This document shows, piece by piece, positions 1 to 42,601 of a stretch of DNA of 42,601 nucleotides (positions are counted from its first letter, which is position 1; the number at the start of each line of letters is the position of its first letter). This DNA is from Gemella haemolysans. Lineage in GTDB: Bacteria > Bacillota > Bacilli > Staphylococcales > Gemellaceae. Below the pieces are notes generated by a model that was not told the origin of the DNA, did not search any database, and was given only the letters and a program-made list of their open reading frames with translations. The stretch covers positions 1-42,601 of the forward strand of contig NZ_KQ959927.1 in the NCBI RefSeq assembly GCF_001553035.1. Reading direction: 5' to 3'. The position numbers were made by a program, and so were the translations under genes.

Positions 1-6
1 ACGAAA

Positions 7-171
7 TCACGATTTTTGAGTCACTCCCTCTTCTAATGCTGATAATCTTTTAATTGCTTTATTTAAATCATCTTCTAAACTATTAATTTTAGATTTATTC
101 TTTTGATTTTCCGCAATCAAATACCAACATGAGATTAATAACATAACATTTAAACAAATTATTGCAAACAT
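7..171 (-). CDS. Small single-pass membrane protein with coiled-coil tail
   Basis: A 54-residue reading frame too short for most gene finders. It starts at ATG 171, six bases after a good AGGAGA ribosome site, and ends at TGA 7-9. Residues 1-20 are hydrophobic (MFAIICLNVMLLISCWYLIA), a membrane anchor, and residues 21-54 are charged and heptad-like (K/N/E-rich), typical of a short cytosolic coiled coil. I do not recognise the family. It lies downstream of rpsU on the same strand but beyond the rpsU terminator. Its function cannot be read from the sequence. The ribosome site and the anchor-plus-helix layout make it a believable gene. Confidence 0.6.
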   Translation of the reverse strand: MFAIICLNVMLLISCWYLIAENQKNKSKINSLEDDLNKAIKRLSALEEGVTQKS

Positions 172-259
172 ACTATTCTCCTAATGTTTATAATTAAAAT
201 TAGAATAACACAGTTTCTCTTTTTTAACAAGTGATGCTCTATTCATTAATAATAGATAT

Positions 260-285
260 AAAAAAACCTCATCTTACGATGAGGT
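260..285 (-). terminator. Rho-independent terminator of rpsU
   Basis: An 8-bp perfect stem (ACCTCATC / GATGAGGT) closed by a GTAA tetraloop is followed on the minus strand by a run of seven T residues. It sits 75 bp after the rpsU stop codon. Confidence 0.85.
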
Positions 286-360
286 CATTATTTCTAAATA
301 AATCTAAAAGAGGGAAAATTTTTAGATTTTATTAATAAATTGCGTGTTAATTACCAATTA

Positions 361-534
361 TTAATATTTACGTTTTCTAGCCGCTTCAGATTTTTTCTTA
401 CGACGAACGCTTGGTTTTTCATAAAACTCACGTTTACGAACTTCTTGGATAGTTCCGTTTTTAGAAACAGCACGTTTGAAACGACGTAGTGCATCTTCTA
501 GTGATTCATTTTTACGAACTACAGTTTTTGACAT
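361..534 (-). CDS. rpsU: 30S ribosomal protein S21
   Basis: 57 residues beginning [20 protein letters not shown] and ending in a lysine/arginine-rich tail ([14 protein letters not shown]), the full-length S21 signature. S21 binds the 30S platform next to the 3' end of 16S rRNA and aids initiation on mRNAs. The start ATG at 534 follows a GGAGGGAGGG ribosome site. It is a single-gene unit with its own promoter (-35 TTGACA at 678-683, -10 TACAAT at 655-660, 17-bp spacing) and a terminator at 260-285. The codons used (CGT, AAA, GAA) are those of highly expressed genes. Confidence 0.97.
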
Positions 535-654
535 TGGATTTCCCTCCCTCCGATACTACAAAATCTTAATTTAATACTTAATTAAATGTTTAAGATATAA
601 AATAAATACAAACATTCAATCAATAAGACTGCTCTTTAAGCAATCTACTTACAT

Positions 655-683
655 ATTGTATTATATTCTCACGTTCTTGTCAA
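655..683 (-). promoter_or_regulatory. rpsU promoter
   Basis: On the minus strand a perfect -35 TTGACA (683-678) and a -10 TACAAT (660-655) are separated by 17 bp. The predicted leader to rpsU is about 115 nt and holds a small hairpin (GATTGCT/AGCAGTC). A leader that long on a ribosomal protein gene could carry regulation, but I recognise no known motif. Confidence 0.7.
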
Positions 684-748
684 CCTTTAATAGCAATTTA
701 TTAACATATTTCTACGAAAATAACCTTTTTATTTATACATTAATGATG

Positions 749-1651
749 CTATTTTTCTGATAACCAATTTTTAAATTCTTCAATAAAATTAGCATAACCA
801 TCTTTATTTTTGTGGCTAGGTACTTGTGCTAAGAATACTTGATTTGGCAATTTAGTTTGTTCTTTTTTAGTTATTAAAATAATAGCTTTTTGTTGAGAAG
901 CATTTTTGAACATCTCATCAGGTAAAGTAATTACCGCATTTAGATTAATATCTTCTTCTAAAAATTTCTTGAAATTGTCTTCAAGCTCAAGAACTTTCTT
1001 AGGTACTACTAATACCCCTACACCATTATCATTTAAGTAATTAGCAGCTTGTTCGATAAATAGTAAAGCATTTAAACTGTATCCTTCTGCACTGCAAAGT
1101 TTATAGTTTAGGCTGTTATCCTCATCTGAATAATAGCCAAAAGGTACATCACTGATGATAACATCTTGCTTCTTAATATTTAATGGTTTAAGAGCATCTT
1201 GGTTAATAATTTCAACATTAGTTTCTAATAAATTGAAAATATTTTGTTGTAATCTAGCGTAGTTATTATCAACATCAACAGAAGTTAACTCATAGTCTCC
1301 TTTTGATAAAGCTGATAAATTAATTAAAAAGTTTCCACTTCCACTAGCAAAATCAGCTACAGAAATCTTCTCGTTATTGTATAAACACTCTAAAATATGA
1401 GATACATACATAGTTATCACTTCTGGTGTAATGTCATAACTAGGGTTATTTAACTCTTTAAGAGCTTTTAATAGTAAAAACTGATAAGCTTTTTTAATAT
1501 CCTCTTTAGAGAAATTGTCGACAATATCAAAATAATCCTCATCATTCTCCAAAGTTAAGTAATTCACTAAAGAATCAAAATACAACCCTTCACCTTTGTT
1601 CTCTTCTACCTGTTTATCTATCTTAAAAAATAATTTTTCTAAATCTGACAT
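749..1651 (-). CDS. YtxK-like class I SAM-dependent methyltransferase (N6-DNA-methylase fold)
   Basis: 300 residues. An N-terminal helical segment (1-90) precedes a Rossmann-type methyltransferase domain. The SAM-binding motif I is VADFASGSGNFL near residue 100, and the motif-IV position reads ISDVPFGYY near residue 168, a variant of the N/DPPF/Y motif of adenine-N6 methylases. Family knowledge: YtxK-like proteins of Bacilli have this architecture, often near ackA, and their substrate is not established. There is no restriction partner or target-recognition domain, so it is probably not part of a restriction system. Start ATG 1651 follows an AGGAGGAACC ribosome site. No operon partner is visible. 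Confidence 0.8.
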   Translation of the reverse strand: MSDLEKLFFKIDKQVEENKGEGLYFDSLVNYLTLENDEDYFDIVDNFSKEDIKKAYQFLLLKALKELNNPSYDITPEVITMYVSHILECLYNNEKISVADFASGSGNFLINLSALSKGDYELTSVDVDNNYARLQQNIFNLLETNVEIINQDALKPLNIKKQDVIISDVPFGYYSDEDNSLNYKLCSAEGYSLNALLFIEQAANYLNDNGVGVLVVPKKVLELEDNFKKFLEEDINLNAVITLPDEMFKNASQQKAIILITKKEQTKLPNQVFLAQVPSHKNKDGYANFIEEFKNWLSEK

Positions 1652-1853
1652 GGTTCCTCCTATATCAATATCTATTTATAATTCTAACACCTTACTATTA
1701 TAACCTAATATTACAAAAGAGGAAACATTTTGTAATTAAAACCTTCATAATTTTTATAAAGCTTCATCTCTAATAAAATTCTCATGCAAATTCATGTGGA
1801 GTTAGTGCGGAATTTTACATCTATCTATTTTCTCTATAAACCGAAAACAAACG

Positions 1854-1904
1854 AAAAAGATTTACATAATTAAACACTTTACATGTAATTATATAAATCT
1901 TTTT
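1854..1904. terminator. Long bidirectional hairpin in the 1652-1952 intergenic gap
   Basis: Two 19-base arms, 1854-1872 and 1886-1904, pair at 18 of 19 positions around a 13-nt loop. One side starts with five A and the other ends with five T, so it could terminate transcription both ways, between the selenium-operon end and the methyltransferase gene. Nothing else is visible in this roughly 300-bp gap. Confidence 0.6.
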
Positions 1905-1952
1905 AAATTCTATAAAAGTGAGTTAAACTGTCAAACTTCTGTTTCAACATCC

Positions 1953-2390
1953 TTACTCAAATACCTTTATAAACCTTTTTTGAACTTTATCACAGGTATA
2001 ACCAATATGTTCATAGAAATTATGCGCATCTTCACGTTTCAAGGCAGAATTTAATCTAATAAAACTAATATTATTGTCTACGGCATAGTTTTCTAACTTA
2101 CTCATAAGTTTTTTACCTATTCCTTTACCTTTAAAATCAGGATTAACAGCAAGTCCTAGAATATTTAAACCAAGATCACTATAAAAACTTTCATACATTT
2201 GGGCATGAACAAATCCTATAATCTTTCTTGTATTTTCGTCTTCATAGCCTATAATAATATGCTGTTTCTTGTCATTAGTTAGTTTCTCTATTTGTCTTTT
2301 CACGTTTTCAACATCTACATCATAGTCTAATGCTACTTTACAGATTTCTGCAACTTCTTGTGCATCTTCTATATTTATTTCTCTAAACAT
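1953..2390 (-). CDS. GNAT family N-acetyltransferase
   Basis: 145 residues with the GNAT fold: an N-terminal FREINIEDAQEVAEIC helix pair, then the acetyl-CoA pyrophosphate loop LAVNPDFKGKGIGKKLM around residues 84-100 (consensus Q/RxxGxG/A), and a C-terminal HNFYEHIGY. The first in-frame ATG lies 24 bases further upstream, but AAGGTGAG sits five bases before the ATG at 2390, which fixes the start there. It follows selA by about 65 bp on the same strand and may be read through from the selenium operon. I see no link to selenium chemistry, and the acceptor substrate is unknown. Confidence 0.8.
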   Translation of the reverse strand: MFREINIEDAQEVAEICKVALDYDVDVENVKRQIEKLTNDKKQHIIIGYEDENTRKIIGFVHAQMYESFYSDLGLNILGLAVNPDFKGKGIGKKLMSKLENYAVDNNISFIRLNSALKREDAHNFYEHIGYTCDKVQKRFIKVFE

Positions 2391-2456
2391 ATACTCACCT
2401 TCTGATTTTATCAAATATTATTTAACGTGCAACTTACTGCAACTTAAATTCTATCT

Positions 2457-3839
2457 TTACTTCACAACTTCTATTAATGCTTGTTTTACTAAATCAAATT
2501 CTCTAGTACGAAGAGTTCTCATATCAAAGATAAGCTCGTTATCTTTGATACGTGTAATAATTGGAATTTCTACTTCTAATAATCGACGTTCAATATCTGT
2601 CGCACTTAGTCTTGGATGCTCTAATTTAACTACAACACTATCTAAATAACTTGCTGGATAACTTCCACCACCTACTTCTGCTTTATCTTCAGCTATTGTA
2701 ATCTTGAAGTCTAAGTCGCTAAGTCTTGTTTTCAGTACTTCTGCTTTTTCAAATAAACGTTCTTTTGATAATGAAATCATGTGTAATGTAGGAATGTGTT
2801 CCAACGCTTCTTTTTCATCTAGATATAATTTCAATGTAGCTTCTAGAGCTGCTAGAGTCATCTTATCTACACGTAATGTACGAGTAAGTTGGTTCTTCTT
2901 CATTTGTTCGATATATTCTTTCTTACCAACAATAATACCTGCCTGTGGACCTCCAAGAAGTTTATCTCCACTAAATGTTACAATATCAATACCACTATTC
3001 AGAACCTCTTTTACAGTTGGTTCATATGGTAAGCCAAATTTAGAGAAATCAACAAATTGACCGCCTCCTAAGTCATTTATAGATACCAGTTCATTCTCAC
3101 GAGCAAGATATGATATTTCTTCATTTGATACTTCTTTAGTGAATCCTACAATCTTATAGTTACTAGTATGAACTTTTAGTAACGCCCCTGTATTGTCAGT
3201 AATCGCGTTCTTATAGTCTTTTAAGTGTGTTTTATTCGTAGTACCTACTTCTACAGGAGTACCTCCACTTAATTTAATAATCTCAGGAATTCTAAATGCT
3301 CCACCGATTTCTACCAGTTCTCCACGAGAGACTACTATTTCTTTATCTTTAACTAGAGTATTCAATGTTAATAATACCGCCGCCGCGTTGTTGTTAACTA
3401 CAAGTACGTCTTCTGCTCCTGTTAATTTTTTGATAATATCAATAAGATGAACATAACGACTACCGCGTTTTTTATTATCAATATCAAACTCAAGGTTAGA
3501 ATAGTTAAAAGCTACACTTTCAATGTTTTCTTTAATCTTCTGGCTTAGCAAACTACGTCCTAAATTTGTATGTAAAATTGTTCCAGTTGCATTAATAACT
3601 CGACGTAAAGAATTTTTATCTTCACTTTTCACTATTTGTGTAACTTCTTCTACAATATTCTCTAAACTTGGAACTTCATGTAGTTCTTCGTTTAATATTT
3701 CTTGTTTGATTTCATTAATATAGTTTTTTATCGCTGATTTTACTCCTACTTCTGTATACTCTTGAATTAATGATTTCACTTCATCTAATAATAAAATCTT
3801 ATTTATTGCAGGAATTTGTGATAATAATTGTTTTGACAT
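2457..3839 (-). CDS. selA: L-seryl-tRNA(Sec) selenium transferase
   Basis: 460 residues, full length for SelA. This PLP enzyme converts seryl-tRNA(Sec) to selenocysteyl-tRNA(Sec) using selenophosphate. The N-terminal helical domain is followed by VINATGTILHTNLGRSLLS (about 81-99), a SelA hallmark. The PLP Schiff-base lysine is K293 in FSGDKLLGGPQAG, preceded by SINDLGGGQF. The start is supported by AGGAGA upstream of ATG 3839. Last core gene of the selenium operon, it lies only 10 bp after the cysteine desulfurase stop, so translation is probably coupled. Its partners SelB, SelD and tRNA-Sec are all in this window. Confidence 0.97.
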   Translation of the reverse strand: MSKQLLSQIPAINKILLLDEVKSLIQEYTEVGVKSAIKNYINEIKQEILNEELHEVPSLENIVEEVTQIVKSEDKNSLRRVINATGTILHTNLGRSLLSQKIKENIESVAFNYSNLEFDIDNKKRGSRYVHLIDIIKKLTGAEDVLVVNNNAAAVLLTLNTLVKDKEIVVSRGELVEIGGAFRIPEIIKLSGGTPVEVGTTNKTHLKDYKNAITDNTGALLKVHTSNYKIVGFTKEVSNEEISYLARENELVSINDLGGGQFVDFSKFGLPYEPTVKEVLNSGIDIVTFSGDKLLGGPQAGIIVGKKEYIEQMKKNQLTRTLRVDKMTLAALEATLKLYLDEKEALEHIPTLHMISLSKERLFEKAEVLKTRLSDLDFKITIAEDKAEVGGGSYPASYLDSVVVKLEHPRLSATDIERRLLEVEIPIITRIKDNELIFDMRTLRTREFDLVKQALIEVVK

Positions 3840-3849
3840 AATATTTCTC

Positions 3850-5001
3850 CTAAATTTCTTTTGCTAATGTTTTTATAGCGTTAATAGCGTAGTCTACTTC
3901 CTCATCTGTATTCATACTTGAAAATGAGAACCTTACTATCCCTTGTTCTTTTGTTCCCAATACTTCATGCATTAAAGGTGCACAATGTGCTCCAGGCCTA
4001 ACTGCAATATCGTATTCTTCAGCAAGAACATCTGCAACGTCTGAGGCTGATATTCCTTTGAAGTTTAATGCTACTACCGCAGTACGATCTTTTGTAAAAT
4101 CTCCATAGAACTCTAAACACTCTAAGTCTTTTAATTCATTATAGAATCTATTCGCAAAGTCGACTTGTTTTTTATAAAGATTTTCAATGCCATGCTTATT
4201 TATATATTTTATTCCCTCATGTAAACCTAGGATTCCAGAAGTATTCAAAGTACCCGCTTCTAAGCGCAGTGGATATTCCCCAGGGTGTTTCTCATCAAAT
4301 GTTCTAACACCACTTCCACCTACTTTAAATCTCTTAATCTCTGGTTCTTTAAGTCTCACACATAGACCACCTATTCCCTGCGGCCCATATAAACTTTTGT
4401 GTCCAGTAAAGCATAATACATCTATTCCCAATTCATCCATATTAATAGGTACTACTCCTGCTGTTTGCGAAGCATCTACAACTGAAATAATATTATGTCT
4501 TTTACAAATATCCGCAACTTTTTCTAGATCCACTATACTTCCTGTTATGTTAGAACTATGTGTAATAGCAATCATCTTCGTATTAGGTTTAATAGCTTTT
4601 TCTAGTTCATCATAATCGATTAATCCTGTTTTACCAGCTTTAACAATAGTATATTCACAACCTATTGTTTCATGCGCTAAATATATCGGTCTTAAAACTG
4701 AATTATGCTCCATAGAAGTCGTAATAACGTGATCTTCTTTTTCCAATAATCCTAAAATCGCAATATTTAAGCTTTCCGTAGAATTACTAGTAAAGACAAC
4801 CCTATCTTCTTCCTTAATACCGAAAAATTTTGCAACATCACTTCTCGCTTCAAAAACTTCGCGGAATGCATTATTTGCTTCATAATAACTACCTCTTGAA
4901 GCATTGGCATACTTTGCCGATGACAATACCTCATAGACTTTATCAGCTACTTCTTTTGGTTTTTTTAGTGACGTTGCACCGTAATCAAAATAATAACTCA
5001 T
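3850..5001 (-). CDS. Cysteine desulfurase / selenocysteine lyase-type PLP enzyme
   Basis: 383 residues, class V aminotransferase fold, starting MSYYFDYGATSLKKP. The PLP lysine is K202 (CFTGHKSLYGPQG) and the catalytic cysteine is C340 in RPGAHCAPLMH. The conserved histidine of the family is in TTSMEHNSV. It belongs to the group of desulfurases found next to selD in several Firmicutes. Family knowledge: such enzymes deliver selenium (or sulfur) from the free amino acid to SelD. The location between selB and selA supports a selenium-donor role, but sequence alone cannot separate cysteine from selenocysteine preference. Confidence 0.9.
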   Translation of the reverse strand: MSYYFDYGATSLKKPKEVADKVYEVLSSAKYANASRGSYYEANNAFREVFEARSDVAKFFGIKEEDRVVFTSNSTESLNIAILGLLEKEDHVITTSMEHNSVLRPIYLAHETIGCEYTIVKAGKTGLIDYDELEKAIKPNTKMIAITHSSNITGSIVDLEKVADICKRHNIISVVDASQTAGVVPINMDELGIDVLCFTGHKSLYGPQGIGGLCVRLKEPEIKRFKVGGSGVRTFDEKHPGEYPLRLEAGTLNTSGILGLHEGIKYINKHGIENLYKKQVDFANRFYNELKDLECLEFYGDFTKDRTAVVALNFKGISASDVADVLAEEYDIAVRPGAHCAPLMHEVLGTKEQGIVRFSFSSMNTDEEVDYAINAIKTLAKEI

Positions 5002-5048
5002 ATTACTTACCCTGTCTAAGTTATAAACAACCTAGCTCCCTTCAATAT

Positions 5049-6932
5049 TTATTTCTTAACTAAAACTCTATAATTTTCTAAGCGTCTAGTTATGCCAATT
5101 TTATCCATATACTCTAAAATGGCCATAGAGTACTTTCTACTAGAACCTGTCATATCTCTAAATTCTGCTAGTCCTATTTGATCATTAGTTTTAAAATGAT
5201 CTTCTACTTTTTGAACAGCATCTTTAAATACTTTTTCATGTAAAACTAAATCAGCATCTAGTCTTACTACCGTATTATCTATAAGAGATTCTAACAACTC
5301 AACATTTGCTTTTTCTCCATTTGTTAGTTCTTTAACACTTGGAGGTGTGAAGCCACCATCTAGTAATGCTTTTTCAATTCTTTCTTTTTCTGCCAGTTGT
5401 TTTTTATCATAATTAACTACGAAATCTTTTTCTGCAACTAAATTACCTTCTAAGCGAATTTCGTTATTTAGTATGAATAAGTCTAATAACTCTAACATTT
5501 CTTTTTGAGAGATTTTAAACTTAGAAAGTACTTCAATCTTAGGAATTCCTACTTTTAATTTATATCTATTGTGGTAGTCACTTAATAGTTTCTTAAGTTT
5601 TTCTAACACTTCATCATATTTTTTCTTATGAATATAGCCTAATTTTGTTTCATAGATTGTAGTGTTTTCTACTAATTGTGTTAGTGACTCCTCAACCTCT
5701 TCTTTAGGAAGTTGAAGTTCTTTTAAAATATTCTCTTTAGAATTTAAGTAGTCAGTATGCGATAATAAATAGTTGGCAATTAAATCAGTTGTATTACCTT
5801 CAAGCTGAACTTTCAGTTTTTCTAAGACTTCTTCATTAAATCTACTGTGTTTTTTAGGATTAGCATCTAATATTACTCCTCCACCTATTGTGATCATAGG
5901 TGAATATGTACGTATAATAAATTTATCATAGTTTTTAACCGCAATTTCTTCTTCAAGTCGAAGCTGCGCAAAACTACTTTCTCCAGCTTTTAATAAATCT
6001 GTTCCAAGTGGTACAACACGTGCCATTACTTCCTCAGTACCGATATAAACACGTACTCTATCCCATAATTCAAGATTTGCTCTCTCATCATTTATTAGTT
6101 TGATTTCAGTATCAAGCATATATGTTTTTGTTAATGAACCTGCAGTGGCTAATGTATCACCACGTTTCACATCATCAAACTTAATATTCGCTAAGTTTAT
6201 AGCTGTTCTTTGCCCTGCATAGGCAGTTTCTACATCCTTCGAGTGAACTTGAATATTTCTAACTTTTGCTTTTACTTCTTTTGGATAAATTACTAATTCA
6301 TCTCCTACATTTATAACACCTTCTGTAAGAGTTCCTGTTACAACTGTTCCAAATCCTTTTACTTGGAATGAACGGTCAATGTTAATTCTAGCATTTTTCT
6401 CAACATTTTTTGCTGCGATATCTTCTGTTTTCTTATCGATTGTAGCTAATAATGTATCAAGTCCTTTTTTGCTAATTGAATCAACTTCAATTATTGGAGA
6501 ATTTTCAAGAACTGTACCTGAAATAAATTCTTGGATATCTTCTTTTACTAATTCTCTATATTCTTCTTCAACTAAATCTATTTTCGTCATTACGATAATA
6601 TAATTTTCTATCCCTAATAACGTTAAAATATCAATATGTTCTTTAGTCTGTGGCATGATTCCTTCTCTAGAATCAACTAGTAGTAAAACTAAGTTTATAC
6701 CACTAACCCCAGCAAGCATATTTTTAATAAACCTCTCATGGCCAGGAACATCAACAACTCCACATCTTTTTCCACTCGGTAGATCAAAATATGCGAACCC
6801 AAGGTTAATAGACATCCCCCTATCTTTTTCTTCTTGAGTAGTATCTGTCTCAATTCCGCTCAGAGCCTTAATCAACGTAGTCTTACCGTGATCGATGTGC
6901 CCTGCCGTACCAATAATTACATTGTTATTCAT
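5049..6932 (-). CDS. selB: Selenocysteine-specific elongation factor SelB
   Basis: 627 residues. An N-terminal EF-Tu-like GTPase has G1 GTAGHIDHGKTTL, G3 DVPGHERF and G4 TKID; domains II and III follow to about residue 350. The C-terminal half is a run of winged-helix domains that in this family bind the SECIS hairpin of the mRNA, ending EFRDMTGSSRKYSMAILEYMD, the typical WH4 motif. A GTG at 6941 is in frame, but it overlaps the ribosome site AAAGGTG, so the ATG at 6932 is the better start. SelB brings Sec-tRNA(Sec) to UGA codons. A 12-bp inverted repeat sits in its leader. Confidence 0.97.
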   Translation of the reverse strand: MNNNVIIGTAGHIDHGKTTLIKALSGIETDTTQEEKDRGMSINLGFAYFDLPSGKRCGVVDVPGHERFIKNMLAGVSGINLVLLLVDSREGIMPQTKEHIDILTLLGIENYIIVMTKIDLVEEEYRELVKEDIQEFISGTVLENSPIIEVDSISKKGLDTLLATIDKKTEDIAAKNVEKNARINIDRSFQVKGFGTVVTGTLTEGVINVGDELVIYPKEVKAKVRNIQVHSKDVETAYAGQRTAINLANIKFDDVKRGDTLATAGSLTKTYMLDTEIKLINDERANLELWDRVRVYIGTEEVMARVVPLGTDLLKAGESSFAQLRLEEEIAVKNYDKFIIRTYSPMITIGGGVILDANPKKHSRFNEEVLEKLKVQLEGNTTDLIANYLLSHTDYLNSKENILKELQLPKEEVEESLTQLVENTTIYETKLGYIHKKKYDEVLEKLKKLLSDYHNRYKLKVGIPKIEVLSKFKISQKEMLELLDLFILNNEIRLEGNLVAEKDFVVNYDKKQLAEKERIEKALLDGGFTPPSVKELTNGEKANVELLESLIDNTVVRLDADLVLHEKVFKDAVQKVEDHFKTNDQIGLAEFRDMTGSSRKYSMAILEYMDKIGITRRLENYRVLVKK

Positions 6933-6957
6933 ATATTTCACCTTTACACTATATTAA

Positions 6958-7022
6958 GAATAGAGATTATTTAAGAAAATTAAATCAAACATTTTAATCT
7001 TTCTCTATGTTAATCTCTATTC
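6958..7022 (-). promoter_or_regulatory. Long intercistronic hairpin upstream of selB
   Basis: A perfect 12-bp inverted repeat (GAATAGAGATTA at 6958-6969 and its complement at 7011-7022) encloses a 41-nt loop with a second, weaker hairpin inside. It fills most of the 96-bp gap between the DUF3343 gene and selB. No T-run follows, so mRNA processing, stabilisation or attenuation is more likely than simple termination. Confidence 0.5.
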
Positions 7023-7028
7023 AAAATT

Positions 7029-7301
7029 TTATTTAATTTTATAATCTTCTAATTCTTTTATTACTCTCTTGATTCCAGTTTTTTTAGAATAGTATAGTCC
7101 ACGATATTCAATATTTTCCTCTTGTAACATTCTTACAATGTTATCAAAATTATCCCATGCTGTTTTTAGCATAAAACCACATCCTATACTTATTGATGGG
7201 TGAGTAGGGATTAATGATGCTGCAAGTTTTCTTTCTAAACAAATGTTATCAGCCTTTATCGAATCATGCGTACTATTAAAAACAATTAAACCTTCTTCCA
7301 C
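7029..7301 (-). CDS. DUF3343 protein, putative Se/S carrier
   Basis: 90 residues. The start is GTG 7301, seven bases after an AGGAGG ribosome site, 11 bp behind the yedF stop. The protein holds HPSISIGCGFML around residues 34-45, the DUF3343 core with the conserved Cys (SIGCG). Family knowledge: DUF3343 proteins are small and co-occur with yedF and selD in selenium-using anaerobes, and they have been proposed as selenium or sulfur carriers without firm biochemistry. The position in this operon agrees. The neighbouring YedF is the likely partner. Confidence 0.8.
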   Translation of the reverse strand: MEEGLIVFNSTHDSIKADNICLERKLAASLIPTHPSISIGCGFMLKTAWDNFDNIVRMLQEENIEYRGLYYSKKTGIKRVIKELEDYKIK

Positions 7302-7312
7302 GCTATTTCCTC

Positions 7313-8113
7313 CTATGGTTGAATTACTTTGTTCGCTTTTCTCATATCTTCTACGATGAAGTACATGTTTGTTGGATTACCAACTGCTAAGTCAATCTTA
7401 TGATAGTCAATACATGCTCCACAACAAACTATTTCTACACCAGCATCTTCTAGTGTTTTTAATTCTTCAATTACATGACTACGAGTTTTATCTACTAAAA
7501 CTCCTCCATTATTGTAGAAAATAATTTTTTTAGGTAATACTTCTTGTTCCCCTAAAGCGTATAGATAAGCTTTTATTAATCTTTTACCTAGCTCTTCACT
7601 ACCATGCCCCATTTGATCTTTGTTAATTACAACAATGTAGCTATCATCTTTAACAACTGGAGCAACTTCTAATTGCGGTGCTTCTTCTTTAGTAATTTCT
7701 ACTTTAAAGCCACCTTCAATATCAGAAACTTTAAATTCATAACTATTTTTATCGGCAAATTTTCTAAGACTTTCAACACTGTCTTCAGTTTTTACTAATA
7801 ACGTGACTTTTGTTTCTTCTTCTAATACACGTATAGCTTGAGTTACAGGTACAACACATGTATCACATAATGTATCAACAACTACACCTTCAGTAACCTC
7901 TCCTTTAGAGATTGTAACGATGTATTTATCTTTTGCTTCCTCTTTTACCGCAAAGTTATATCCTAATTGAGTTGCCATTTTTTCTAAATTTTGTGTAGCA
8001 ATAACGTTATCTACAATTGTTTCGACTACATCATTATCCACTAATAATTTTTTTGTTTGAATAACTGGCATTGGACAAACTAAACCTTGTGCGTCTAGAA
8101 TTTCTTTTTTCAT
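7313..8113 (-). CDS. yedF: Selenium metabolism protein YedF (TusA-like plus DsrE-like domains)
   Basis: 266 residues. The N-terminal TusA/SirA-like domain (1-75) carries the CPxP motif in LDAQGLVCPMPVIQTKK, where the Cys can hold a persulfide or perselenide. A middle segment repeats a TusA-like fold with DTLCDTC, and the C-terminal domain (about 160-266) is DsrE-like with VCCGACIDYHKI, again cysteine-rich. This three-part layout is that of the selenium-associated YedF family. Start ATG 8113 follows AAAAGGAGA. It sits between selD and DUF3343, so it probably relays selenium in the cytosol; this role is inferred from context and is not proven. Confidence 0.9.
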   Translation of the reverse strand: MKKEILDAQGLVCPMPVIQTKKLLVDNDVVETIVDNVIATQNLEKMATQLGYNFAVKEEAKDKYIVTISKGEVTEGVVVDTLCDTCVVPVTQAIRVLEEETKVTLLVKTEDSVESLRKFADKNSYEFKVSDIEGGFKVEITKEEAPQLEVAPVVKDDSYIVVINKDQMGHGSEELGKRLIKAYLYALGEQEVLPKKIIFYNNGGVLVDKTRSHVIEELKTLEDAGVEIVCCGACIDYHKIDLAVGNPTNMYFIVEDMRKANKVIQP

Positions 8114-8139
8114 ACTTATATTCTCCTTTTATAACAGTT

Positions 8140-9165
8140 CTATTTAACGATAACTGCTTTTTCTTGTTTTTCTATAACTTTTCCTACGATAGCACTCTTA
8201 ATTTCAAGAGTATTAAGTTTTTCTAATAATTCATGTGCTTCATCCTCTGGTAAGCTTATTAATAACCCACCTGAAGTTTGTGGATCATACATGATTTCTT
8301 CTAATGCAAAGTCTTTAACCTGATATTCTACATTCGGCTCAACAAACGTTCTGTTTAATTGTCCACCGGCAGTAATAACAAATTCATTAGCACATTTATA
8401 TGCTTCTTCAATATATGGAATATCTTTTGTATATACTTCTGCAGAATATTTGCCATCTAGCATCTCTACAAGATGTCCTAGGAAACCAAATCCTGTGATA
8501 TCTGTACAACTATTTACGTTGAAATCTTTCATCATTTGAGCAGAGTATTTATTAAGTGTTGTCATTTGTTTAACGCTTTGAGCAAATGCTTCTTCAGAAC
8601 ACTCTTTAACCATATGGGCTGTATTAATAATACTTACACCTAAAGGTTTTGTTACTATTAGTAAATCCCCTACTTTACAATTGTTATTTTGTAATATTTT
8701 ATCAGGATGAACAATTCCTGTTACTGATAAACCATATTTTGGTGTAGCATCATGAATAGAGTGCCCTCCAGCAAGCACTCCCCCTGCTTCATGAACTTTC
8801 TCAGCTCCACCTTTTAATATTTGATGTAATATTTCTAAGTCCATATTTTCTGGGAAGGCAACGATATTCAATGCTGAAATAACTTCCCCACCCATTGCAT
8901 ACACATCACTTAGTGCATTAGTAGCTGCTATTTGACCATATAAATATGGATCATTAATCATCGTTGTGAAGAAATCTAAAGTTTGAATAATCGCCTTATC
9001 TTCAGATATTTTATAAACGGCTGCATCATCTGAAGATTCATATCCTACTATTAAGTTTTTATCTTCTTTTTTAGGAAGATCTCTTAAGATATCTGACAAG
9101 GCCCCTGGCCCTATTTTCGAGTTTCACCCTCCGCAAACTATCATGTTCATTTTTTTCTCTGACAT
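8140..9165 (-). CDS. selD: Selenide, water dikinase; Sec-containing, in-frame UGA at codon 14
   Basis: SelD makes selenophosphate from selenide and ATP. The frame opens at ATG 9165, seven bases after GGAGG, and runs 341 residues if the TGA at 9126-9124 is read as selenocysteine: the active-site motif is CGGU-NSKIGPGAL, with Sec at 14 and the catalytic Lys at 17. Without UGA readthrough the frame starts only at TTG 9099 and loses the active site. The downstream part is a complete SelD (FTTMINDPYLYGQIAATNALSDVYAMGG; GGHSIHD; CTDITGFGFLGH). A hairpin at 9098-9112 fits a bacterial SECIS. First gene of the selenium operon. Confidence 0.97.
9098..9126 (-). promoter_or_regulatory. UGA codon and SECIS-like hairpin of selD
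   Basis: Twelve bases after the UGA (9126-9124) a 6-bp stem AGGGCC-AGG-GGCCUU forms at 9112-9098. The apical loop lies 18-20 nt after the UGA and has a G among its first two bases. These features match the published description of bacterial SECIS elements (stem behind the UGA, loop roughly 16-37 nt away, early G). The run of G and C is striking in such AT-rich DNA. Confidence 0.85.
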
Positions 9166-9199
9166 ATTTACCTCCAATTTATACTACTACTTAACTATA

Positions 9200-9228
9200 A
9201 TTATACTACTTCAAAACATTTTTTAAAA
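9200..9228 (-). promoter_or_regulatory. Likely selD operon promoter
   Basis: Minus-strand -10 TATAAT (9205-9200) is 17 bp from a weak -35 TTTTAA (9228-9223). The -35 hexamer overlaps the first bases of the 29-bp attachment site, so element integration leaves the promoter intact but changes everything upstream of it. Confidence 0.5.
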
Positions 9229-9253
9229 GTATTATTTAGTTTTTTAATGTAAA
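9225..9253. repeat. attL: left copy of the 29-bp attachment core
   Basis: 29 bases identical to 22711-22739, same orientation. The flanking bases differ (T versus C to the left, T versus A to the right), so the repeat is exactly bounded. It lies next to the integrase gene and about 60 bp from the selD start. Confidence 0.9.
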
Positions 9254-9286
9254 TTATCCTTGTTCTATTAGATATCTAGCAACCTG

Positions 9287-9304
9287 CTCTCCGTTAACTC
9301 TCCG
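9287..9304 (+). repeat. Integrase arm-site pair, left end
   Basis: CTCTCCG at 9287-9293 and again at 9298-9304, spaced 11 bp (about one helical turn). The same pair with the same spacing recurs at 20678/20689 and 22587/22598. It lies between attL and the end of the integrase gene. Confidence 0.65.
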
Positions 9305-9308
9305 ACTT

Positions 9309-10412
9309 TTAAATACTCATGAATTTATAGAATTTTTCTGTAGTTTCTTTACTTTTTTCATCTGTAATATGAGTGTATGTATTCAATGTAGTTGTTATAT
9401 CTTTGTGACCTAATCTATTTTGAATTTCTTTCGCACTCAAGTCACTTTCAAATAATAAAGTTGCGTGAGTATGGCGGAAACCGTGCGGGGTTATCTGTTT
9501 TAGTTTTGGAAAATCTCTGTATATCCTTAGTAACATACCATTAAAATAGTGTCTTGAGTTTTTTATAAATACTCCATTATTAATACTTATAAAGTTATCT
9601 AGTTCTCTATAACTCTTCAATTCTTTAATGGTTTCATCATCAAGAAATATAATTCTTTCACTTGATTTTGTTTTAGTCGTTGAGATTTTCGACTTACTTC
9701 CGATATTCATCATATTTTTACTAATAGTTAATGTTTTTTTCTTAAAATTAATATCTTTCCATGTTAAAGCCCTCAACTCTCCTAAACGAATACCAGTAAA
9801 AGCTAGTATGCGAAAAGCTATATAAGTTTCACTTGAATAATTTTCCTTAACTATTTTTAAAAACTGTAACAATTCTTTTTTAGTGTAATAATTCTTTTTC
9901 TTTTCTTCTATCTTCTTAGGTACTTTAGTTAATTTCATATAGTTGGTAGGTATTATCTCCATCTTAACAGCATAATCTAAAATTTGAACTATAGTACCTT
10001 TTATTAAAGTTACATAGCCTTTTTTATAAGTTTTTGAAACCTCATTTATAAAGTTTTGGCAATATGGCAACTTAATATTAATGATTTTTAACTCTTTAAA
10101 AACTGGTAGTATCCTTTTATCTAGAATAGTTTTTATAGTATGATAGCTACTTTCTTTTACTTGTGTTTTGTGTTGTTCTTCCCAAAGTTTGTACACATCA
10201 CCAAAAGTAATATTTTCACTTCGTAGAAAGTTACTACCATTTAAAAACTCGTTCTTAGCCTTAACTATATAATTTTGTGCTTCTCTCTTTGTTCTAAACC
10301 CTTTTTTAGAAATTCTTTTTTCTTTTCCTGTGTAAACATTTTTACCAAGGTATTCATTTTTTACCTCGTAGTATTTTTTATTTTCTTTACTGTTAATGTA
10401 TTCTTTTATCAT
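9309..10412 (-). CDS. int: Site-specific tyrosine integrase of the element
   Basis: 367 residues in the standard three domains: an N-terminal arm-DNA-binding domain (about 1-55, TGKEKRISKKGFRTKREAQN), a core-binding SAM-like domain (about 65-165), and a catalytic domain. Catalytic residues visible are R209 (AFTGIRLGELRAL), H310 and R313 (TPHGFRHTHAT), H336 (RLGHKDI) and Y346 (TLNTYTHI). This matches Tn916/phage-type integrases. It is transcribed toward attL, which lies 56 bp past its stop. An arm-binding domain predicts short repeated arm sites, and the CTCTCCG pairs near both ends fit that. Confidence 0.96.
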   Translation of the reverse strand: MIKEYINSKENKKYYEVKNEYLGKNVYTGKEKRISKKGFRTKREAQNYIVKAKNEFLNGSNFLRSENITFGDVYKLWEEQHKTQVKESSYHTIKTILDKRILPVFKELKIINIKLPYCQNFINEVSKTYKKGYVTLIKGTIVQILDYAVKMEIIPTNYMKLTKVPKKIEEKKKNYYTKKELLQFLKIVKENYSSETYIAFRILAFTGIRLGELRALTWKDINFKKKTLTISKNMMNIGSKSKISTTKTKSSERIIFLDDETIKELKSYRELDNFISINNGVFIKNSRHYFNGMLLRIYRDFPKLKQITPHGFRHTHATLLFESDLSAKEIQNRLGHKDITTTLNTYTHITDEKSKETTEKFYKFMSI

Positions 10413-10430
10413 TTTCTCTCATTCCTCTCA

Positions 10431-10470
10431 CTAGTGCCAGTAGTTTTATAAATAAATGAAAATGTTAGCT
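10431..10470 (+). repeat. Dispersed repeat copy A (AGTGCCAGTAGTT family)
   Basis: Begins CTAGTGCCAGTAGTTTTATA and extends 40 bp. A second copy is at 15499-15537 (same strand) and a shorter inverted copy at 22531-22560. This copy lies just upstream of the integrase start. Its function is not known. Confidence 0.7.
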
Positions 10471-10482
10471 ACATTATGTAAG

Positions 10483-10572
10483 ATATGATATAATGAAGTT
10501 ATCTTTATTAGATGCATTCAAAATATCATTTTCGATTAAAATCACTGGTTTAAGTCAGTGATTTTTTTATTT
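10483..10572 (+). ncRNA. Candidate short RNA: promoter followed closely by a strong terminator
   Basis: An extended -10 (TGATATAAT, about 10485-10493) is followed within 75 bases by a perfect hairpin AATCACTG / CAGTGATT (about 10543-10565) and a T-rich tail. This sits in the 574-bp gap between int and fic, where no convincing gene lies. A 22-codon ATG frame overlaps the -10 box itself and is probably not used. The remainder of the gap holds the 10869-10951 tandem hairpins. Confidence 0.4.
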
Positions 10573-10868
10573 TGTCAAATAAAGTTAGCTTTCTCATAAA
10601 AAACACCTCATATTTTAAATGATACAGCCTTTAAAAAGATTTTTAGGGTTATTACTCCAAAAGATAAAGAAACCTTTTAGAAGCTGTTTAAATAGCTAAT
10701 ATAAGAATGCAGTTTACATAACTATATAAATTTATGTTTATATGCTATTTTTTCTTAAATCAAGTAGCAAAATGAAAGAATACCGCATCTTTCTCCAGTT
10801 AAGCAACACATTTACTAAAAATTCAAGTGGTTGTAAATTATTAGTTGATAACCATTAGAGATATTGAT

Positions 10869-10951
10869 AATGGAAAAAACCTCTAGATTTTCCATTTTGA
10901 GTTACTAAATTATTTCCATAATGGAAAAATCACCTGTATTTTCCATTTTGA
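10869..10951. repeat. Tandem hairpin repeat downstream of fic
   Basis: Two copies of a 32-bp unit, 10869-10900 and 10920-10951, start AATGGAAAAA and end TTTTCCATTTTGA. Each unit is an inverted repeat (ATGGAAAA / TTTTCCAT). The period is 51 bp. It lies about 35 bp beyond the fic stop codon and could serve as a doubled terminator. Confidence 0.65.
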
Positions 10952-10986
10952 ACTGTAAGCTATTGATTGACTGTTCAAACTCAATT

Positions 10987-11712
10987 TTAACAATCCATCA
11001 TACTAATGTATTTTTCAAGTTCTTCAATTTCATAATTCGCTATTAAGTCAGTAAGGTAATCAGCATTGTTATTAATATGATATTCATCAAAACTATTGTA
11101 GTACTTTTCTCTATCTGTAAATTTAATATTTACTGGTAGCAATCCATGTTTTATTAATTCAAAATTAAGAAGTAGTCTTCCTGTTCTTCCGTTTCCATCA
11201 ATAAATGGATGTATACTTTCAAATTCTAAGTGTAATAGAGCTATTGCCTTTAATATATGATGATGTTGTTTCCACTCCTCATATTTAACTAGCAATTCAT
11301 CAATATTTCTTTCTATTTCTTGCGGTTCGCTAGTCTTATGACTTGAACCTAATATTTGAACGTTAACTTGTCTAAATACTCCTTTATTCTCTCTATCATT
11401 CATTAAAACTAAGCTGTGTATATCTTTTATAACTTGTTTTGTCAATGGCTCGTTAACAATATCTAGAATATAATAAAAAGCGTCCTTATATCCTATTACC
11501 TCTAAATGTTCACGTACCTTTTTACCTTGAATGGTAATTCCTTGTTGCAATATTAAAGCCGTTTCCCTTAAAGTAAGAGTGTTCCCCTCAATAGCGTTAG
11601 AGTTATACGTATTCTCTATAATAAAATTTTCTCTTAGCTTTTCAAGTTCAGTCTTGTTTAAAGGTCTAAGCTTTGCTATTTTCTCTTGTAACTTATCAAT
11701 CTTATCAAACAT
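10987..11712 (-). CDS. Fic family protein (AMP-transferase type), class II with N-terminal inhibitory helix
   Basis: 241 residues. The Fic core HPFIDGNGRTGR is complete at 168-179 (consensus HxFx[D/E]GNGRxxR), so His168 can act. The inhibitory motif SNAIEGN at 38-44 fits [S/T]xxxE[G/N], with E42 expected to block ATP until relieved. Such proteins usually transfer AMP from ATP to a target hydroxyl. Start ATG 11712 follows AAAGGAAGTG. It lies 75 bp behind the repressor gene on the same strand, so it is probably expressed in the integrated, repressed state. That placement suits a host-protection or maintenance cargo gene, but the target is unknown. Confidence 0.93.
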   Translation of the reverse strand: MFDKIDKLQEKIAKLRPLNKTELEKLRENFIIENTYNSNAIEGNTLTLRETALILQQGITIQGKKVREHLEVIGYKDAFYYILDIVNEPLTKQVIKDIHSLVLMNDRENKGVFRQVNVQILGSSHKTSEPQEIERNIDELLVKYEEWKQHHHILKAIALLHLEFESIHPFIDGNGRTGRLLLNFELIKHGLLPVNIKFTDREKYYNSFDEYHINNNADYLTDLIANYEIEELEKYISMMDC

Positions 11713-11786
11713 TGTTTCACTTCCTTTAAAAATCTGTGGTTAGTTTCACTTCATATTACTATAATCAGATACTAATATCATTGTAT

Positions 11787-12884
11787 CTACTCCATTTTAC
11801 CTAATATAGGGGCTAGATATTTACAATCAGGCTTTTCAGTTATCTTTGTTATAAAGTAAGAATTATCATGATTTAATATGAAGTATTGTACTTCTGTATT
11901 TAGTGGTACGTCTTCTATATAATCATAATCGGCTAGATAATAGAGTACATTGTTTTTCTCAATTATCAGCCCCAGTATTTTTTTATAATTATCTAGACCG
12001 TATTTATTAGTATTTAAAAAATAACCGCTAGATTTTAAATAAAATGTATTTTTTTTAAAAATAACTTCCATATCATTTTCACACAGTTTAATCAGTGTTT
12101 CATAATTCATATATTCTATATGTTTTTTTGTAAGCATACCAAAAGACTGTTTATAATCTAGTTCATGAATAATGTATGAAAAGAATACATAAATAGAAAT
12201 TTTATTTTCTATATTACTTTTTGATAATAAGAGTAATGAAGTATATGTATCAAAATTAGCAATTATATATTTTTTTGTTTTATTAGAAATTCTAGAATTA
12301 TGAACAATTAAATTTCTTAAGTAAGACAAGTACTCATAATCGTATGATTTTGAAATACAATATATAGCTTGAATTAAAACTTCATTTTTTAAAATAGAAC
12401 GTACTTCATTTTCAAAAATCTCTATAGATGATGTTTGACTATCGATAAAATCAAGTATTTCAATAACTTTATTTTCTAATAAAGAATTAAACGCTTGCTC
12501 TATACTTTTTATATCATTTACAGAAATTTCAATTATTTTACTTGAGCAAATTTTCTCTATATATTCTATACAAAGTTCTACTAAATTATAAGTGTATAAA
12601 AGGCTTTTATACGGATATTTACTATTCATTAATAATACTTCAATATTATTTTCTAAAAACTCGTTAATAGAACCGTACAACAATTCATTAACGGTAATAC
12701 CTGCCATTTCACTAATATTAGCTAATCTTTCTTTATTAGGTAATGTAAAACCAGTTTCCCACTTTTGTGCATTACTTTTGGTAGCACTAAATACTTTTCC
12801 AAAACTTTCTAAAGTATACCCCTTACTAATTCTAATTTCTTTTATTCTAAAGCCTACTTGTTGTTTATCTATCTTTATTTTCAT
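11787..12884 (-). CDS. HTH (XRE-type) repressor of the element with a long unknown C-terminal domain
   Basis: 365 residues. Residues 1-65 form a Cro/CI helix-turn-helix (GFRIKEIRISKGYTLESFG ... SNAQKWETGFTLPNKERL). The remaining 300 residues are helical, rich in Ile/Tyr/Asn, with no LexA-type peptidase dyad that I can see and no match I recognise. A GTG at 12896 is in frame, but GAGGTGA lies ahead of ATG 12884, which is preferred. It diverges from the Cro-like gene across a region with paired operator-like repeats. The size and layout resemble satellite master repressors (Stl-like), which are relieved by a helper-phage protein binding rather than by self-cleavage; this is inference. Confidence 0.8.
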   Translation of the reverse strand: MKIKIDKQQVGFRIKEIRISKGYTLESFGKVFSATKSNAQKWETGFTLPNKERLANISEMAGITVNELLYGSINEFLENNIEVLLMNSKYPYKSLLYTYNLVELCIEYIEKICSSKIIEISVNDIKSIEQAFNSLLENKVIEILDFIDSQTSSIEIFENEVRSILKNEVLIQAIYCISKSYDYEYLSYLRNLIVHNSRISNKTKKYIIANFDTYTSLLLLSKSNIENKISIYVFFSYIIHELDYKQSFGMLTKKHIEYMNYETLIKLCENDMEVIFKKNTFYLKSSGYFLNTNKYGLDNYKKILGLIIEKNNVLYYLADYDYIEDVPLNTEVQYFILNHDNSYFITKITEKPDCKYLAPILGKME

Positions 12885-12954
12885 TGAATATATCACCTCA
12901 AATACTAATACATATTTTCATTATACATTATCTTTATAAAAAAAGAAACAAGAA

Positions 12955-13036
12955 AGTATAAAAATGAACTCAAAAAATAGTTGACATTACTTTTTTAGTA
13001 TGTTATTATGTTTATAGAGTATAAAACTGTACTCAA
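12955..13036. promoter_or_regulatory. Divergent control region: operator-like repeats and rightward promoter
   Basis: Two 19-bp direct repeats, AGTATAAAAATGAACTCAA (12955-12973) and AGTATAAAACTGTACTCAA (13018-13036), differ at only two positions, and the second contains the dyad GAGTA/TACTC. Between them lies a strong rightward promoter, -35 TTGACA (12981-12986) and -10 TATTAT (13004-13009), spacing 17. A leftward -10 TATAAT is also visible near 12922-12927. This is the expected genetic switch. Confidence 0.75.
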
Positions 13037-13060
13037 GAAAAAAAGAAGGTGGTGAATATT

Positions 13061-13273
13061 ATGGAAAAACCTAAAATTAATAAAATACGTGCATATCGTG
13101 AAGCATTAAATTTATCACAAAAAGAAATGGGAAAATTAATAAATGTACATCATGTTGTATACAGTCGTAAAGAAAGAAAAATAGTTAATTTTACAGATAA
13201 AGAAAAAATAACTTTACTCACTTATTTTAAGAAGTTTTTTCCAGATGAAACTATTGATACTTTATTTTTTTAA
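13061..13273 (+). CDS. Cro-like HTH regulator
   Basis: 70 residues starting MEKPKINKIRAYREALNLSQ. The XRE helix-turn-helix is KIRAYREALNLSQKEMGKLI ... VHHVVYSRKERK. Two GTG codons at 13049 and 13052 are in frame but overlap the ribosome site AGAAGGTGG, so ATG 13061 is the start. First gene of the rightward operon, transcribed from the TTGACA/TATTAT promoter and divergent from the large repressor. A Cro-type or activator (Str-like) role is inferred from position. Confidence 0.85.
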   Translation: MEKPKINKIRAYREALNLSQKEMGKLINVHHVVYSRKERKIVNFTDKEKITLLTYFKKFFPDETIDTLFF

Positions 13274-13383
13274 ATCTAAAGTATCAAAAAGGAACCAAAA
13301 AACTTTGCATTAAATTAAAATGCGAGCCAGTCTAATAAAAAAAATTCTCTTTATACCTTTTGTTGAATTATGAAAATGCATTT

Positions 13384-13448
13384 GCTAAAAATTAATCAAT
13401 CAGAAATGTTAAAAATTAACAAATGGATTTGTCAAAAACTAACAAATG
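13384..13448. repeat. Three iteron-like repeats, about 23-bp period
   Basis: GCTAAAAATTAATCAAT (13384), GTTAAAAATTAACAAATG (13408) and GTCAAAAACTAACAAATG (13431) are spaced 24 and 23 bp. They lie in the 783-bp gap between the Cro-like gene and the Rha-type gene, just before AT-rich tracts. They could be binding sites for an element regulator or a replication protein. Confidence 0.6.
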
Positions 13449-13495
13449 TAATCAAAAGAAAAATAAAAGATTAAATAAAGAGAATGTATATATAA

Positions 13496-13692
13496 TCATT
13501 CATCATTATATATATTATATATAGGGTGGGAAGAATTGGGAATATCGAAGTAGACAAAATGACCATATCTGAAATGGTCAAAATGACCACTTCTCAAGTA
13601 GACAAAATGACCACACCTATACCAAATAATAAAAAATAATAACAATGATTTATATTATATCATCATTCATCATATATATATTATATATAGGG
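13496..13692. repeat. AT-rich direct repeats flanking a small segment
   Basis: A 31-bp sequence TCATTCATCAT-(AT-rich)-TATATATAGGG at 13496-13526 recurs at 13663-13692 with a one-base deletion. Each copy ends in GGG followed by a potential GTG start. The block between contains the 24-bp VDKMT repeats. Confidence 0.7.
13526..13639 (+). pseudogene. Possible remnant of a phage replisome-organizer gene, with 24-bp in-frame repeats
   Basis: A 37-residue frame from GTG 13526 contains VDKMTISE-MVKMTTSQ-VDKMTTPI then a stop. The underlying DNA repeat (AAGTAGACAAAATGACCA) occurs at 13548, 13572 and 13596, period exactly 24 bp, i.e. eight codons. From family knowledge, VDKMTTP-like octapeptide repeats occur in phage replication-initiator proteins, where the coding repeats can double as origin iterons. 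No ribosome site of quality and no HTH domain are present, so I read it as a remnant or as DNA binding sites rather than a working gene. Confidence 0.4.
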
Positions 13693-13781
13693 GGTGATTT
13701 GACTGAATGAGAGATAAAAAAAGAACCTTTATACCGTTATCAGTTCGCCAAAACAATCTAACGTTATAAGGTTTGAAAACC

Positions 13782-13842
13782 GCTATTTACTAAAAAATAA
13801 CTTACTTTTATTATATCGTAAGAACCCTTATTAGTAAATAGC
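13782..13842. promoter_or_regulatory. Large nested hairpin upstream of the Rha-type gene
   Basis: Perfect 12-bp arms GCTATTTACTAA (13782-13793) and TTAGTAAATAGC (13831-13842) enclose a second hairpin CTTAC/GTAAG. No strong T-run follows. It may be a leader attenuator or a cruciform-forming site. It is one of several long-range inverted repeats in the element. Confidence 0.55.
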
Positions 13843-14056
13843 AAAGCACAAAATAAATATAACTATCTAAATTTGTTGAATAGATTTTCTAATGTGTTTA
13901 AACCTACTCTATAGATTTAATGAACACTTTAGAACCTATATAAACCTTTATTTAGTCAGCAGTATTTATTTTGAAAGAATAGAATTACTATACTCTATTC
14001 TTCTATTTAATTTAATAAGGGCTTTTTGTCACGCCCTAGAAATGAGGTGAAAGACA

Positions 14057-14647
14057 ATGACAAACACAAATATAATAAAAATTGATGGCAATACAGTAGA
14101 GGTAATAAGTGAAACATTACATATTACTGATATTAATAATAAAACAGAGTGGACTAGCGTCGAACTTGTAGACGTTATAAACCATTTTAGAACTCTAGAC
14201 GGGAAAAAAACTCAATTAAGACATGATACACTTTTAAATATCTTACGTGATGAATTTAGCGAAGAAATCTCACTCCAAAATATTTTGGAACGAACTTACA
14301 CTAATTCACGTGGTCAAACATATCCAATGTATAAACTTTCAAATTCACAAGCTAAACAAATATTAGTAAGAGAAAGTAAAGCTGTAAGGCGTGCGGTTAT
14401 CAAACTACTAGAGTACCTAGAGCAACATAACAAGCATAATCTTAATATTTTAAATGAGCGTGAAGCTTTTCTATATGAGCAAGGCTTAATTATTGATACT
14501 GTTGATAAAATGGCGGACTTGATAAAGAAAACTAAAGAACTTAGCAATAAAAAAGATATTTGCCAAAGAATTATCAATCTTATCAACGCTAGTCAAAGTA
14601 GTGTACCGTTGCCAACTAGAACAGCTTACACTACTACTTATAATTAA
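14057..14647 (+). CDS. Rha-family phage regulatory protein
   Basis: 196 residues. Residues 25-125 match the phage regulatory Rha layout: WTSVELVDVINHF (the usual TS-x2-VAE region), then a short acidic stretch, TYTNSRGQTYPMYKLSNSQAKQIL, and a helical end. The C-terminal 70 residues are a predicted coiled coil. Family knowledge: Rha-type proteins are lambdoid and Gram-positive phage regulators; some block growth in hosts lacking IHF, but their general role is unclear. Start ATG 14057 follows GAGGTGA. It heads the mid-operon group that runs to 15451. Confidence 0.75.
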   Translation: MTNTNIIKIDGNTVEVISETLHITDINNKTEWTSVELVDVINHFRTLDGKKTQLRHDTLLNILRDEFSEEISLQNILERTYTNSRGQTYPMYKLSNSQAKQILVRESKAVRRAVIKLLEYLEQHNKHNLNILNEREAFLYEQGLIIDTVDKMADLIKKTKELSNKKDICQRIINLINASQSSVPLPTRTAYTTTYN

Positions 14648-14663
14648 AAGGCGGTAAAGTATT

Positions 14664-14795
14664 ATGAAACAAACAAAAATGAATAACGAGCACAAAGAAA
14701 TGTACATTAATACTTTATGTTTAGCGTTAGTAGGGTTTCCGTTAGTGTATGCTTTTACCTACATTATAGCCCGATTTATGGACGTATTTTATTAA
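14664..14795 (+). CDS. Small membrane protein
   Basis: 43 residues from ATG 14664, 16 bp after the Rha-type stop, with the ribosome-binding sequence AGGCGGTAAAG before it. Residues 16-38 are strongly hydrophobic (NTLCLALVGFPLVYAFTYII), one membrane span, with a charged N-terminus (KQTKMNNEHKE). Tight spacing on both sides (19 bp to the next gene) argues it is translated. Similar tiny membrane proteins are common in phage early regions. I do not recognise a family. Confidence 0.65.
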   Translation: MKQTKMNNEHKEMYINTLCLALVGFPLVYAFTYIIARFMDVFY

Positions 14796-14814
14796 AGAAA
14801 GGTAACAATAGATT

Positions 14815-15084
14815 ATGGAAGTTGTTTTAACTGAAAATCAAAGTTTGAAGATTAAAGAGCAAATTACTAATTTAATTAATGAGGTGATAAAAGAAAGACT
14901 GAACACTATTAACCCCGAAAAAAGGTATTTTACACGTACTGAATTACAAAAGTACCTAAATATAGGGGCTAGTAGCATGGAGCAACTACAAGCGTTAGGG
15001 CTTCATTATGTAAAGGTTGGTAATAGACATTTATTTGATATTCAAGAAGTATATGATATTTTTGAAAATCACAAAGTAAGATAG
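14815..15084 (+). CDS. Excisionase-like small DNA-binding protein
   Basis: 89 residues. The C-terminal half RYFTRTELQKYLNIGASSMEQLQALGLHYVKVGNRHLFDIQEVYDIF is a winged-helix MerR/excisionase-type fold (helix-turn-helix then a beta wing with the VGNRHLFD turn). The N-terminal 35 residues are a charged helix. In elements like this, such a protein usually serves as Xis, bending DNA at the att arms to direct excision. It might instead be a general regulator of the DUF771/HTH_17 kind. The ribosome site AAAGG lies before ATG 14815. Confidence 0.65.
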   Translation: MEVVLTENQSLKIKEQITNLINEVIKERLNTINPEKRYFTRTELQKYLNIGASSMEQLQALGLHYVKVGNRHLFDIQEVYDIFENHKVR

Positions 15085-15100
15085 TTATGAGGTAATAAAA

Positions 15101-15451
15101 ATGGAACTAAACGAGATTATAGAAGATAAAAAAGAATTAACCGAAGTTATAAAGGATATTGAGGAAATAGCCCAAAGATTAGCAAGCTTGCATGTTTCAA
15201 TGCGAATATTAGCTACACATTGCTTGGTTATTAACACACTCTCAACAGATGAGTTTAAAACCTTAAAAATAACGGAAGAAGAATTGTGGAAGTATTGGGA
15301 CAAAGTGCAAAACGGTAGAAACTTACATACGTTAACAGAAGAAACCGCTCTTCAGTTATCAGAAGAGTTAAGCTTTTTAATATATGTATCTCTAGAAGAA
15401 GTAAAAGAAGCACTACAAAATATTAATAAAGTATCAAACGATATTATTTAA
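15101..15451 (+). CDS. Hypothetical helical protein
   Basis: 116 residues, ATG 15101 with GAGGT ten bases upstream and 16 bp after the previous stop. Acidic and almost wholly helical, with heptad-like stretches at 1-40 (IIEDKKELTEVIKDIEEIAQRLASLHVS) and again near the end (SLEEVKEALQNINKVSND). I do not recognise it. Lies at the end of a four-gene block that shares close spacing, before a 270-bp gap. An accessory role in the element is all that can be inferred. Confidence 0.7.
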   Translation: MELNEIIEDKKELTEVIKDIEEIAQRLASLHVSMRILATHCLVINTLSTDEFKTLKITEEELWKYWDKVQNGRNLHTLTEETALQLSEELSFLIYVSLEEVKEALQNINKVSNDII

Positions 15452-15498
15452 TAGATGTAGAGCAATTACAAAATAGAACAATTTTAAAAAATATAAAT

Positions 15499-15537
15499 CT
15501 AGTGCCAGTAGTTTTATAAGTGAATGAGAATGTAGCT
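15499..15537 (+). repeat. Dispersed repeat copy B (AGTGCCAGTAGTT family)
   Basis: Same sequence family as 10431-10470, beginning CTAGTGCCAGTAGTTTTATA, with a few substitutions and one deletion towards the right. Lies 48 bp after the previous gene. Confidence 0.7.
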
Positions 15538-15545
15538 GTTTAAAG

Positions 15546-15635
15546 CACATATGAGCCTTTTAAAGTATTTCTTAGGTGAAATCATATCAAAGGAAAATAA
15601 ACGGCTTGTATGTGCCTTTATTTTAATCTACAAAA
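15546..15635. terminator. Long-loop inverted repeat, probable terminator
   Basis: Arms AAGCACATATGAGCC (near 15553) and GGCTTGTATGTGCCTTT (near 15603-15619) pair imperfectly and are followed by TATTTTAAT. Between the arms is AAAGGAAAATAAACGGC, close to AAAGAAAATAAACAGC at 16113-16127. It separates the 14057-15451 block from the next gene. Confidence 0.4.
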
Positions 15636-15724
15636 GCGTTTATTTACTAAAAATACTGTTGTTAGGCATAGCACTAGTTATTTTTATAAAATCAAAAAAC
15701 TAATTTTAAACAAGAGGTAAAACC

Positions 15725-16045
15725 ATGGAAATAAAAGACTTTAAAGAACACGTACTTAAAACTTTGTTAGAGTATGAACAGCTAAACAAAGAATTACAAA
15801 CAGTTAGAGAAACTTATATTACAGCCCTATCTAATTTTTACAAAGATAATAGAGTATTTTTTTGTACAGATAAAGAGGAACTTGTAAGAGAATTTTTTAA
15901 CAGTGAAATTTTTAATCAAGCCCACTTTTTAACAATTCATAAATCACTAATTAATGAAGTTGAAACAAATGTGAAAATTAAACACACTGAACTTGTAGAA
16001 GCGTTCAACATGTTAGATAAGTTATGGGAGAGAAAAGAAAACTAG
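15725..16045 (+). CDS. Hypothetical helical protein
   Basis: 106 residues, ATG 15725 with AAGAGGT eight bases upstream. Mostly helical and charged: residues 1-35 (KDFKEHVLKTLLEYEQLNKELQ) look like a coiled coil, and the centre has FFCTDKEELVREFFNSEIF. No family recognised. It is flanked on both sides by long inverted repeats. Size and position fit the small accessory genes that sit between regulators and the replication gene in satellites. Confidence 0.65.
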   Translation: MEIKDFKEHVLKTLLEYEQLNKELQTVRETYITALSNFYKDNRVFFCTDKEELVREFFNSEIFNQAHFLTIHKSLINEVETNVKIKHTELVEAFNMLDKLWERKEN

Positions 16046-16124
16046 CTTGTATTAGCTAATATTTTGCTTGTTAAAGCTCAAGAATAAATAAAATGGTATA
16101 TTTTTATCAAAAAAGAAAATAAAC

Positions 16125-16222
16125 AGCTTAGAAGTCGTTTAAATAATTCTGAATTTTACGTACAGGAAATTTATTTCTTGTGTACAAGTTGAGATTAGAT
16201 AACTTAAACGATATTGTAAGCT
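16125..16222 (+). promoter_or_regulatory. Long-range inverted repeat in the leader of the short recombinase gene
   Basis: AGCTTA...CGTTTAA (16125-16142) pairs with TTAAACG...TAAGCT (16204-16222), closing just before the AGAAAGGAA ribosome site of the gene at 16240. Inside is GTACA...TGTGTAC. The outer stem ends a few bases from the ribosome site, so it could affect translation. Confidence 0.45.
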
Positions 16223-16239
16223 AGAAAGGAACAAATACA

Positions 16240-16788
16240 ATGTATTATGTAGAACCGTTAAAGAACAAGGAAGACATAAAAATCCTTGATAGTTATTTTA
16301 AACAGCAAAATTCTAGAAATCACTTGTTATTCAACTTAGGTATTAATACACCTATGCGAGTAAATCAATTAGTAAAATTAAAAGTACGTGATGTGCTAGA
16401 TAAGGAAGAAATAACAGTAATAGTTGGTAGAAAGGTTATATCATTTCCATTAGGTAAAAAACTACAGAAATTGATAAAAGATTATTGTATAGATAAGGAA
16501 ACTAATGACTTTCTTTTTAAATCTTTGAGACTAAAAAGAGGTTATAAACCACTAACAGAAAACTATGTAAATAAAATTATAAAAAATGCAAGTCAAAAAT
16601 GTAATCTAAATAATATTGGTGCTAGTTCACTTAGAAAGACATTCGCATATTTCTATTATGAGCGAACTAAAAATATACGTAGTTTAATGAAACTACTAAA
16701 CCACCATGACCAATATTTTACTTTGCAATACATAGGGAAAAATGAGAATTTCTATAATGATAATTTCATAGAATGGGAAGAACTTTAA
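16240..16788 (+). CDS. Short tyrosine recombinase (catalytic domain only), His box altered
   Basis: 182 residues containing only a tyrosine-recombinase catalytic domain. Box I is NTPMRVNQLVKLKVRDV with R40. Box II reads GASSLRKTFAYFY: R132 is present, but the usual His three residues earlier is S129. The second His region is LLNHHDQYF (H155/H156), and Y164 in LQYIGKN is the candidate nucleophile. No core-binding or arm domain. Start ATG 16240 follows AGAAAGGAA. It may be an element-borne resolvase or accessory recombinase, or may act with the full integrase. Lack of the His is tolerated in some family members. Confidence 0.85.
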   Translation: MYYVEPLKNKEDIKILDSYFKQQNSRNHLLFNLGINTPMRVNQLVKLKVRDVLDKEEITVIVGRKVISFPLGKKLQKLIKDYCIDKETNDFLFKSLRLKRGYKPLTENYVNKIIKNASQKCNLNNIGASSLRKTFAYFYYERTKNIRSLMKLLNHHDQYFTLQYIGKNENFYNDNFIEWEEL

Positions 16789-16965
16789 CTATGAAAATAA
16801 AAAATATTTTTGTTCATTCCTCTTGTAGGTGATATGCGGAATAAAAATAAGTGAAAGTTGTTGAATATCTTGAAGAGAAAAGAAAAAACTCTATATATAG
16901 ATACGTAACAAACTATAAGATATGATACATAGTCAATGACTAAAATATATATTTTTAATATTTGT

Positions 16966-16995
16966 CAGTCAGTCAATCAACAGTCAGTCAATCAA
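16966..16995 (+). repeat. Perfect 15-bp tandem duplication
   Basis: CAGTCAGTCAATCAA occurs twice head to tail, after AGTCAATGACT (a dyad) at 16931-16941. It lies about 100 bp before the primase-helicase gene, in the 304-bp gap 16789-17092, which shows no gene. The TCAGTCA units could be binding sites controlling replication gene expression. Confidence 0.7.
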
Positions 16996-17092
16996 TAATA
17001 ATGTTAGCTAAACTTTGTTACATTGAATGCTTTAACTAGACTTACATTTCTATATAGAGCAAATAAAATAAACTTAGAAAGGAGTTGTTAGT

Positions 17093-19288
17093 TTGATTTA
17101 TAAACAAATTGGAACAACTACAAATAAACTTACTAAAGTACACCATAAACTATCACCTTTTGAAACCATAGCAATAACGCCGATAGACATCATAGAAGAT
17201 ACGGAAAACAAAGAGAATTATAAACGTTATAAAGCTATTCAATTCGTAAGTGGTGAATTTAGCGAGGAAGAGAAAAAGCCAATCATTAGGAATAACGAGA
17301 ATTTATATTATAGAGATTTAATTATAATTGATATTGATGAAATAGAACTCAACAGTAATCAAGCAATTAATTTAATTAAATGTGAACTACAGGAATTTAA
17401 ATATTTATTGTATGCTACTCTTAACCATACGGAAGATAAACCACGTTTTAGGCTTGTTTTAGAGCCAACAAAGAAAATGAATGAGAATGAGTATAAAGCT
17501 ACTATAATTCATGTTATGGCTTTGTTAAATATGAATTTTGATGAACATAGCTTCACATGGTCACAACCTCAAGGAGCACCAATAACCACTAAAAGTAATA
17601 GTAATAACTATGTTTTCATCAAAAAATTACAAGGAAATAAATTTCCAGTACAACAGCCAAAACAAGAATATTTTCAATACTCTAATACTTATGAAAACTA
17701 TTCAATTTCTCATGATGAAGCTATACAAAGAGTAAAAGAATACACTGAAAGAGAAAGTAAAAATCTAGAGAAAAGAAGTAATTTTATTTCTTGTATTATG
17801 GTACTTTGTAAAGCAGTTACAACAGGTGAAATAGAATATGTTACGGGGCTTGAATGTAGTAGACTATTAGCAAATATTCCTAACAGTTTCCCAAAATGGG
17901 AACAAGAAAATCAACAAATGTTTAATGAAGAGCTAAAACGCTCTAGAGGTAACGTAAATTATTTTAAAACAAAATATAGTTTTAAAGAAAAATTTTCACA
18001 TAAAAATAAAAAAACTAAGAAGCAAGATAAAAAGAAAGGTGGAACAATTTTGATAGAATTAACAAACTCAATCAAACAAATAAGAAATATTAAGTACAAT
18101 GAAATGACAAATCTAATTGAAATAGAGAAAGACGGTTGTTTTAAAACTCTAGAAAATAGAGATATACAACTATTAAGATTGAATTTATCTGAAAAAAAAA
18201 ACACAACATTTTCTACAGATGATATTAAAACCTCTATATATGGAATTAGCGAACTAAATAGATACCATCCTATTAAAGAACTTATAGAAGCTGTTCAATG
18301 GGATGGAGTAAAAAGAGCGGAAAAATTCTTTATTGATTGTTTAGGGGTTGAAGATAACGAACTTAATAGAGAAGTTACAAGAAAATGGTTATTAGCTTGT
18401 ATTACTAGACTATATGAAAAAGGGCGTAAATTTGATGAAATGTTAATATTGTTCGGTGGTCAAGGTATTGGGAAAAGTACCACTCTTGAACGCTTGGCAT
18501 TAGATACATTTTATACAAAAGTAACTGGTAAATTGAGTAATGAAACTATTCTACAAACTTCAAAAACATGGCTAGTTGAATTGGACGAACTAAGCACTTT
18601 ATTAAGAACACCAAGTGAAGAGTTTAAAGCGTGGTTATCTTCAAGAAAAGATACTACTAGAGTACCTTACGAAGCCCAACCGCTAGACTTTGAAAGAGGG
18701 TTTATAGTATTGGGAACAACTAACAACAAGAAGATATTGAAAGATAATACAGGAAATCGTAGATTTTGGATATTAGACTGTAATAAAGATAATATCAAGA
18801 CATCTATTTTTAGCTTAACTAAACAAGATATACTTCAAGTATGGGCGGAAGTTAGAACATGGTATCTTAAAAATGAAAGTCTTTTGTTAAGTCAAACAGC
18901 TAGAAAGATGATGGAAGAAAAAACAGAAAACTATGTTATACCTATTCCATTTACTGATGAAATAAAGAATATTACTAATATGAAATTTCCTCGTAACTGG
19001 AAAGAAATTATACACGGTAAACACAAGTATAGGTTACATAGATACGTTACTGATATGTTAAACGCTGGAACAAGTACAGAAGATATTTCACAAGATGTAT
19101 TGTTAGATGATATTACTACACAAGAACTTTTCTTCTTACTAACTGGTAATTATAGAACCTTTCTAAATGGTTTAAAAGCTACTAAAGATTTTAGTAACGT
19201 TTTTAATATGTTAGATAATTGGAAATCTTCCAAAGCCATTTCACGTGGTGAAAAAAGAGATTTGAGGGGCTATAAAAAAATCAATTAA
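17093..19288 (+). CDS. Replication protein: primase-like N-terminus fused to VapE/VirE-type helicase
   Basis: 731 residues. The start is TTG 17093, eight bases after AGAAAGGAG, the only ribosome site nearby. Residues 60-190 resemble a small archaeo-eukaryotic primase-polymerase: IIIDIDEIE with D80/D82, and YATLNHTEDKPRFRLVL around 107-123. A lysine-rich linker (300-317) leads to a virulence-associated-E helicase domain: YHPIKELIEAVQWDG, Walker A GGQGIGKST (455-463), Walker B WLVELDEL (493-500) and NRRFW. Such Pri-Rep proteins drive autonomous replication of satellites after excision. The iteron-flanked AT tract right after the gene is its expected origin. Confidence 0.9.
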   Translation: MIYKQIGTTTNKLTKVHHKLSPFETIAITPIDIIEDTENKENYKRYKAIQFVSGEFSEEEKKPIIRNNENLYYRDLIIIDIDEIELNSNQAINLIKCELQEFKYLLYATLNHTEDKPRFRLVLEPTKKMNENEYKATIIHVMALLNMNFDEHSFTWSQPQGAPITTKSNSNNYVFIKKLQGNKFPVQQPKQEYFQYSNTYENYSISHDEAIQRVKEYTERESKNLEKRSNFISCIMVLCKAVTTGEIEYVTGLECSRLLANIPNSFPKWEQENQQMFNEELKRSRGNVNYFKTKYSFKEKFSHKNKKTKKQDKKKGGTILIELTNSIKQIRNIKYNEMTNLIEIEKDGCFKTLENRDIQLLRLNLSEKKNTTFSTDDIKTSIYGISELNRYHPIKELIEAVQWDGVKRAEKFFIDCLGVEDNELNREVTRKWLLACITRLYEKGRKFDEMLILFGGQGIGKSTTLERLALDTFYTKVTGKLSNETILQTSKTWLVELDELSTLLRTPSEEFKAWLSSRKDTTRVPYEAQPLDFERGFIVLGTTNNKKILKDNTGNRRFWILDCNKDNIKTSIFSLTKQDILQVWAEVRTWYLKNESLLLSQTARKMMEEKTENYVIPIPFTDEIKNITNMKFPRNWKEIIHGKHKYRLHRYVTDMLNAGTSTEDISQDVLLDDITTQELFFLLTGNYRTFLNGLKATKDFSNVFNMLDNWKSSKAISRGEKRDLRGYKKIN

Positions 19289-19353
19289 AGATGGCGTTAA
19301 AGAACATTTCAAAGTTAGTAAACGCCACCTATAAAATGTTATAACATCAGTAT

Positions 19354-19484
19354 TTAGGACGTATTGGACGTTTAAGGCATTTTTTCATATATTATATATA
19401 ATAATAAATATATATAATATAGTATATATTATATTCCTACTAATACGAACCAAAAAAACGTCCTAAAACGCTGTAACGTCCTAA
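19354..19484. other. Candidate replication origin of the element
   Basis: TTAGGACGT (19354-19362) and a variant ATTGGACGT (19363-19371) lie left of a roughly 50-bp tract that is almost pure A/T (19381-19435). To the right, ACGTCCTAA occurs at 19458-19466 and 19476-19484, i.e. the same 9-mer on the opposite strand. Two sets of iterons around an AT-rich region directly 3' of the rep gene is the described plan of SaPI origins. The remaining gap (19289-19915) holds only inverted-repeat arms (GGCGTT/AACGCC at 19293-19326) and no gene. Confidence 0.65.
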
Positions 19485-19915
19485 GCCTTTCATATCAAGG
19501 ATGAATAAGAGCCGTTTAGATGAAAATCAAATGGAGTTTTAAACGCCCACTACAAATAGTTTGAGGATTGTTATGTAATAATTAGAAAATATTACACATC
19601 AACTTTATTGAATAAAGAAAGATATTACATAATTAATAAAAATAGCTTTTCAAGAATGTTTTTCAAAAATTTACAATAATATATTTAGAAAGAAAACTAA
19701 TCAAGTTAAGATAACAAGATTAGTTTTCTTTATTTTACTATTATTTCAAATGCTAACAGCTTTTAAGAGGTTGAAAGGTATTAATTTTATCAAAATAAAA
19801 TTAGAATGCTTATACACCTTTTAAATGGCTCTTAATTTTAAGAAAAGAACTTGAAACAGAAAAATATATAGTATATCATTGAATTTCAATATTAAAACAA
19901 AGAGGTTAACTCATT

Positions 19916-20065
19916 ATGAATGAAAACTCACCAAAGCAATATGATATTGAATGTTTAGAAGATATACACGATTTAATAATAATGAATGAGTATGAAGAAA
20001 GAAAAGCAAATAATGAAGTTGAATATATAACTTTTGAAGAGATGAAAGAAGTACTTGATATATAG
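19916..20065 (+). CDS. Small acidic protein resembling the C-terminal half of RelB-type antitoxins
   Basis: 49 residues from ATG 19916, preceded by AAAGAGGTTAAC. It reads MNENSPKQYDIECLEDIHDL ... ITFEEMKEVLDI. The pattern DxExLEDIxD plus a terminal S/TxEExxxxLG/DI helix is that of the toxin-binding tail of RelB/StbD-like antitoxins, but the DNA-binding N-terminus is missing and no RelE/ParE-like toxin follows. It could be an orphan antitoxin fragment, an anti-toxin decoy, or an unrelated small acidic protein. Confidence 0.55.
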   Translation: MNENSPKQYDIECLEDIHDLIIMNEYEERKANNEVEYITFEEMKEVLDI

Positions 20066-20200
20066 AGTTTATTGCTAAGAACAAGTACTGATTTAAGTTT
20101 ATATTTCTTACTACATTTAACTAAAAATTTCTTGTAATTACATAAAATATTATTTACAATAAAGGTATAAGATAACATTTTTAAAAGGGAGTAGATTTAT

Positions 20201-20497
20201 ATGTTAGAATTAAAGATATTTTATAAAACTGGTGTAGAAACGTTTTATTGTACAAATTATAACGCTATGTTAGATACAATATCAGATGAAGTAAGTAACA
20301 ATATTATAGATGACTTGCTAGCATACATTGAAGATATTACTTTACTTGAGAATAAGGGAGTTATGAACGAACAACTATTTAACAAGTATTTACGTAGACT
20401 GAAAGAACAGCAATACAAAGAAATAATATTACTACATCTTGAGAAATTAGGGTTAGATTATGAGATTAATAAATTAAAACGTTCTGAATATAGATAA
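20201..20497 (+). CDS. Hypothetical protein, last gene of the rightward operon
   Basis: 98 residues, ATG 20201 with AAAAGGGAG eleven bases upstream. It starts MLELKIFYKTGVETFYCTNY, a probable beta hairpin, then helices to the end (LDTISDEVSNNIIDDLLAYIEDI; KYLRRLKEQQYKEIILLHLEKLGLDYEI). I do not recognise a family; the helix-rich acidic character and position after the replication module are like satellite interference or accessory proteins, but nothing in it proves this. A perfect long-range inverted repeat (20513-20599) follows. Confidence 0.65.
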   Translation: MLELKIFYKTGVETFYCTNYNAMLDTISDEVSNNIIDDLLAYIEDITLLENKGVMNEQLFNKYLRRLKEQQYKEIILLHLEKLGLDYEINKLKRSEYR

Positions 20498-20512
20498 TAA
20501 AATTTTAGTAAC

Positions 20513-20606
20513 GGCTATTTGAGATAATTTAAAATTATTAGAAATGAAAACTTGTGAAGATTAAAAAAATTCTAGTAATTAAGATTAAGTCAAATAGCCC
20601 CTTTTT
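20513..20606 (+). terminator. Long-loop terminator of the rightward operon
   Basis: GGCTATTTGA (20513-20522) is perfectly complementary to TCAAATAGCC (20590-20599), which is followed by CCTTTTTTATC. The 67-nt loop is unusually long for a simple terminator, so the loop may itself be structured. Confidence 0.6.
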
Positions 20607-20677
20607 TATCATCTTTAAATACGGTATTTAATTTTTAAGTACTCTAGAGCCTTGATATACTTGACTTTTTAAAAATA

Positions 20678-20695
20678 CTCTCCGAAAACTCTCCG
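20678..20695 (+). repeat. Internal copy of the integrase arm-site pair
   Basis: CTCTCCG at 20678-20684 and 20689-20695, 11-bp spacing, AAAA between as at the right end. It is 2 kb from attR, further than arm sites usually are. Confidence 0.6.
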
Positions 20696-20830
20696 AAGTT
20701 AGACGAAAAAAACTATTTTTTGTTAAAAATCATTTTAGAAACTGAAAAGCAAAATAGAAATATTTTAAGATAAACAGATTTAATTGCTAGTAAAAATATA
20801 CACATTCAAAAGCTAGATATTTTAAATACT

Positions 20831-20953
20831 GGTATGTGCATTTTTTACACATACCATACTACATTATTTATTTTAGTGAATTAAAAGAGATTAATATAAA
20901 TCGTATAGAGCTAAGTTAATATAGGTTGGTGCATTTTGCACTAACTTTATTTT
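20831..20953 (+). terminator. Two consecutive hairpins
   Basis: GGTATGTG (20831-20838) pairs with CACATACC (20848-20855). Then GTTGGTGCA (about 20926-20934) pairs with TGCACTAAC (about 20936-20945), followed by TTTATTTTTT, a good rightward terminator. Both loops centre on a GCATTTT motif. There is no gene between them, so a short RNA with its own terminator is possible. Confidence 0.5.
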
Positions 20954-21780
20954 TTAGTTTGTATATTTTTATAAAGAAATTAAATATTAAACCCTCTGTA
21001 TATCTTTTGTATGCTCTCTACTCTAGATACAAACCTAGTAATCATACAAGGTACATTGATTATACTGGAGTATACAAGAGCTTGTTTATTTTATGTAGTT
21101 CTCTATAAAAGGTATTTATCTTAAAAGAATATCTAACAAAGAATTACAAGAGTATTGATATTCAAGAGAAGTAATATTATATGGTGATAATTGCTTCGCT
21201 ACATTAATGCAAGAGGTAGCTAAGTATATATACTAATCATATACAAGTAATTAAGATTATGTATAGATATCTAAATAAGTTGATTAATGGTATCAGATAC
21301 TAGAGGATAAGCAACACTAATATATATTCATTCGGTTATATCATATCATTATATATTCATAGATAGCTAACTAATGTAGATTGATATGTACTATATACTG
21401 TTGGGCTTATTCCAGTTACCTAATCACCTTATACCATATGGCTATATACTTGATACAAGTATCATGATTGAATAGGTTTGTTGTAAGTGATAGATAGATA
21501 CATCAAGTAATTAGTAACAATGAACTAAGATGTAAAGATAATATGAAAGTAGATTAGATTAATATGTTATCAATGAATGTAATATGATTATGAAAAGAAT
21601 ATGTAAAAGATTAAATAATTTAAACAAAAGAATAAATATTAATTTGTTTAATTGTATTTAACATTAAAGATGAAAGATAGAAAGATACAAAGATACAAAG
21701 GTATGAGCCAAGCCAAGGGCTAAGGATAGCATAAGGATATATTACTATAAAAGGTATGAGGTATACTTCCCTTAATTGAG
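20954..21780. other. Gene-free AT-rich stretch
   Basis: About 830 bp with no supported gene on either strand: the frames are short, lack ribosome sites and are rich in stops. It is made of simple motifs (TATATAC, GATAGATAGATAC near 21490, AAGATACAAAGATACAAAGG near 21680). A 60-codon frame at 20926-21108 overlaps the terminator and has no ribosome site, so I leave it out. In a satellite this is where packaging or cargo genes would be expected. Confidence 0.6.
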
Positions 21781-21897
21781 AAGACCGCCCCCCCTATTAA
21801 AAATCTCAAAAAATAAAAAAACTTAAAGACCAACCTGCCCTCATTCATTCACAATGGCACAACCTCGCTAACCATTATTGGAAAAATAAAGACAAAA

Positions 21898-22000
21898 AAA
21901 AGAACCTCTCATTTAATTTTGAGAAGTCTTCTAATATTTGCTAAACTTATTTCTACAGTAATTATAAACCATTAAAAATAAAAAATCAATAGGTTTATTT
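21898..22000 (-). ncRNA. Candidate small RNA with consensus promoter and terminator
   Basis: Minus strand: -35 TTGATT and -10 TATAAT separated by exactly 17 bp (-10 near 21966-21971), then about 60 nt with no reading frame, ending in a hairpin ACTTCTCA/TGAGAGGT (near 21914-21938) and TTCTTTTTTTT. It is the fourth minus-strand unit in a row at this end of the element. No similarity recognised. Confidence 0.5.
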
Positions 22001-22055
22001 CTTGAAATTCATCAATGATAAAATGTAGTTAAAAATACTTGCTGTAAATTTAATA

Positions 22056-22156
22056 AAAAGAAAAACGCTAAGGGCTGCAACCCAAAGCGTAAAAAATAAA
22101 CATATATCTGCAAAGATAGGTAACCTGTACCGCCTATCTTCCTTAAAATTATTATA
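22056..22156 (-). ncRNA. Tandem small transcript, unit 1
   Basis: Minus strand: -10 TATAAT (22156-22151) inside an inverted repeat ATTATAAC/GTTATAAT; a 5' hairpin AAGATAGG/CCTATCTT (22140-22113); a strong terminator ACGCT...AGCGT (22090-22065) with a T-run. The promoter block is closely similar to that of unit 2, but the 5' hairpin sequence differs from units 2 and 3. Confidence 0.5.
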
Positions 22157-22195
22157 ACATATACTTCTAAAGAATGAAAGTTATAATGTAGTTAC

Positions 22196-22296
22196 AAAAA
22201 ATAAAAAAAGCCTAGTGCCGAACACACTAAGCAAAAATAGAATTCATTCTTTAAGTGGGCGTGTTCCCGCATGCTCCACCTTTTAAAAATATCATA
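22196..22296 (-). ncRNA. Tandem small transcript, unit 2, with a possible 26-residue peptide
   Basis: Minus strand: -10 TATGAT (22296-22291); a 5' hairpin AGGTGGAGCATG/CGCCCACTT (22282-22253); terminator GCTTAGTG/CACTAGGC (22232-22210) with a long T-run. A frame from ATG 22272, seven bases after AAAGGTGG, runs to TAA 22192: MREHAHLK followed by a hydrophobic half rich in F, L, C and Y. The frame reads through the terminator stem. Could be a type I toxin-like peptide or pure RNA. Confidence 0.5.
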
Positions 22297-22335
22297 TCAT
22301 ATACTCTTAAAGAATAAAAGTTATGATATAGTTAA

Positions 22336-22423
22336 GCCTAGTGCCACAAACACTAAGCTAAAATAACATAATTTACTTTAAAGTGGACGTGTTCCCTCAC
22401 GTTCCACCTTTTCAATTATTATA
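22336..22423 (-). ncRNA. Tandem small transcript, unit 3, paralogue of unit 2
   Basis: Minus strand: -10 TATAAT (22423-22418), -35 TTTACT at 18-bp spacing; a 5' hairpin GTGGAACGTG/CACGTCCAC (22407-22383); terminator GCTTAGTG/CACTAGGC (22358-22336), identical in both arms to unit 2. A frame from GTG 22400 encodes MREHVHFKVNYVILA. The first eight residues match those of unit 2 as MREH(A/V)H(L/F)K, with synonymous changes at Arg and Lys. Confidence 0.55.
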
Positions 22424-22530
22424 TCATAGCAATACATAGCAAGTAAAACGATATACTAGAAATAATCAAAATTCTTGTTAAACTACTTTAATTTAACAAG
22501 AAAAAACAGATAGCAAAATACTACCTGTTA

Positions 22531-22560
22531 TCTCATTTATTTATAGAACTACTGGCACTT
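22531..22560 (-). repeat. Dispersed repeat copy C (inverted)
   Basis: Reverse complement AAGTGCCAGTAGTTCTATAA plus ATAAATGAGA matches copies A (10431) and B (15499). Copies A and C thus lie near opposite ends of the element in inverted orientation. Confidence 0.65.
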
Positions 22561-22576
22561 ATTTTATGTGTTTTTG

Positions 22577-22604
22577 TTTCCGAAAACTCTCCGAACTCTC
22601 TCCG
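22577..22604 (+). repeat. Integrase arm-site cluster, right end
   Basis: CTCTCCG at 22587-22593 and 22598-22604 (11-bp spacing), with a degenerate TTTCCG 11 bp earlier. It lies 107 bp inside attR and matches the pair at the left end. Confidence 0.65.
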
Positions 22605-22710
22605 AAAAGTCTTGAAATTTGATATTGTATAGAAATCTATTTCTTTAATATATCGTTATTATATCAACGGTTAGAAGTATTTTATATTAAAGTGAAATAG
22701 TATCATTATC

Positions 22711-22739
22711 AAAAGTATTATTTAGTTTTTTAATGTAAA
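22711..22739. repeat. attR: right copy of the 29-bp attachment core
   Basis: Identical to 9225-9253. It ends at the edge of the terminator stem at 22741, so the original target was the gap between that terminator and the selD promoter. Confidence 0.9.
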
Positions 22740-22740
22740 A

Positions 22741-22792
22741 ATAGACAACTAACTTAGAATCAATTTCATCTGTTAGTTGTCTATAATTTTTT
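22741..22792. terminator. Strong bidirectional terminator next to attR
   Basis: A perfect 13-bp stem, ATAGACAACTAAC (22741-22753) with GTTAGTTGTCTAT (22772-22784), followed on the plus strand by AATTTTTTATATTTT. It would terminate the 22798-23097 gene on the minus strand. Confidence 0.8.
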
Positions 22793-22797
22793 ATATT

Positions 22798-23097
22798 TTA
22801 TTTTACGAAACTCACGTGTACGTGATCATAGTGATTAGCAGTTGCACCACCACAATCCGGCATTAAATTCCATGTGTTCGCTGGATCATAAATGTTATAT
22901 TGTGGCATATAGAATCTTTGTTTCCAAATAATATAATATACACCTAATTCATTCATATTTTTAGTCAGATATTCTGCAAGTTGATCTCCTTGTGCCGAAT
23001 CTACTGGAACCATAAAATCGACTGACATACCTGTTCCATGCCCAGTTCCATCATCACCCTCTCGATACATTGAGAAACTAGTTATTCCAAATTTCTT
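22798..23097 (-). pseudogene. Remnant of a secreted cell-wall hydrolase-like protein (ARB_07466-type C-terminal domain)
   Basis: About 100 codons of open frame: KKFGITSFSMYREGDDGTGH, then GMSVDFMVP, ... IWKQRFYMP ... NHYDHVHVSF. This is the C-terminal domain found in secreted actinobacterial and Firmicute peptidoglycan-associated proteins, with the metal-site look of H..D...HYDHVH. An in-frame stop lies just upstream (near 23098) and no ribosome site precedes the internal ATG at 23070, so the signal peptide and N-terminal part are lost. It might still be expressed from an internal start, but a degraded gene is more likely. Confidence 0.7.
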
Positions 23098-23217
23098 AAA
23101 TTATTTACTTAACAAAATTCTCATCATAATGCTATTAATAAAAACAACAAACTTGTAACATAAAAACAGCTAACTAAGATTACTTAATTAGCTGTTAATA
23201 AATATTCAAATTAATTA

Positions 23218-24585
23218 TTAAATGTAAGAATTACCGTCTAAGAATTTTCCAGGAGTTGGAGTTGAACCATTATACCCTCCTGTGTTATCTTGATGTTGTA
23301 CTAAGAATACTTGACCATTAACTATTTTAACTCCCACACCTACTAATGATGAAGTATCTGAAAGAAGTGTATTTCTGTGTCCGTATTTATGAGCTGGTGT
23401 TAGGTTATGCTCTTCAGTGAATAATTCTTTTAATAAATTATAAGCAATTTCATCAATCGTTCCAGAATCTCCTACTTGAACTACATTGTACAAGATATTA
23501 TCCGCACCTGGGAAACCTGCATTTCTAGCAGCCTCTTTTTCTAGGTTAGTTGCTGTTCCATGCACTCCAGCATGCACTCCACCATTATTTGCCACGTAGT
23601 TAGCACGAGCTGCCGTTGCTGTATTTAATGCTACGTTTTCTGCTAACTGTTTTTTATTGTTATTACCACGTAATTGATTTAATTGTCTAATAAACGATTG
23701 TTTAATTTGTTCTTCTTTAGTTCCAGCAACTGGTGTTGTAGCTGTTGCTTGATTAGTTTGTTTAGTCACTTCAGTTTTAACTTCAGTTTTTGTTTCAGTT
23801 TTCGGTGTATTTGTCATCACCGTGTTTACCGAAGTTACTGGTGCAGTTGCTACAGGTGTAGCCACTAAATTCGTCAGGTTAGCCGATGGTTTTGTACCTT
23901 CAGGTGTACTAGGTGTAGTTGATGGGGCTAGATCTCCTGTACTTGGTTTAGGTGTTGCAGCTGGTTTTGCAGTATCTGCAGGTTTAGTAGTTTCAGCTGG
24001 CTTTTTAGTTTCTGTAGCTGGTGCTGAAGGTTTTGGTTGTTCCGTTTTAGAATTCTGATCTTTTTTCAAATCTTCAATACTTGGAACGTTTGTTGGTTTA
24101 TCATATTTTTCTACTATTATTCTTTTTTTAATGTCATCATTAGCTTTTTGTTGAGCTTTTACTTCGTCTGTTGCTACTTCATAACTAACTGAAATTTTGA
24201 ATGTGTGTCCTGCTAACTCAGTTACAGTGTTAAATGATTCTTTTTTAACACCAGTGTGAGGCAATTTTCTTGTAGGAGCTTGTGCATTTAAATCTAATTC
24301 TACTACAACCTCTTCTCCTGCTTTAATGATGTCTCTTTTAATTAAGAATTCAGCTTTAGTTTCAGTTGTAATACGAGCTACTACATTAGCTACCTCTTTG
24401 TCTGCTACTAACTTAGCATAGAAGTGTCCTTCTTTTTCATAAACACTAGCTTTTACATTCTTCACATTTACATCTACAGCTGCAGGTTTAACGTCGATAG
24501 CCTTAGTTGGAAATGCAGTCACACCTGATAATAATACTAGACCCGTTAGTACCTTACCAGTTAATTTTAATCCCTGTTTTTTCAT
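23218..24585 (-). CDS. Secreted CAP/SCP-domain protein with Pro/Thr-rich linker
   Basis: 455 residues. Signal peptide 1-29 (MKKQGLKLTGKVLTGLVLLS..., cleavage near AFPTKA). Residues 30-160 form a beta-rich domain resembling cell-surface binding modules (VKASVYEKEGHFYAKLVAD). A linker, 175-285, is Pro/Thr/Lys-rich. The CAP domain is 290-445, with LNQLRGNNNKKQLAENVALN, GGVHAG, the EEHNL loop and GHRNTLL; the usual catalytic-type His residues are present. An internal LPHTG near 107 is not at the C-terminus, so it is not a sorting signal. Ribosome site GAGAAAGATATC precedes ATG 24585. Likely a wall-associated or secreted protein; the ligand is unknown. Confidence 0.85.
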   Translation of the reverse strand: MKKQGLKLTGKVLTGLVLLSGVTAFPTKAIDVKPAAVDVNVKNVKASVYEKEGHFYAKLVADKEVANVVARITTETKAEFLIKRDIIKAGEEVVVELDLNAQAPTRKLPHTGVKKESFNTVTELAGHTFKISVSYEVATDEVKAQQKANDDIKKRIIVEKYDKPTNVPSIEDLKKDQNSKTEQPKPSAPATETKKPAETTKPADTAKPAATPKPSTGDLAPSTTPSTPEGTKPSANLTNLVATPVATAPVTSVNTVMTNTPKTETKTEVKTEVTKQTNQATATTPVAGTKEEQIKQSFIRQLNQLRGNNNKKQLAENVALNTATAARANYVANNGGVHAGVHGTATNLEKEAARNAGFPGADNILYNVVQVGDSGTIDEIAYNLLKELFTEEHNLTPAHKYGHRNTLLSDTSSLVGVGVKIVNGQVFLVQHQDNTGGYNGSTPTPGKFLDGNSYI

Positions 24586-24876
24586 TTGATATCTTTCTCC
24601 TTATCAATATTCTTTAATAATTATTTCTCCTATATTATAATTCATTTTCTTCCTCACAATCAATAGATTTCTGATTTTGTAATACAAAATACATTTTGTA
24701 ACAATTTAGAAATATTAAAGAATCTTCAATTACTTTATTTTTATTATTTACTTAAAATGCTTACTTCAAACTAAAAATAATTTAAACTTCTATAATCATT
24801 ATTAAAACAGCTTTTTATATTTAAATTTTAAATATACTTTAAAACTAAATTTAAAGTATATTTAAGGTTTAGTCAG

Positions 24877-24970
24877 TATAATTATCACATAACTAGTAAA
24901 TAGTTATAAACTTCATAAACTTTCCTTTTCTATAAGAGACCGAGACAAATGTGCTCGGTTTTTTTTTTGA
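24877..24970 (+). ncRNA. Candidate small RNA ahead of an orphan terminator
   Basis: A plus-strand terminator ACCGAG...CTCGGT (24939-24959) with a ten-T run has no plus-strand gene before it; the flanking genes are both on the minus strand. A TATAAT lies at 24877-24882, about 55 bp before the stem. The rest of the 436-bp gap (24586-25021) is AT-rich leader of the CAP gene with nothing else recognisable. Confidence 0.45.
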
Positions 24971-25021
24971 CTAAACTAAAAAGATGAACAGATATAGATT
25001 CTACCTATACCTGCTCATCTT

Positions 25022-25744
25022 TTATTTTTTATAAATATCTTCTTTTAATATAGCGCTTTGTTTTACCGTTAAACTACTTCCATCTATTACTACTATGTTT
25101 AACTTTCCTCCATATACACAGCCACCATCTATATTAAATCTATTTTCTTTTTCATCATAATATGGTTCTTGTTTTACTGGACTGTGTCCATGGAATACAA
25201 TTTTATTGTATTTGACATTACTGCTTAAAAATGGTTCTCTTATCCAAATCATATCTCTGTGTGTTTGATTCCAAAAATTCTTCGTAAAATCTACACCGGC
25301 ATGAACGAAATAATAATCTGAATTTTCGTATCTTGTTGGAAGGTTCTTTATCCACTTTCTCAAATGCTTATGTTCAGTAGCAAATTTCTTAAAATAAATA
25401 CCTCTAGTTTCAACTGTAGCTTCTGGGTAAAATGATTGTAGTGTTGTTAAACCACTATTTCTAAAATAATGATCCTGTCTTACAGAAAGATTACTACCAT
25501 ATCTCGCTTCTTTTATGGCCAAATTAAACATATCTTCATGATTTCCTAATAGAACTACATGATGAGGAAATTCTTGTTGCAAGTTATAGAAAAATTCCCA
25601 AACTAACTTTGTGTTCTTTCCTCTATCACACATATCTCCCAGACAGATTAACTTATCATGCTCTCTATTAAATTCTACCTCGTCTAATAATTTTTTCATT
25701 GTATAAAAACTTCCATGAATATCTGAAATCACTATTGTTCTCAT
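25022..25744 (-). CDS. Calcineurin-like metallophosphatase (Ser/Thr or Ap4A-type)
   Basis: 240 residues. The PPP-type motifs are all present: DIHGS (8-12), GDMCDRG (36-42), GNHE (67-70), and later VFHGHSP with metal-binding His. Similar Firmicute proteins are annotated as serine/threonine phosphatases or as PrpE-like diadenosine tetraphosphatases; the sequence does not decide between them. Start ATG 25744 with AGGTGT upstream. Monocistronic, with its own terminator not clearly visible. Diverges from the methyltransferase gene at 25940. Confidence 0.85.
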   Translation of the reverse strand: MRTIVISDIHGSFYTMKKLLDEVEFNREHDKLICLGDMCDRGKNTKLVWEFFYNLQQEFPHHVVLLGNHEDMFNLAIKEARYGSNLSVRQDHYFRNSGLTTLQSFYPEATVETRGIYFKKFATEHKHLRKWIKNLPTRYENSDYYFVHAGVDFTKNFWNQTHRDMIWIREPFLSSNVKYNKIVFHGHSPVKQEPYYDEKENRFNIDGGCVYGGKLNIVVIDGSSLTVKQSAILKEDIYKK

Positions 25745-25939
25745 AAAAACACCTACTTTATTAATCTCTTGTTTCTATAATAAATCAAAATAAAGAACTT
25801 GTAAATAGCAATACTCTAACATCACTAATGATATAGTAATGTTTTTTATACTATATTTAGATAGTTGTTTCGGTTATCATTTTTAATCAAGCATCTCACA
25901 TGATATAATGTTAGTAAATTATCCAAAAAGGAGCAGCAT

Positions 25940-26779
25940 ATGGAAAGTAACTTACTTTGTTTTAAACGTACACCTATTCTTACTGCTCTCTCTTTACCTA
26001 AAATTTATAAAGAGGGCTTCTTTACAGAAAGTGGAGTTTGGACAAAATTAATTATTATAAAAGGTAAAATGAAATTTGCTTTTCTTAATTTAGAAAACAA
26101 AATTATTAGACGATATTCACTAAATTCCAAAAGTGAAGTTGAACTTATTAAACCTCTCAGTGTTTTTAAAATTACACCTAACTCTACGGATTTACAATTC
26201 AATCTAGAATTTTATTGTTCGCGTGAAGACTATTTCTATAATAAATATAATTTTAATTATCCTCATCTTGAGGTTGTTAAAGCAACAAAATTTATAGAGC
26301 CATGTAAAACATTAGATCTTGGTGCTGGTAAAGGGCGAAATTCTCTATATCTTTCATCATTAAACTTTAATGTTACGGCAATAGATTATAATGCTGAGTT
26401 TTTACACGAATTAACAGATATTTCTATTAAAGAACAACTAGATATAAATGTAATTGACCATGATATTTCAAAAGCTAATATTAAGGGGAGTTATGACTTT
26501 ATTTTCTCTACAGATGTTTTCATGTATTTGAACCCAACAAGAATTCAAAGTATTATTACTAACATAAAACAACAAACACACCTTAACGGTTACAACCTAA
26601 TTGTCAGTGCATTAAATGCGACAAGACACGGTCGCCCTCTAATGCCTCTTCCTTTCACTTTTATTGAAGGAGAACTTAAGGAATATTATAAAGATTGGAA
26701 AATCATCAGTTATTCTGAGAATATTACAGCTTCTCCTTATCCATATGCTATGATACTTGCTCAAAAAGTGTCAGAATAA
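25940..26779 (+). CDS. TehB-type SAM methyltransferase, divergent paralogue
   Basis: 279 residues. An N-terminal cupin-like DUF1971 domain (1-95, CFKRTPILTALSLPKIYKEG...) joins a methyltransferase domain whose motif I is KTLDLGAGKGRNSLYLS near 127-143. The two-domain layout is that of TehB. It is related to the gene at 28088 along its whole length but has diverged: the cupin loop keeps no VEPQAWH, and NATRHGRPLMPLPFTF replaces the usual STDDAPCPLPFPFTF. Ribosome site AAAGGAGCAG before ATG 25940. Substrate uncertain; methylation of tellurite or selenite-like oxyanions is the family's reported activity. Confidence 0.8.
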   Translation: MESNLLCFKRTPILTALSLPKIYKEGFFTESGVWTKLIIIKGKMKFAFLNLENKIIRRYSLNSKSEVELIKPLSVFKITPNSTDLQFNLEFYCSREDYFYNKYNFNYPHLEVVKATKFIEPCKTLDLGAGKGRNSLYLSSLNFNVTAIDYNAEFLHELTDISIKEQLDINVIDHDISKANIKGSYDFIFSTDVFMYLNPTRIQSIITNIKQQTHLNGYNLIVSALNATRHGRPLMPLPFTFIEGELKEYYKDWKIISYSENITASPYPYAMILAQKVSE

Positions 26780-26790
26780 AAACTAAACCC

Positions 26791-26822
26791 CACAAGACTT
26801 TTCATTTTCTTGTGGGGCTTTC
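26791..26822. terminator. Bidirectional terminator
   Basis: CCCCACAAGA pairs with CTTGTGGGG around an 11-nt loop between two converging genes. It is followed by CTTTCTTCT on the plus strand and by TTTAGTTTTT on the minus strand. Confidence 0.8.
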
Positions 26823-26824
26823 TT

Positions 26825-27328
26825 CTATTCAATATTTTCTCTAATATCTTTTTGATACCAAACTACATCATACCAACGATTAAATTTATAACCTACTTTC
26901 TCAAAGTGAGCTACTTTTCTAAATCCTCTTTTTTCATGGAAAGAAATACTTCCTTCATCTGGATAGGCAATACATGACGTCAATCTACATATCCCTCTGT
27001 CATAAAGTTGTTTTTCAAGTTCAGAATATAACTTCTCTCCAACACCTTTACCACGAGCTTTTTCATCTAGATAGATTGTAATCTCAGCTGTCCATTTATA
27101 TGCATCTTTCGGATAAAACTCACTAGCATAAGCATATCCTAGTATATCATTTCCTTCTGTTGCTACTAAAAACGGATATCTTTGTATAGCTTTCGAAATT
27201 TTCTCTTCAAACTCATGCACACTCGGTACTGTATAATCAAAGGTAATGGCTGTATGTTCTACATATGGTTTATAAATATTTACCAACTTCTCAGCATCTT
27301 CTAGTTCAACCGTTCTAATATTTATCAT
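26825..27328 (-). CDS. GNAT acetyltransferase, phosphinothricin-acetyltransferase-like
   Basis: 167 residues. INIRTVELEDAEKLVNIYKPYVEHTAITFDY at the N-terminus is the PAT/YwnH signature, followed by the acetyl-CoA loop YLDEKARGKGVGEKLYSEL near 90-108 and HEKRGFRKVAHFEKVGYKFNRW at the end. Such enzymes acetylate methionine sulfoximine or phosphinothricin-like amino acids and, in vivo, probably methionine derivatives. Start ATG 27328 with AAGGAGAAAATC. Its 5' side is a short decayed frame (27339-27468). Confidence 0.85.
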   Translation of the reverse strand: MINIRTVELEDAEKLVNIYKPYVEHTAITFDYTVPSVHEFEEKISKAIQRYPFLVATEGNDILGYAYASEFYPKDAYKWTAEITIYLDEKARGKGVGEKLYSELEKQLYDRGICRLTSCIAYPDEGSISFHEKRGFRKVAHFEKVGYKFNRWYDVVWYQKDIRENIE

Positions 27329-27338
27329 GATTTTCTCC

Positions 27339-27468
27339 TTAAATATTTTCTCTTACGAAATCAATAATTGCCTTAGTAGCTTCTTCTTGTTGAGCTCTTC
27401 AAAACTTTTCCTACTCCAATTCCTCCTTGCGTGTAATTTAATATTAGTACTTATCCTATTTTGTCTCA
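27339..27468 (-). pseudogene. Possible fragment of a decayed gene
   Basis: In one minus frame, RAQQEEATKAIIDFVRENI ends at TAA 27339-27341, ten bases before the GNAT start. It looks like the tail of a real protein, but TGA and TAG codons lie directly upstream in frame. An AAGGAGGA site near 27420 suggests a start that now reads into a short frame. I considered a Sec codon at the TGA (about 27399-27401); the TAG four codons earlier makes that untenable. Confidence 0.35.
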
Positions 27469-27927
27469 TTAAAGATTATCTTTCTTAATTTTATCTAATA
27501 AAGCCGTACATCCTTTAGTTACATCATTGAATGTTGTTTTGAAATCTCCTGTATACCACGGATCATCAATAATTCTATCTTCTCCGGCGTATTCTAATAA
27601 TTTTTTAACCTCTCCTGTTTCTCTACCTGCAATAAATTTTTTAATATTTTCTATATTGCTGTCATCCATTCCTACGATATAATCTGCATCTAGGTCATTA
27701 TCGTTTAAAATACGAGAATACATCCCTTCTACACCGATACCAATTTTAGCAAGTTCTTTTCTAGTTCCACTGTGAACTGGATTACCGTGTTCCCAACTAC
27801 TTGTTGCAGCTGAATCAATCAGGATTTTTTCACTTAAACCTTCTTTTTCAACCATATCTCTAAATATCGCTTCTGCCATAGGTGAACGACAAATATTTCC
27901 TAAACAAACGAATAACACTTTTACCAT
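27469..27927 (-). CDS. Low-molecular-weight protein tyrosine phosphatase
   Basis: 152 residues. The P-loop is VCLGNICRSPMAEAIF with Cys8 and Arg14 (CX5R), and the general acid is the Asp pair in IDDPWYTGDF near 120. Full length for the bacterial family, which removes phosphate from tyrosine (and arginine in some Bacilli) of cytosolic proteins. Start ATG 27927. It stands alone, between the GNAT gene fragment and the TehB gene, which is divergent. Confidence 0.93.
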   Translation of the reverse strand: MVKVLFVCLGNICRSPMAEAIFRDMVEKEGLSEKILIDSAATSSWEHGNPVHSGTRKELAKIGIGVEGMYSRILNDNDLDADYIVGMDDSNIENIKKFIAGRETGEVKKLLEYAGEDRIIDDPWYTGDFKTTFNDVTKGCTALLDKIKKDNL

Positions 27928-28087
27928 TTTTTCAATACCTCACTTATATTTATTATCTATCTTATTATAACACAAAGAGATTAATTCAACATAATAAAGA
28001 CACAGGTGCTAAACTCCCCTACTATTTTATTTTTATATTTTAAATGATATAATTAAATTAAACTTAACAACCAATAAGGAGATTAGT

Positions 28088-28951
28088 ATGACAAAAAACT
28101 TAGTATGCTATAAACGATTACCACTTTGGACAGCCGAAACACTTCCTAAACCATTTAGGCAAAAACACAACACTAGAAAAGACGTCTGGGCTAAATTAAC
28201 TATTCTTAAAGGAAAACTCCAATTTACAGAATTAACTGAAGATAATGAAGTTGTGAAGGAGCATATATTTACACCCGAGAGTAATATTCCATTCGTGGAA
28301 CCACAGGCATGGCATCGTGTCTCACCTTTATCAGATGATTTAGAATGTTTCTTAGAGTTTTACTGCGAACCAAAAAATTATTTCAAAAACAAATACGATA
28401 TTAACCCTGCTCACTCTGAAGTAGTAGAAGCCCTGAAGACTATTAAACCTTGTAAAACATTGGACTTAGGATCTGGACAAGGTCGAAATTCTTTATTCCT
28501 TTCTAAACTTGGTTTTGAAGTGACTGCAGTAGATAATAATATTCCTGCTTTAGAGTTTTTAATGGAAACATCAAAAATCGAAAATTTAGACATTAAAATA
28601 GGAAGCTATGACATAAATACAGCAGCTCTTAGAAATACCTATGACTTTATTCTTTCAACAGTAGTTTTAATGTTTATCGAAGAACAATCTATACCTAATG
28701 TTATTAAAAATATGCAAGACCAAACTAATATAGGTGGCTATAATTTAATAGTAGCCGCAATGTCTACTGACGATGCACCTTGTCCACTTCCCTTCCCTTT
28801 TACTTTTAAAGAAAGTGAACTAAAAGAATATTACAAAGACTGGAAATTTATTAAATATAATGAAGATTTTGGACAACTTCACAAGACTGATGCTAATGGT
28901 AATAGATTTAAACTGCGTTTTGCTACTATGCTAGCTAAAAAAATTAAATAA
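28088..28951 (+). CDS. tehB: TehB, SAM-dependent tellurite methyltransferase
   Basis: 287 residues. The N-terminal DUF1971 cupin-like domain (CYKRLPLWTAETLPKPF; FVEPQAWHRV) is followed by the methyltransferase domain with LDLGSGQGRNSLFLSKLG, then AAMSTDDAPCPLPFPFTF and YYKDWKFIKYNEDFGQLH, all hallmarks of the long form of TehB. It methylates tellurite, and related oxyanions such as selenite, to less toxic volatile forms. In a selenium-using host it may also guard against excess selenite; that link is an inference. Ribosome site AAGGAGA before ATG 28088. Paralogue at 25940. Confidence 0.95.
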   Translation: MTKNLVCYKRLPLWTAETLPKPFRQKHNTRKDVWAKLTILKGKLQFTELTEDNEVVKEHIFTPESNIPFVEPQAWHRVSPLSDDLECFLEFYCEPKNYFKNKYDINPAHSEVVEALKTIKPCKTLDLGSGQGRNSLFLSKLGFEVTAVDNNIPALEFLMETSKIENLDIKIGSYDINTAALRNTYDFILSTVVLMFIEEQSIPNVIKNMQDQTNIGGYNLIVAAMSTDDAPCPLPFPFTFKESELKEYYKDWKFIKYNEDFGQLHKTDANGNRFKLRFATMLAKKIK

Positions 28952-29017
28952 ATTTTTTCTGTAAGCTACTTTTTTGACACCGTTATCAACTCATGTTATA
29001 ATTTTAACTAATCATTA

Positions 29018-29093
29018 AAACATTTGGGGTGCTTTTTGCTGAGAATATACCCATAGAACCTGATGTTGTTAGTACAGCCGTAGGAAAATGTTT
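29018..29093 (+). promoter_or_regulatory. TPP riboswitch (THI element)
   Basis: P1 arms AAACATTT and AAATGTTT enclose the conserved parts GGGGTGC, GCTGAGA, ACCC, GAACCTGAT and GTTAGTACAGCCGTAGGAAA. Thiamine pyrophosphate binding is expected to turn off the ykoEDC operon. A promoter -10 TATAAT sits near 28997. Confidence 0.95.
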
Positions 29094-29132
29094 ATTTTTT
29101 ATCAAGTCTATTTTAAAGTATATATATAATTT

Positions 29133-29180
29133 AAAAATACCTCTTGTTGTTTTAATGAATACAAATAACAGGAGGTTTTT
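29133..29180 (+). promoter_or_regulatory. Expression platform: hairpin masking the ykoE ribosome site
   Basis: AAAAATACCTCTTGTT (29133-29148) can pair with AACAGGAGGTTTTT (29167-29180). The right arm contains the AGGAGG ribosome site, eight bases before the ATG, and ends in five T. The same structure could act by sequestering the ribosome site or as a weak terminator. Confidence 0.65.
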
Positions 29181-29183
29181 CTT

Positions 29184-29741
29184 ATGAAAAAATGGTCTAC
29201 AAAGGACATAATTATTATAGCTTTAATAGGTTTCTTATTCGGAGGGATATTTCTTGCAACAAGTTTGGTTTACGTTCCATTAAAAGCTGCTCTTGGAGCA
29301 GTAGGATACGCACCATTCGCTAACTCAATATTATTTGGATTATGGGTAATGGCTGGGCCGGTTGCTGCAGTACTTATTCAAAAACCAGGTAGTGCTACAC
29401 TTGGAGAAGTTCTAGGAGCATTAGCTGAAATGCTATATGGTTCATACTTTGGTGCTGCAGTTCTTATTTCTGGTTTAGTACAAGGGGTAGGCTCTGAGGT
29501 TGGTTTCTTAGCTACAAGATATAAACGCTACGATACATTTTCACTATTCCTTTCTGCAGTGGGTATTACGCTACTTAGTTTCGCTTACAAATATTTCCAA
29601 GCTGGATATGAAGCATTCTCTGTACAAATGATTCTTGCACTTCTTTTAGTGAAATTTATCTCTGTATTTTTCTTCGGAGTTATCTGCGTTAAACTAATCT
29701 TGAATATCGTAAATAAAGTACAAAACAGCGAGAATAAATAA
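29184..29741 (+). CDS. ykoE: ECF transporter S-component for thiamine precursor (HMP)
   Basis: 185 residues with five or six membrane spans (IIIIALIGFLFGGIFLATSL; GAVGYAPFANSILFGLWVMAG; GSYFGAAVLISGLVQGVG). ThiW/YkoE-type substrate-binding component, presumed to bind hydroxymethylpyrimidine or thiamine. The upstream TPP riboswitch ties it to thiamine. It overlaps ykoD by one base (TAATG), so the two are co-translated. Confidence 0.92.
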   Translation: MKKWSTKDIIIIALIGFLFGGIFLATSLVYVPLKAALGAVGYAPFANSILFGLWVMAGPVAAVLIQKPGSATLGEVLGALAEMLYGSYFGAAVLISGLVQGVGSEVGFLATRYKRYDTFSLFLSAVGITLLSFAYKYFQAGYEAFSVQMILALLLVKFISVFFFGVICVKLILNIVNKVQNSENK

Positions 29742-31111
29742 TGAATATCATAGAAATCGATAATTTTTCTTTAAAAATTAAAGATACAGTCTTATTTGAT
29801 AACGTTAGTTTAAAGATAAAAGAACATAGTTGGTTAGTTTTAACTGGTAATATTGGTAGTGGTAAGTCTACCCTACTTCGTACTATTTGTAAATTAAATA
29901 AAGAACATTATGAGGGAGTAATTACTTATAAAGGGAAAAATATTGTTGATATTCCTATGCAAGAACACGTTAAAAATATTGGCTATGTCATGCAGCATGC
30001 AATTAATCAGTTTGTTATGCCTACTTTGGAAGAAGAAATAATCTTTGCATTAGAGAACCTATGTCTAGAGCCACAAATTATTGATGAAAAATTAGACTAC
30101 GCTTTGTCTATTACAAACACTCAAGAAATTTCTACTAAGCATATCCATACATTATCTGGAGGAGAGCGTCAACGAGCTGCTTTTGCAGTAGCATTAGCTA
30201 TGGGGAGTGAAGTTTTAATTTTAGATGAGCCATTTGCCAATGTCGATAAGAAGACTCGTAATTCTCTATTAACTCTTCTGAAAGACTTAAACAACCAGGG
30301 TGTGACTATAATCGTGTGCGACCATGAGCATCATCTATACTTGAACTATGCAGATACCTTTACTTATCTTTCTGATGGAAATTTAGAGTTAATAACAAAT
30401 CCAATATCTAAAAATTCTAATGTGAAATTGTACAACAACACTCACTCTGAACAAATCTTAAGACTAGAAAACATTTCTATACAACAAGGGAATAAAGAAT
30501 TATTAAATGTCGATGATTTCCATATCTTTAAAGGAATTACGACTTTAACAGGAGATAATGGAACAGGAAAAACAACATTATTACATGCTATTTCACAATT
30601 AAAAAAATACGATGGAAAGATATACTTTAATGAAGAAAAGGTAAAAAAATCAAGAAAGTTATATAAAAAAATAAGTACTTGTTTACAAGATGCCTTTCAA
30701 CAGTTTATTAGCTTGATGCCTCGTGAAGAGATTTCAATGCAAAAAGATATTTGGGAGCATGCCACCTTATGGCAAGAAAGACTTTTAAAAGAATTTGATT
30801 TAGAAAAAGAGCTTGATAAAAGCCTCTATTATTATAGTGGAGGGCAACGAAAACTTATTCAACTTATGTGTTTATTAAGCCAAAAAACTGAACTATTGCT
30901 TCTTGATGAACCCTTTACCCATCTTGATGAAAGAGCCTGCTCATTTATAATGGATTGGATTGAAGAAAATAAAAGACTTGCTGGACAATCATTTATTATT
31001 GTCAGTCATAGATTAGAGCCTTTAAATAATAGGAGCGATTATCATATTGAAATTTCAAATAATACGCTACATCATATAAAGGGGGATAATTATGGAAAAG
31101 AAAATAATTAG
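29741..31111 (+). CDS. ykoD: ECF transporter fused double ATPase
   Basis: 456 residues with two ABC ATPase domains. Domain 1: Walker A TGNIGSGKSTLL, signature LSGGERQRAAFAVA, Walker B VLILDEPFANVD. Domain 2: Walker A TGDNGTGKTTLL, signature YSGGQRKLIQLM, Walker B LLLLDEPFTHLDE. Both sites look active, though domain 2 has a slightly altered signature. It energises uptake by YkoE with YkoC and overlaps ykoC by 20 bases. Confidence 0.95.
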   Translation: MNIIEIDNFSLKIKDTVLFDNVSLKIKEHSWLVLTGNIGSGKSTLLRTICKLNKEHYEGVITYKGKNIVDIPMQEHVKNIGYVMQHAINQFVMPTLEEEIIFALENLCLEPQIIDEKLDYALSITNTQEISTKHIHTLSGGERQRAAFAVALAMGSEVLILDEPFANVDKKTRNSLLTLLKDLNNQGVTIIVCDHEHHLYLNYADTFTYLSDGNLELITNPISKNSNVKLYNNTHSEQILRLENISIQQGNKELLNVDDFHIFKGITTLTGDNGTGKTTLLHAISQLKKYDGKIYFNEEKVKKSRKLYKKISTCLQDAFQQFISLMPREEISMQKDIWEHATLWQERLLKEFDLEKELDKSLYYYSGGQRKLIQLMCLLSQKTELLLLDEPFTHLDERACSFIMDWIEENKRLAGQSFIIVSHRLEPLNNRSDYHIEISNNTLHHIKGDNYGKENN

Positions 31112-31748
31112 TCCTACTCTTGCTTTAATAGTATTATTGTTAACTATTTGGATTTCATTTAGCAAATTATTAGTTCTAAATTTTGTAATTATAGGTTTAA
31201 CTATTCTCTATTTTTGTCTATCAAGATACTGGAAAAAGCTACTGTATTTCATACTAGTACCGCTATTACCTGCATTAGGTTCTGCTTGGGCTATTATTGT
31301 TCATAGTTCAAATTATAAATTTGCTCTATTAATTTTTTCTAGGACATATAGTTTTGCAGCCTTAGGATTGATCACAGCAACATATATTTCACTTGTAGAA
31401 TTACTAAAATATTTTGAACAACATGGACTTTCTTCAAATATCGTATACGGACTCTTAGTAGTAATTCAAGCATTACCAAGAATACAATATGAAACTCAAA
31501 TGATTACAAAATCTAGTCGTCTTCGTGGTATATTTTTACCATTTTGGTCACCTTATTATTATGCTAAAGCTATATTTATCGCGTTAACTTGGCAACCTCA
31601 AATATCCGAGGCGATGACAATCCATGCTTATGAAGACTTCAAAGCTCGAACACACTATAATAAATACACTATCGATAAAATCAAAAGTCTCTTTATTATA
31701 GTACTTTTCTCAATAGTAGTAATACTTTTATTAATCATAAATAAATAA
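31092..31748 (+). CDS. ykoC: ECF transporter T-component
   Basis: 218 residues, five or so membrane spans, with the coupling-helix motif SSRLRGIFLPFW near 138-150 that docks on the ATPases (EcfT/CbiQ family). Ribosome site AAGGGGGA lies inside the end of ykoD. Last gene of the riboswitch-controlled operon; it ends opposite selC. Confidence 0.92.
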   Translation: MEKKIISPTLALIVLLLTIWISFSKLLVLNFVIIGLTILYFCLSRYWKKLLYFILVPLLPALGSAWAIIVHSSNYKFALLIFSRTYSFAALGLITATYISLVELLKYFEQHGLSSNIVYGLLVVIQALPRIQYETQMITKSSRLRGIFLPFWSPYYYAKAIFIALTWQPQISEAMTIHAYEDFKARTHYNKYTIDKIKSLFIIVLFSIVVILLLIINK

Positions 31749-31755
31749 AAAGATG

Positions 31756-31780
31756 CCATCATGGATAAAACCCATGATGG
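31756..31780. terminator. Terminator between ykoC and selC (converging)
   Basis: A perfect 9-bp stem CCATCATGG / CCATGATGG with a short loop. On the minus strand it is followed by CATCTTTTTATTT, so it can also end selC transcripts; a T8 run directly after the selC CCA helps as well. Confidence 0.7.
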
Positions 31781-31809
31781 TATTACTATGTTCAAAAAAT
31801 AAAAAAAAC

Positions 31810-31906
31810 TGGCGGGAATGTGTGGGAATCGAACCCACCCAAGAGGCTCTTAACCCCTCATACTAGTTTTGAAGACTAGAGAGCACACCAGAACTCATCC
31901 ACTCCC
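31810..31906 (-). tRNA. selC: tRNA-Sec (anticodon UCA)
   Basis: 97 nt. The acceptor stem begins GGGAGTG and ends ATTCCCG-CCA with the CCA encoded. The anticodon arm CTAGT-CTTCAAA-ACTAG displays UCA, which reads UGA. There is a long variable arm (GAGG...CCTC) and a T-arm GTGGG-TTCGATT-CCCAC. The extended 8+5 acceptor/T-stem and long variable arm are typical of selenocysteine tRNA. It is 22 kb from the selenium operon. Promoter: -35 TTGATT (31947-31942), 17 bp, -10 TATAAT (31924-31919). Confidence 0.96.
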
Positions 31907-31918
31907 ATGTATGTTTAT

Positions 31919-31947
31919 ATTATACAATAAATACAATAAAAAATCAA
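31919..31947 (-). promoter_or_regulatory. selC promoter
   Basis: Minus-strand TTGATT and a perfect TATAAT separated by exactly 17 bp, 13 bp upstream of the mature 5' end of tRNA-Sec. Confidence 0.8.
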
Positions 31948-32134
31948 GATTATATGTTAACGTATTCAGAACGCTTTACTTTCATTTTTAATTTAGCTTC
32001 TGTCTAATATTCCAAAAGAAACAATTAAATTATTAACCACTTGCTTCCTATTTTTTACCACTTACCTAAAAGCTATTAATTTTTAAACTGAAATAATATA
32101 TAATATAACTATAAACATTTAGAAAGGTGACAAT

Positions 32135-32587
32135 ATGAAAATTAATATCGAACTAGATTCAAATCTTAAAGAAATTGAACTAGTTATTAAGACCCCAGAC
32201 TTAAATAGTGATGTCATCTTAATTAAAGAATTAGTTGAAAAAGCTATAGTTAATTCGCAAAAAATAGTTTTCTATAAAGGTGATTCTGAATATTTCATTC
32301 CTCTAGAATCTATTTTATTTTTTGAAACCGATGATAATAAAGTCTATGCTCACACTACCGATAAATTTTTCGAGGTTAAATTCAAATTATATGAATTAGA
32401 GCAACTTATTCCTTTTTACTATTGTCGAATTTCTAAGAGTTCAATAATAAATACAAAAGCAATTTATTCACTAGAAAAATCTTTTTCTGGTTCAAGTACC
32501 GCTTCTTTTTCTAATTCAAAGAAGCAGGTCCATATTTCAAGACACTACTACAAAATATTAAAAGATAAATTAAAAGAAATGAGGTAA
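32135..32587 (+). CDS. LytTR DNA-binding domain regulator without receiver domain
   Basis: 150 residues. The C-terminal LytTR domain (about 50-148) shows FFETDDNKVYAHTTDKFFEVK, then YYCRISKSSIINTKAIYSLEK, the classic beta-strand pattern. Residues 1-48 are not a phosphoacceptor domain (VIKTPDLNSDVILIKELVEKA). Receiver-less LytTR proteins paired with a small membrane protein are common in Firmicutes; the membrane partner is often inhibitory. It lies 6 bp before the next gene, so they form a two-gene operon. Ribosome site AAAGGTGA. Confidence 0.9.
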   Translation: MKINIELDSNLKEIELVIKTPDLNSDVILIKELVEKAIVNSQKIVFYKGDSEYFIPLESILFFETDDNKVYAHTTDKFFEVKFKLYELEQLIPFYYCRISKSSIINTKAIYSLEKSFSGSSTASFSNSKKQVHISRHYYKILKDKLKEMR

Positions 32588-32593
32588 AAATAA

Positions 32594-33277
32594 ATGAGAA
32601 GAAGTTTTATTGGATTATTTTTTATAATCCTTGCGGTAACTACTTTACTTGATGGATTTAGTATTTTTCCAAACGGATCAATCTTCTTAGCTATATGTAC
32701 TGTTGTACTAGGATTTTTCGCTATTCGTGGCTTAATGGATTTTGATTCATTTGGAACTATCTTTCCTCTAGCATTATTATTCTATGTATACAATAAAAAT
32801 TATCACTTTGCTGATATATCAGGTGGAAAAATATTCTTTATTGCTGTTTTTCTTAGCTTAGGTATCTCTATGTTTGTCCCTAGAAAATATAAATATAGAG
32901 AATTTAAAAGTTTTTACAAAGTAAAAAAACATCAAAAAATAAAAAATGGTAATGATTTTTCTGATGTAACATTCGGAGAAAATGTTCAGTATGTAGATAT
33001 AACTAAATCTGATTCATTCTCTGCTTCTACAACATTCGGAACTACTACTATCTACTTTGAAAAATTAGATACTTATCCTATTAAGAACTTTGACCTTAAT
33101 GTTTCTATTTCTTTTGGTAATCTAAAAGTGTATGTTCCAAAAGAATGGGCAATCGAGAATAATACAAATAACTTCCTAGGAAAAGTTCAAAAACATACTC
33201 ACAGCATCGGGAAAGATGTTAAAATTATCCTAAATGGTTCGGTAACATTTGGAGAAGTTGAAATAATTCATGTATAA
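32594..33277 (+). CDS. LiaF-like membrane protein
   Basis: 227 residues. Four membrane spans in 1-100 (IGLFFIILAVTTLLDGFSIFP; FLAICTVVLGFFAI; and two more), then a cytosolic beta-rich domain (115-227) with repeated SDVTFGENVQYVDI, SASTTFGTTTIYF, VSISFGNLKVYVP and GSVTFGEVEI strands, the LiaF/VraT C-terminal fold. Family proteins restrain a cell-envelope-stress regulator; here the partner is likely the LytTR protein rather than a LiaRS pair. ATG 32594 with GAGGTAAAAA. Confidence 0.85.
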   Translation: MRRSFIGLFFIILAVTTLLDGFSIFPNGSIFLAICTVVLGFFAIRGLMDFDSFGTIFPLALLFYVYNKNYHFADISGGKIFFIAVFLSLGISMFVPRKYKYREFKSFYKVKKHQKIKNGNDFSDVTFGENVQYVDITKSDSFSASTTFGTTTIYFEKLDTYPIKNFDLNVSISFGNLKVYVPKEWAIENNTNNFLGKVQKHTHSIGKDVKIILNGSVTFGEVEIIHV

Positions 33278-33281
33278 AAAT

Positions 33282-33317
33282 AAAACTCTCAAGAATTCAA
33301 GAAATCTTGAGAGTTTT
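33282..33317. terminator. Bidirectional terminator
   Basis: A perfect 13-bp stem AAAACTCTCAAGA (33282-33294) / TCTTGAGAGTTTT (33305-33317), A-rich on one side and T-rich on the other, between two converging units. Confidence 0.85.
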
Positions 33318-33321
33318 ATTT

Positions 33322-33900
33322 TTAGTTATTTTCTACTTTTTTTTGCTGTTCTCTTTTTTCTACTAACTTAGATAAATAGATAGAACCTACAGTCAATAAA
33401 ATTACTAATAATGAAGCAATTAAAAATTCTTTACTGAAGATATTTGTACTAGTAGCTCCGAAGTTTAAGAATACTACAGTTCCAGGGATAATACCAAGCA
33501 CACTTGCTATCATATATTTTGATAAACTGATATTAGTTAGACCATATCCGTAGTTTATCATATTATATGGTACTAAAGGTATTAGTCTCAGTATTACTAA
33601 ACTCATCATTAGTTTTTCATCACTAACATTAAAAATTCTATCGTGTTGCTTAGGTGTCATTTTTTTCTTAAGGTAGTTTTTCACCCATTCACGACCGAAA
33701 CGACGTGATATTACAAACATAATATAACAATTTAATGAAGCTCCAACGAAAGTTAGTAGACTTCCCTCTACAAAACCAAACGCTACTCCTCCAGCAACAG
33801 CAAGTATTGGAACCGGAAAGAAAAATACCGGTAAGAACATAAACATTAATACATAAATTATCGGTGCTAAGACACCAAAACTCTGAATAAACTCCGTCAT
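33322..33900 (-). CDS. TVP38/TMEM64 family membrane protein
   Basis: 192 residues with about five membrane spans and the SNARE-associated/VTT domain: FVEGSLLTFVGASLNCYIMFVISRRFGREWV and LRLIPLVPYNMINYGYGLT (the F/L-RxxPxxP-like motif). Related to DedA flippases and proposed to move lipids or solutes; no substrate known. It lies 10 bp after the fused enzyme gene and is co-transcribed with it. Start ATG 33900 with AGGAGGAGAG. Confidence 0.88.
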   Translation of the reverse strand: MTEFIQSFGVLAPIIYVLMFMFLPVFFFPVPILAVAGGVAFGFVEGSLLTFVGASLNCYIMFVISRRFGREWVKNYLKKKMTPKQHDRIFNVSDEKLMMSLVILRLIPLVPYNMINYGYGLTNISLSKYMIASVLGIIPGTVVFLNFGATSTNIFSKEFLIASLLVILLTVGSIYLSKLVEKREQQKKVENN

Positions 33901-33910
33901 TACTCTCCTC

Positions 33911-35401
33911 CTATTTAAAGTACGCTGATACTTTTTCTAAAAATTCTAATTCAATATATGACGCTATTTTTTTAAATGTAGTGTCATCCATCAGCATTTT
34001 ATCATTTTCACTATACTGTCTAAATGCCATGCTACACCAAGTAACTCCTCTTAGACAATTAAATATTAAATACCTCTCGAATCTCTTTCTATCGAAATTT
34101 CTATAATTCCCATATTCTTCTAAAAAGTCATTAATTTCAGTTTCTGATAAAATAATATCAGTTTTCCAAAATGTCGTTGTCGGTGCTAGAAAATGTGCTA
34201 AATCTTGTTCACATTCTCCTATTAATGCCTTCTCCCAATCGATAACATAGCTGTCCTCTTTTCCTTCACCTATTAAGAAATTTCCTGAATTTAGTTCAGT
34301 GTTTATAATACACGGATTAGCAATACTATACTTTTCAGGTATAAGTGTCAGACACTTTTCTAAGAATCTATTAATATAAGAACTAACTTTCTCATCGGCT
34401 TTGTCCCAAGCTAAATACTCACCTGCCATTTGTTTACATTCATCAAACATAAGTTGGAATGGGTTGGCTGCATTGATTAAGTTATTGTCTCCATATGATG
34501 TATTATGAACCTTACTTAATAAATAAGCTGCAATATGCATATCTGTTTGGTAATTAAGTGGTCTTCCTTTTAAGAATTCCATTGTTAAATATTTATACGG
34601 TAATAAATTCGTCTCTGTTACTAAATCATAAGGTTTCGGTGTAACTCCACTATCTTTCAACAATTGTAGCGTTTCGTATTCATATTCTATTTGATTTTCA
34701 AGATTCATCTGGCTCTTCATATTTATTCTGAGAACCTTTTTCAAATCTCCTTCATCAAAGGTAAAGTTAATATTATACTCCCCTGCACCTAATAACTTAA
34801 TATTATTATAACCTGTCTCTGCTAATAAAAGGTCTTCTTTAGTATCGATATCTAAGCCAGCTTCTCCTAGATAATAACTTAGCTTTTGTTCATTACATAC
34901 AGTAAGTAAATTCTCTAACACGGTGTTATCCCCATAGCTTGGAAGATCAAAAACTTCTTTAATAGCTTTTTTCATACCTATTAAAAAATAACCACCATCA
35001 ACACTTGGATTTATAATGACATCATACTCATCTAATTTTTCAAACGCAGCATGAATCATATTTTCTTGAAGATTATAGATATCTGAACCTAATAAAATTA
35101 CCTTATCACTAGACTTTAACTCCTCATCAATTGCGTTATACATTTTATCACCAAGTGTTTCACCTACTTGATAAGAAAATTCTCTATTTTCTAAGATATT
35201 CTCCATCACTTTATCATCAATGCTTTGACCATCATGATAGACTACTATTTCTTCCCCACACTCTTTTAAAACATTATAGTTTTTTTTCATTAATTTTTTT
35301 TGAATTTCTACAGCAGTATCCGGAGATACAAAGTCATATAACCTTGTTTTCGTTGTGCCTACCTTCGGTACCCTTGTAAAAAATATTATTCTGTTTTTCA
35401 T
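33911..35401 (-). CDS. Fusion: DUF2064 nucleotidyl/glycosyltransferase-A domain plus aminoglycoside-phosphotransferase-like kinase
   Basis: 496 residues. Residues 1-195 are a TIGR04282/DUF2064 GT-A-like domain: FFTRVPKVGTTKTRLY, LLGSDIYNL, NPSVDGGYFLIGMKK. Residues 200-496 are APH/choline-kinase-like: an N-lobe (LRINMKSQMNLENQIEYEYE), hinge YKYLTMEFLKGRPL, and a C-lobe. The expected catalytic loop (HGDLHPGN) reads INTELNSGN here, with H to N and D to E changes, while the metal-binding VIDWEKA Asp is kept. So it may be a modified kinase or a non-catalytic binder. No ribosome site stronger than GGAAAATTTC at ATG 35401. Substrate unknown. Confidence 0.8.
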   Translation of the reverse strand: MKNRIIFFTRVPKVGTTKTRLYDFVSPDTAVEIQKKLMKKNYNVLKECGEEIVVYHDGQSIDDKVMENILENREFSYQVGETLGDKMYNAIDEELKSSDKVILLGSDIYNLQENMIHAAFEKLDEYDVIINPSVDGGYFLIGMKKAIKEVFDLPSYGDNTVLENLLTVCNEQKLSYYLGEAGLDIDTKEDLLLAETGYNNIKLLGAGEYNINFTFDEGDLKKVLRINMKSQMNLENQIEYEYETLQLLKDSGVTPKPYDLVTETNLLPYKYLTMEFLKGRPLNYQTDMHIAAYLLSKVHNTSYGDNNLINAANPFQLMFDECKQMAGEYLAWDKADEKVSSYINRFLEKCLTLIPEKYSIANPCIINTELNSGNFLIGEGKEDSYVIDWEKALIGECEQDLAHFLAPTTTFWKTDIILSETEINDFLEEYGNYRNFDRKRFERYLIFNCLRGVTWCSMAFRQYSENDKMLMDDTTFKKIASYIELEFLEKVSAYFK

Positions 35402-35455
35402 CTCTGAAATTTTCCTTTTTTAAAATTTAGGACTTTTGGGTCAGCCCCCTATATA

Positions 35456-35514
35456 AAAAGGGAAACTCAACTATAAAATTTCTAATTGAAATTACTATTT
35501 TGAGTCACCCTTTT
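35456..35514. terminator. Long hairpin between rhodanese and fusion genes
   Basis: AAAAGGG...AACTCAA..AATTTC (35456-35483) pairs with GAAATT..TTGAGT..CCCTTTT (35488-35514), with a few mismatches, closing a 59-nt hairpin. On the minus strand it ends in TTTT and could partially terminate the upstream transcript. Confidence 0.55.
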
Positions 35515-35524
35515 ACTTTATATA

Positions 35525-36373
35525 TTAATGTTTGTGTCCAGCATGATCATCTTTCTTTTCTTCAGAATGATTATGTCCAGAATGGTCTTCTTTCTTCTCT
35601 GAAGAATTACTGTGTCCTTCATGTTTCTCTGAACCTTTTACTGCATCACTTGGATCTTTACAACAGTCAGCAATTTCAAATTTATAACTAAATTCTTTAG
35701 TTCCATCAATTGCATTAAAGACATTTTTATATCCTAAGTCAACTAGTTTTTGAGCTACTACAGATGAACTGTTTCCAGTATTACTATAAACATATATAGG
35801 AACCTCTTTATTTTCAGGTAAAATAGACTGTAAACTATCTAATTTATTTACATCGATATTCTTAGCCCCTGCACCATGTCCTTTTTCAAAATCAGCTTTA
35901 TCTCTTACATCTAAAAATACATTATTTGCTGCAGTATCTAATAATGCATCCTGAAATTTACTTCCACTTAGTGACATATATTTTACAAGATCATAGCTGA
36001 AATCTTTTACATTTTGGGCTCCAGATACATCTTTAAATCCTTGTTTTGTAAGTTTATCTATAGCATCTTTAGTTTTATCAGATTTATCGCTATAAACAAC
36101 AACTTTTTTCTCTCTCCATTTACGGATTTCTTCGATACTCTTATCTATTTTTGATAATGGAATGTTAATTGCGTGTTTAAGGTGACCTTCTTTATAAGAC
36201 GCTTCATCCCTAATATCTATAACAAGATAGTTTTCTTTTTCCTTATCGTCTTTTTGGATTTTATTTAACTCCTCACCTTTTAATTCTTTTGCAGATGAGG
36301 TAGTTGAACATCCCACTAAAGTTAATGATAAGATTGCTGACATACTAACAGCTAAAAATTTATTATATTTCAT
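35525..36373 (-). CDS. Lipoprotein with two rhodanese domains lacking the catalytic Cys, His-rich tail
   Basis: 282 residues. Lipoprotein signal with lipobox LVGC (Cys22). Rhodanese domain 1 (about 45-125) and 2 (about 148-232) are both intact in fold (VIDIRDEASYKEGHLKHAIN; FLDVRDKADFEKGHGAGAKN), but the active-site loops read YSDKSDK (S95) and YSNTGNSS (S197), with Ser where the paralogue at 36592 has Cys. The nucleotides are AGC and AGT, not TGA. After the second domain come C237-C238 and a His-rich tail (HEGHSN, HSGHNH, HAGHKH), which should bind metal. Surface-anchored; probably a metal- or thiol-binding derivative, not a sulfurtransferase. Confidence 0.88.
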   Translation of the reverse strand: MKYNKFLAVSMSAILSLTLVGCSTTSSAKELKGEELNKIQKDDKEKENYLVIDIRDEASYKEGHLKHAINIPLSKIDKSIEEIRKWREKKVVVYSDKSDKTKDAIDKLTKQGFKDVSGAQNVKDFSYDLVKYMSLSGSKFQDALLDTAANNVFLDVRDKADFEKGHGAGAKNIDVNKLDSLQSILPENKEVPIYVYSNTGNSSSVVAQKLVDLGYKNVFNAIDGTKEFSYKFEIADCCKDPSDAVKGSEKHEGHSNSSEKKEDHSGHNHSEEKKDDHAGHKH

Positions 36374-36591
36374 TTATTTTTCTTCCTCTCCTTATTTAAT
36401 AAAAGACAAGGTGGTACTTAAATATTTAATACATTTAGGTATACCTCATCCCTTATTAGTATAACTTAAAAATAGTTTTTTTTCTAATAAATAATATTAT
36501 TTTTTACTCATTTTTTAGAATATTTATATTTTTTTAAAGTAACTTTCTTTTTTATTTCTTACTAGAACTTACTCTGAAAATTTACAATTTT

Positions 36592-37323
36592 TTAAAATTT
36601 ATATTCATGCTCTTTTGTTCCATCCCAAGCATTATAAACATTTGTATATCCTAGTTCTACTGCTTTTTGGGCAGCTTTAGATGAACGATTTCCACTATAG
36701 CAATAGGTGTAAACTGGTGCATTTTTATCAGTTGGTAATAATGCTGCTAAGTCTTTATCAATATTCTTAACGTCGATATTTTTAGCTCCAGCTACGTGCC
36801 CTTTTTCATAGTCTTTTGCTTCACGAACATCGATAAATGTCCCCTCTTTTTTATCAATTGCTGCTTGGAATTCATGAGCAAGTAAAGTAGTGAATTTAAC
36901 TATTTCATAGTCTTTATAGTCTTTCACACCTTGAGCATTAGAAACTTTTTTAAATCCCGCTTTTACAAGTTTATCAGCAGCCTCTTTACTTTTCTTACCA
37001 GTATTGCATATTGTTACCACTTCTTTATCTTTCCATGCACTTAGGTGCTCTGCGTGTTTTTCAATATCAGCTAATGGAATATTAATAGCGTGTTTTACAT
37101 GCCCTTCTTTATATTCATTAGCATCCCTTACATCGATAACAAGATATTTTTCTTTTTCTTTGTCATCTTTTTCTATTTTATTCAGTTCCTCCCCTTTAAG
37201 TTCTTTTACTGCAACAGTCCCATTACTGCTGGTCGAAGTACTATTTGAAGCCGAAGAACACCCTACTAATGATAAAGACAATACAGCAGCCATACTGACA
37301 ACTAATAATTTATTCTTTTTCAT
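36592..37323 (-). CDS. Lipoprotein with two active-type rhodanese domains
   Basis: 243 residues. Signal peptide with lipobox LVGC (Cys22), a Ser/Thr linker, then two rhodanese domains: domain 1 has DVRDANEYKEGHVKHAIN and the loop TICNTGKKS with Cys106; domain 2 has DVREAKDYEKGHVAGAKN and YCYSGNRSS with Cys208, a near-consensus active-site loop. Extracytoplasmic sulfurtransferase or thiol carrier, anchored to the membrane. It is about 40-50% like the neighbouring 35525 gene by eye and is the ancestral-type copy. Ribosome site AAAGGAGATAA before ATG 37323. Confidence 0.9.
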   Translation of the reverse strand: MKKNKLLVVSMAAVLSLSLVGCSSASNSTSTSSNGTVAVKELKGEELNKIEKDDKEKEKYLVIDVRDANEYKEGHVKHAINIPLADIEKHAEHLSAWKDKEVVTICNTGKKSKEAADKLVKAGFKKVSNAQGVKDYKDYEIVKFTTLLAHEFQAAIDKKEGTFIDVREAKDYEKGHVAGAKNIDVKNIDKDLAALLPTDKNAPVYTYCYSGNRSSKAAQKAVELGYTNVYNAWDGTKEHEYKF

Positions 37324-37453
37324 AAATTTATCTCCTTTGTAATAGCTTTCATAAATAGTATAACAAATTCAATAAATTCAATCAACAACACTTCCCAAGA
37401 TAACAAATAATTATTTTACTTTTTACATTGTATTTTAATTTACATAAAAATAT

Positions 37454-37492
37454 AATAAAGACCATAATTCACTAGTAATTATAGCCTTTATT
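37454..37492. terminator. Bidirectional terminator before the HAD gene unit
   Basis: ATAAAG-CC-ATAATT pairs with AATTAT-GG-CTTTAT (imperfect at two positions) around CACTAGT. Located between the HAD gene's stop (37546) and the start of the rhodanese gene at 37323. Confidence 0.55.
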
Positions 37493-37545
37493 ATACACCT
37501 TATTTTTTTTATACTTTCGTTATATTCAGAAAAATAATAATATTT

Positions 37546-38259
37546 TTACAGTTTATTAGTTTCTAACTCTGTAAAAAACTGGATAATGTTTTTAACTTTA
37601 TAACCTGTATAATTTTCTAACTCATCATCAAAATGCCATTTTCTTTCTATTAAACAAGTTTTCATTCCTAGTTTATTTGCTGGGTTTATATCATAATGTA
37701 ACGAATCTCCAATCATCATAGTTTCACTAGCCACTATCTTTTCCTTCTCTAAAACATTAATAAATGCTTCTGCTTTAGGTTTACTAATATGCGTTTCACC
37801 TGAAATATACAGTTTAAACATATTGTCTAAACCAAGTTTCTCAATTTTTCTTCTTTGTTCACAAGATTTCCCATTAGTTAAAATTATCATTTTATATTTT
37901 TTATTTAATCGCTTTATCCACTGATTTACTTCTTTATTAGGTTTAATTGACTCCAAGATAAATTTGAATTGTTTTTCATAATAAAATTTACAATCTTCTT
38001 CTGTAAGAATAATTCCAAATTTCTCTAAGGTTAGCTTTAATCGTGTATTCCTGATTTCCCTTAGCTTCATATTCCCCTTTAAAACCTCATCAACCAGCAT
38101 ATTGTTGATAGCTTTATAGTGTTTGAAAAACTCTTCATAACTTGCTATTCTATCATATTTTAAATATTCATATACCTGTTTGTTAGATTTTTCCCAAATA
38201 ATACTAAAATCATATAGAGTATTATCTAGATCAAAAATTAAATTGTTTATCTTAGTCAT
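37546..38259 (-). CDS. HAD-superfamily hydrolase (subfamily IA)
   Basis: 237 residues. Motif I FDLDNTLYD near 10-18, motif II ILTNGKS near 118-124, Lys in SKPKAEAF, and motif IV MIGDSLHYDI. The cap domain is helical (residues 20-100). This is the YjjG/YfnB-like pyrimidine nucleotidase group by its look; phosphatase substrate not determined. A GTG at 38268 is in frame, but it overlaps GGAGGTG, so ATG 38259 is the start. Single gene. Confidence 0.88.
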   Translation of the reverse strand: MTKINNLIFDLDNTLYDFSIIWEKSNKQVYEYLKYDRIASYEEFFKHYKAINNMLVDEVLKGNMKLREIRNTRLKLTLEKFGIILTEEDCKFYYEKQFKFILESIKPNKEVNQWIKRLNKKYKMIILTNGKSCEQRRKIEKLGLDNMFKLYISGETHISKPKAEAFINVLEKEKIVASETMMIGDSLHYDINPANKLGMKTCLIERKWHFDDELENYTGYKVKNIIQFFTELETNKL

Positions 38260-38338
38260 CAATTTCACCTCCCTAATAAAAATTTATTTTAACTATTAAT
38301 ACGTTCTCAATATTATTATAACATAAAATATAAAAAAT

Positions 38339-38399
38339 AAAGGAGCTAATATCTAAAATTACGATTTTTAAGAAATCAATTAATTAGATAGCTCCTTTA
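38339..38399. terminator. Long terminator hairpin
   Basis: AAAGGAGCTA-ATATCTAA at the left pairs with TTAATTAGAT-AGCTCCTTT at the right around a loop of about 24 nt, between cysE and the HAD gene. It lies about 80 bp after the cysE stop on the minus strand. Confidence 0.65.
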
Positions 38400-38482
38400 T
38401 TCTTCCATTATTAAATATTTAATTATTGGATTCTTATTAATTTAAAAGTAAGCAACTGCAGATGCTTCTATTGTTTTTTATT

Positions 38483-39022
38483 TTAAATCTTAGTTTGCTC
38501 AGATTCTAGATACTTTATAGCTGGTCTTGCTTCATAGACAATTGTCCCATCAGGAATACTATGCTTAACAACTGCATTTGCACCTATTTTAGAATTTTTA
38601 CCGATTGTAATATTTCCTAAAACTTTTGCTCCAGCACCTATCATAACATTATCACCTATCGTTGGATGTCTTTTAACTGGATCTAATGTTGTCCCACCTA
38701 AAGTAGTTCCGTGGTACATCGTCACATTATCACCTATTACTGCTGTTTCTCCTATCACTACCCCCATACCATGATCAATAAATAAACCTTTGCCTATTTT
38801 TGCTCCTGGATGTATTTCTATACCTGTCTTTCGACGCGCCCTTTTCGATACTAAACGAGCAGTTGTATGCCAGCCCTTTTTATATAACTTATGTGCAAAG
38901 AAATGATAATTAAGAGCTTTTATATGAGGATATGTAAGATATATCATAAGTTTAGACTCAGCTGCAGGATCATCTTTCAAAACTCGATTCAAATTATAAT
39001 TTAAATTTTCAAAATAACCCAT
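38483..39022 (-). CDS. cysE: Serine O-acetyltransferase
   Basis: 179 residues. A short N-terminal helical domain, then left-handed beta-helix hexapeptide repeats ([56 protein letters not shown]). Catalytic HGTTLGG is present. Makes O-acetylserine for CysK. The ATG overlaps the cysK stop (TAATG), so the pair is one operon with coupled translation. It is shorter than the Enterobacterial CysE, as in other Bacilli. Confidence 0.95.
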
Positions 39023-39930
39023 TACACTTCTACGTGTGTAACATCCTCGAAATCAAGTACTGATAAATACTTATCTACTCCATCTGGTAAGATTGTTACG
39101 ATATTTTTTCCTGGATATTTCTCAGCAGCTTTCTTAGCTCCAACTATTGCTGCACCTGAAGAAATACCTATACCTATACCTGTAGAGCGTAAGAAGTTTT
39201 TAGTTTCTTCGATTGCTTCTTCACTTGTAACAGTGTATACATCATCCATGTACTCTTTTCGGAAGTTTTCTGGAATAAATCCTGTCCCGATCCCTTGGAT
39301 TTTGTGTACTCCTCCACGTCCTTCGCTTATAGCTGGTGATTCTGCTGGTTCTACAGCGATTGCTACAACTTCTGGTTTTTGTTCTTTCAAATATCTTGCT
39401 ACACCAGTAAATGTTCCTCCAGTACCAACACCTGCAACAAAGATATCAATATTTGGAACTTGTTCTAAAATTTCACTTCCTGTTGTTTTGTGGTGATACG
39501 CTGGGTTAGCAGGATTATCAAATTGACTTAAAGAAATTGCATTGCTGTATTTTTCTCGAATTTCTGCAGCTTTTTCGATTGAACCTTTAATACCTAATTC
39601 TTTAGGAGTTAAAATTAGTTGTGCTCCATACGCTTTGATAATATTACGTCTTTCAATACTCATACTTTCAGGCATGATTATAACAGCTTTTAAGCCTAAA
39701 ACTGAAGCTAAAATAGCCACAGCTATACCAGTATTTCCACTAGTCGGTTCTACTATAATAGTATCTTTATTAATAGCACCTTGAGACATAGCTTCTTCTA
39801 ACATACCTAGTACAGCTCTGTCTTTTACACTTCCTCCTAAGTTATATTTCTCTAATTTCACGAAAATATTTGTGTTATCTAGTTGATATACGGGTGTGTT
39901 ACCCACGAATTTTAATGATGTCGAAATCAT
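39022..39930 (-). CDS. cysK: Cysteine synthase (O-acetylserine sulfhydrylase)
   Basis: 302 residues. PLP lysine in [15 protein letters not shown] (about K37), phosphate loop [19 protein letters not shown], and C-terminal GISSGAA. Converts O-acetylserine and sulfide to cysteine. Cysteine made here can feed the desulfurase of the selenium operon only indirectly; no physical link. Ribosome site GAGGAGGGATTT before ATG 39930. No T-box or CymR site recognised in the 280-bp leader (39931-40212), where I see only AT-rich DNA. Confidence 0.95.
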
Positions 39931-40212
39931 AAAATCCCTCCTCTTCTTCTGACTTATTAAAATAACTTTATTATTTGATTTTGATTATATCATATTTTCT
40001 TACTGAAAATAAAGTAATTAAACTAACCTTTTTTATCGTTTACATAGACCTAATACAACTTAAATTTTAAAAAATATGAGAATAGTAACATTGAAAATTA
40101 TAAAATTCTAATTTTTCAGCATTCTTTTATGAATAATTATTTATATAAATTACTACAATTTTTCCAAAATAAATCACTAAAAAATTAATAAAAAAACATA
40201 ACAAGTAAATAA

Positions 40213-41094
40213 TTACTCATTATGTTTAATTATGTTAATCATATCTTCTGGTAAATCTGCTCTTACATTCACTACTTCGTCAGTAATAGGATGAATAAAT
40301 TTCAAATTCGTACAATGGAGAGCTTGTCTAGATATATTGCTTACATCTCCACCATATAATTCATCACCAAGGAGAGGGTAGCCTTTATATTTCATATGTA
40401 CTCTTATTTGATGCGTTCTTCCAGTATAAAGCTTTAGTTTAACAATACTGATACCTTCTTCTGAAATATACTCTTCTAGCCAATATTCAGTCTTAGCGAA
40501 TTCTCCACCTTCTCCTACTTCACGCTCTATAATGCTAGAACTAACTCGTCGGATAGGAGCTTCGATAGTTTCATTATCCTTTACTTTTCCATTTACCAAA
40601 GCAGTATAATACTTATCTATCTTAAGATTACTAAACAATGCATGAATATGTCTATGTTTAGCTATTAACACCAATCCTGACGTATTCTTATCAAGACGTG
40701 TTACAATATGAGGAATTGTATTAATATTTTTCTTCTTAAAATAGTAATTTACTATCTCAAGAAGTGATTCATCTTCAAGGTTTCTAGATGGTATTGAAGG
40801 TAGATTAATCTCTTTATTTACAATTAAAAAATAAGGATCCTCGTAAACAATATTAATATCTCTATTAATAAATCTAACAAATTCACTAAAATTTTCACTC
40901 GGTAAAGTAATCTCTACAATATCATTTTTTTTCAGAAGATATCTAACGTTCTCTTCTCTACCATTTACTTTTATACTCCCGTCACTATCAAACTTTATTC
41001 TTGTTAAAGTTTTTCTAGAAATGTTATTTTCTAATAAAAACTCCCTTAAAATTTGTTCTTCTTTAATGGTATATTTTAAAACAATATTAGTCAT
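40213..41094 (-). CDS. RluD-family rRNA pseudouridine synthase
   Basis: 293 residues. An N-terminal S4-like domain (1-80, LREFLLENNISRKTLTRIKFDSDGSIKVNG) and the RluA/RluD catalytic domain with TRLDKNTSGLVLIAK (catalytic Asp near 137), KYYTALVNG and RTHQIRVHMKYKGYPLLGDELYGG. Isomerises uridines in rRNA; which positions is not clear from sequence. Overlaps the NAD kinase stop by eight bases, the usual gene order in Firmicutes. Confidence 0.93.
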   Translation of the reverse strand: MTNIVLKYTIKEEQILREFLLENNISRKTLTRIKFDSDGSIKVNGREENVRYLLKKNDIVEITLPSENFSEFVRFINRDINIVYEDPYFLIVNKEINLPSIPSRNLEDESLLEIVNYYFKKKNINTIPHIVTRLDKNTSGLVLIAKHRHIHALFSNLKIDKYYTALVNGKVKDNETIEAPIRRVSSSIIEREVGEGGEFAKTEYWLEEYISEEGISIVKLKLYTGRTHQIRVHMKYKGYPLLGDELYGGDVSNISRQALHCTNLKFIHPITDEVVNVRADLPEDMINIIKHNE

Positions 41095-41899
41095 TTTTAA
41101 TAAATGATCTCTTTACTCTTTGCCAGAAACTATCTTCATTATAGCGAATAAAAGAAACCTTCTTATCCTTTGCTAAAGTTATTTTTATTTTAGCTACACT
41201 ATCATAATTATAATGCATGTGATCTACGGTAATACGATGATTTTCCGGACTCATAGGTTTAATCATAAGCTCATCATTCTGAGATAAGATTAATGGATTC
41301 CCTAGTGTTCTATAAACAAGATTATTTAATGCTGCTATCTCTGTTACCTGATACAATGGTAATTGCGGGTGAATTACGGCACCTCCTAAACTCTTATTAT
41401 AAGCTGTTGATCCAGTTGGCGTACTTATACATAAACCGTCACCTCTAAAACTTTCGAAGTGAACACCATTAATATAAACTTTTGCAGCATACGTTACACC
41501 TGTATGATTATTTACAGTCACCTCATTTAAAGAATAATAGTCAGAAACCAAATCTCCATTAGAACAATATGCTTTAACTCTCAATAACGGATATTCCTCA
41601 ATTTTGGGAATCAGAGCTAACATATCAAAGAATATTTTCTCATAGTTTTGTACTGAATAATCAGTATAAAAACCTAAATGTCCTGTGTGAATTGATAGAA
41701 ATTTCACTGTATCTAACTTATCCATGTATTTATTAAAAGTACGAAGTACAGTTCCATCTCCACCAATCGCAAAAACATAATCTGGATTTTCTACATCTTC
41801 TGTCAAATTACTAGATAATAAAAATTCTTTTAATTGCAAACCTATTTTTTCTGAAATTTCATCATGTCTTACTTCGACACTAAATTTTCCTTTTAACAT
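41087..41899 (-). CDS. nadK: NAD kinase
   Basis: 270 residues from ATG 41899, which has GGGTGA eight bases before it; a GTG at 41911 overlaps that site. Motifs [25 protein letters not shown], and [25 protein letters not shown] are all diagnostic. Phosphorylates NAD to NADP. Overlaps the DUF402 gene upstream by 20 bases and the pseudouridine synthase gene downstream by eight. Confidence 0.96.
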
Positions 41900-42446
41900 T
41901 TTGATCTTCACCCATTATTTTTTCATAGTTTTCTAACCATACATCAGCAAAATCTGGTGCAAATGCTCCATGATTTTTATCGATCCATTCTTGAAGTTTA
42001 TTTACATTATACTTCAAAATTTTATCAATTTTTTCACCATACTTATAACGTACTTTATTCTGATTGTATTCATCTTCATCTAATAAGAAATATTTTCCAT
42101 CAGGATATTTCTTTATATCTAAATCATAATCAATATATTTTACCCCGTCTACATCATATGCAAATGGACTACTTAAATTTGAATAATAATGAACTCCATC
42201 TTCCCTAAACATACAAATTATATTAAACCAACATTCATTGTGAAAATATACTAAAGCTACTTCTTTAGTAACCCAGGTTCTTCCATCATTTTCAGTGACA
42301 AGTGTTCTGTTGTTAGCTAAAATCAGAACTTGTTCATCCGCTTCTAGTACAACATTTTTATGCCAAATTCTATGAATAGAGCCATCATGTTTATATGCTA
42401 TTATTTTAACTACATCGCCTTTTTTAGGTCTTTCTCCTCTGTACAT
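41880..42446 (-). CDS. DUF402 nucleoside tri-/diphosphate phosphatase (Ntdp-like)
   Basis: 188 residues. The DUF402 core has HRIWHKN near 28, [24 protein letters not shown], and the acidic metal site [20 protein letters not shown] plus [21 protein letters not shown]. Homologues in staphylococci hydrolyse NTPs and NDPs and affect virulence; here this is assigned by family only. Start ATG 42446 follows AAAGGAGGCACT; an in-frame ATG at 42461 overlaps that site. First gene of the operon with nadK and the pseudouridine synthase. Confidence 0.9.
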
Positions 42447-42601
42447 AGTGCCTCCTTTCATACTCTTTTTTTAATGTCTTTTTAATTATAACATATTTAA
42501 TATATTTCATTCTACTGTAATAACAATTTTTTTATAAATTTCTCTATTCATTTTCTATAAATAATATTAAAGGCTCTTTGTCAAGTTCGGGGCATGGAAA
42601 A

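Follow-up and report, generated by a model that had tools for sequence, protein, structure and literature searches.

The selD gene of this window, that is, the whole analysed stretch of 42,601 nucleotides corresponding to one entire contig of the Gemella genome, is in our estimation (probability about 0.96) a genuine selenoprotein gene whose UGA codon 14 is decoded as selenocysteine (Sec). The sequence basis for this conclusion is the open frame and its UGA, their conservation, a hairpin that follows the UGA, the co-occurrence with tRNA-Sec and the presence of other Sec-containing client genes. From these data we predict that Sec is inserted in Gemella SelD, that SelB binds the hairpin and that the enzyme is active. 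The coordinates of the features are collected in Table 1.

Table 1. Features of the sel locus in the window
Feature	Position	Strand	Basis
selD, selenide water dikinase, 341 aa, Sec at codon 14	8140..9165	-	TIGR00476, 379 bits; codon-position conservation
In-frame TGA, putative Sec codon 14	9124..9126	-	aligns with catalytic Cys of SelD structures 2yye and 3u0o
GGAGG ribosome binding site (spacing to ATG 5 nt)	9171..9175	-	read from sequence
SECIS-like hairpin (stem of 8 bp; loop AGG, 9106-9104)	9096..9114	-	folding, comparison across genus
Predicted selD promoter TTTAAA-16-TATAAT	9200..9227	-	10/12 consensus matches
yedF, selenium metabolism protein (TusA + DsrE-like domains)	7313..8113	-	TIGR03527, 206 bits
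Putative Se/S carrier protein	7029..7301	-	PF11823
selB, Sec-specific elongation factor	5049..6941	-	TIGR00475, 347 bits, cut-off 242
Cysteine desulfurase family protein	3850..5001	-	TIGR01977; related to Sec lyase SclA, below SclA cut-off
selA, Sec synthase	2457..3839	-	TIGR00474, 596 bits
selC, tRNA-Sec, UCA anticodon	31814..31906	-	RF01852, 68.7 bits, gathering score 47

As proposed in an earlier, sequence-only reading of this DNA, selD starts at ATG 9165 and reads through the TGA in one open frame of the minus strand, which ends at the TAG stop at 8140. When TGA is translated as U, this single frame gives 341 residues (MSEKKMNMIVCGGU14NSKIGPGAL...VIVK) and contains no other TGA. Its match to the SelD profile lies far above the cut-off of 125 bits and is full-length (profile positions 4-310 of 311). 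The same reading had placed Sec of the motif CGGU-NSKIGPGAL at the catalytic position and, indeed, U14 aligns with the Cys of both reference structures. In addition, the active-site spacing UxxK, the motif given in a 2026 review that counts SelD among the experimentally verified selenoproteins (PMC13188914), is satisfied by U14-N-S-K17. The GGAGG announced upstream of the ATG is also present, with a spacing of 5 nt and not of 7 nt as first stated.

The 6-bp stem with an AGG loop (AGGGCC-AGG-GGCCTT) described 12-26 nt past the UGA was found as claimed, and we observed that it lengthens to 8 bp, ATAGGGCC-AGG-GGCCTTGT. Its folding energy is -9.9 kcal/mol. When the region was recoded synonymously 5000 times according to local codon usage, the mean was -3.3 (sd 1.8) and only 0.4% of the recoded sequences folded as stably, so the hairpin goes beyond chance. 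It is present in each of the nine Gemella genomes despite AT-rich codon usage, and the rare codons that build it, GGG CCR GGG, are likewise retained in 9/9, although GGG represents only 12% of the Gly codons and CCG 12% of the Pro codons in the genes of the window. The stem is reduced to 5 bp in one Gemella genome (G008), and to 5 bp with a 5-nt loop in G011 and G015, two genomes of the sister genus. Because most stem positions also encode conserved residues, covariation is limited to a few pairs. Among SelD sequences from Bacillota, the mean fold z-score is -1.9 for 44 TGA forms, -1.5 for four TGC forms and 0.06 for three TGT forms; the Cys sequences compared are few and some of them identical. 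These scores separate Sec-SelD from Cys-SelD weakly.

The genes selA, selB and selC were listed for the window in the earlier reading, and all three are there. The apparent operon has the order selD-yedF-Se/S carrier-selB-desulfurase-selA, and selC lies apart from it. In the predicted promoter region 5' of selD, TAGTATAAT is conserved in relatives. Near selC (33911-37323) we noted two lipoproteins with double rhodanese domains and a fusion protein that joins a TIGR04282 glycosyltransferase to a kinase domain of APH type; their genes are devoid of in-frame TGA. Among 157 genomes of the order Staphylococcales, full-length SelD was detected in 11, each time with one TGA, and tRNA-Sec above the Rfam cut-off was detected in exactly the same 11 genomes.

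One could suppose that an ordinary amino acid, and not Sec, is inserted at UGA-14, given that non-Sec read-through SPS genes are known in animals (PMC4561486). The presence of selA, selB and selC, the identical distribution of tRNA-Sec and UGA-SelD in the 11 genomes and the hairpin at the SECIS position argue against it, and we regard such a decoding as very improbable.

Still less credible is a TGA arising from a sequencing error, or from a mutation in a pseudogene, with a working enzyme that would contain Cys. TGA is only one base away from TGC or TGT, and a lone genome could not have excluded an error. However, 9/9 Gemella genomes and the two sister-genus genomes G011 and G015 carry a SelD with a single TGA, none of them having a Cys form, and the TGA also occurs in the SelD records named G. 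haemolysans, G. sanguinis, G. cuniculi and G. bergeri, the nearest named relatives by SelD identity (97%, 94%, 91% and 89%, respectively). Moreover, the differences relative to L006 at codon positions 1/2/3 amount to 24/8/134 downstream of the TGA and to 0/0/5 in the ten codons upstream; they fall mostly at third positions before and after the TGA, and coding selection therefore acts on both sides. The independent genomes thus already refute an error or pseudogene origin. In a search of the contig collection with SelD, the matches were Gemella sequences and one metagenome-assembled genome with a seemingly misplaced title: this contig (L043), titled Leptotrichiaceae, carries a SelD 81% identical to that of Gemella, and its title may not match its content.

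One could also suppose that translation begins at the internal TTG 9099, correctly identified as Leu23 of selD, where the sequence-only reading expected a standard annotation to start; the upstream frame would then be irrelevant and the protein would lack the active-site residue. This codon is in frame, opens an intact 319-aa ORF and has an AGGGG close upstream. Initiation there is nevertheless most unlikely: the codon varies, with TTG shared by this genome and G003 alone and TTA, CTA or CTT elsewhere, and it falls within the hairpin, to which the AGGGG, 2 nt away, belongs. The ten codons preceding the TGA are conserved as coding, and in this family a SelD without the U/C residue should be inactive (PMC4561486).

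Other Sec clients of Gemella were found, and those named here for the genome of the window form a minimum list. This genome contains a glycine reductase operon (L089 7021-14218, G000:C77) with in-frame TGA in grdA and grdB. It encodes GrdB (TSTUGTCTRC), matched by the PF07355 profile, together with proteins that we take, from knowledge of their families, to be a TrxB-like protein, GrdE, GrdA (CFVUTAAG), GrdC and GrdD. The UGA of grdB is followed by a 7-bp hairpin whose loop is GGT; a search past the UGA of grdA gave no hairpin with a small loop containing GG. The genome also encodes a TIGR04167 radical-SAM selenoprotein (L016 686-1648) with the C terminus GAGSSUGGETC, in which Sec stands five residues from the end; its gene lies next to those of an AhpD-like protein and a glycosyltransferase. 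This gene is held by 12 of the 15 family genomes searched, with one TGA in each of the 12. Its SECIS-like hairpin continues 3' of the stop codon, with a stem that covaries among the 12 genomes (TAGCATA/TATGCTA, TAACATA/TATGTTA, CTCTTA/TAAGAG, AAGTTTC/GAAACTT) around a constant GG in the loop; stems of at least 6 bp occurred in this region in 3.7% of shuffled controls.

In the relatives G004, G007 and G001 we observed prdB (TAGUGTCHR) and prdC (CQDUTNT), both with in-frame TGA; proline reductase operons with these two genes lie, in Gemella genomes other than that of the window, at L090 13784-18968, L091 5812-12525 and L092 5355-12093. The PF07355 search gave no PrdB-type match in the genome of the window itself. 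GrdA and GrdB, together with PrdB and PrdC in relatives, point to selenium-dependent glycine and proline reduction in the genus Gemella. No FdhA-type molybdopterin oxidoreductase was found in the genus, and 0/9 Gemella genomes had YbbB/MnmH (selenouridine trait) above the cut-off, with partial rhodanese matches only, or YqeB (TIGR03309; selenium-dependent molybdenum hydroxylase trait). The PF00578 peroxiredoxin-like matches have no in-frame stop. The absence of FdhA and YbbB had suggested SelD as the only selenoprotein, in a purely self-serving loop, and this idea was rejected as GrdA, GrdB and the TIGR04167 selenoprotein are encoded in the genome. In the literature covered, which is incomplete, we found nothing on Gemella selenoproteins.

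The selD gene lies beside a 13.5-kb phage-satellite-like integrative element (window about 9223-22739), located between 29-bp direct repeats and carrying genes for an integrase, a Fic protein, repressor-like and anti-repressor-like proteins, a second integrase-like protein and a VapE-type helicase/primase. The best matches of its integrase in the phage collection are streptococcal satellite phages (38% identity); selD itself matched nothing in this collection. In G003 and G004 this site is likewise taken by related elements. The repeat is uninterrupted and in one copy in G005 and G007, and the G008 copy has two mismatches. The repeat on the selD side overlaps the predicted -35 hexamer of selD (9227-9222), so that integration keeps that part of the promoter in place.

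Another rearrangement was observed in the sister genus, in G012, whose genome is a single contig. There about the first 49 codons of selD are joined to the 3' end of selA (L084 1330-1710), and what stood between the two is gone. The remnant selD still has its TGA, with a damaged hairpin region, and in this genome we found no TIGR04167 gene and no tRNA-Sec above the cut-off. This collapsed operon illustrates one route, deletion, by which the Sec trait is lost.

The mechanism that we infer from the families of SelB, SelD and SelA is the following. SelB carrying Sec-tRNA-Sec would bind the hairpin just past codon 14 and have selenocysteine inserted at the UGA, so that SelD would be made in full, with Sec in the active-site position. 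SelD would convert selenide and ATP to selenophosphate, from which SelA would make Sec-tRNA, closing a loop that would also supply GrdA, GrdB and the TIGR04167 radical-SAM selenoprotein. Since SelD makes selenophosphate and SelA turns it into Sec-tRNA, SelD synthesis would need some of its own product, and the sequence-only reading was logically right that the Sec machinery may partly rely on its own product. Because SelD needs this product and heads an operon with selB and selA, one could imagine the sel locus as a positive-feedback, all-or-none selenium switch, in which exhaustion of Sec-tRNA would halt translation of the first gene at codon 14 and lower expression of the operon; we consider this unlikely. 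In C. difficile, whose SelD is listed as containing Sec (PMC1794560), a plasmid copy of selD under its own promoter complemented a selD deletion (PMC5677094). Start-up from zero SelD would evidently be possible, provided that the complementing C. difficile selD carries the UGA.

This gene is best read as a Sec-SelD with a SECIS of bacterial type, and this reading is supported, yet such a gene is not unusual. That SelD is itself a selenoprotein is established (PMC1794560, PMC4561486, PMC13188914), and in the literature it counts as a major family of selenoproteins. FdhA and SelD are the most widespread bacterial selenoproteins (PMC1794560), Sec occurs in 19% of the SelD genes of a reference set, and Sec and Cys forms are both reported to be active (PMC4561486). 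SelD is present in 261/398 genomes of our Bacillota sample, where most of the approximately 150 SelD matches listed have one in-frame TGA and seven have no in-frame stop. In Bacillota the enzyme usually occurs as Sec-SelD, which is already well known, and the Gemella finding is correct and ordinary.

As in Clostridioides difficile, many Bacillota and Haemophilus influenzae, Sec stands at the same single position with a hairpin directly 3'. Gemella selD also leads an operon with selA and selB, as in known systems such as the C. difficile selD-selA-selB locus (PMC5677094), and there are Sec clients in the genome. Gemella differs in three respects: within Staphylococcales the trait occurs only in its family, Sec is followed by NSK and not by AAK or GCK, and the search of the genus yielded no gene of FdhA type, unlike C. 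difficile, whose listed selenoproteins are SelD, FdhA, GrdA, GrdB and proline reductase (Table 3 of PMC1794560). According to one hypothesis, it is mainly SelD that maintains the Sec trait where a genome has no FdhA (PMC1794560). Gemella resembles this case in having Sec-SelD and no FdhA, but it departs from it in that the search for a selenouridine synthase found none and that SelD, accompanied by further selenoproteins, is not the sole client. Sequence comparison thus establishes Gemella as a selenium user, whose SelD would be truncated under the standard code.

Follow-up and report, generated by a model that had tools for sequence, protein, structure and literature searches.

A phage-satellite-like element in Gemella that appears to integrate at the edge of the selD promoter and to leave the promoter in place

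The described systems closest to the locus analyzed here are a phage and a family of chromosomal islands. The attB of phage HK022 lies between torS and torT of Escherichia coli and overlaps the torS promoter region; the native torS promoters are disrupted on integration, and torS is then transcribed from a phage promoter near the int end (PMC6814406). Integration of SpyCI at mutL in Streptococcus pyogenes blocks transcription of mutL and of the genes downstream from it (PMC3430984, PMC4689407), and one SpyCI strain has a cryptic promoter, within a decayed int, from which mutL is expressed (PMC3430984).

We analyzed a window that comprises the whole of contig C15 (42,601 bp, about 30% G+C) in the 1.89-Mb draft genome of Gemella haemolysans. 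We consider it likely that a PICI-like element with the anatomy summarized in Table 1 sits at a 29-bp core between the terminator of a neighboring gene and the selD promoter and that it retains this promoter on integration. In the mechanism that we propose, the tyrosine integrase would recombine this core, with the terminator of a cell-surface gene on one side and the selD operon promoter on the other.

Table 1. Positions of the element, its attachment sites, and the flanking features in the window
Feature	Position	Strand	Basis or remark
selD, with in-frame TGA (Sec) at 9124-9126	8140..9165	-	TIGR00476; first gene of run
Presumed selD -10, TATAAT	9200..9205	-	TAGTATAAT invariant in 11/11 family genomes with full selD
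Presumed selD -35, TTTAAA, straddling core edge	9222..9227	-	CTTTTAAA conserved in 9/9 genus genomes
attL core, 29 bp, selD-proximal	9225..9253	-	Repeat of 22711-22739; once, 29/29, in G005 and G007 empty sites
Integrated element including both cores	9225..22739	.	One unit = 13,486 bp
Putative arm-type Int site pair, attL side (CGGAGAG)	9287..9304	-	
Tyrosine integrase, co-directional with selD, stop 55 bp from core	9309..10412	-	Phage_integrase, SAM-like and Arm domains; phrog_1
Fic-domain protein, accessory gene	10987..11712	-	PF02661; PADLOC candidate PDC-S04 and SoFic matches
HTH repressor-like regulator	11787..12896	-	HTH_3 just below cut-off; phrog_8/4/3
Small divergent HTH (Cro-like) regulator	13049..13273	+	phrog_3, E 1.6e-7
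Rha/Ant-like anti-repressor protein	14057..14647	+	phrog_63, E 8e-9; Phage_pRha below cut-off
Small HTH DNA-binding protein, possible excisionase	14815..15084	+	phrog_668, phrog_15534
Second tyrosine recombinase, catalytic domain only, 182 aa	16240..16788	+	PF00589; phrog_216
VapE-type helicase/primase (replication)	17093..19288	+	PF05272, 1e-62; phrog_256, phrog_1313
Third CGGAGAG pair, internal	20678..20695	-	In 3/3 elements
Putative arm-type Int site pair, attR side	22587..22604	-	
attR core, 29 bp	22711..22739	-	Exact repeat
Intrinsic terminator of chromosomal neighbor gene	22741..22784	-	-17.3 kcal/mol, z = -5.6

The two core copies form an exact 29-nt direct repeat, the longest within positions 9000 to 23200, which can be extended to 34 nt at 94% identity. 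Among 60 sequences simulated from a first-order Markov model of the region, none had a repeat longer than 19 nt (mean of the longest, 15.4 nt), so a repeat of 29 nt is beyond chance. The integrase gene adjoins a core that is repeated at both ends, the layout of a site-specific tyrosine-recombinase element. Each of the three elements examined has a pair of CGGAGAG sequences, 11 bp apart, toward either end and a further pair inside, and the attL-side pair keeps the same spacing and position in each. The proposal of a first-pass annotation of this DNA, that a mobile element is integrated at the selD promoter, is borne out by the agreement of the repeat, the integrase, and the occupied and empty sites described below; the range that it had given, 9200 to 9253, runs from the presumed -10 through the core.

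Nine genomes of the genus, one per species, were compared, G000 being the genome of the window. The selD-promoter site is occupied in three of them (G000, G003, and G004), with all 29 core positions intact at both ends and element lengths of 13,486, 13,670, and 13,486 bp, respectively; the integrases at this site in G003 and G004 are 96 to 99% identical to that of the window. The empty site predicted in the first-pass annotation exists in G005 and G007, each of which carries a single 29/29 core. The site is likewise empty in G008, where the core has two mismatches, and the core differs at no fewer than nine positions in G001, G002, and G006. A contig end in G001 lies too near the core for the upstream side to be read, leaving five readable empty sites. 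The order in an empty site is neighbor gene, terminator, core, selD promoter, and selD. The core of G007 (L036) matches at 29 of 29 positions despite a different promoter spacer and an identity of only 83% in selD and its flank, which hints at either strong constraint or a past integration followed by excision.

The comparison also bears on whether the locus is real. An assembly artifact or an incidental repeat, that is, a misjoined region or a chance match of two copies, might be suspected, since the window is one contig of 82 in a draft assembly. The same junction recurs, however, in independent assemblies, including the single-contig genome G004; empty sites exist; and the identities of the element and of its flank disagree, all of which make such an explanation extremely improbable. 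Between G000 and G004 the int module is 97% identical and the selD flank 88%, whereas between G000 and G003 the values are 93% and 96.6%. Because these identities disagree, the element was not inherited together with the chromosome, and the sequences speak for a site at which elements have been acquired or exchanged repeatedly and against a single old insertion. The promoter side of attL tracks the species, with G004 resembling G005 and G000 resembling G003, which is the pattern to be expected if the element integrates into the site native to each species.

The operon next to the element runs leftward from 9165 and comprises selD, yedF, a Se/S-carrier-like gene, selB, an aminotransferase-V/cysteine-desulfurase-like gene, and selA (Pfam assignments for the genes downstream from selD). 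The N terminus of SelD reads MSEKKMNMIVCGG-Sec, the in-frame TGA being codon 14. The in-frame TGA, which makes SelD itself a selenoprotein, is shared by all 11 genomes of the family that have a full selD; four of six sister-genus genomes have no selD above the cut-off. A selenocysteine tRNA is encoded on the same contig (31814 to 31906). Elsewhere on the contig, a TPP riboswitch (29015 to 29103, plus strand) lies upstream from a run of genes at 29184.

The best hexamer pair in front of selD is TTTAAA-16 bp-TATAAT (10 of 12 matches). Promoter-like matches in this AT-rich stretch occur at chance level (9 found versus 9.5 expected), so the case for the selD promoter rests on conservation, which is high in TAGTATAAT and CTTTTAAA and, unlike there, drops in the spacer and upstream from the core. 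No conserved motif or operator was seen upstream from the core in the five readable empty sites. The attB thus reaches into the 5' control region of selD, in that the core overlaps the presumed -35. The first-pass annotation had placed the core about 60 bp from the selD start and over the -35, in keeping with the distance of 59 bp to the start codon at 9165 and with the three -35 bases that fall within the core.

Integration at this attB does not remove the promoter, because it regenerates the -35, the -10, and about 24 bp of upstream sequence. The chromosome supplies the stretch between the right half of the -35 and the start codon, and the core puts back the 29 bp before it; from about -60 to the start codon, the two states are therefore identical in sequence. 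The claim that the core promoter is kept on integration, with both hexamers regenerated and the same sequence to about -60, was therefore correct. The accompanying claim that all upstream sequence is replaced was overstated; it applies beyond about -60, where the terminator and coding sequence of the neighbor differ between the two states and no conserved motif is present. The end of the core coincides with the presumed selD -35 region, and the integrase may use this edge because promoter function would keep it conserved between species. Basal selD transcription should survive integration, since the chromosome would supply the rest of the promoter and the core would regenerate the upstream 29 bp.

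The element's right end, as had been proposed, abuts a strong terminator; this terminator is real, but it is a property of the chromosomal neighbor and not of the element. Each of the five readable empty sites has such a hairpin immediately 5' of the core (-16.7 to -22.2 kcal/mol), and each of the three occupied genomes has one at attR (-17.3 to -21.8 kcal/mol); the hairpin is thus chromosomal and is carried 13.5 kb from selD. The upstream neighbor is a cell-surface gene. At attR of the window the adjoining gene (22798 to 23100) is a remnant of about 100 codons, and it is split in G004; in the empty-site genome G005 the neighbor has an open frame of about 396 codons that reaches to 58 bp from the core.

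At the other end of the element, the 55-bp stretch that separates int from the core showed no terminator on folding (z = +1.4 in the window). A second, strict scan found no attL terminator in any of the three occupied genomes; it also found few at nine related-integrase loci and is therefore a weak control. The attL of G003 has a modest fold (-10.5 kcal/mol) without a U-tract. By the measure of folding, then, attL has no terminator, and Rho-dependent termination may be possible there. Read from the sequence, the change brought by integration is one of insulation, a terminator being swapped for a co-directional int.

In its gene content the element looks like a phage satellite of the PICI type. 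An integrase, a regulatory pair, and a primase/replication protein are found together within the span of about 7 to 20 kb that marks Gram-positive PICIs, and no phage structural, lysis, or conjugation genes were detected among the element open reading frames (ORFs) scanned. No packaging or interference gene (terS, ppi, or cpm) was recognized, and several small ORFs of the element match nothing; satellite status is assigned by resemblance because neither a terminase small subunit nor another packaging-interference gene was recognized. Some phage satellites lack terS. The best matches of Int are to satellites of Streptococcus suis (about 38% identity) and to full prophages of other streptococci, and those of VapE are to satellites of S. 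pyogenes, S. dysgalactiae, and S. thermophilus (about 31 to 33% identity). Scans of genome and viral contig collections with Int returned distant relatives only (25 to 29%).

Several smaller features of the element were observed. The second recombinase (16240 to 16788) falls within the size range of DNA invertases, and inverted repeats are present at 15486 to 15529 and 22531 to 22574. A repeat of 27 to 44 nt occurs in three copies (10431 to 10465, 15499 to 15533, and 22531 to 22574) that contain CTACTGGCACTAG or a near match; it is a near-palindrome with one copy in the int leader and is a possible operator, and in G004 the exact 11-mer of this repeat is found at only two of these places. Between int and fic, and opposite to both, the stretch from 10440 to 10573 (plus strand) has an extended -10-like TGATATAAT and, about 50 bp farther on, a terminator hairpin (10538 to 10565), so that a short RNA might arise from the region of the int leader. 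What appear to be small-RNA-like units in tandem, two of which resemble each other, occupy 22040 to 22450 (minus strand) close to the right end of the element, with a 32-nt repeat (22208 to 22239 and 22334 to 22365, 88%), a promoter-like pair (22447 to 22418, 10 of 12 matches with an extended -10), and a hairpin terminator (22232 to 22210); Rfam gave no match for these units.

What integration means for the host operon can be read in several ways. Since int faces selD without a detected terminator between them, int transcription could enter the selenium operon, and the likeliest effect on the host, if there is any, would be this loss of insulation, with int transcription running into the operon chiefly during induction. 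We put forward such read-through only tentatively, as int may be almost silent in the integrated state. Close to an even chance, by our estimate, is that the site is a neutral safe harbor, a gap between terminator and promoter, with complete regeneration of the promoter, a silent int, and no effect on the selenium operon. This would fit the unchanged sequence from about -60 to the start codon in empty and occupied sites, the absence of a conserved motif upstream from the core in empty sites, and the persistence of the element in three species whose adjacent selD is intact apart from the Sec codon. It is harder to reconcile with the loss of the insulating terminator and with a co-directional int that ends 55 bp from the core without a detected terminator; in both precedents, HK022 and SpyCI, such an arrangement altered how the downstream gene was expressed (PMC6814406, PMC3430984).

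The operon might instead, as the first-pass annotation had suggested, be under an element-dependent switch, whereby integration removes an upstream operator or adds an element promoter and excision restores the wild type. In HK022 a phage promoter at the equivalent place drives torS (PMC6814406), and the Gemella element has a promoter-like pair, TTGCTA-18-GATAAT, between int and the core (9282 to 9253); this pair, however, is at chance level, its -10 is not kept in G003 (GCTAAT), and no conserved operator lies upstream from the core in the five empty sites, so that we consider a switch unlikely. The candidate of an element-borne promoter between int and selD was downgraded for the same two reasons, its chance-level score and its loss in G003. 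The anatomy makes read-through or lost insulation appear more likely than loss of an operator. A further effect is conceivable at attL, where bound Int might transiently block the selD -35. A coupling of selenium metabolism to the life cycle of the satellite, whether through int read-through or through shut-off by Int at attL, is distinctly unlikely; if it existed, induction would raise selenophosphate and Sec capacity in the read-through branch, and in either branch selenoprotein synthesis would differ between strains with and without the element.

Related integrases in the family (39 to 56% identical to Int, several with paired arm-like repeats just after int) offer another comparison. The neighboring gene is convergent with int at eight of nine such loci and co-directional at selD. 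Two of these integrases, in G000 (contig 41) and G008, are at rpmG, as judged from the protein sequence. For the closest paralogue (G004, 56%), no att repeat was found within about 21 kb on its 5' side. An attB beside selD had been called unusual, and the related integrases agree insofar as they mostly face a convergent gene, rpmG included, but HK022 at torS and SpyCI at mutL are published precedents. Literature searches gave nothing specific for Gemella with selenocysteine, no papers for Gemella with selD or with integrase and phage satellite, and, judging by titles and the beginnings of abstracts, nothing on point for selD with integrase and attB.

The selenium operon promoter adds a new integration target to the few elements that insert in host control regions, and it suggests that a conserved promoter can serve as a landing site without being broken. 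Species pairs with and without the element form a natural test of how terminator loss and a co-directional int relate to expression of a trace-element operon. In size, terminal integrase, divergent regulators, VapE-type protein, and absence of structural genes, the element resembles the Javan-series satellites of Streptococcus and other PICIs; unlike them, it has no recognized terS, cpm, or ppi-like gene, belongs to another host family, and has its att at the selD promoter. With SpyCI it shares the position of a satellite-like island at the 5' side of an operon, and it differs in that the selD promoter is on the retained side and intact in sequence. With HK022 it shares a tyrosine integrase, an attB that overlaps the promoter region of a neighbor, and the orientation of int, whose stop codon lies 73 bp from the chromosome junction in HK022 and 55 bp from the core here; unlike in HK022, the selD hexamers are regenerated and no significant element promoter is present. 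The kind of integration is known from these systems, and the selD promoter as its target is new.

Follow-up and report, generated by a model that had tools for sequence, protein, structure and literature searches.

Putative orphan type I antitoxin RNA genes arrayed on a satellite-like element in Gemella haemolysans

The window analysed here, a stretch of 42,601 nucleotides from a Gemella haemolysans genome (G000), contains a 13.5-kb island bounded by 29-bp direct repeats (Table 1). The island has an integrase, divergent regulators, a VapE-type helicase/primase and att repeats but no structural genes, and none of the element proteins tested was identified as a virion protein. It further encodes a Cro-like regulator, a Rha-type anti-repressor, and an HTH protein, and its Fic/Doc protein also matched the PADLOC candidate defence family PDC-S04 (E 7.8e-43) and SoFic (E 3e-32). 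Such a layout is that of a phage-inducible island or satellite, and we refer to the island as a satellite-like element. Scans of the genome and viral contigs with VapE patterns gave no match, probably owing to the patterns chosen. A second tyrosine recombinase-like protein (182 aa, best match phrog_216) is encoded within the element at 16240-16788.

The element sits between a selD-like gene and a cell-wall-hydrolase-like gene. Its left flank is present in all nine genomes of the genus (9/9), in six of which similarity stops at the repeat core, and an empty site with both flanks joined was found in G005. The att site adjoins the selD-like gene; selenocysteine genes in the window (selB-like, selD-like, and tRNA-Sec) lie at 5049-9099 and 31810-31906.

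An array of three related tandem units (A, B, and C) occupies 22.0-22.42 kb of the minus strand, inward of attR by about 290 bp. Every unit combines an extended -10 (TGnTATAAT-like) with two hairpins, the first of them at the 5′ end. An earlier note made from the sequence of the window had counted four units, each with a -10 box, a body, and a terminator. Three of these stand; the fourth (block D) has no 5′ hairpin of the A-C kind and matches neither of the covariance models (R1 and R2) described below. The -10 boxes and hairpins were confirmed in A, B, and C, but the second hairpin of unit A lacks a U-tract (GGCTTAACTAT) and is not called by a terminator scan, which does call the terminator of unit B (nine pairs). 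Block D, downstream of unit C, is possibly another small RNA. The loops of the hairpins differ between unit types. Opposite the units, no toxin-like open reading frame was found in the window or in the corresponding arrays of genomes G003 and G004 (see below), except for a toxin-tail relic at unit C, to which a profile of the toxins described below matches at positions 26-40 only (E 0.0012). With only this tail left and the cognate toxin gene missing, the units are orphans and not a complete toxin-antitoxin (TA) system. A plus-strand frame of 31 aa crossing the unit A terminator (MLHLLKISYHILLKNKSYDIVKPSATNTKLK, from about 22271) was rejected as a gene candidate: it has no convincing ribosome site, is of low hydropathy, and is absent from G003 and G004.

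Table 1. Features of the element and its array (window positions) and complete toxin-antitoxin pairs in Gemellaceae (genome:contig:positions)
Feature	Position	Strand	Details
Satellite-like island	9225..22739		13.5 kb; 29-bp direct repeats 9225-9253 and 22711-22739
Tyrosine integrase	9309..10412	-	beside attL; PF00589 E 8.6e-26
Fic/Doc protein	10987..11712	-	PF02661 E 6.5e-21
CI-like repressor with HTH	11787..12896	-	PF01381 just below cut-off; phage repressor PHROGs
VapE-type helicase/primase	17093..19288	+	PF05272 E 1.1e-62; phrog_256 E 3.8e-93
Block D	21903..21990	-	promoter-like TTGATT-17-TATAAT and intrinsic terminator; conserved in G003 and G004
Toxin-tail relic	22052..22096	+	KNAKGCNPKRKK frame; opposite unit C; remainder of toxin gene missing
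Unit C	22056..22156	-	putative orphan antitoxin RNA gene, type as in the G. cuniculi complete pair; extended -10 TGTTATAAT; 5′ hairpin 22112-22141; terminator 22065-22090
Unit B	22203..22296	-	putative orphan antitoxin RNA gene, A/B type; -10 TATGAT 22291-22296; 5′ hairpin 22253-22281; intrinsic terminator 22210-22232
Unit A	22335..22423	-	putative orphan antitoxin RNA gene, A/B type; extended -10 TGATATAAT, hexamer 22418-22423; 5′ hairpin 22380-22410; second hairpin 22335-22359
Complete pair (T1)	G000:C5:30816-30994		
Complete pair (T2)	G002:C2:156007-156186		G. cuniculi
Complete pair (T3)	G006:C7:629267-629445		
Complete pair	G012:C1:557860-557999		sister genus
Complete pair	G013:C9 near 24622		sister genus
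Complete pair	G014:C109:37-300		sister genus

An absence of further copies in related elements, which the earlier note had named as fatal to its proposal, is excluded, as the same element is found at the same site and with the array in G003 and G004, which represent two other Gemella species. Genome searches with the array returned these copies together with shorter matches on contig 5 of G000 and in Gemella cuniculi (G002), and a pattern for the terminator had Gemella cuniculi DSM 15828 as its sole match among 84,980 species. At both of the latter loci, the sequence matching the unit C terminator (95% identical at the locus in the same genome) belongs to an RNA gene convergent with a gene on the opposite strand for a 39- or 40-residue peptide, MEELTYLLTIVNIFKGIIDILKYFQEQKKNAKGGNPKRK in G000 (T1) and MRELTFILLIINILKGLIDLYKFIDEKIKNAKGCNPKRKK in G. 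cuniculi (T2). A third complete pair (T3) is present in G006. The predicted toxins are 37-40 aa long with a hydrophobic start and a basic tail, and their last codons cross the shared terminator. The antitoxin RNAs of the complete loci have an extended -10, a 5′ hairpin to which the 5′ hairpins of units A and B align (GGGA-C..CGTCCAC), and a terminator whose complement encodes the toxin end KNAKGCNPKRK. The leaders of T1-T3 open with a short helix (GTAAG...CTTAC) and continue with CCCG..AAGGAAC and another stem, after which a strong ribosome site (GGGTGG) precedes the ATG; the motif CCCG..AAGGA recurs in five of the six toxin leaders of the family.

The family was extended with a covariance model, R1, built from seven antitoxin RNAs including unit C but neither A nor B, and searched across 157 genomes of the order. 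Beyond its own seven sequences, R1 matched two loci in G012 (E 8.6e-10 for the complete pair), one in G013 (E 4.2e-4), and one in G014 (E 4.6e-4), all in the sister genus; the other weak matches resemble ordinary intergenic terminators. At three of these four new loci the pair is complete, the convergent genes encoding MKVILYLFEHIQNVV..., MERFILFLDIIYKIL..., and, with a TTG start, SNFILILDVILKIL...; these peptides have a hydrophobic start and a strongly basic end (+8, +8, and +9 in the last 14 residues). Because the toxin profile missed all three at E <= 0.01 (it found nothing in G013 or G014 and only the tail relic of the orphan in G012), R1 predicted the sister-genus toxins independently. 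The fourth locus, G012:559293, is another orphan and lies in a prophage just before a terminase gene. The complete pairs of G006 and G012 are prophage-borne and likewise stand beside terminase genes, and those of G000, G002, G013, and G014 occupy chromosomal places. Elsewhere in the order the toxin profile also matched other genera, but none of the five matches inspected was a convergent pair, and searches of phages, plasmids, and viral contigs for the array or the toxin gave nothing useful. A small peptide at L034 is separate from the toxin family.

In all six complete pairs (T1, T2, T3, and the three of the sister genus), an antisense RNA gene is thus coupled with a gene for a small hydrophobic peptide, in a convergent layout with a shared bidirectional terminator (transcription being predicted). 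Judged by this organisation, the pairs are a type I TA family of the Gemellaceae that curated models do not recognise at cut-off: the array stayed below the gathering score of every Rfam family, and the toxins tested reached the cut-off of neither a Pfam nor an NCBIfam family. The statement in the earlier note that no family like this was known therefore holds for the curated libraries, and the family is an addition to what they cover.

How firmly each unit belongs to this family differs. Unit C scores 97.5 bits with R1 in the window, being itself one of the seven sequences of the model. With the same model, to which they did not contribute, the E values are 0.028 for B, ranked second in the window, and 0.12 for A, ranked fourth. 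A second model, R2, built from A/B-type units only and without unit C, identifies A and B as paralogues (99.6 and 109.7 bits, respectively) and places unit C third in the window (E 0.07). No complete locus or cognate toxin of the A/B type was found in the 157 genomes of the order, so that membership of A and B rests on weak homology (E 0.03-0.12) and a common layout, and is less secure than that of unit C. Taking the homology, the layout, and the missing toxins together, we consider it very likely that all three units are orphan type I antitoxin RNA genes. A cognate toxin of the A/B type, if found, is predicted to contain AAAGTGGA or AAGTGGGC in its leader near the ribosome site.

This assignment bears on the other features first read from the array, and on the proposal that it might be a tandem type I toxin. 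The link to type I TA systems was right, but the units are putative antitoxin RNAs and not toxins. Were the units toxin genes, a ribosome site sequestered in the 5′ hairpin would start a short hydrophobic peptide, 26 aa long in unit B, and indeed AAAGGTGG precedes an ATG in unit B, whose peptide is fairly hydrophobic (15-aa mean 1.99). However, G003 and G004 retain the RNA body but have lost both AAAGGTGG and the start codon to deletion, the frame is lost in unit A, no comparable frame is present in unit C, a member of the same family, the peptide has no Pfam match, and the complete loci encode their toxin on the other strand, all of which make toxin-coding units highly improbable. The synonymous changes that had been taken as a mark of a conserved micro-peptide are also compatible with stem pairing, and on this comparison the micro-peptide is an accident of the hairpin sequence. 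Nor did the covarying inverted repeat described for the promoters survive: it pairs in both spacers of the window, but neither G003 spacer preserves the pairing (ATTATAAC opposite GATATAAT), and T1-T3 lack the repeat altogether. Given the break in G003, the repeat is most plausibly a chance product of an AT-rich -10 region.

We then evaluated whether antitoxin and toxin transcripts could pair, using duplex energies between the 3′ part of the antitoxin and the tail of the toxin mRNA, with z-scores against dinucleotide shuffles. Cognate pairs gave predicted duplexes of -71 to -81 kcal/mol. Unit C was predicted to pair strongly with the toxin mRNA tails of both G. cuniculi (-62 kcal/mol, z -10.8) and its own genome (-59 kcal/mol, z -8.4), and unit X of the G003 array (G003_2) with that of T1 (-56 kcal/mol, z -11.0); A/B units showed no strong predicted pairing with any known toxin. 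At the other end of the RNA, the 5′ hairpins paired with toxin leaders no better than with shuffles, even in cognate pairs (z about -0.7 to +0.2). In par, a second region of complementarity comes from the direct repeats DRa/DRb. By inspection, a 7-8 nt match at the ribosome site is seen in T1, T3, and G014, although duplex energies there were not above those of shuffles. With leader pairing no stronger than in the shuffled controls, this second contact is unproven. In terms of modelled complementarity, the terminator contact of the par model is thus well supported, and the leader contact is left as a candidate.

The content of the array differs among the three species. The unit order is A-B-C in the window, B′-X-C in G003, and B′-C in G004, where B′ is a B-type unit without its 5′ arm. 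Unit X is close to the T1 and T3 antitoxins and has no matching complete locus in the genome of G003 itself; the complete T1 locus resides in G000, where it keeps its own antitoxin and where the array has no X. The spacers, which carry TAACTACATTATAACTTT(C/T)ATTCTTTAGAAGTATATG, are nearly identical, which suggests that units may have been exchanged by recombination at the spacers.

One explanation for such an array is that whole TA loci were inserted repeatedly, that the costly toxins were lost, and that the antitoxin halves persist without a job. The toxin-tail relic opposite unit C, the missing U-tract of unit A, and the deletion of A/B-type 5′ arms in G003 and G004 are all as expected of such relics. 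Yet three species have kept unit C with its promoter, hairpin, and terminator, its stem showing compensatory changes, and different specificities are lined up between near-identical spacers with every -10 intact. In the C-type stem, 92.9% of cells are paired across four sequences versus 31-61% with the partner slid, three pairs have changed on both sides, and 13 of 500 shuffles reach 92.9%; from four sequences, this is supportive but not strong evidence of selection at the RNA level. We regard non-functional relics as unlikely, though the foremost of the alternatives considered.

Type I antitoxins act on toxin mRNA, and an orphan antitoxin would therefore be useful only against toxins encoded elsewhere. 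Satellites live by exploiting phages and compete with prophages. Our overall reading, which we hold to be probable, is that orphan antitoxins are lined up on a satellite-like element and act in trans against type I toxins. This comes close to two other options of the earlier note, anti-helper sRNA and decoy RNAs, in that the array belongs to a satellite-like element while prophages harbour complete pairs of the family. From the comparisons above we infer transcription of the units, toxicity of the peptides, neutralisation in trans, and a benefit to the element.

Mechanistically, the transcript of each unit would be about 80-95 nt long, with one hairpin at the 5′ end and another at the terminator. 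At complete loci, this RNA would be transcribed towards a small membrane-peptide-like gene that ends on the complement of the terminator. Because the last toxin codons lie there, the 3′ end of the toxin mRNA is the perfect complement of the antitoxin's terminator hairpin; some pairs also show a match of 7-8 nt between the 5′ hairpin and the Shine-Dalgarno region. By analogy with par of pAD1, pairing would start at the terminator loop, and translation would then be blocked. On the element, the toxin genes are missing and just the antitoxins, of different specificities, are left, which would act in trans on toxin mRNAs of prophages, phages, or chromosomal loci. Element and host might in this way be freed from addiction or from toxin-mediated exclusion, as a carrier of the antidotes would survive the loss or displacement of a prophage, or the use of its toxin for exclusion. 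That the array has such an anti-addiction function, protecting in trans against toxins encoded elsewhere, is a step that the evidence favours by a small measure. A more tentative proposal, which we would put forward as possible rather than expected, is that Gemella satellite-like elements carry an exchangeable array of RNA antitoxins, one for each toxin type met, which disarms type I toxins of prophages and grows or shrinks by recombination at the spacers.

The same RNAs could instead have been co-opted to regulate genes of the satellite, the helper phage, or the host in place of toxin mRNAs. PICIs carry accessory genes at the attR end, where the array is found, no cognate toxin is known for A and B, and the loops differ between types. 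However, unit C keeps its strong complementarity to toxin mRNA tails, which would be unneeded with a changed target, and no other target was noticed incidentally; we think co-option quite improbable, more so than relics.

Among known systems, par of pAD1 (Fst/RNA II) is the nearest in layout, with convergent promoters, a small antitoxin RNA, a bidirectional terminator as complementary region, an extended -10 before the antitoxin, a toxin leader in which a helix lies upstream and a stem-loop precedes the ribosome site, and a short peptide with a hydrophobic part and a charged tail (PMC7472228). In contrast to par, the Gemella terminator overlaps the last toxin codons instead of lying downstream, the T1-T3 toxins have NxxxG where Fst has PxxxG, and the toxin is absent from the array. 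PF13955 (Fst_toxin), which pAD1 Fst matches at 8.7e-5, matched neither T1-T3 nor the sister-genus toxins, and R1 and R2 gave nothing significant on four par loci. Enterococci offer a caution: there, the chromosomal paralogue is not countered by RNA II of pAD1 (PMC7472228), and near-relatives therefore need not be protective. A further point against the protective reading is that the genome of the window has a complete T1 locus that includes its own antitoxin. The 5′ hairpins of A and B also align from position 1 of the model for the Enterococcus antisense RNA Ref66 (Rfam RF02839), with its GGAACA loop. Membership in Ref66 was rejected (21.1 and 17.1 bits versus a gathering cut-off of 92); the genome-wide search was not significant, and matches also occurred in 8 of 14 unrelated control genomes.

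In logic, the nearest system is pseudo-ToxI of phage PhiTE (type III), in which a mobile element likewise carries tandem toxin-less copies of an antitoxin RNA that change by expansion and recombination (PMC3475682). ToxI binds a protein (PMC3475682), whereas the Gemella RNAs would be antisense to toxin mRNA. The Gemella array, located on a satellite-like element, is made up of individual genes that each have a promoter and that differ in specificity. Anti-addiction modules of the protein kind, together with orphan antitoxins, also guard, without a toxin, against an incoming element (PMC12548467), unlike the Gemella antitoxins in being neither RNA nor arrayed. Anti-addiction by orphan antitoxins is thus already known for proteins (PMC12548467) and for the type III RNA ToxI (PMC3475682). 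In the literature covered, with most subscription papers outside its scope, we came across no description of type I antitoxin RNAs of several specificities in a tandem array, or of such an array on a satellite-like element. If the proposed function is true, the antidote RNAs would spare their carrier from being held hostage by toxin-bearing rival phages or mobile DNA, and the array would offer a simple genetic system in which to study how one mobile element disarms the addiction modules of another.

A small, highly charged protein (MSQEKKLTQYAKRQARLTEEEK-like; L095:9031-9288 and L018:10033-10257) was also observed near the complete pairs. Neither of the two such proteins tested had a PHROG match. 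In both G. cuniculi and the G012 prophage it comes directly after the antitoxin promoter, and the G006 pair is adjoined by a start that resembles it; this charged protein may travel with the TA pair.
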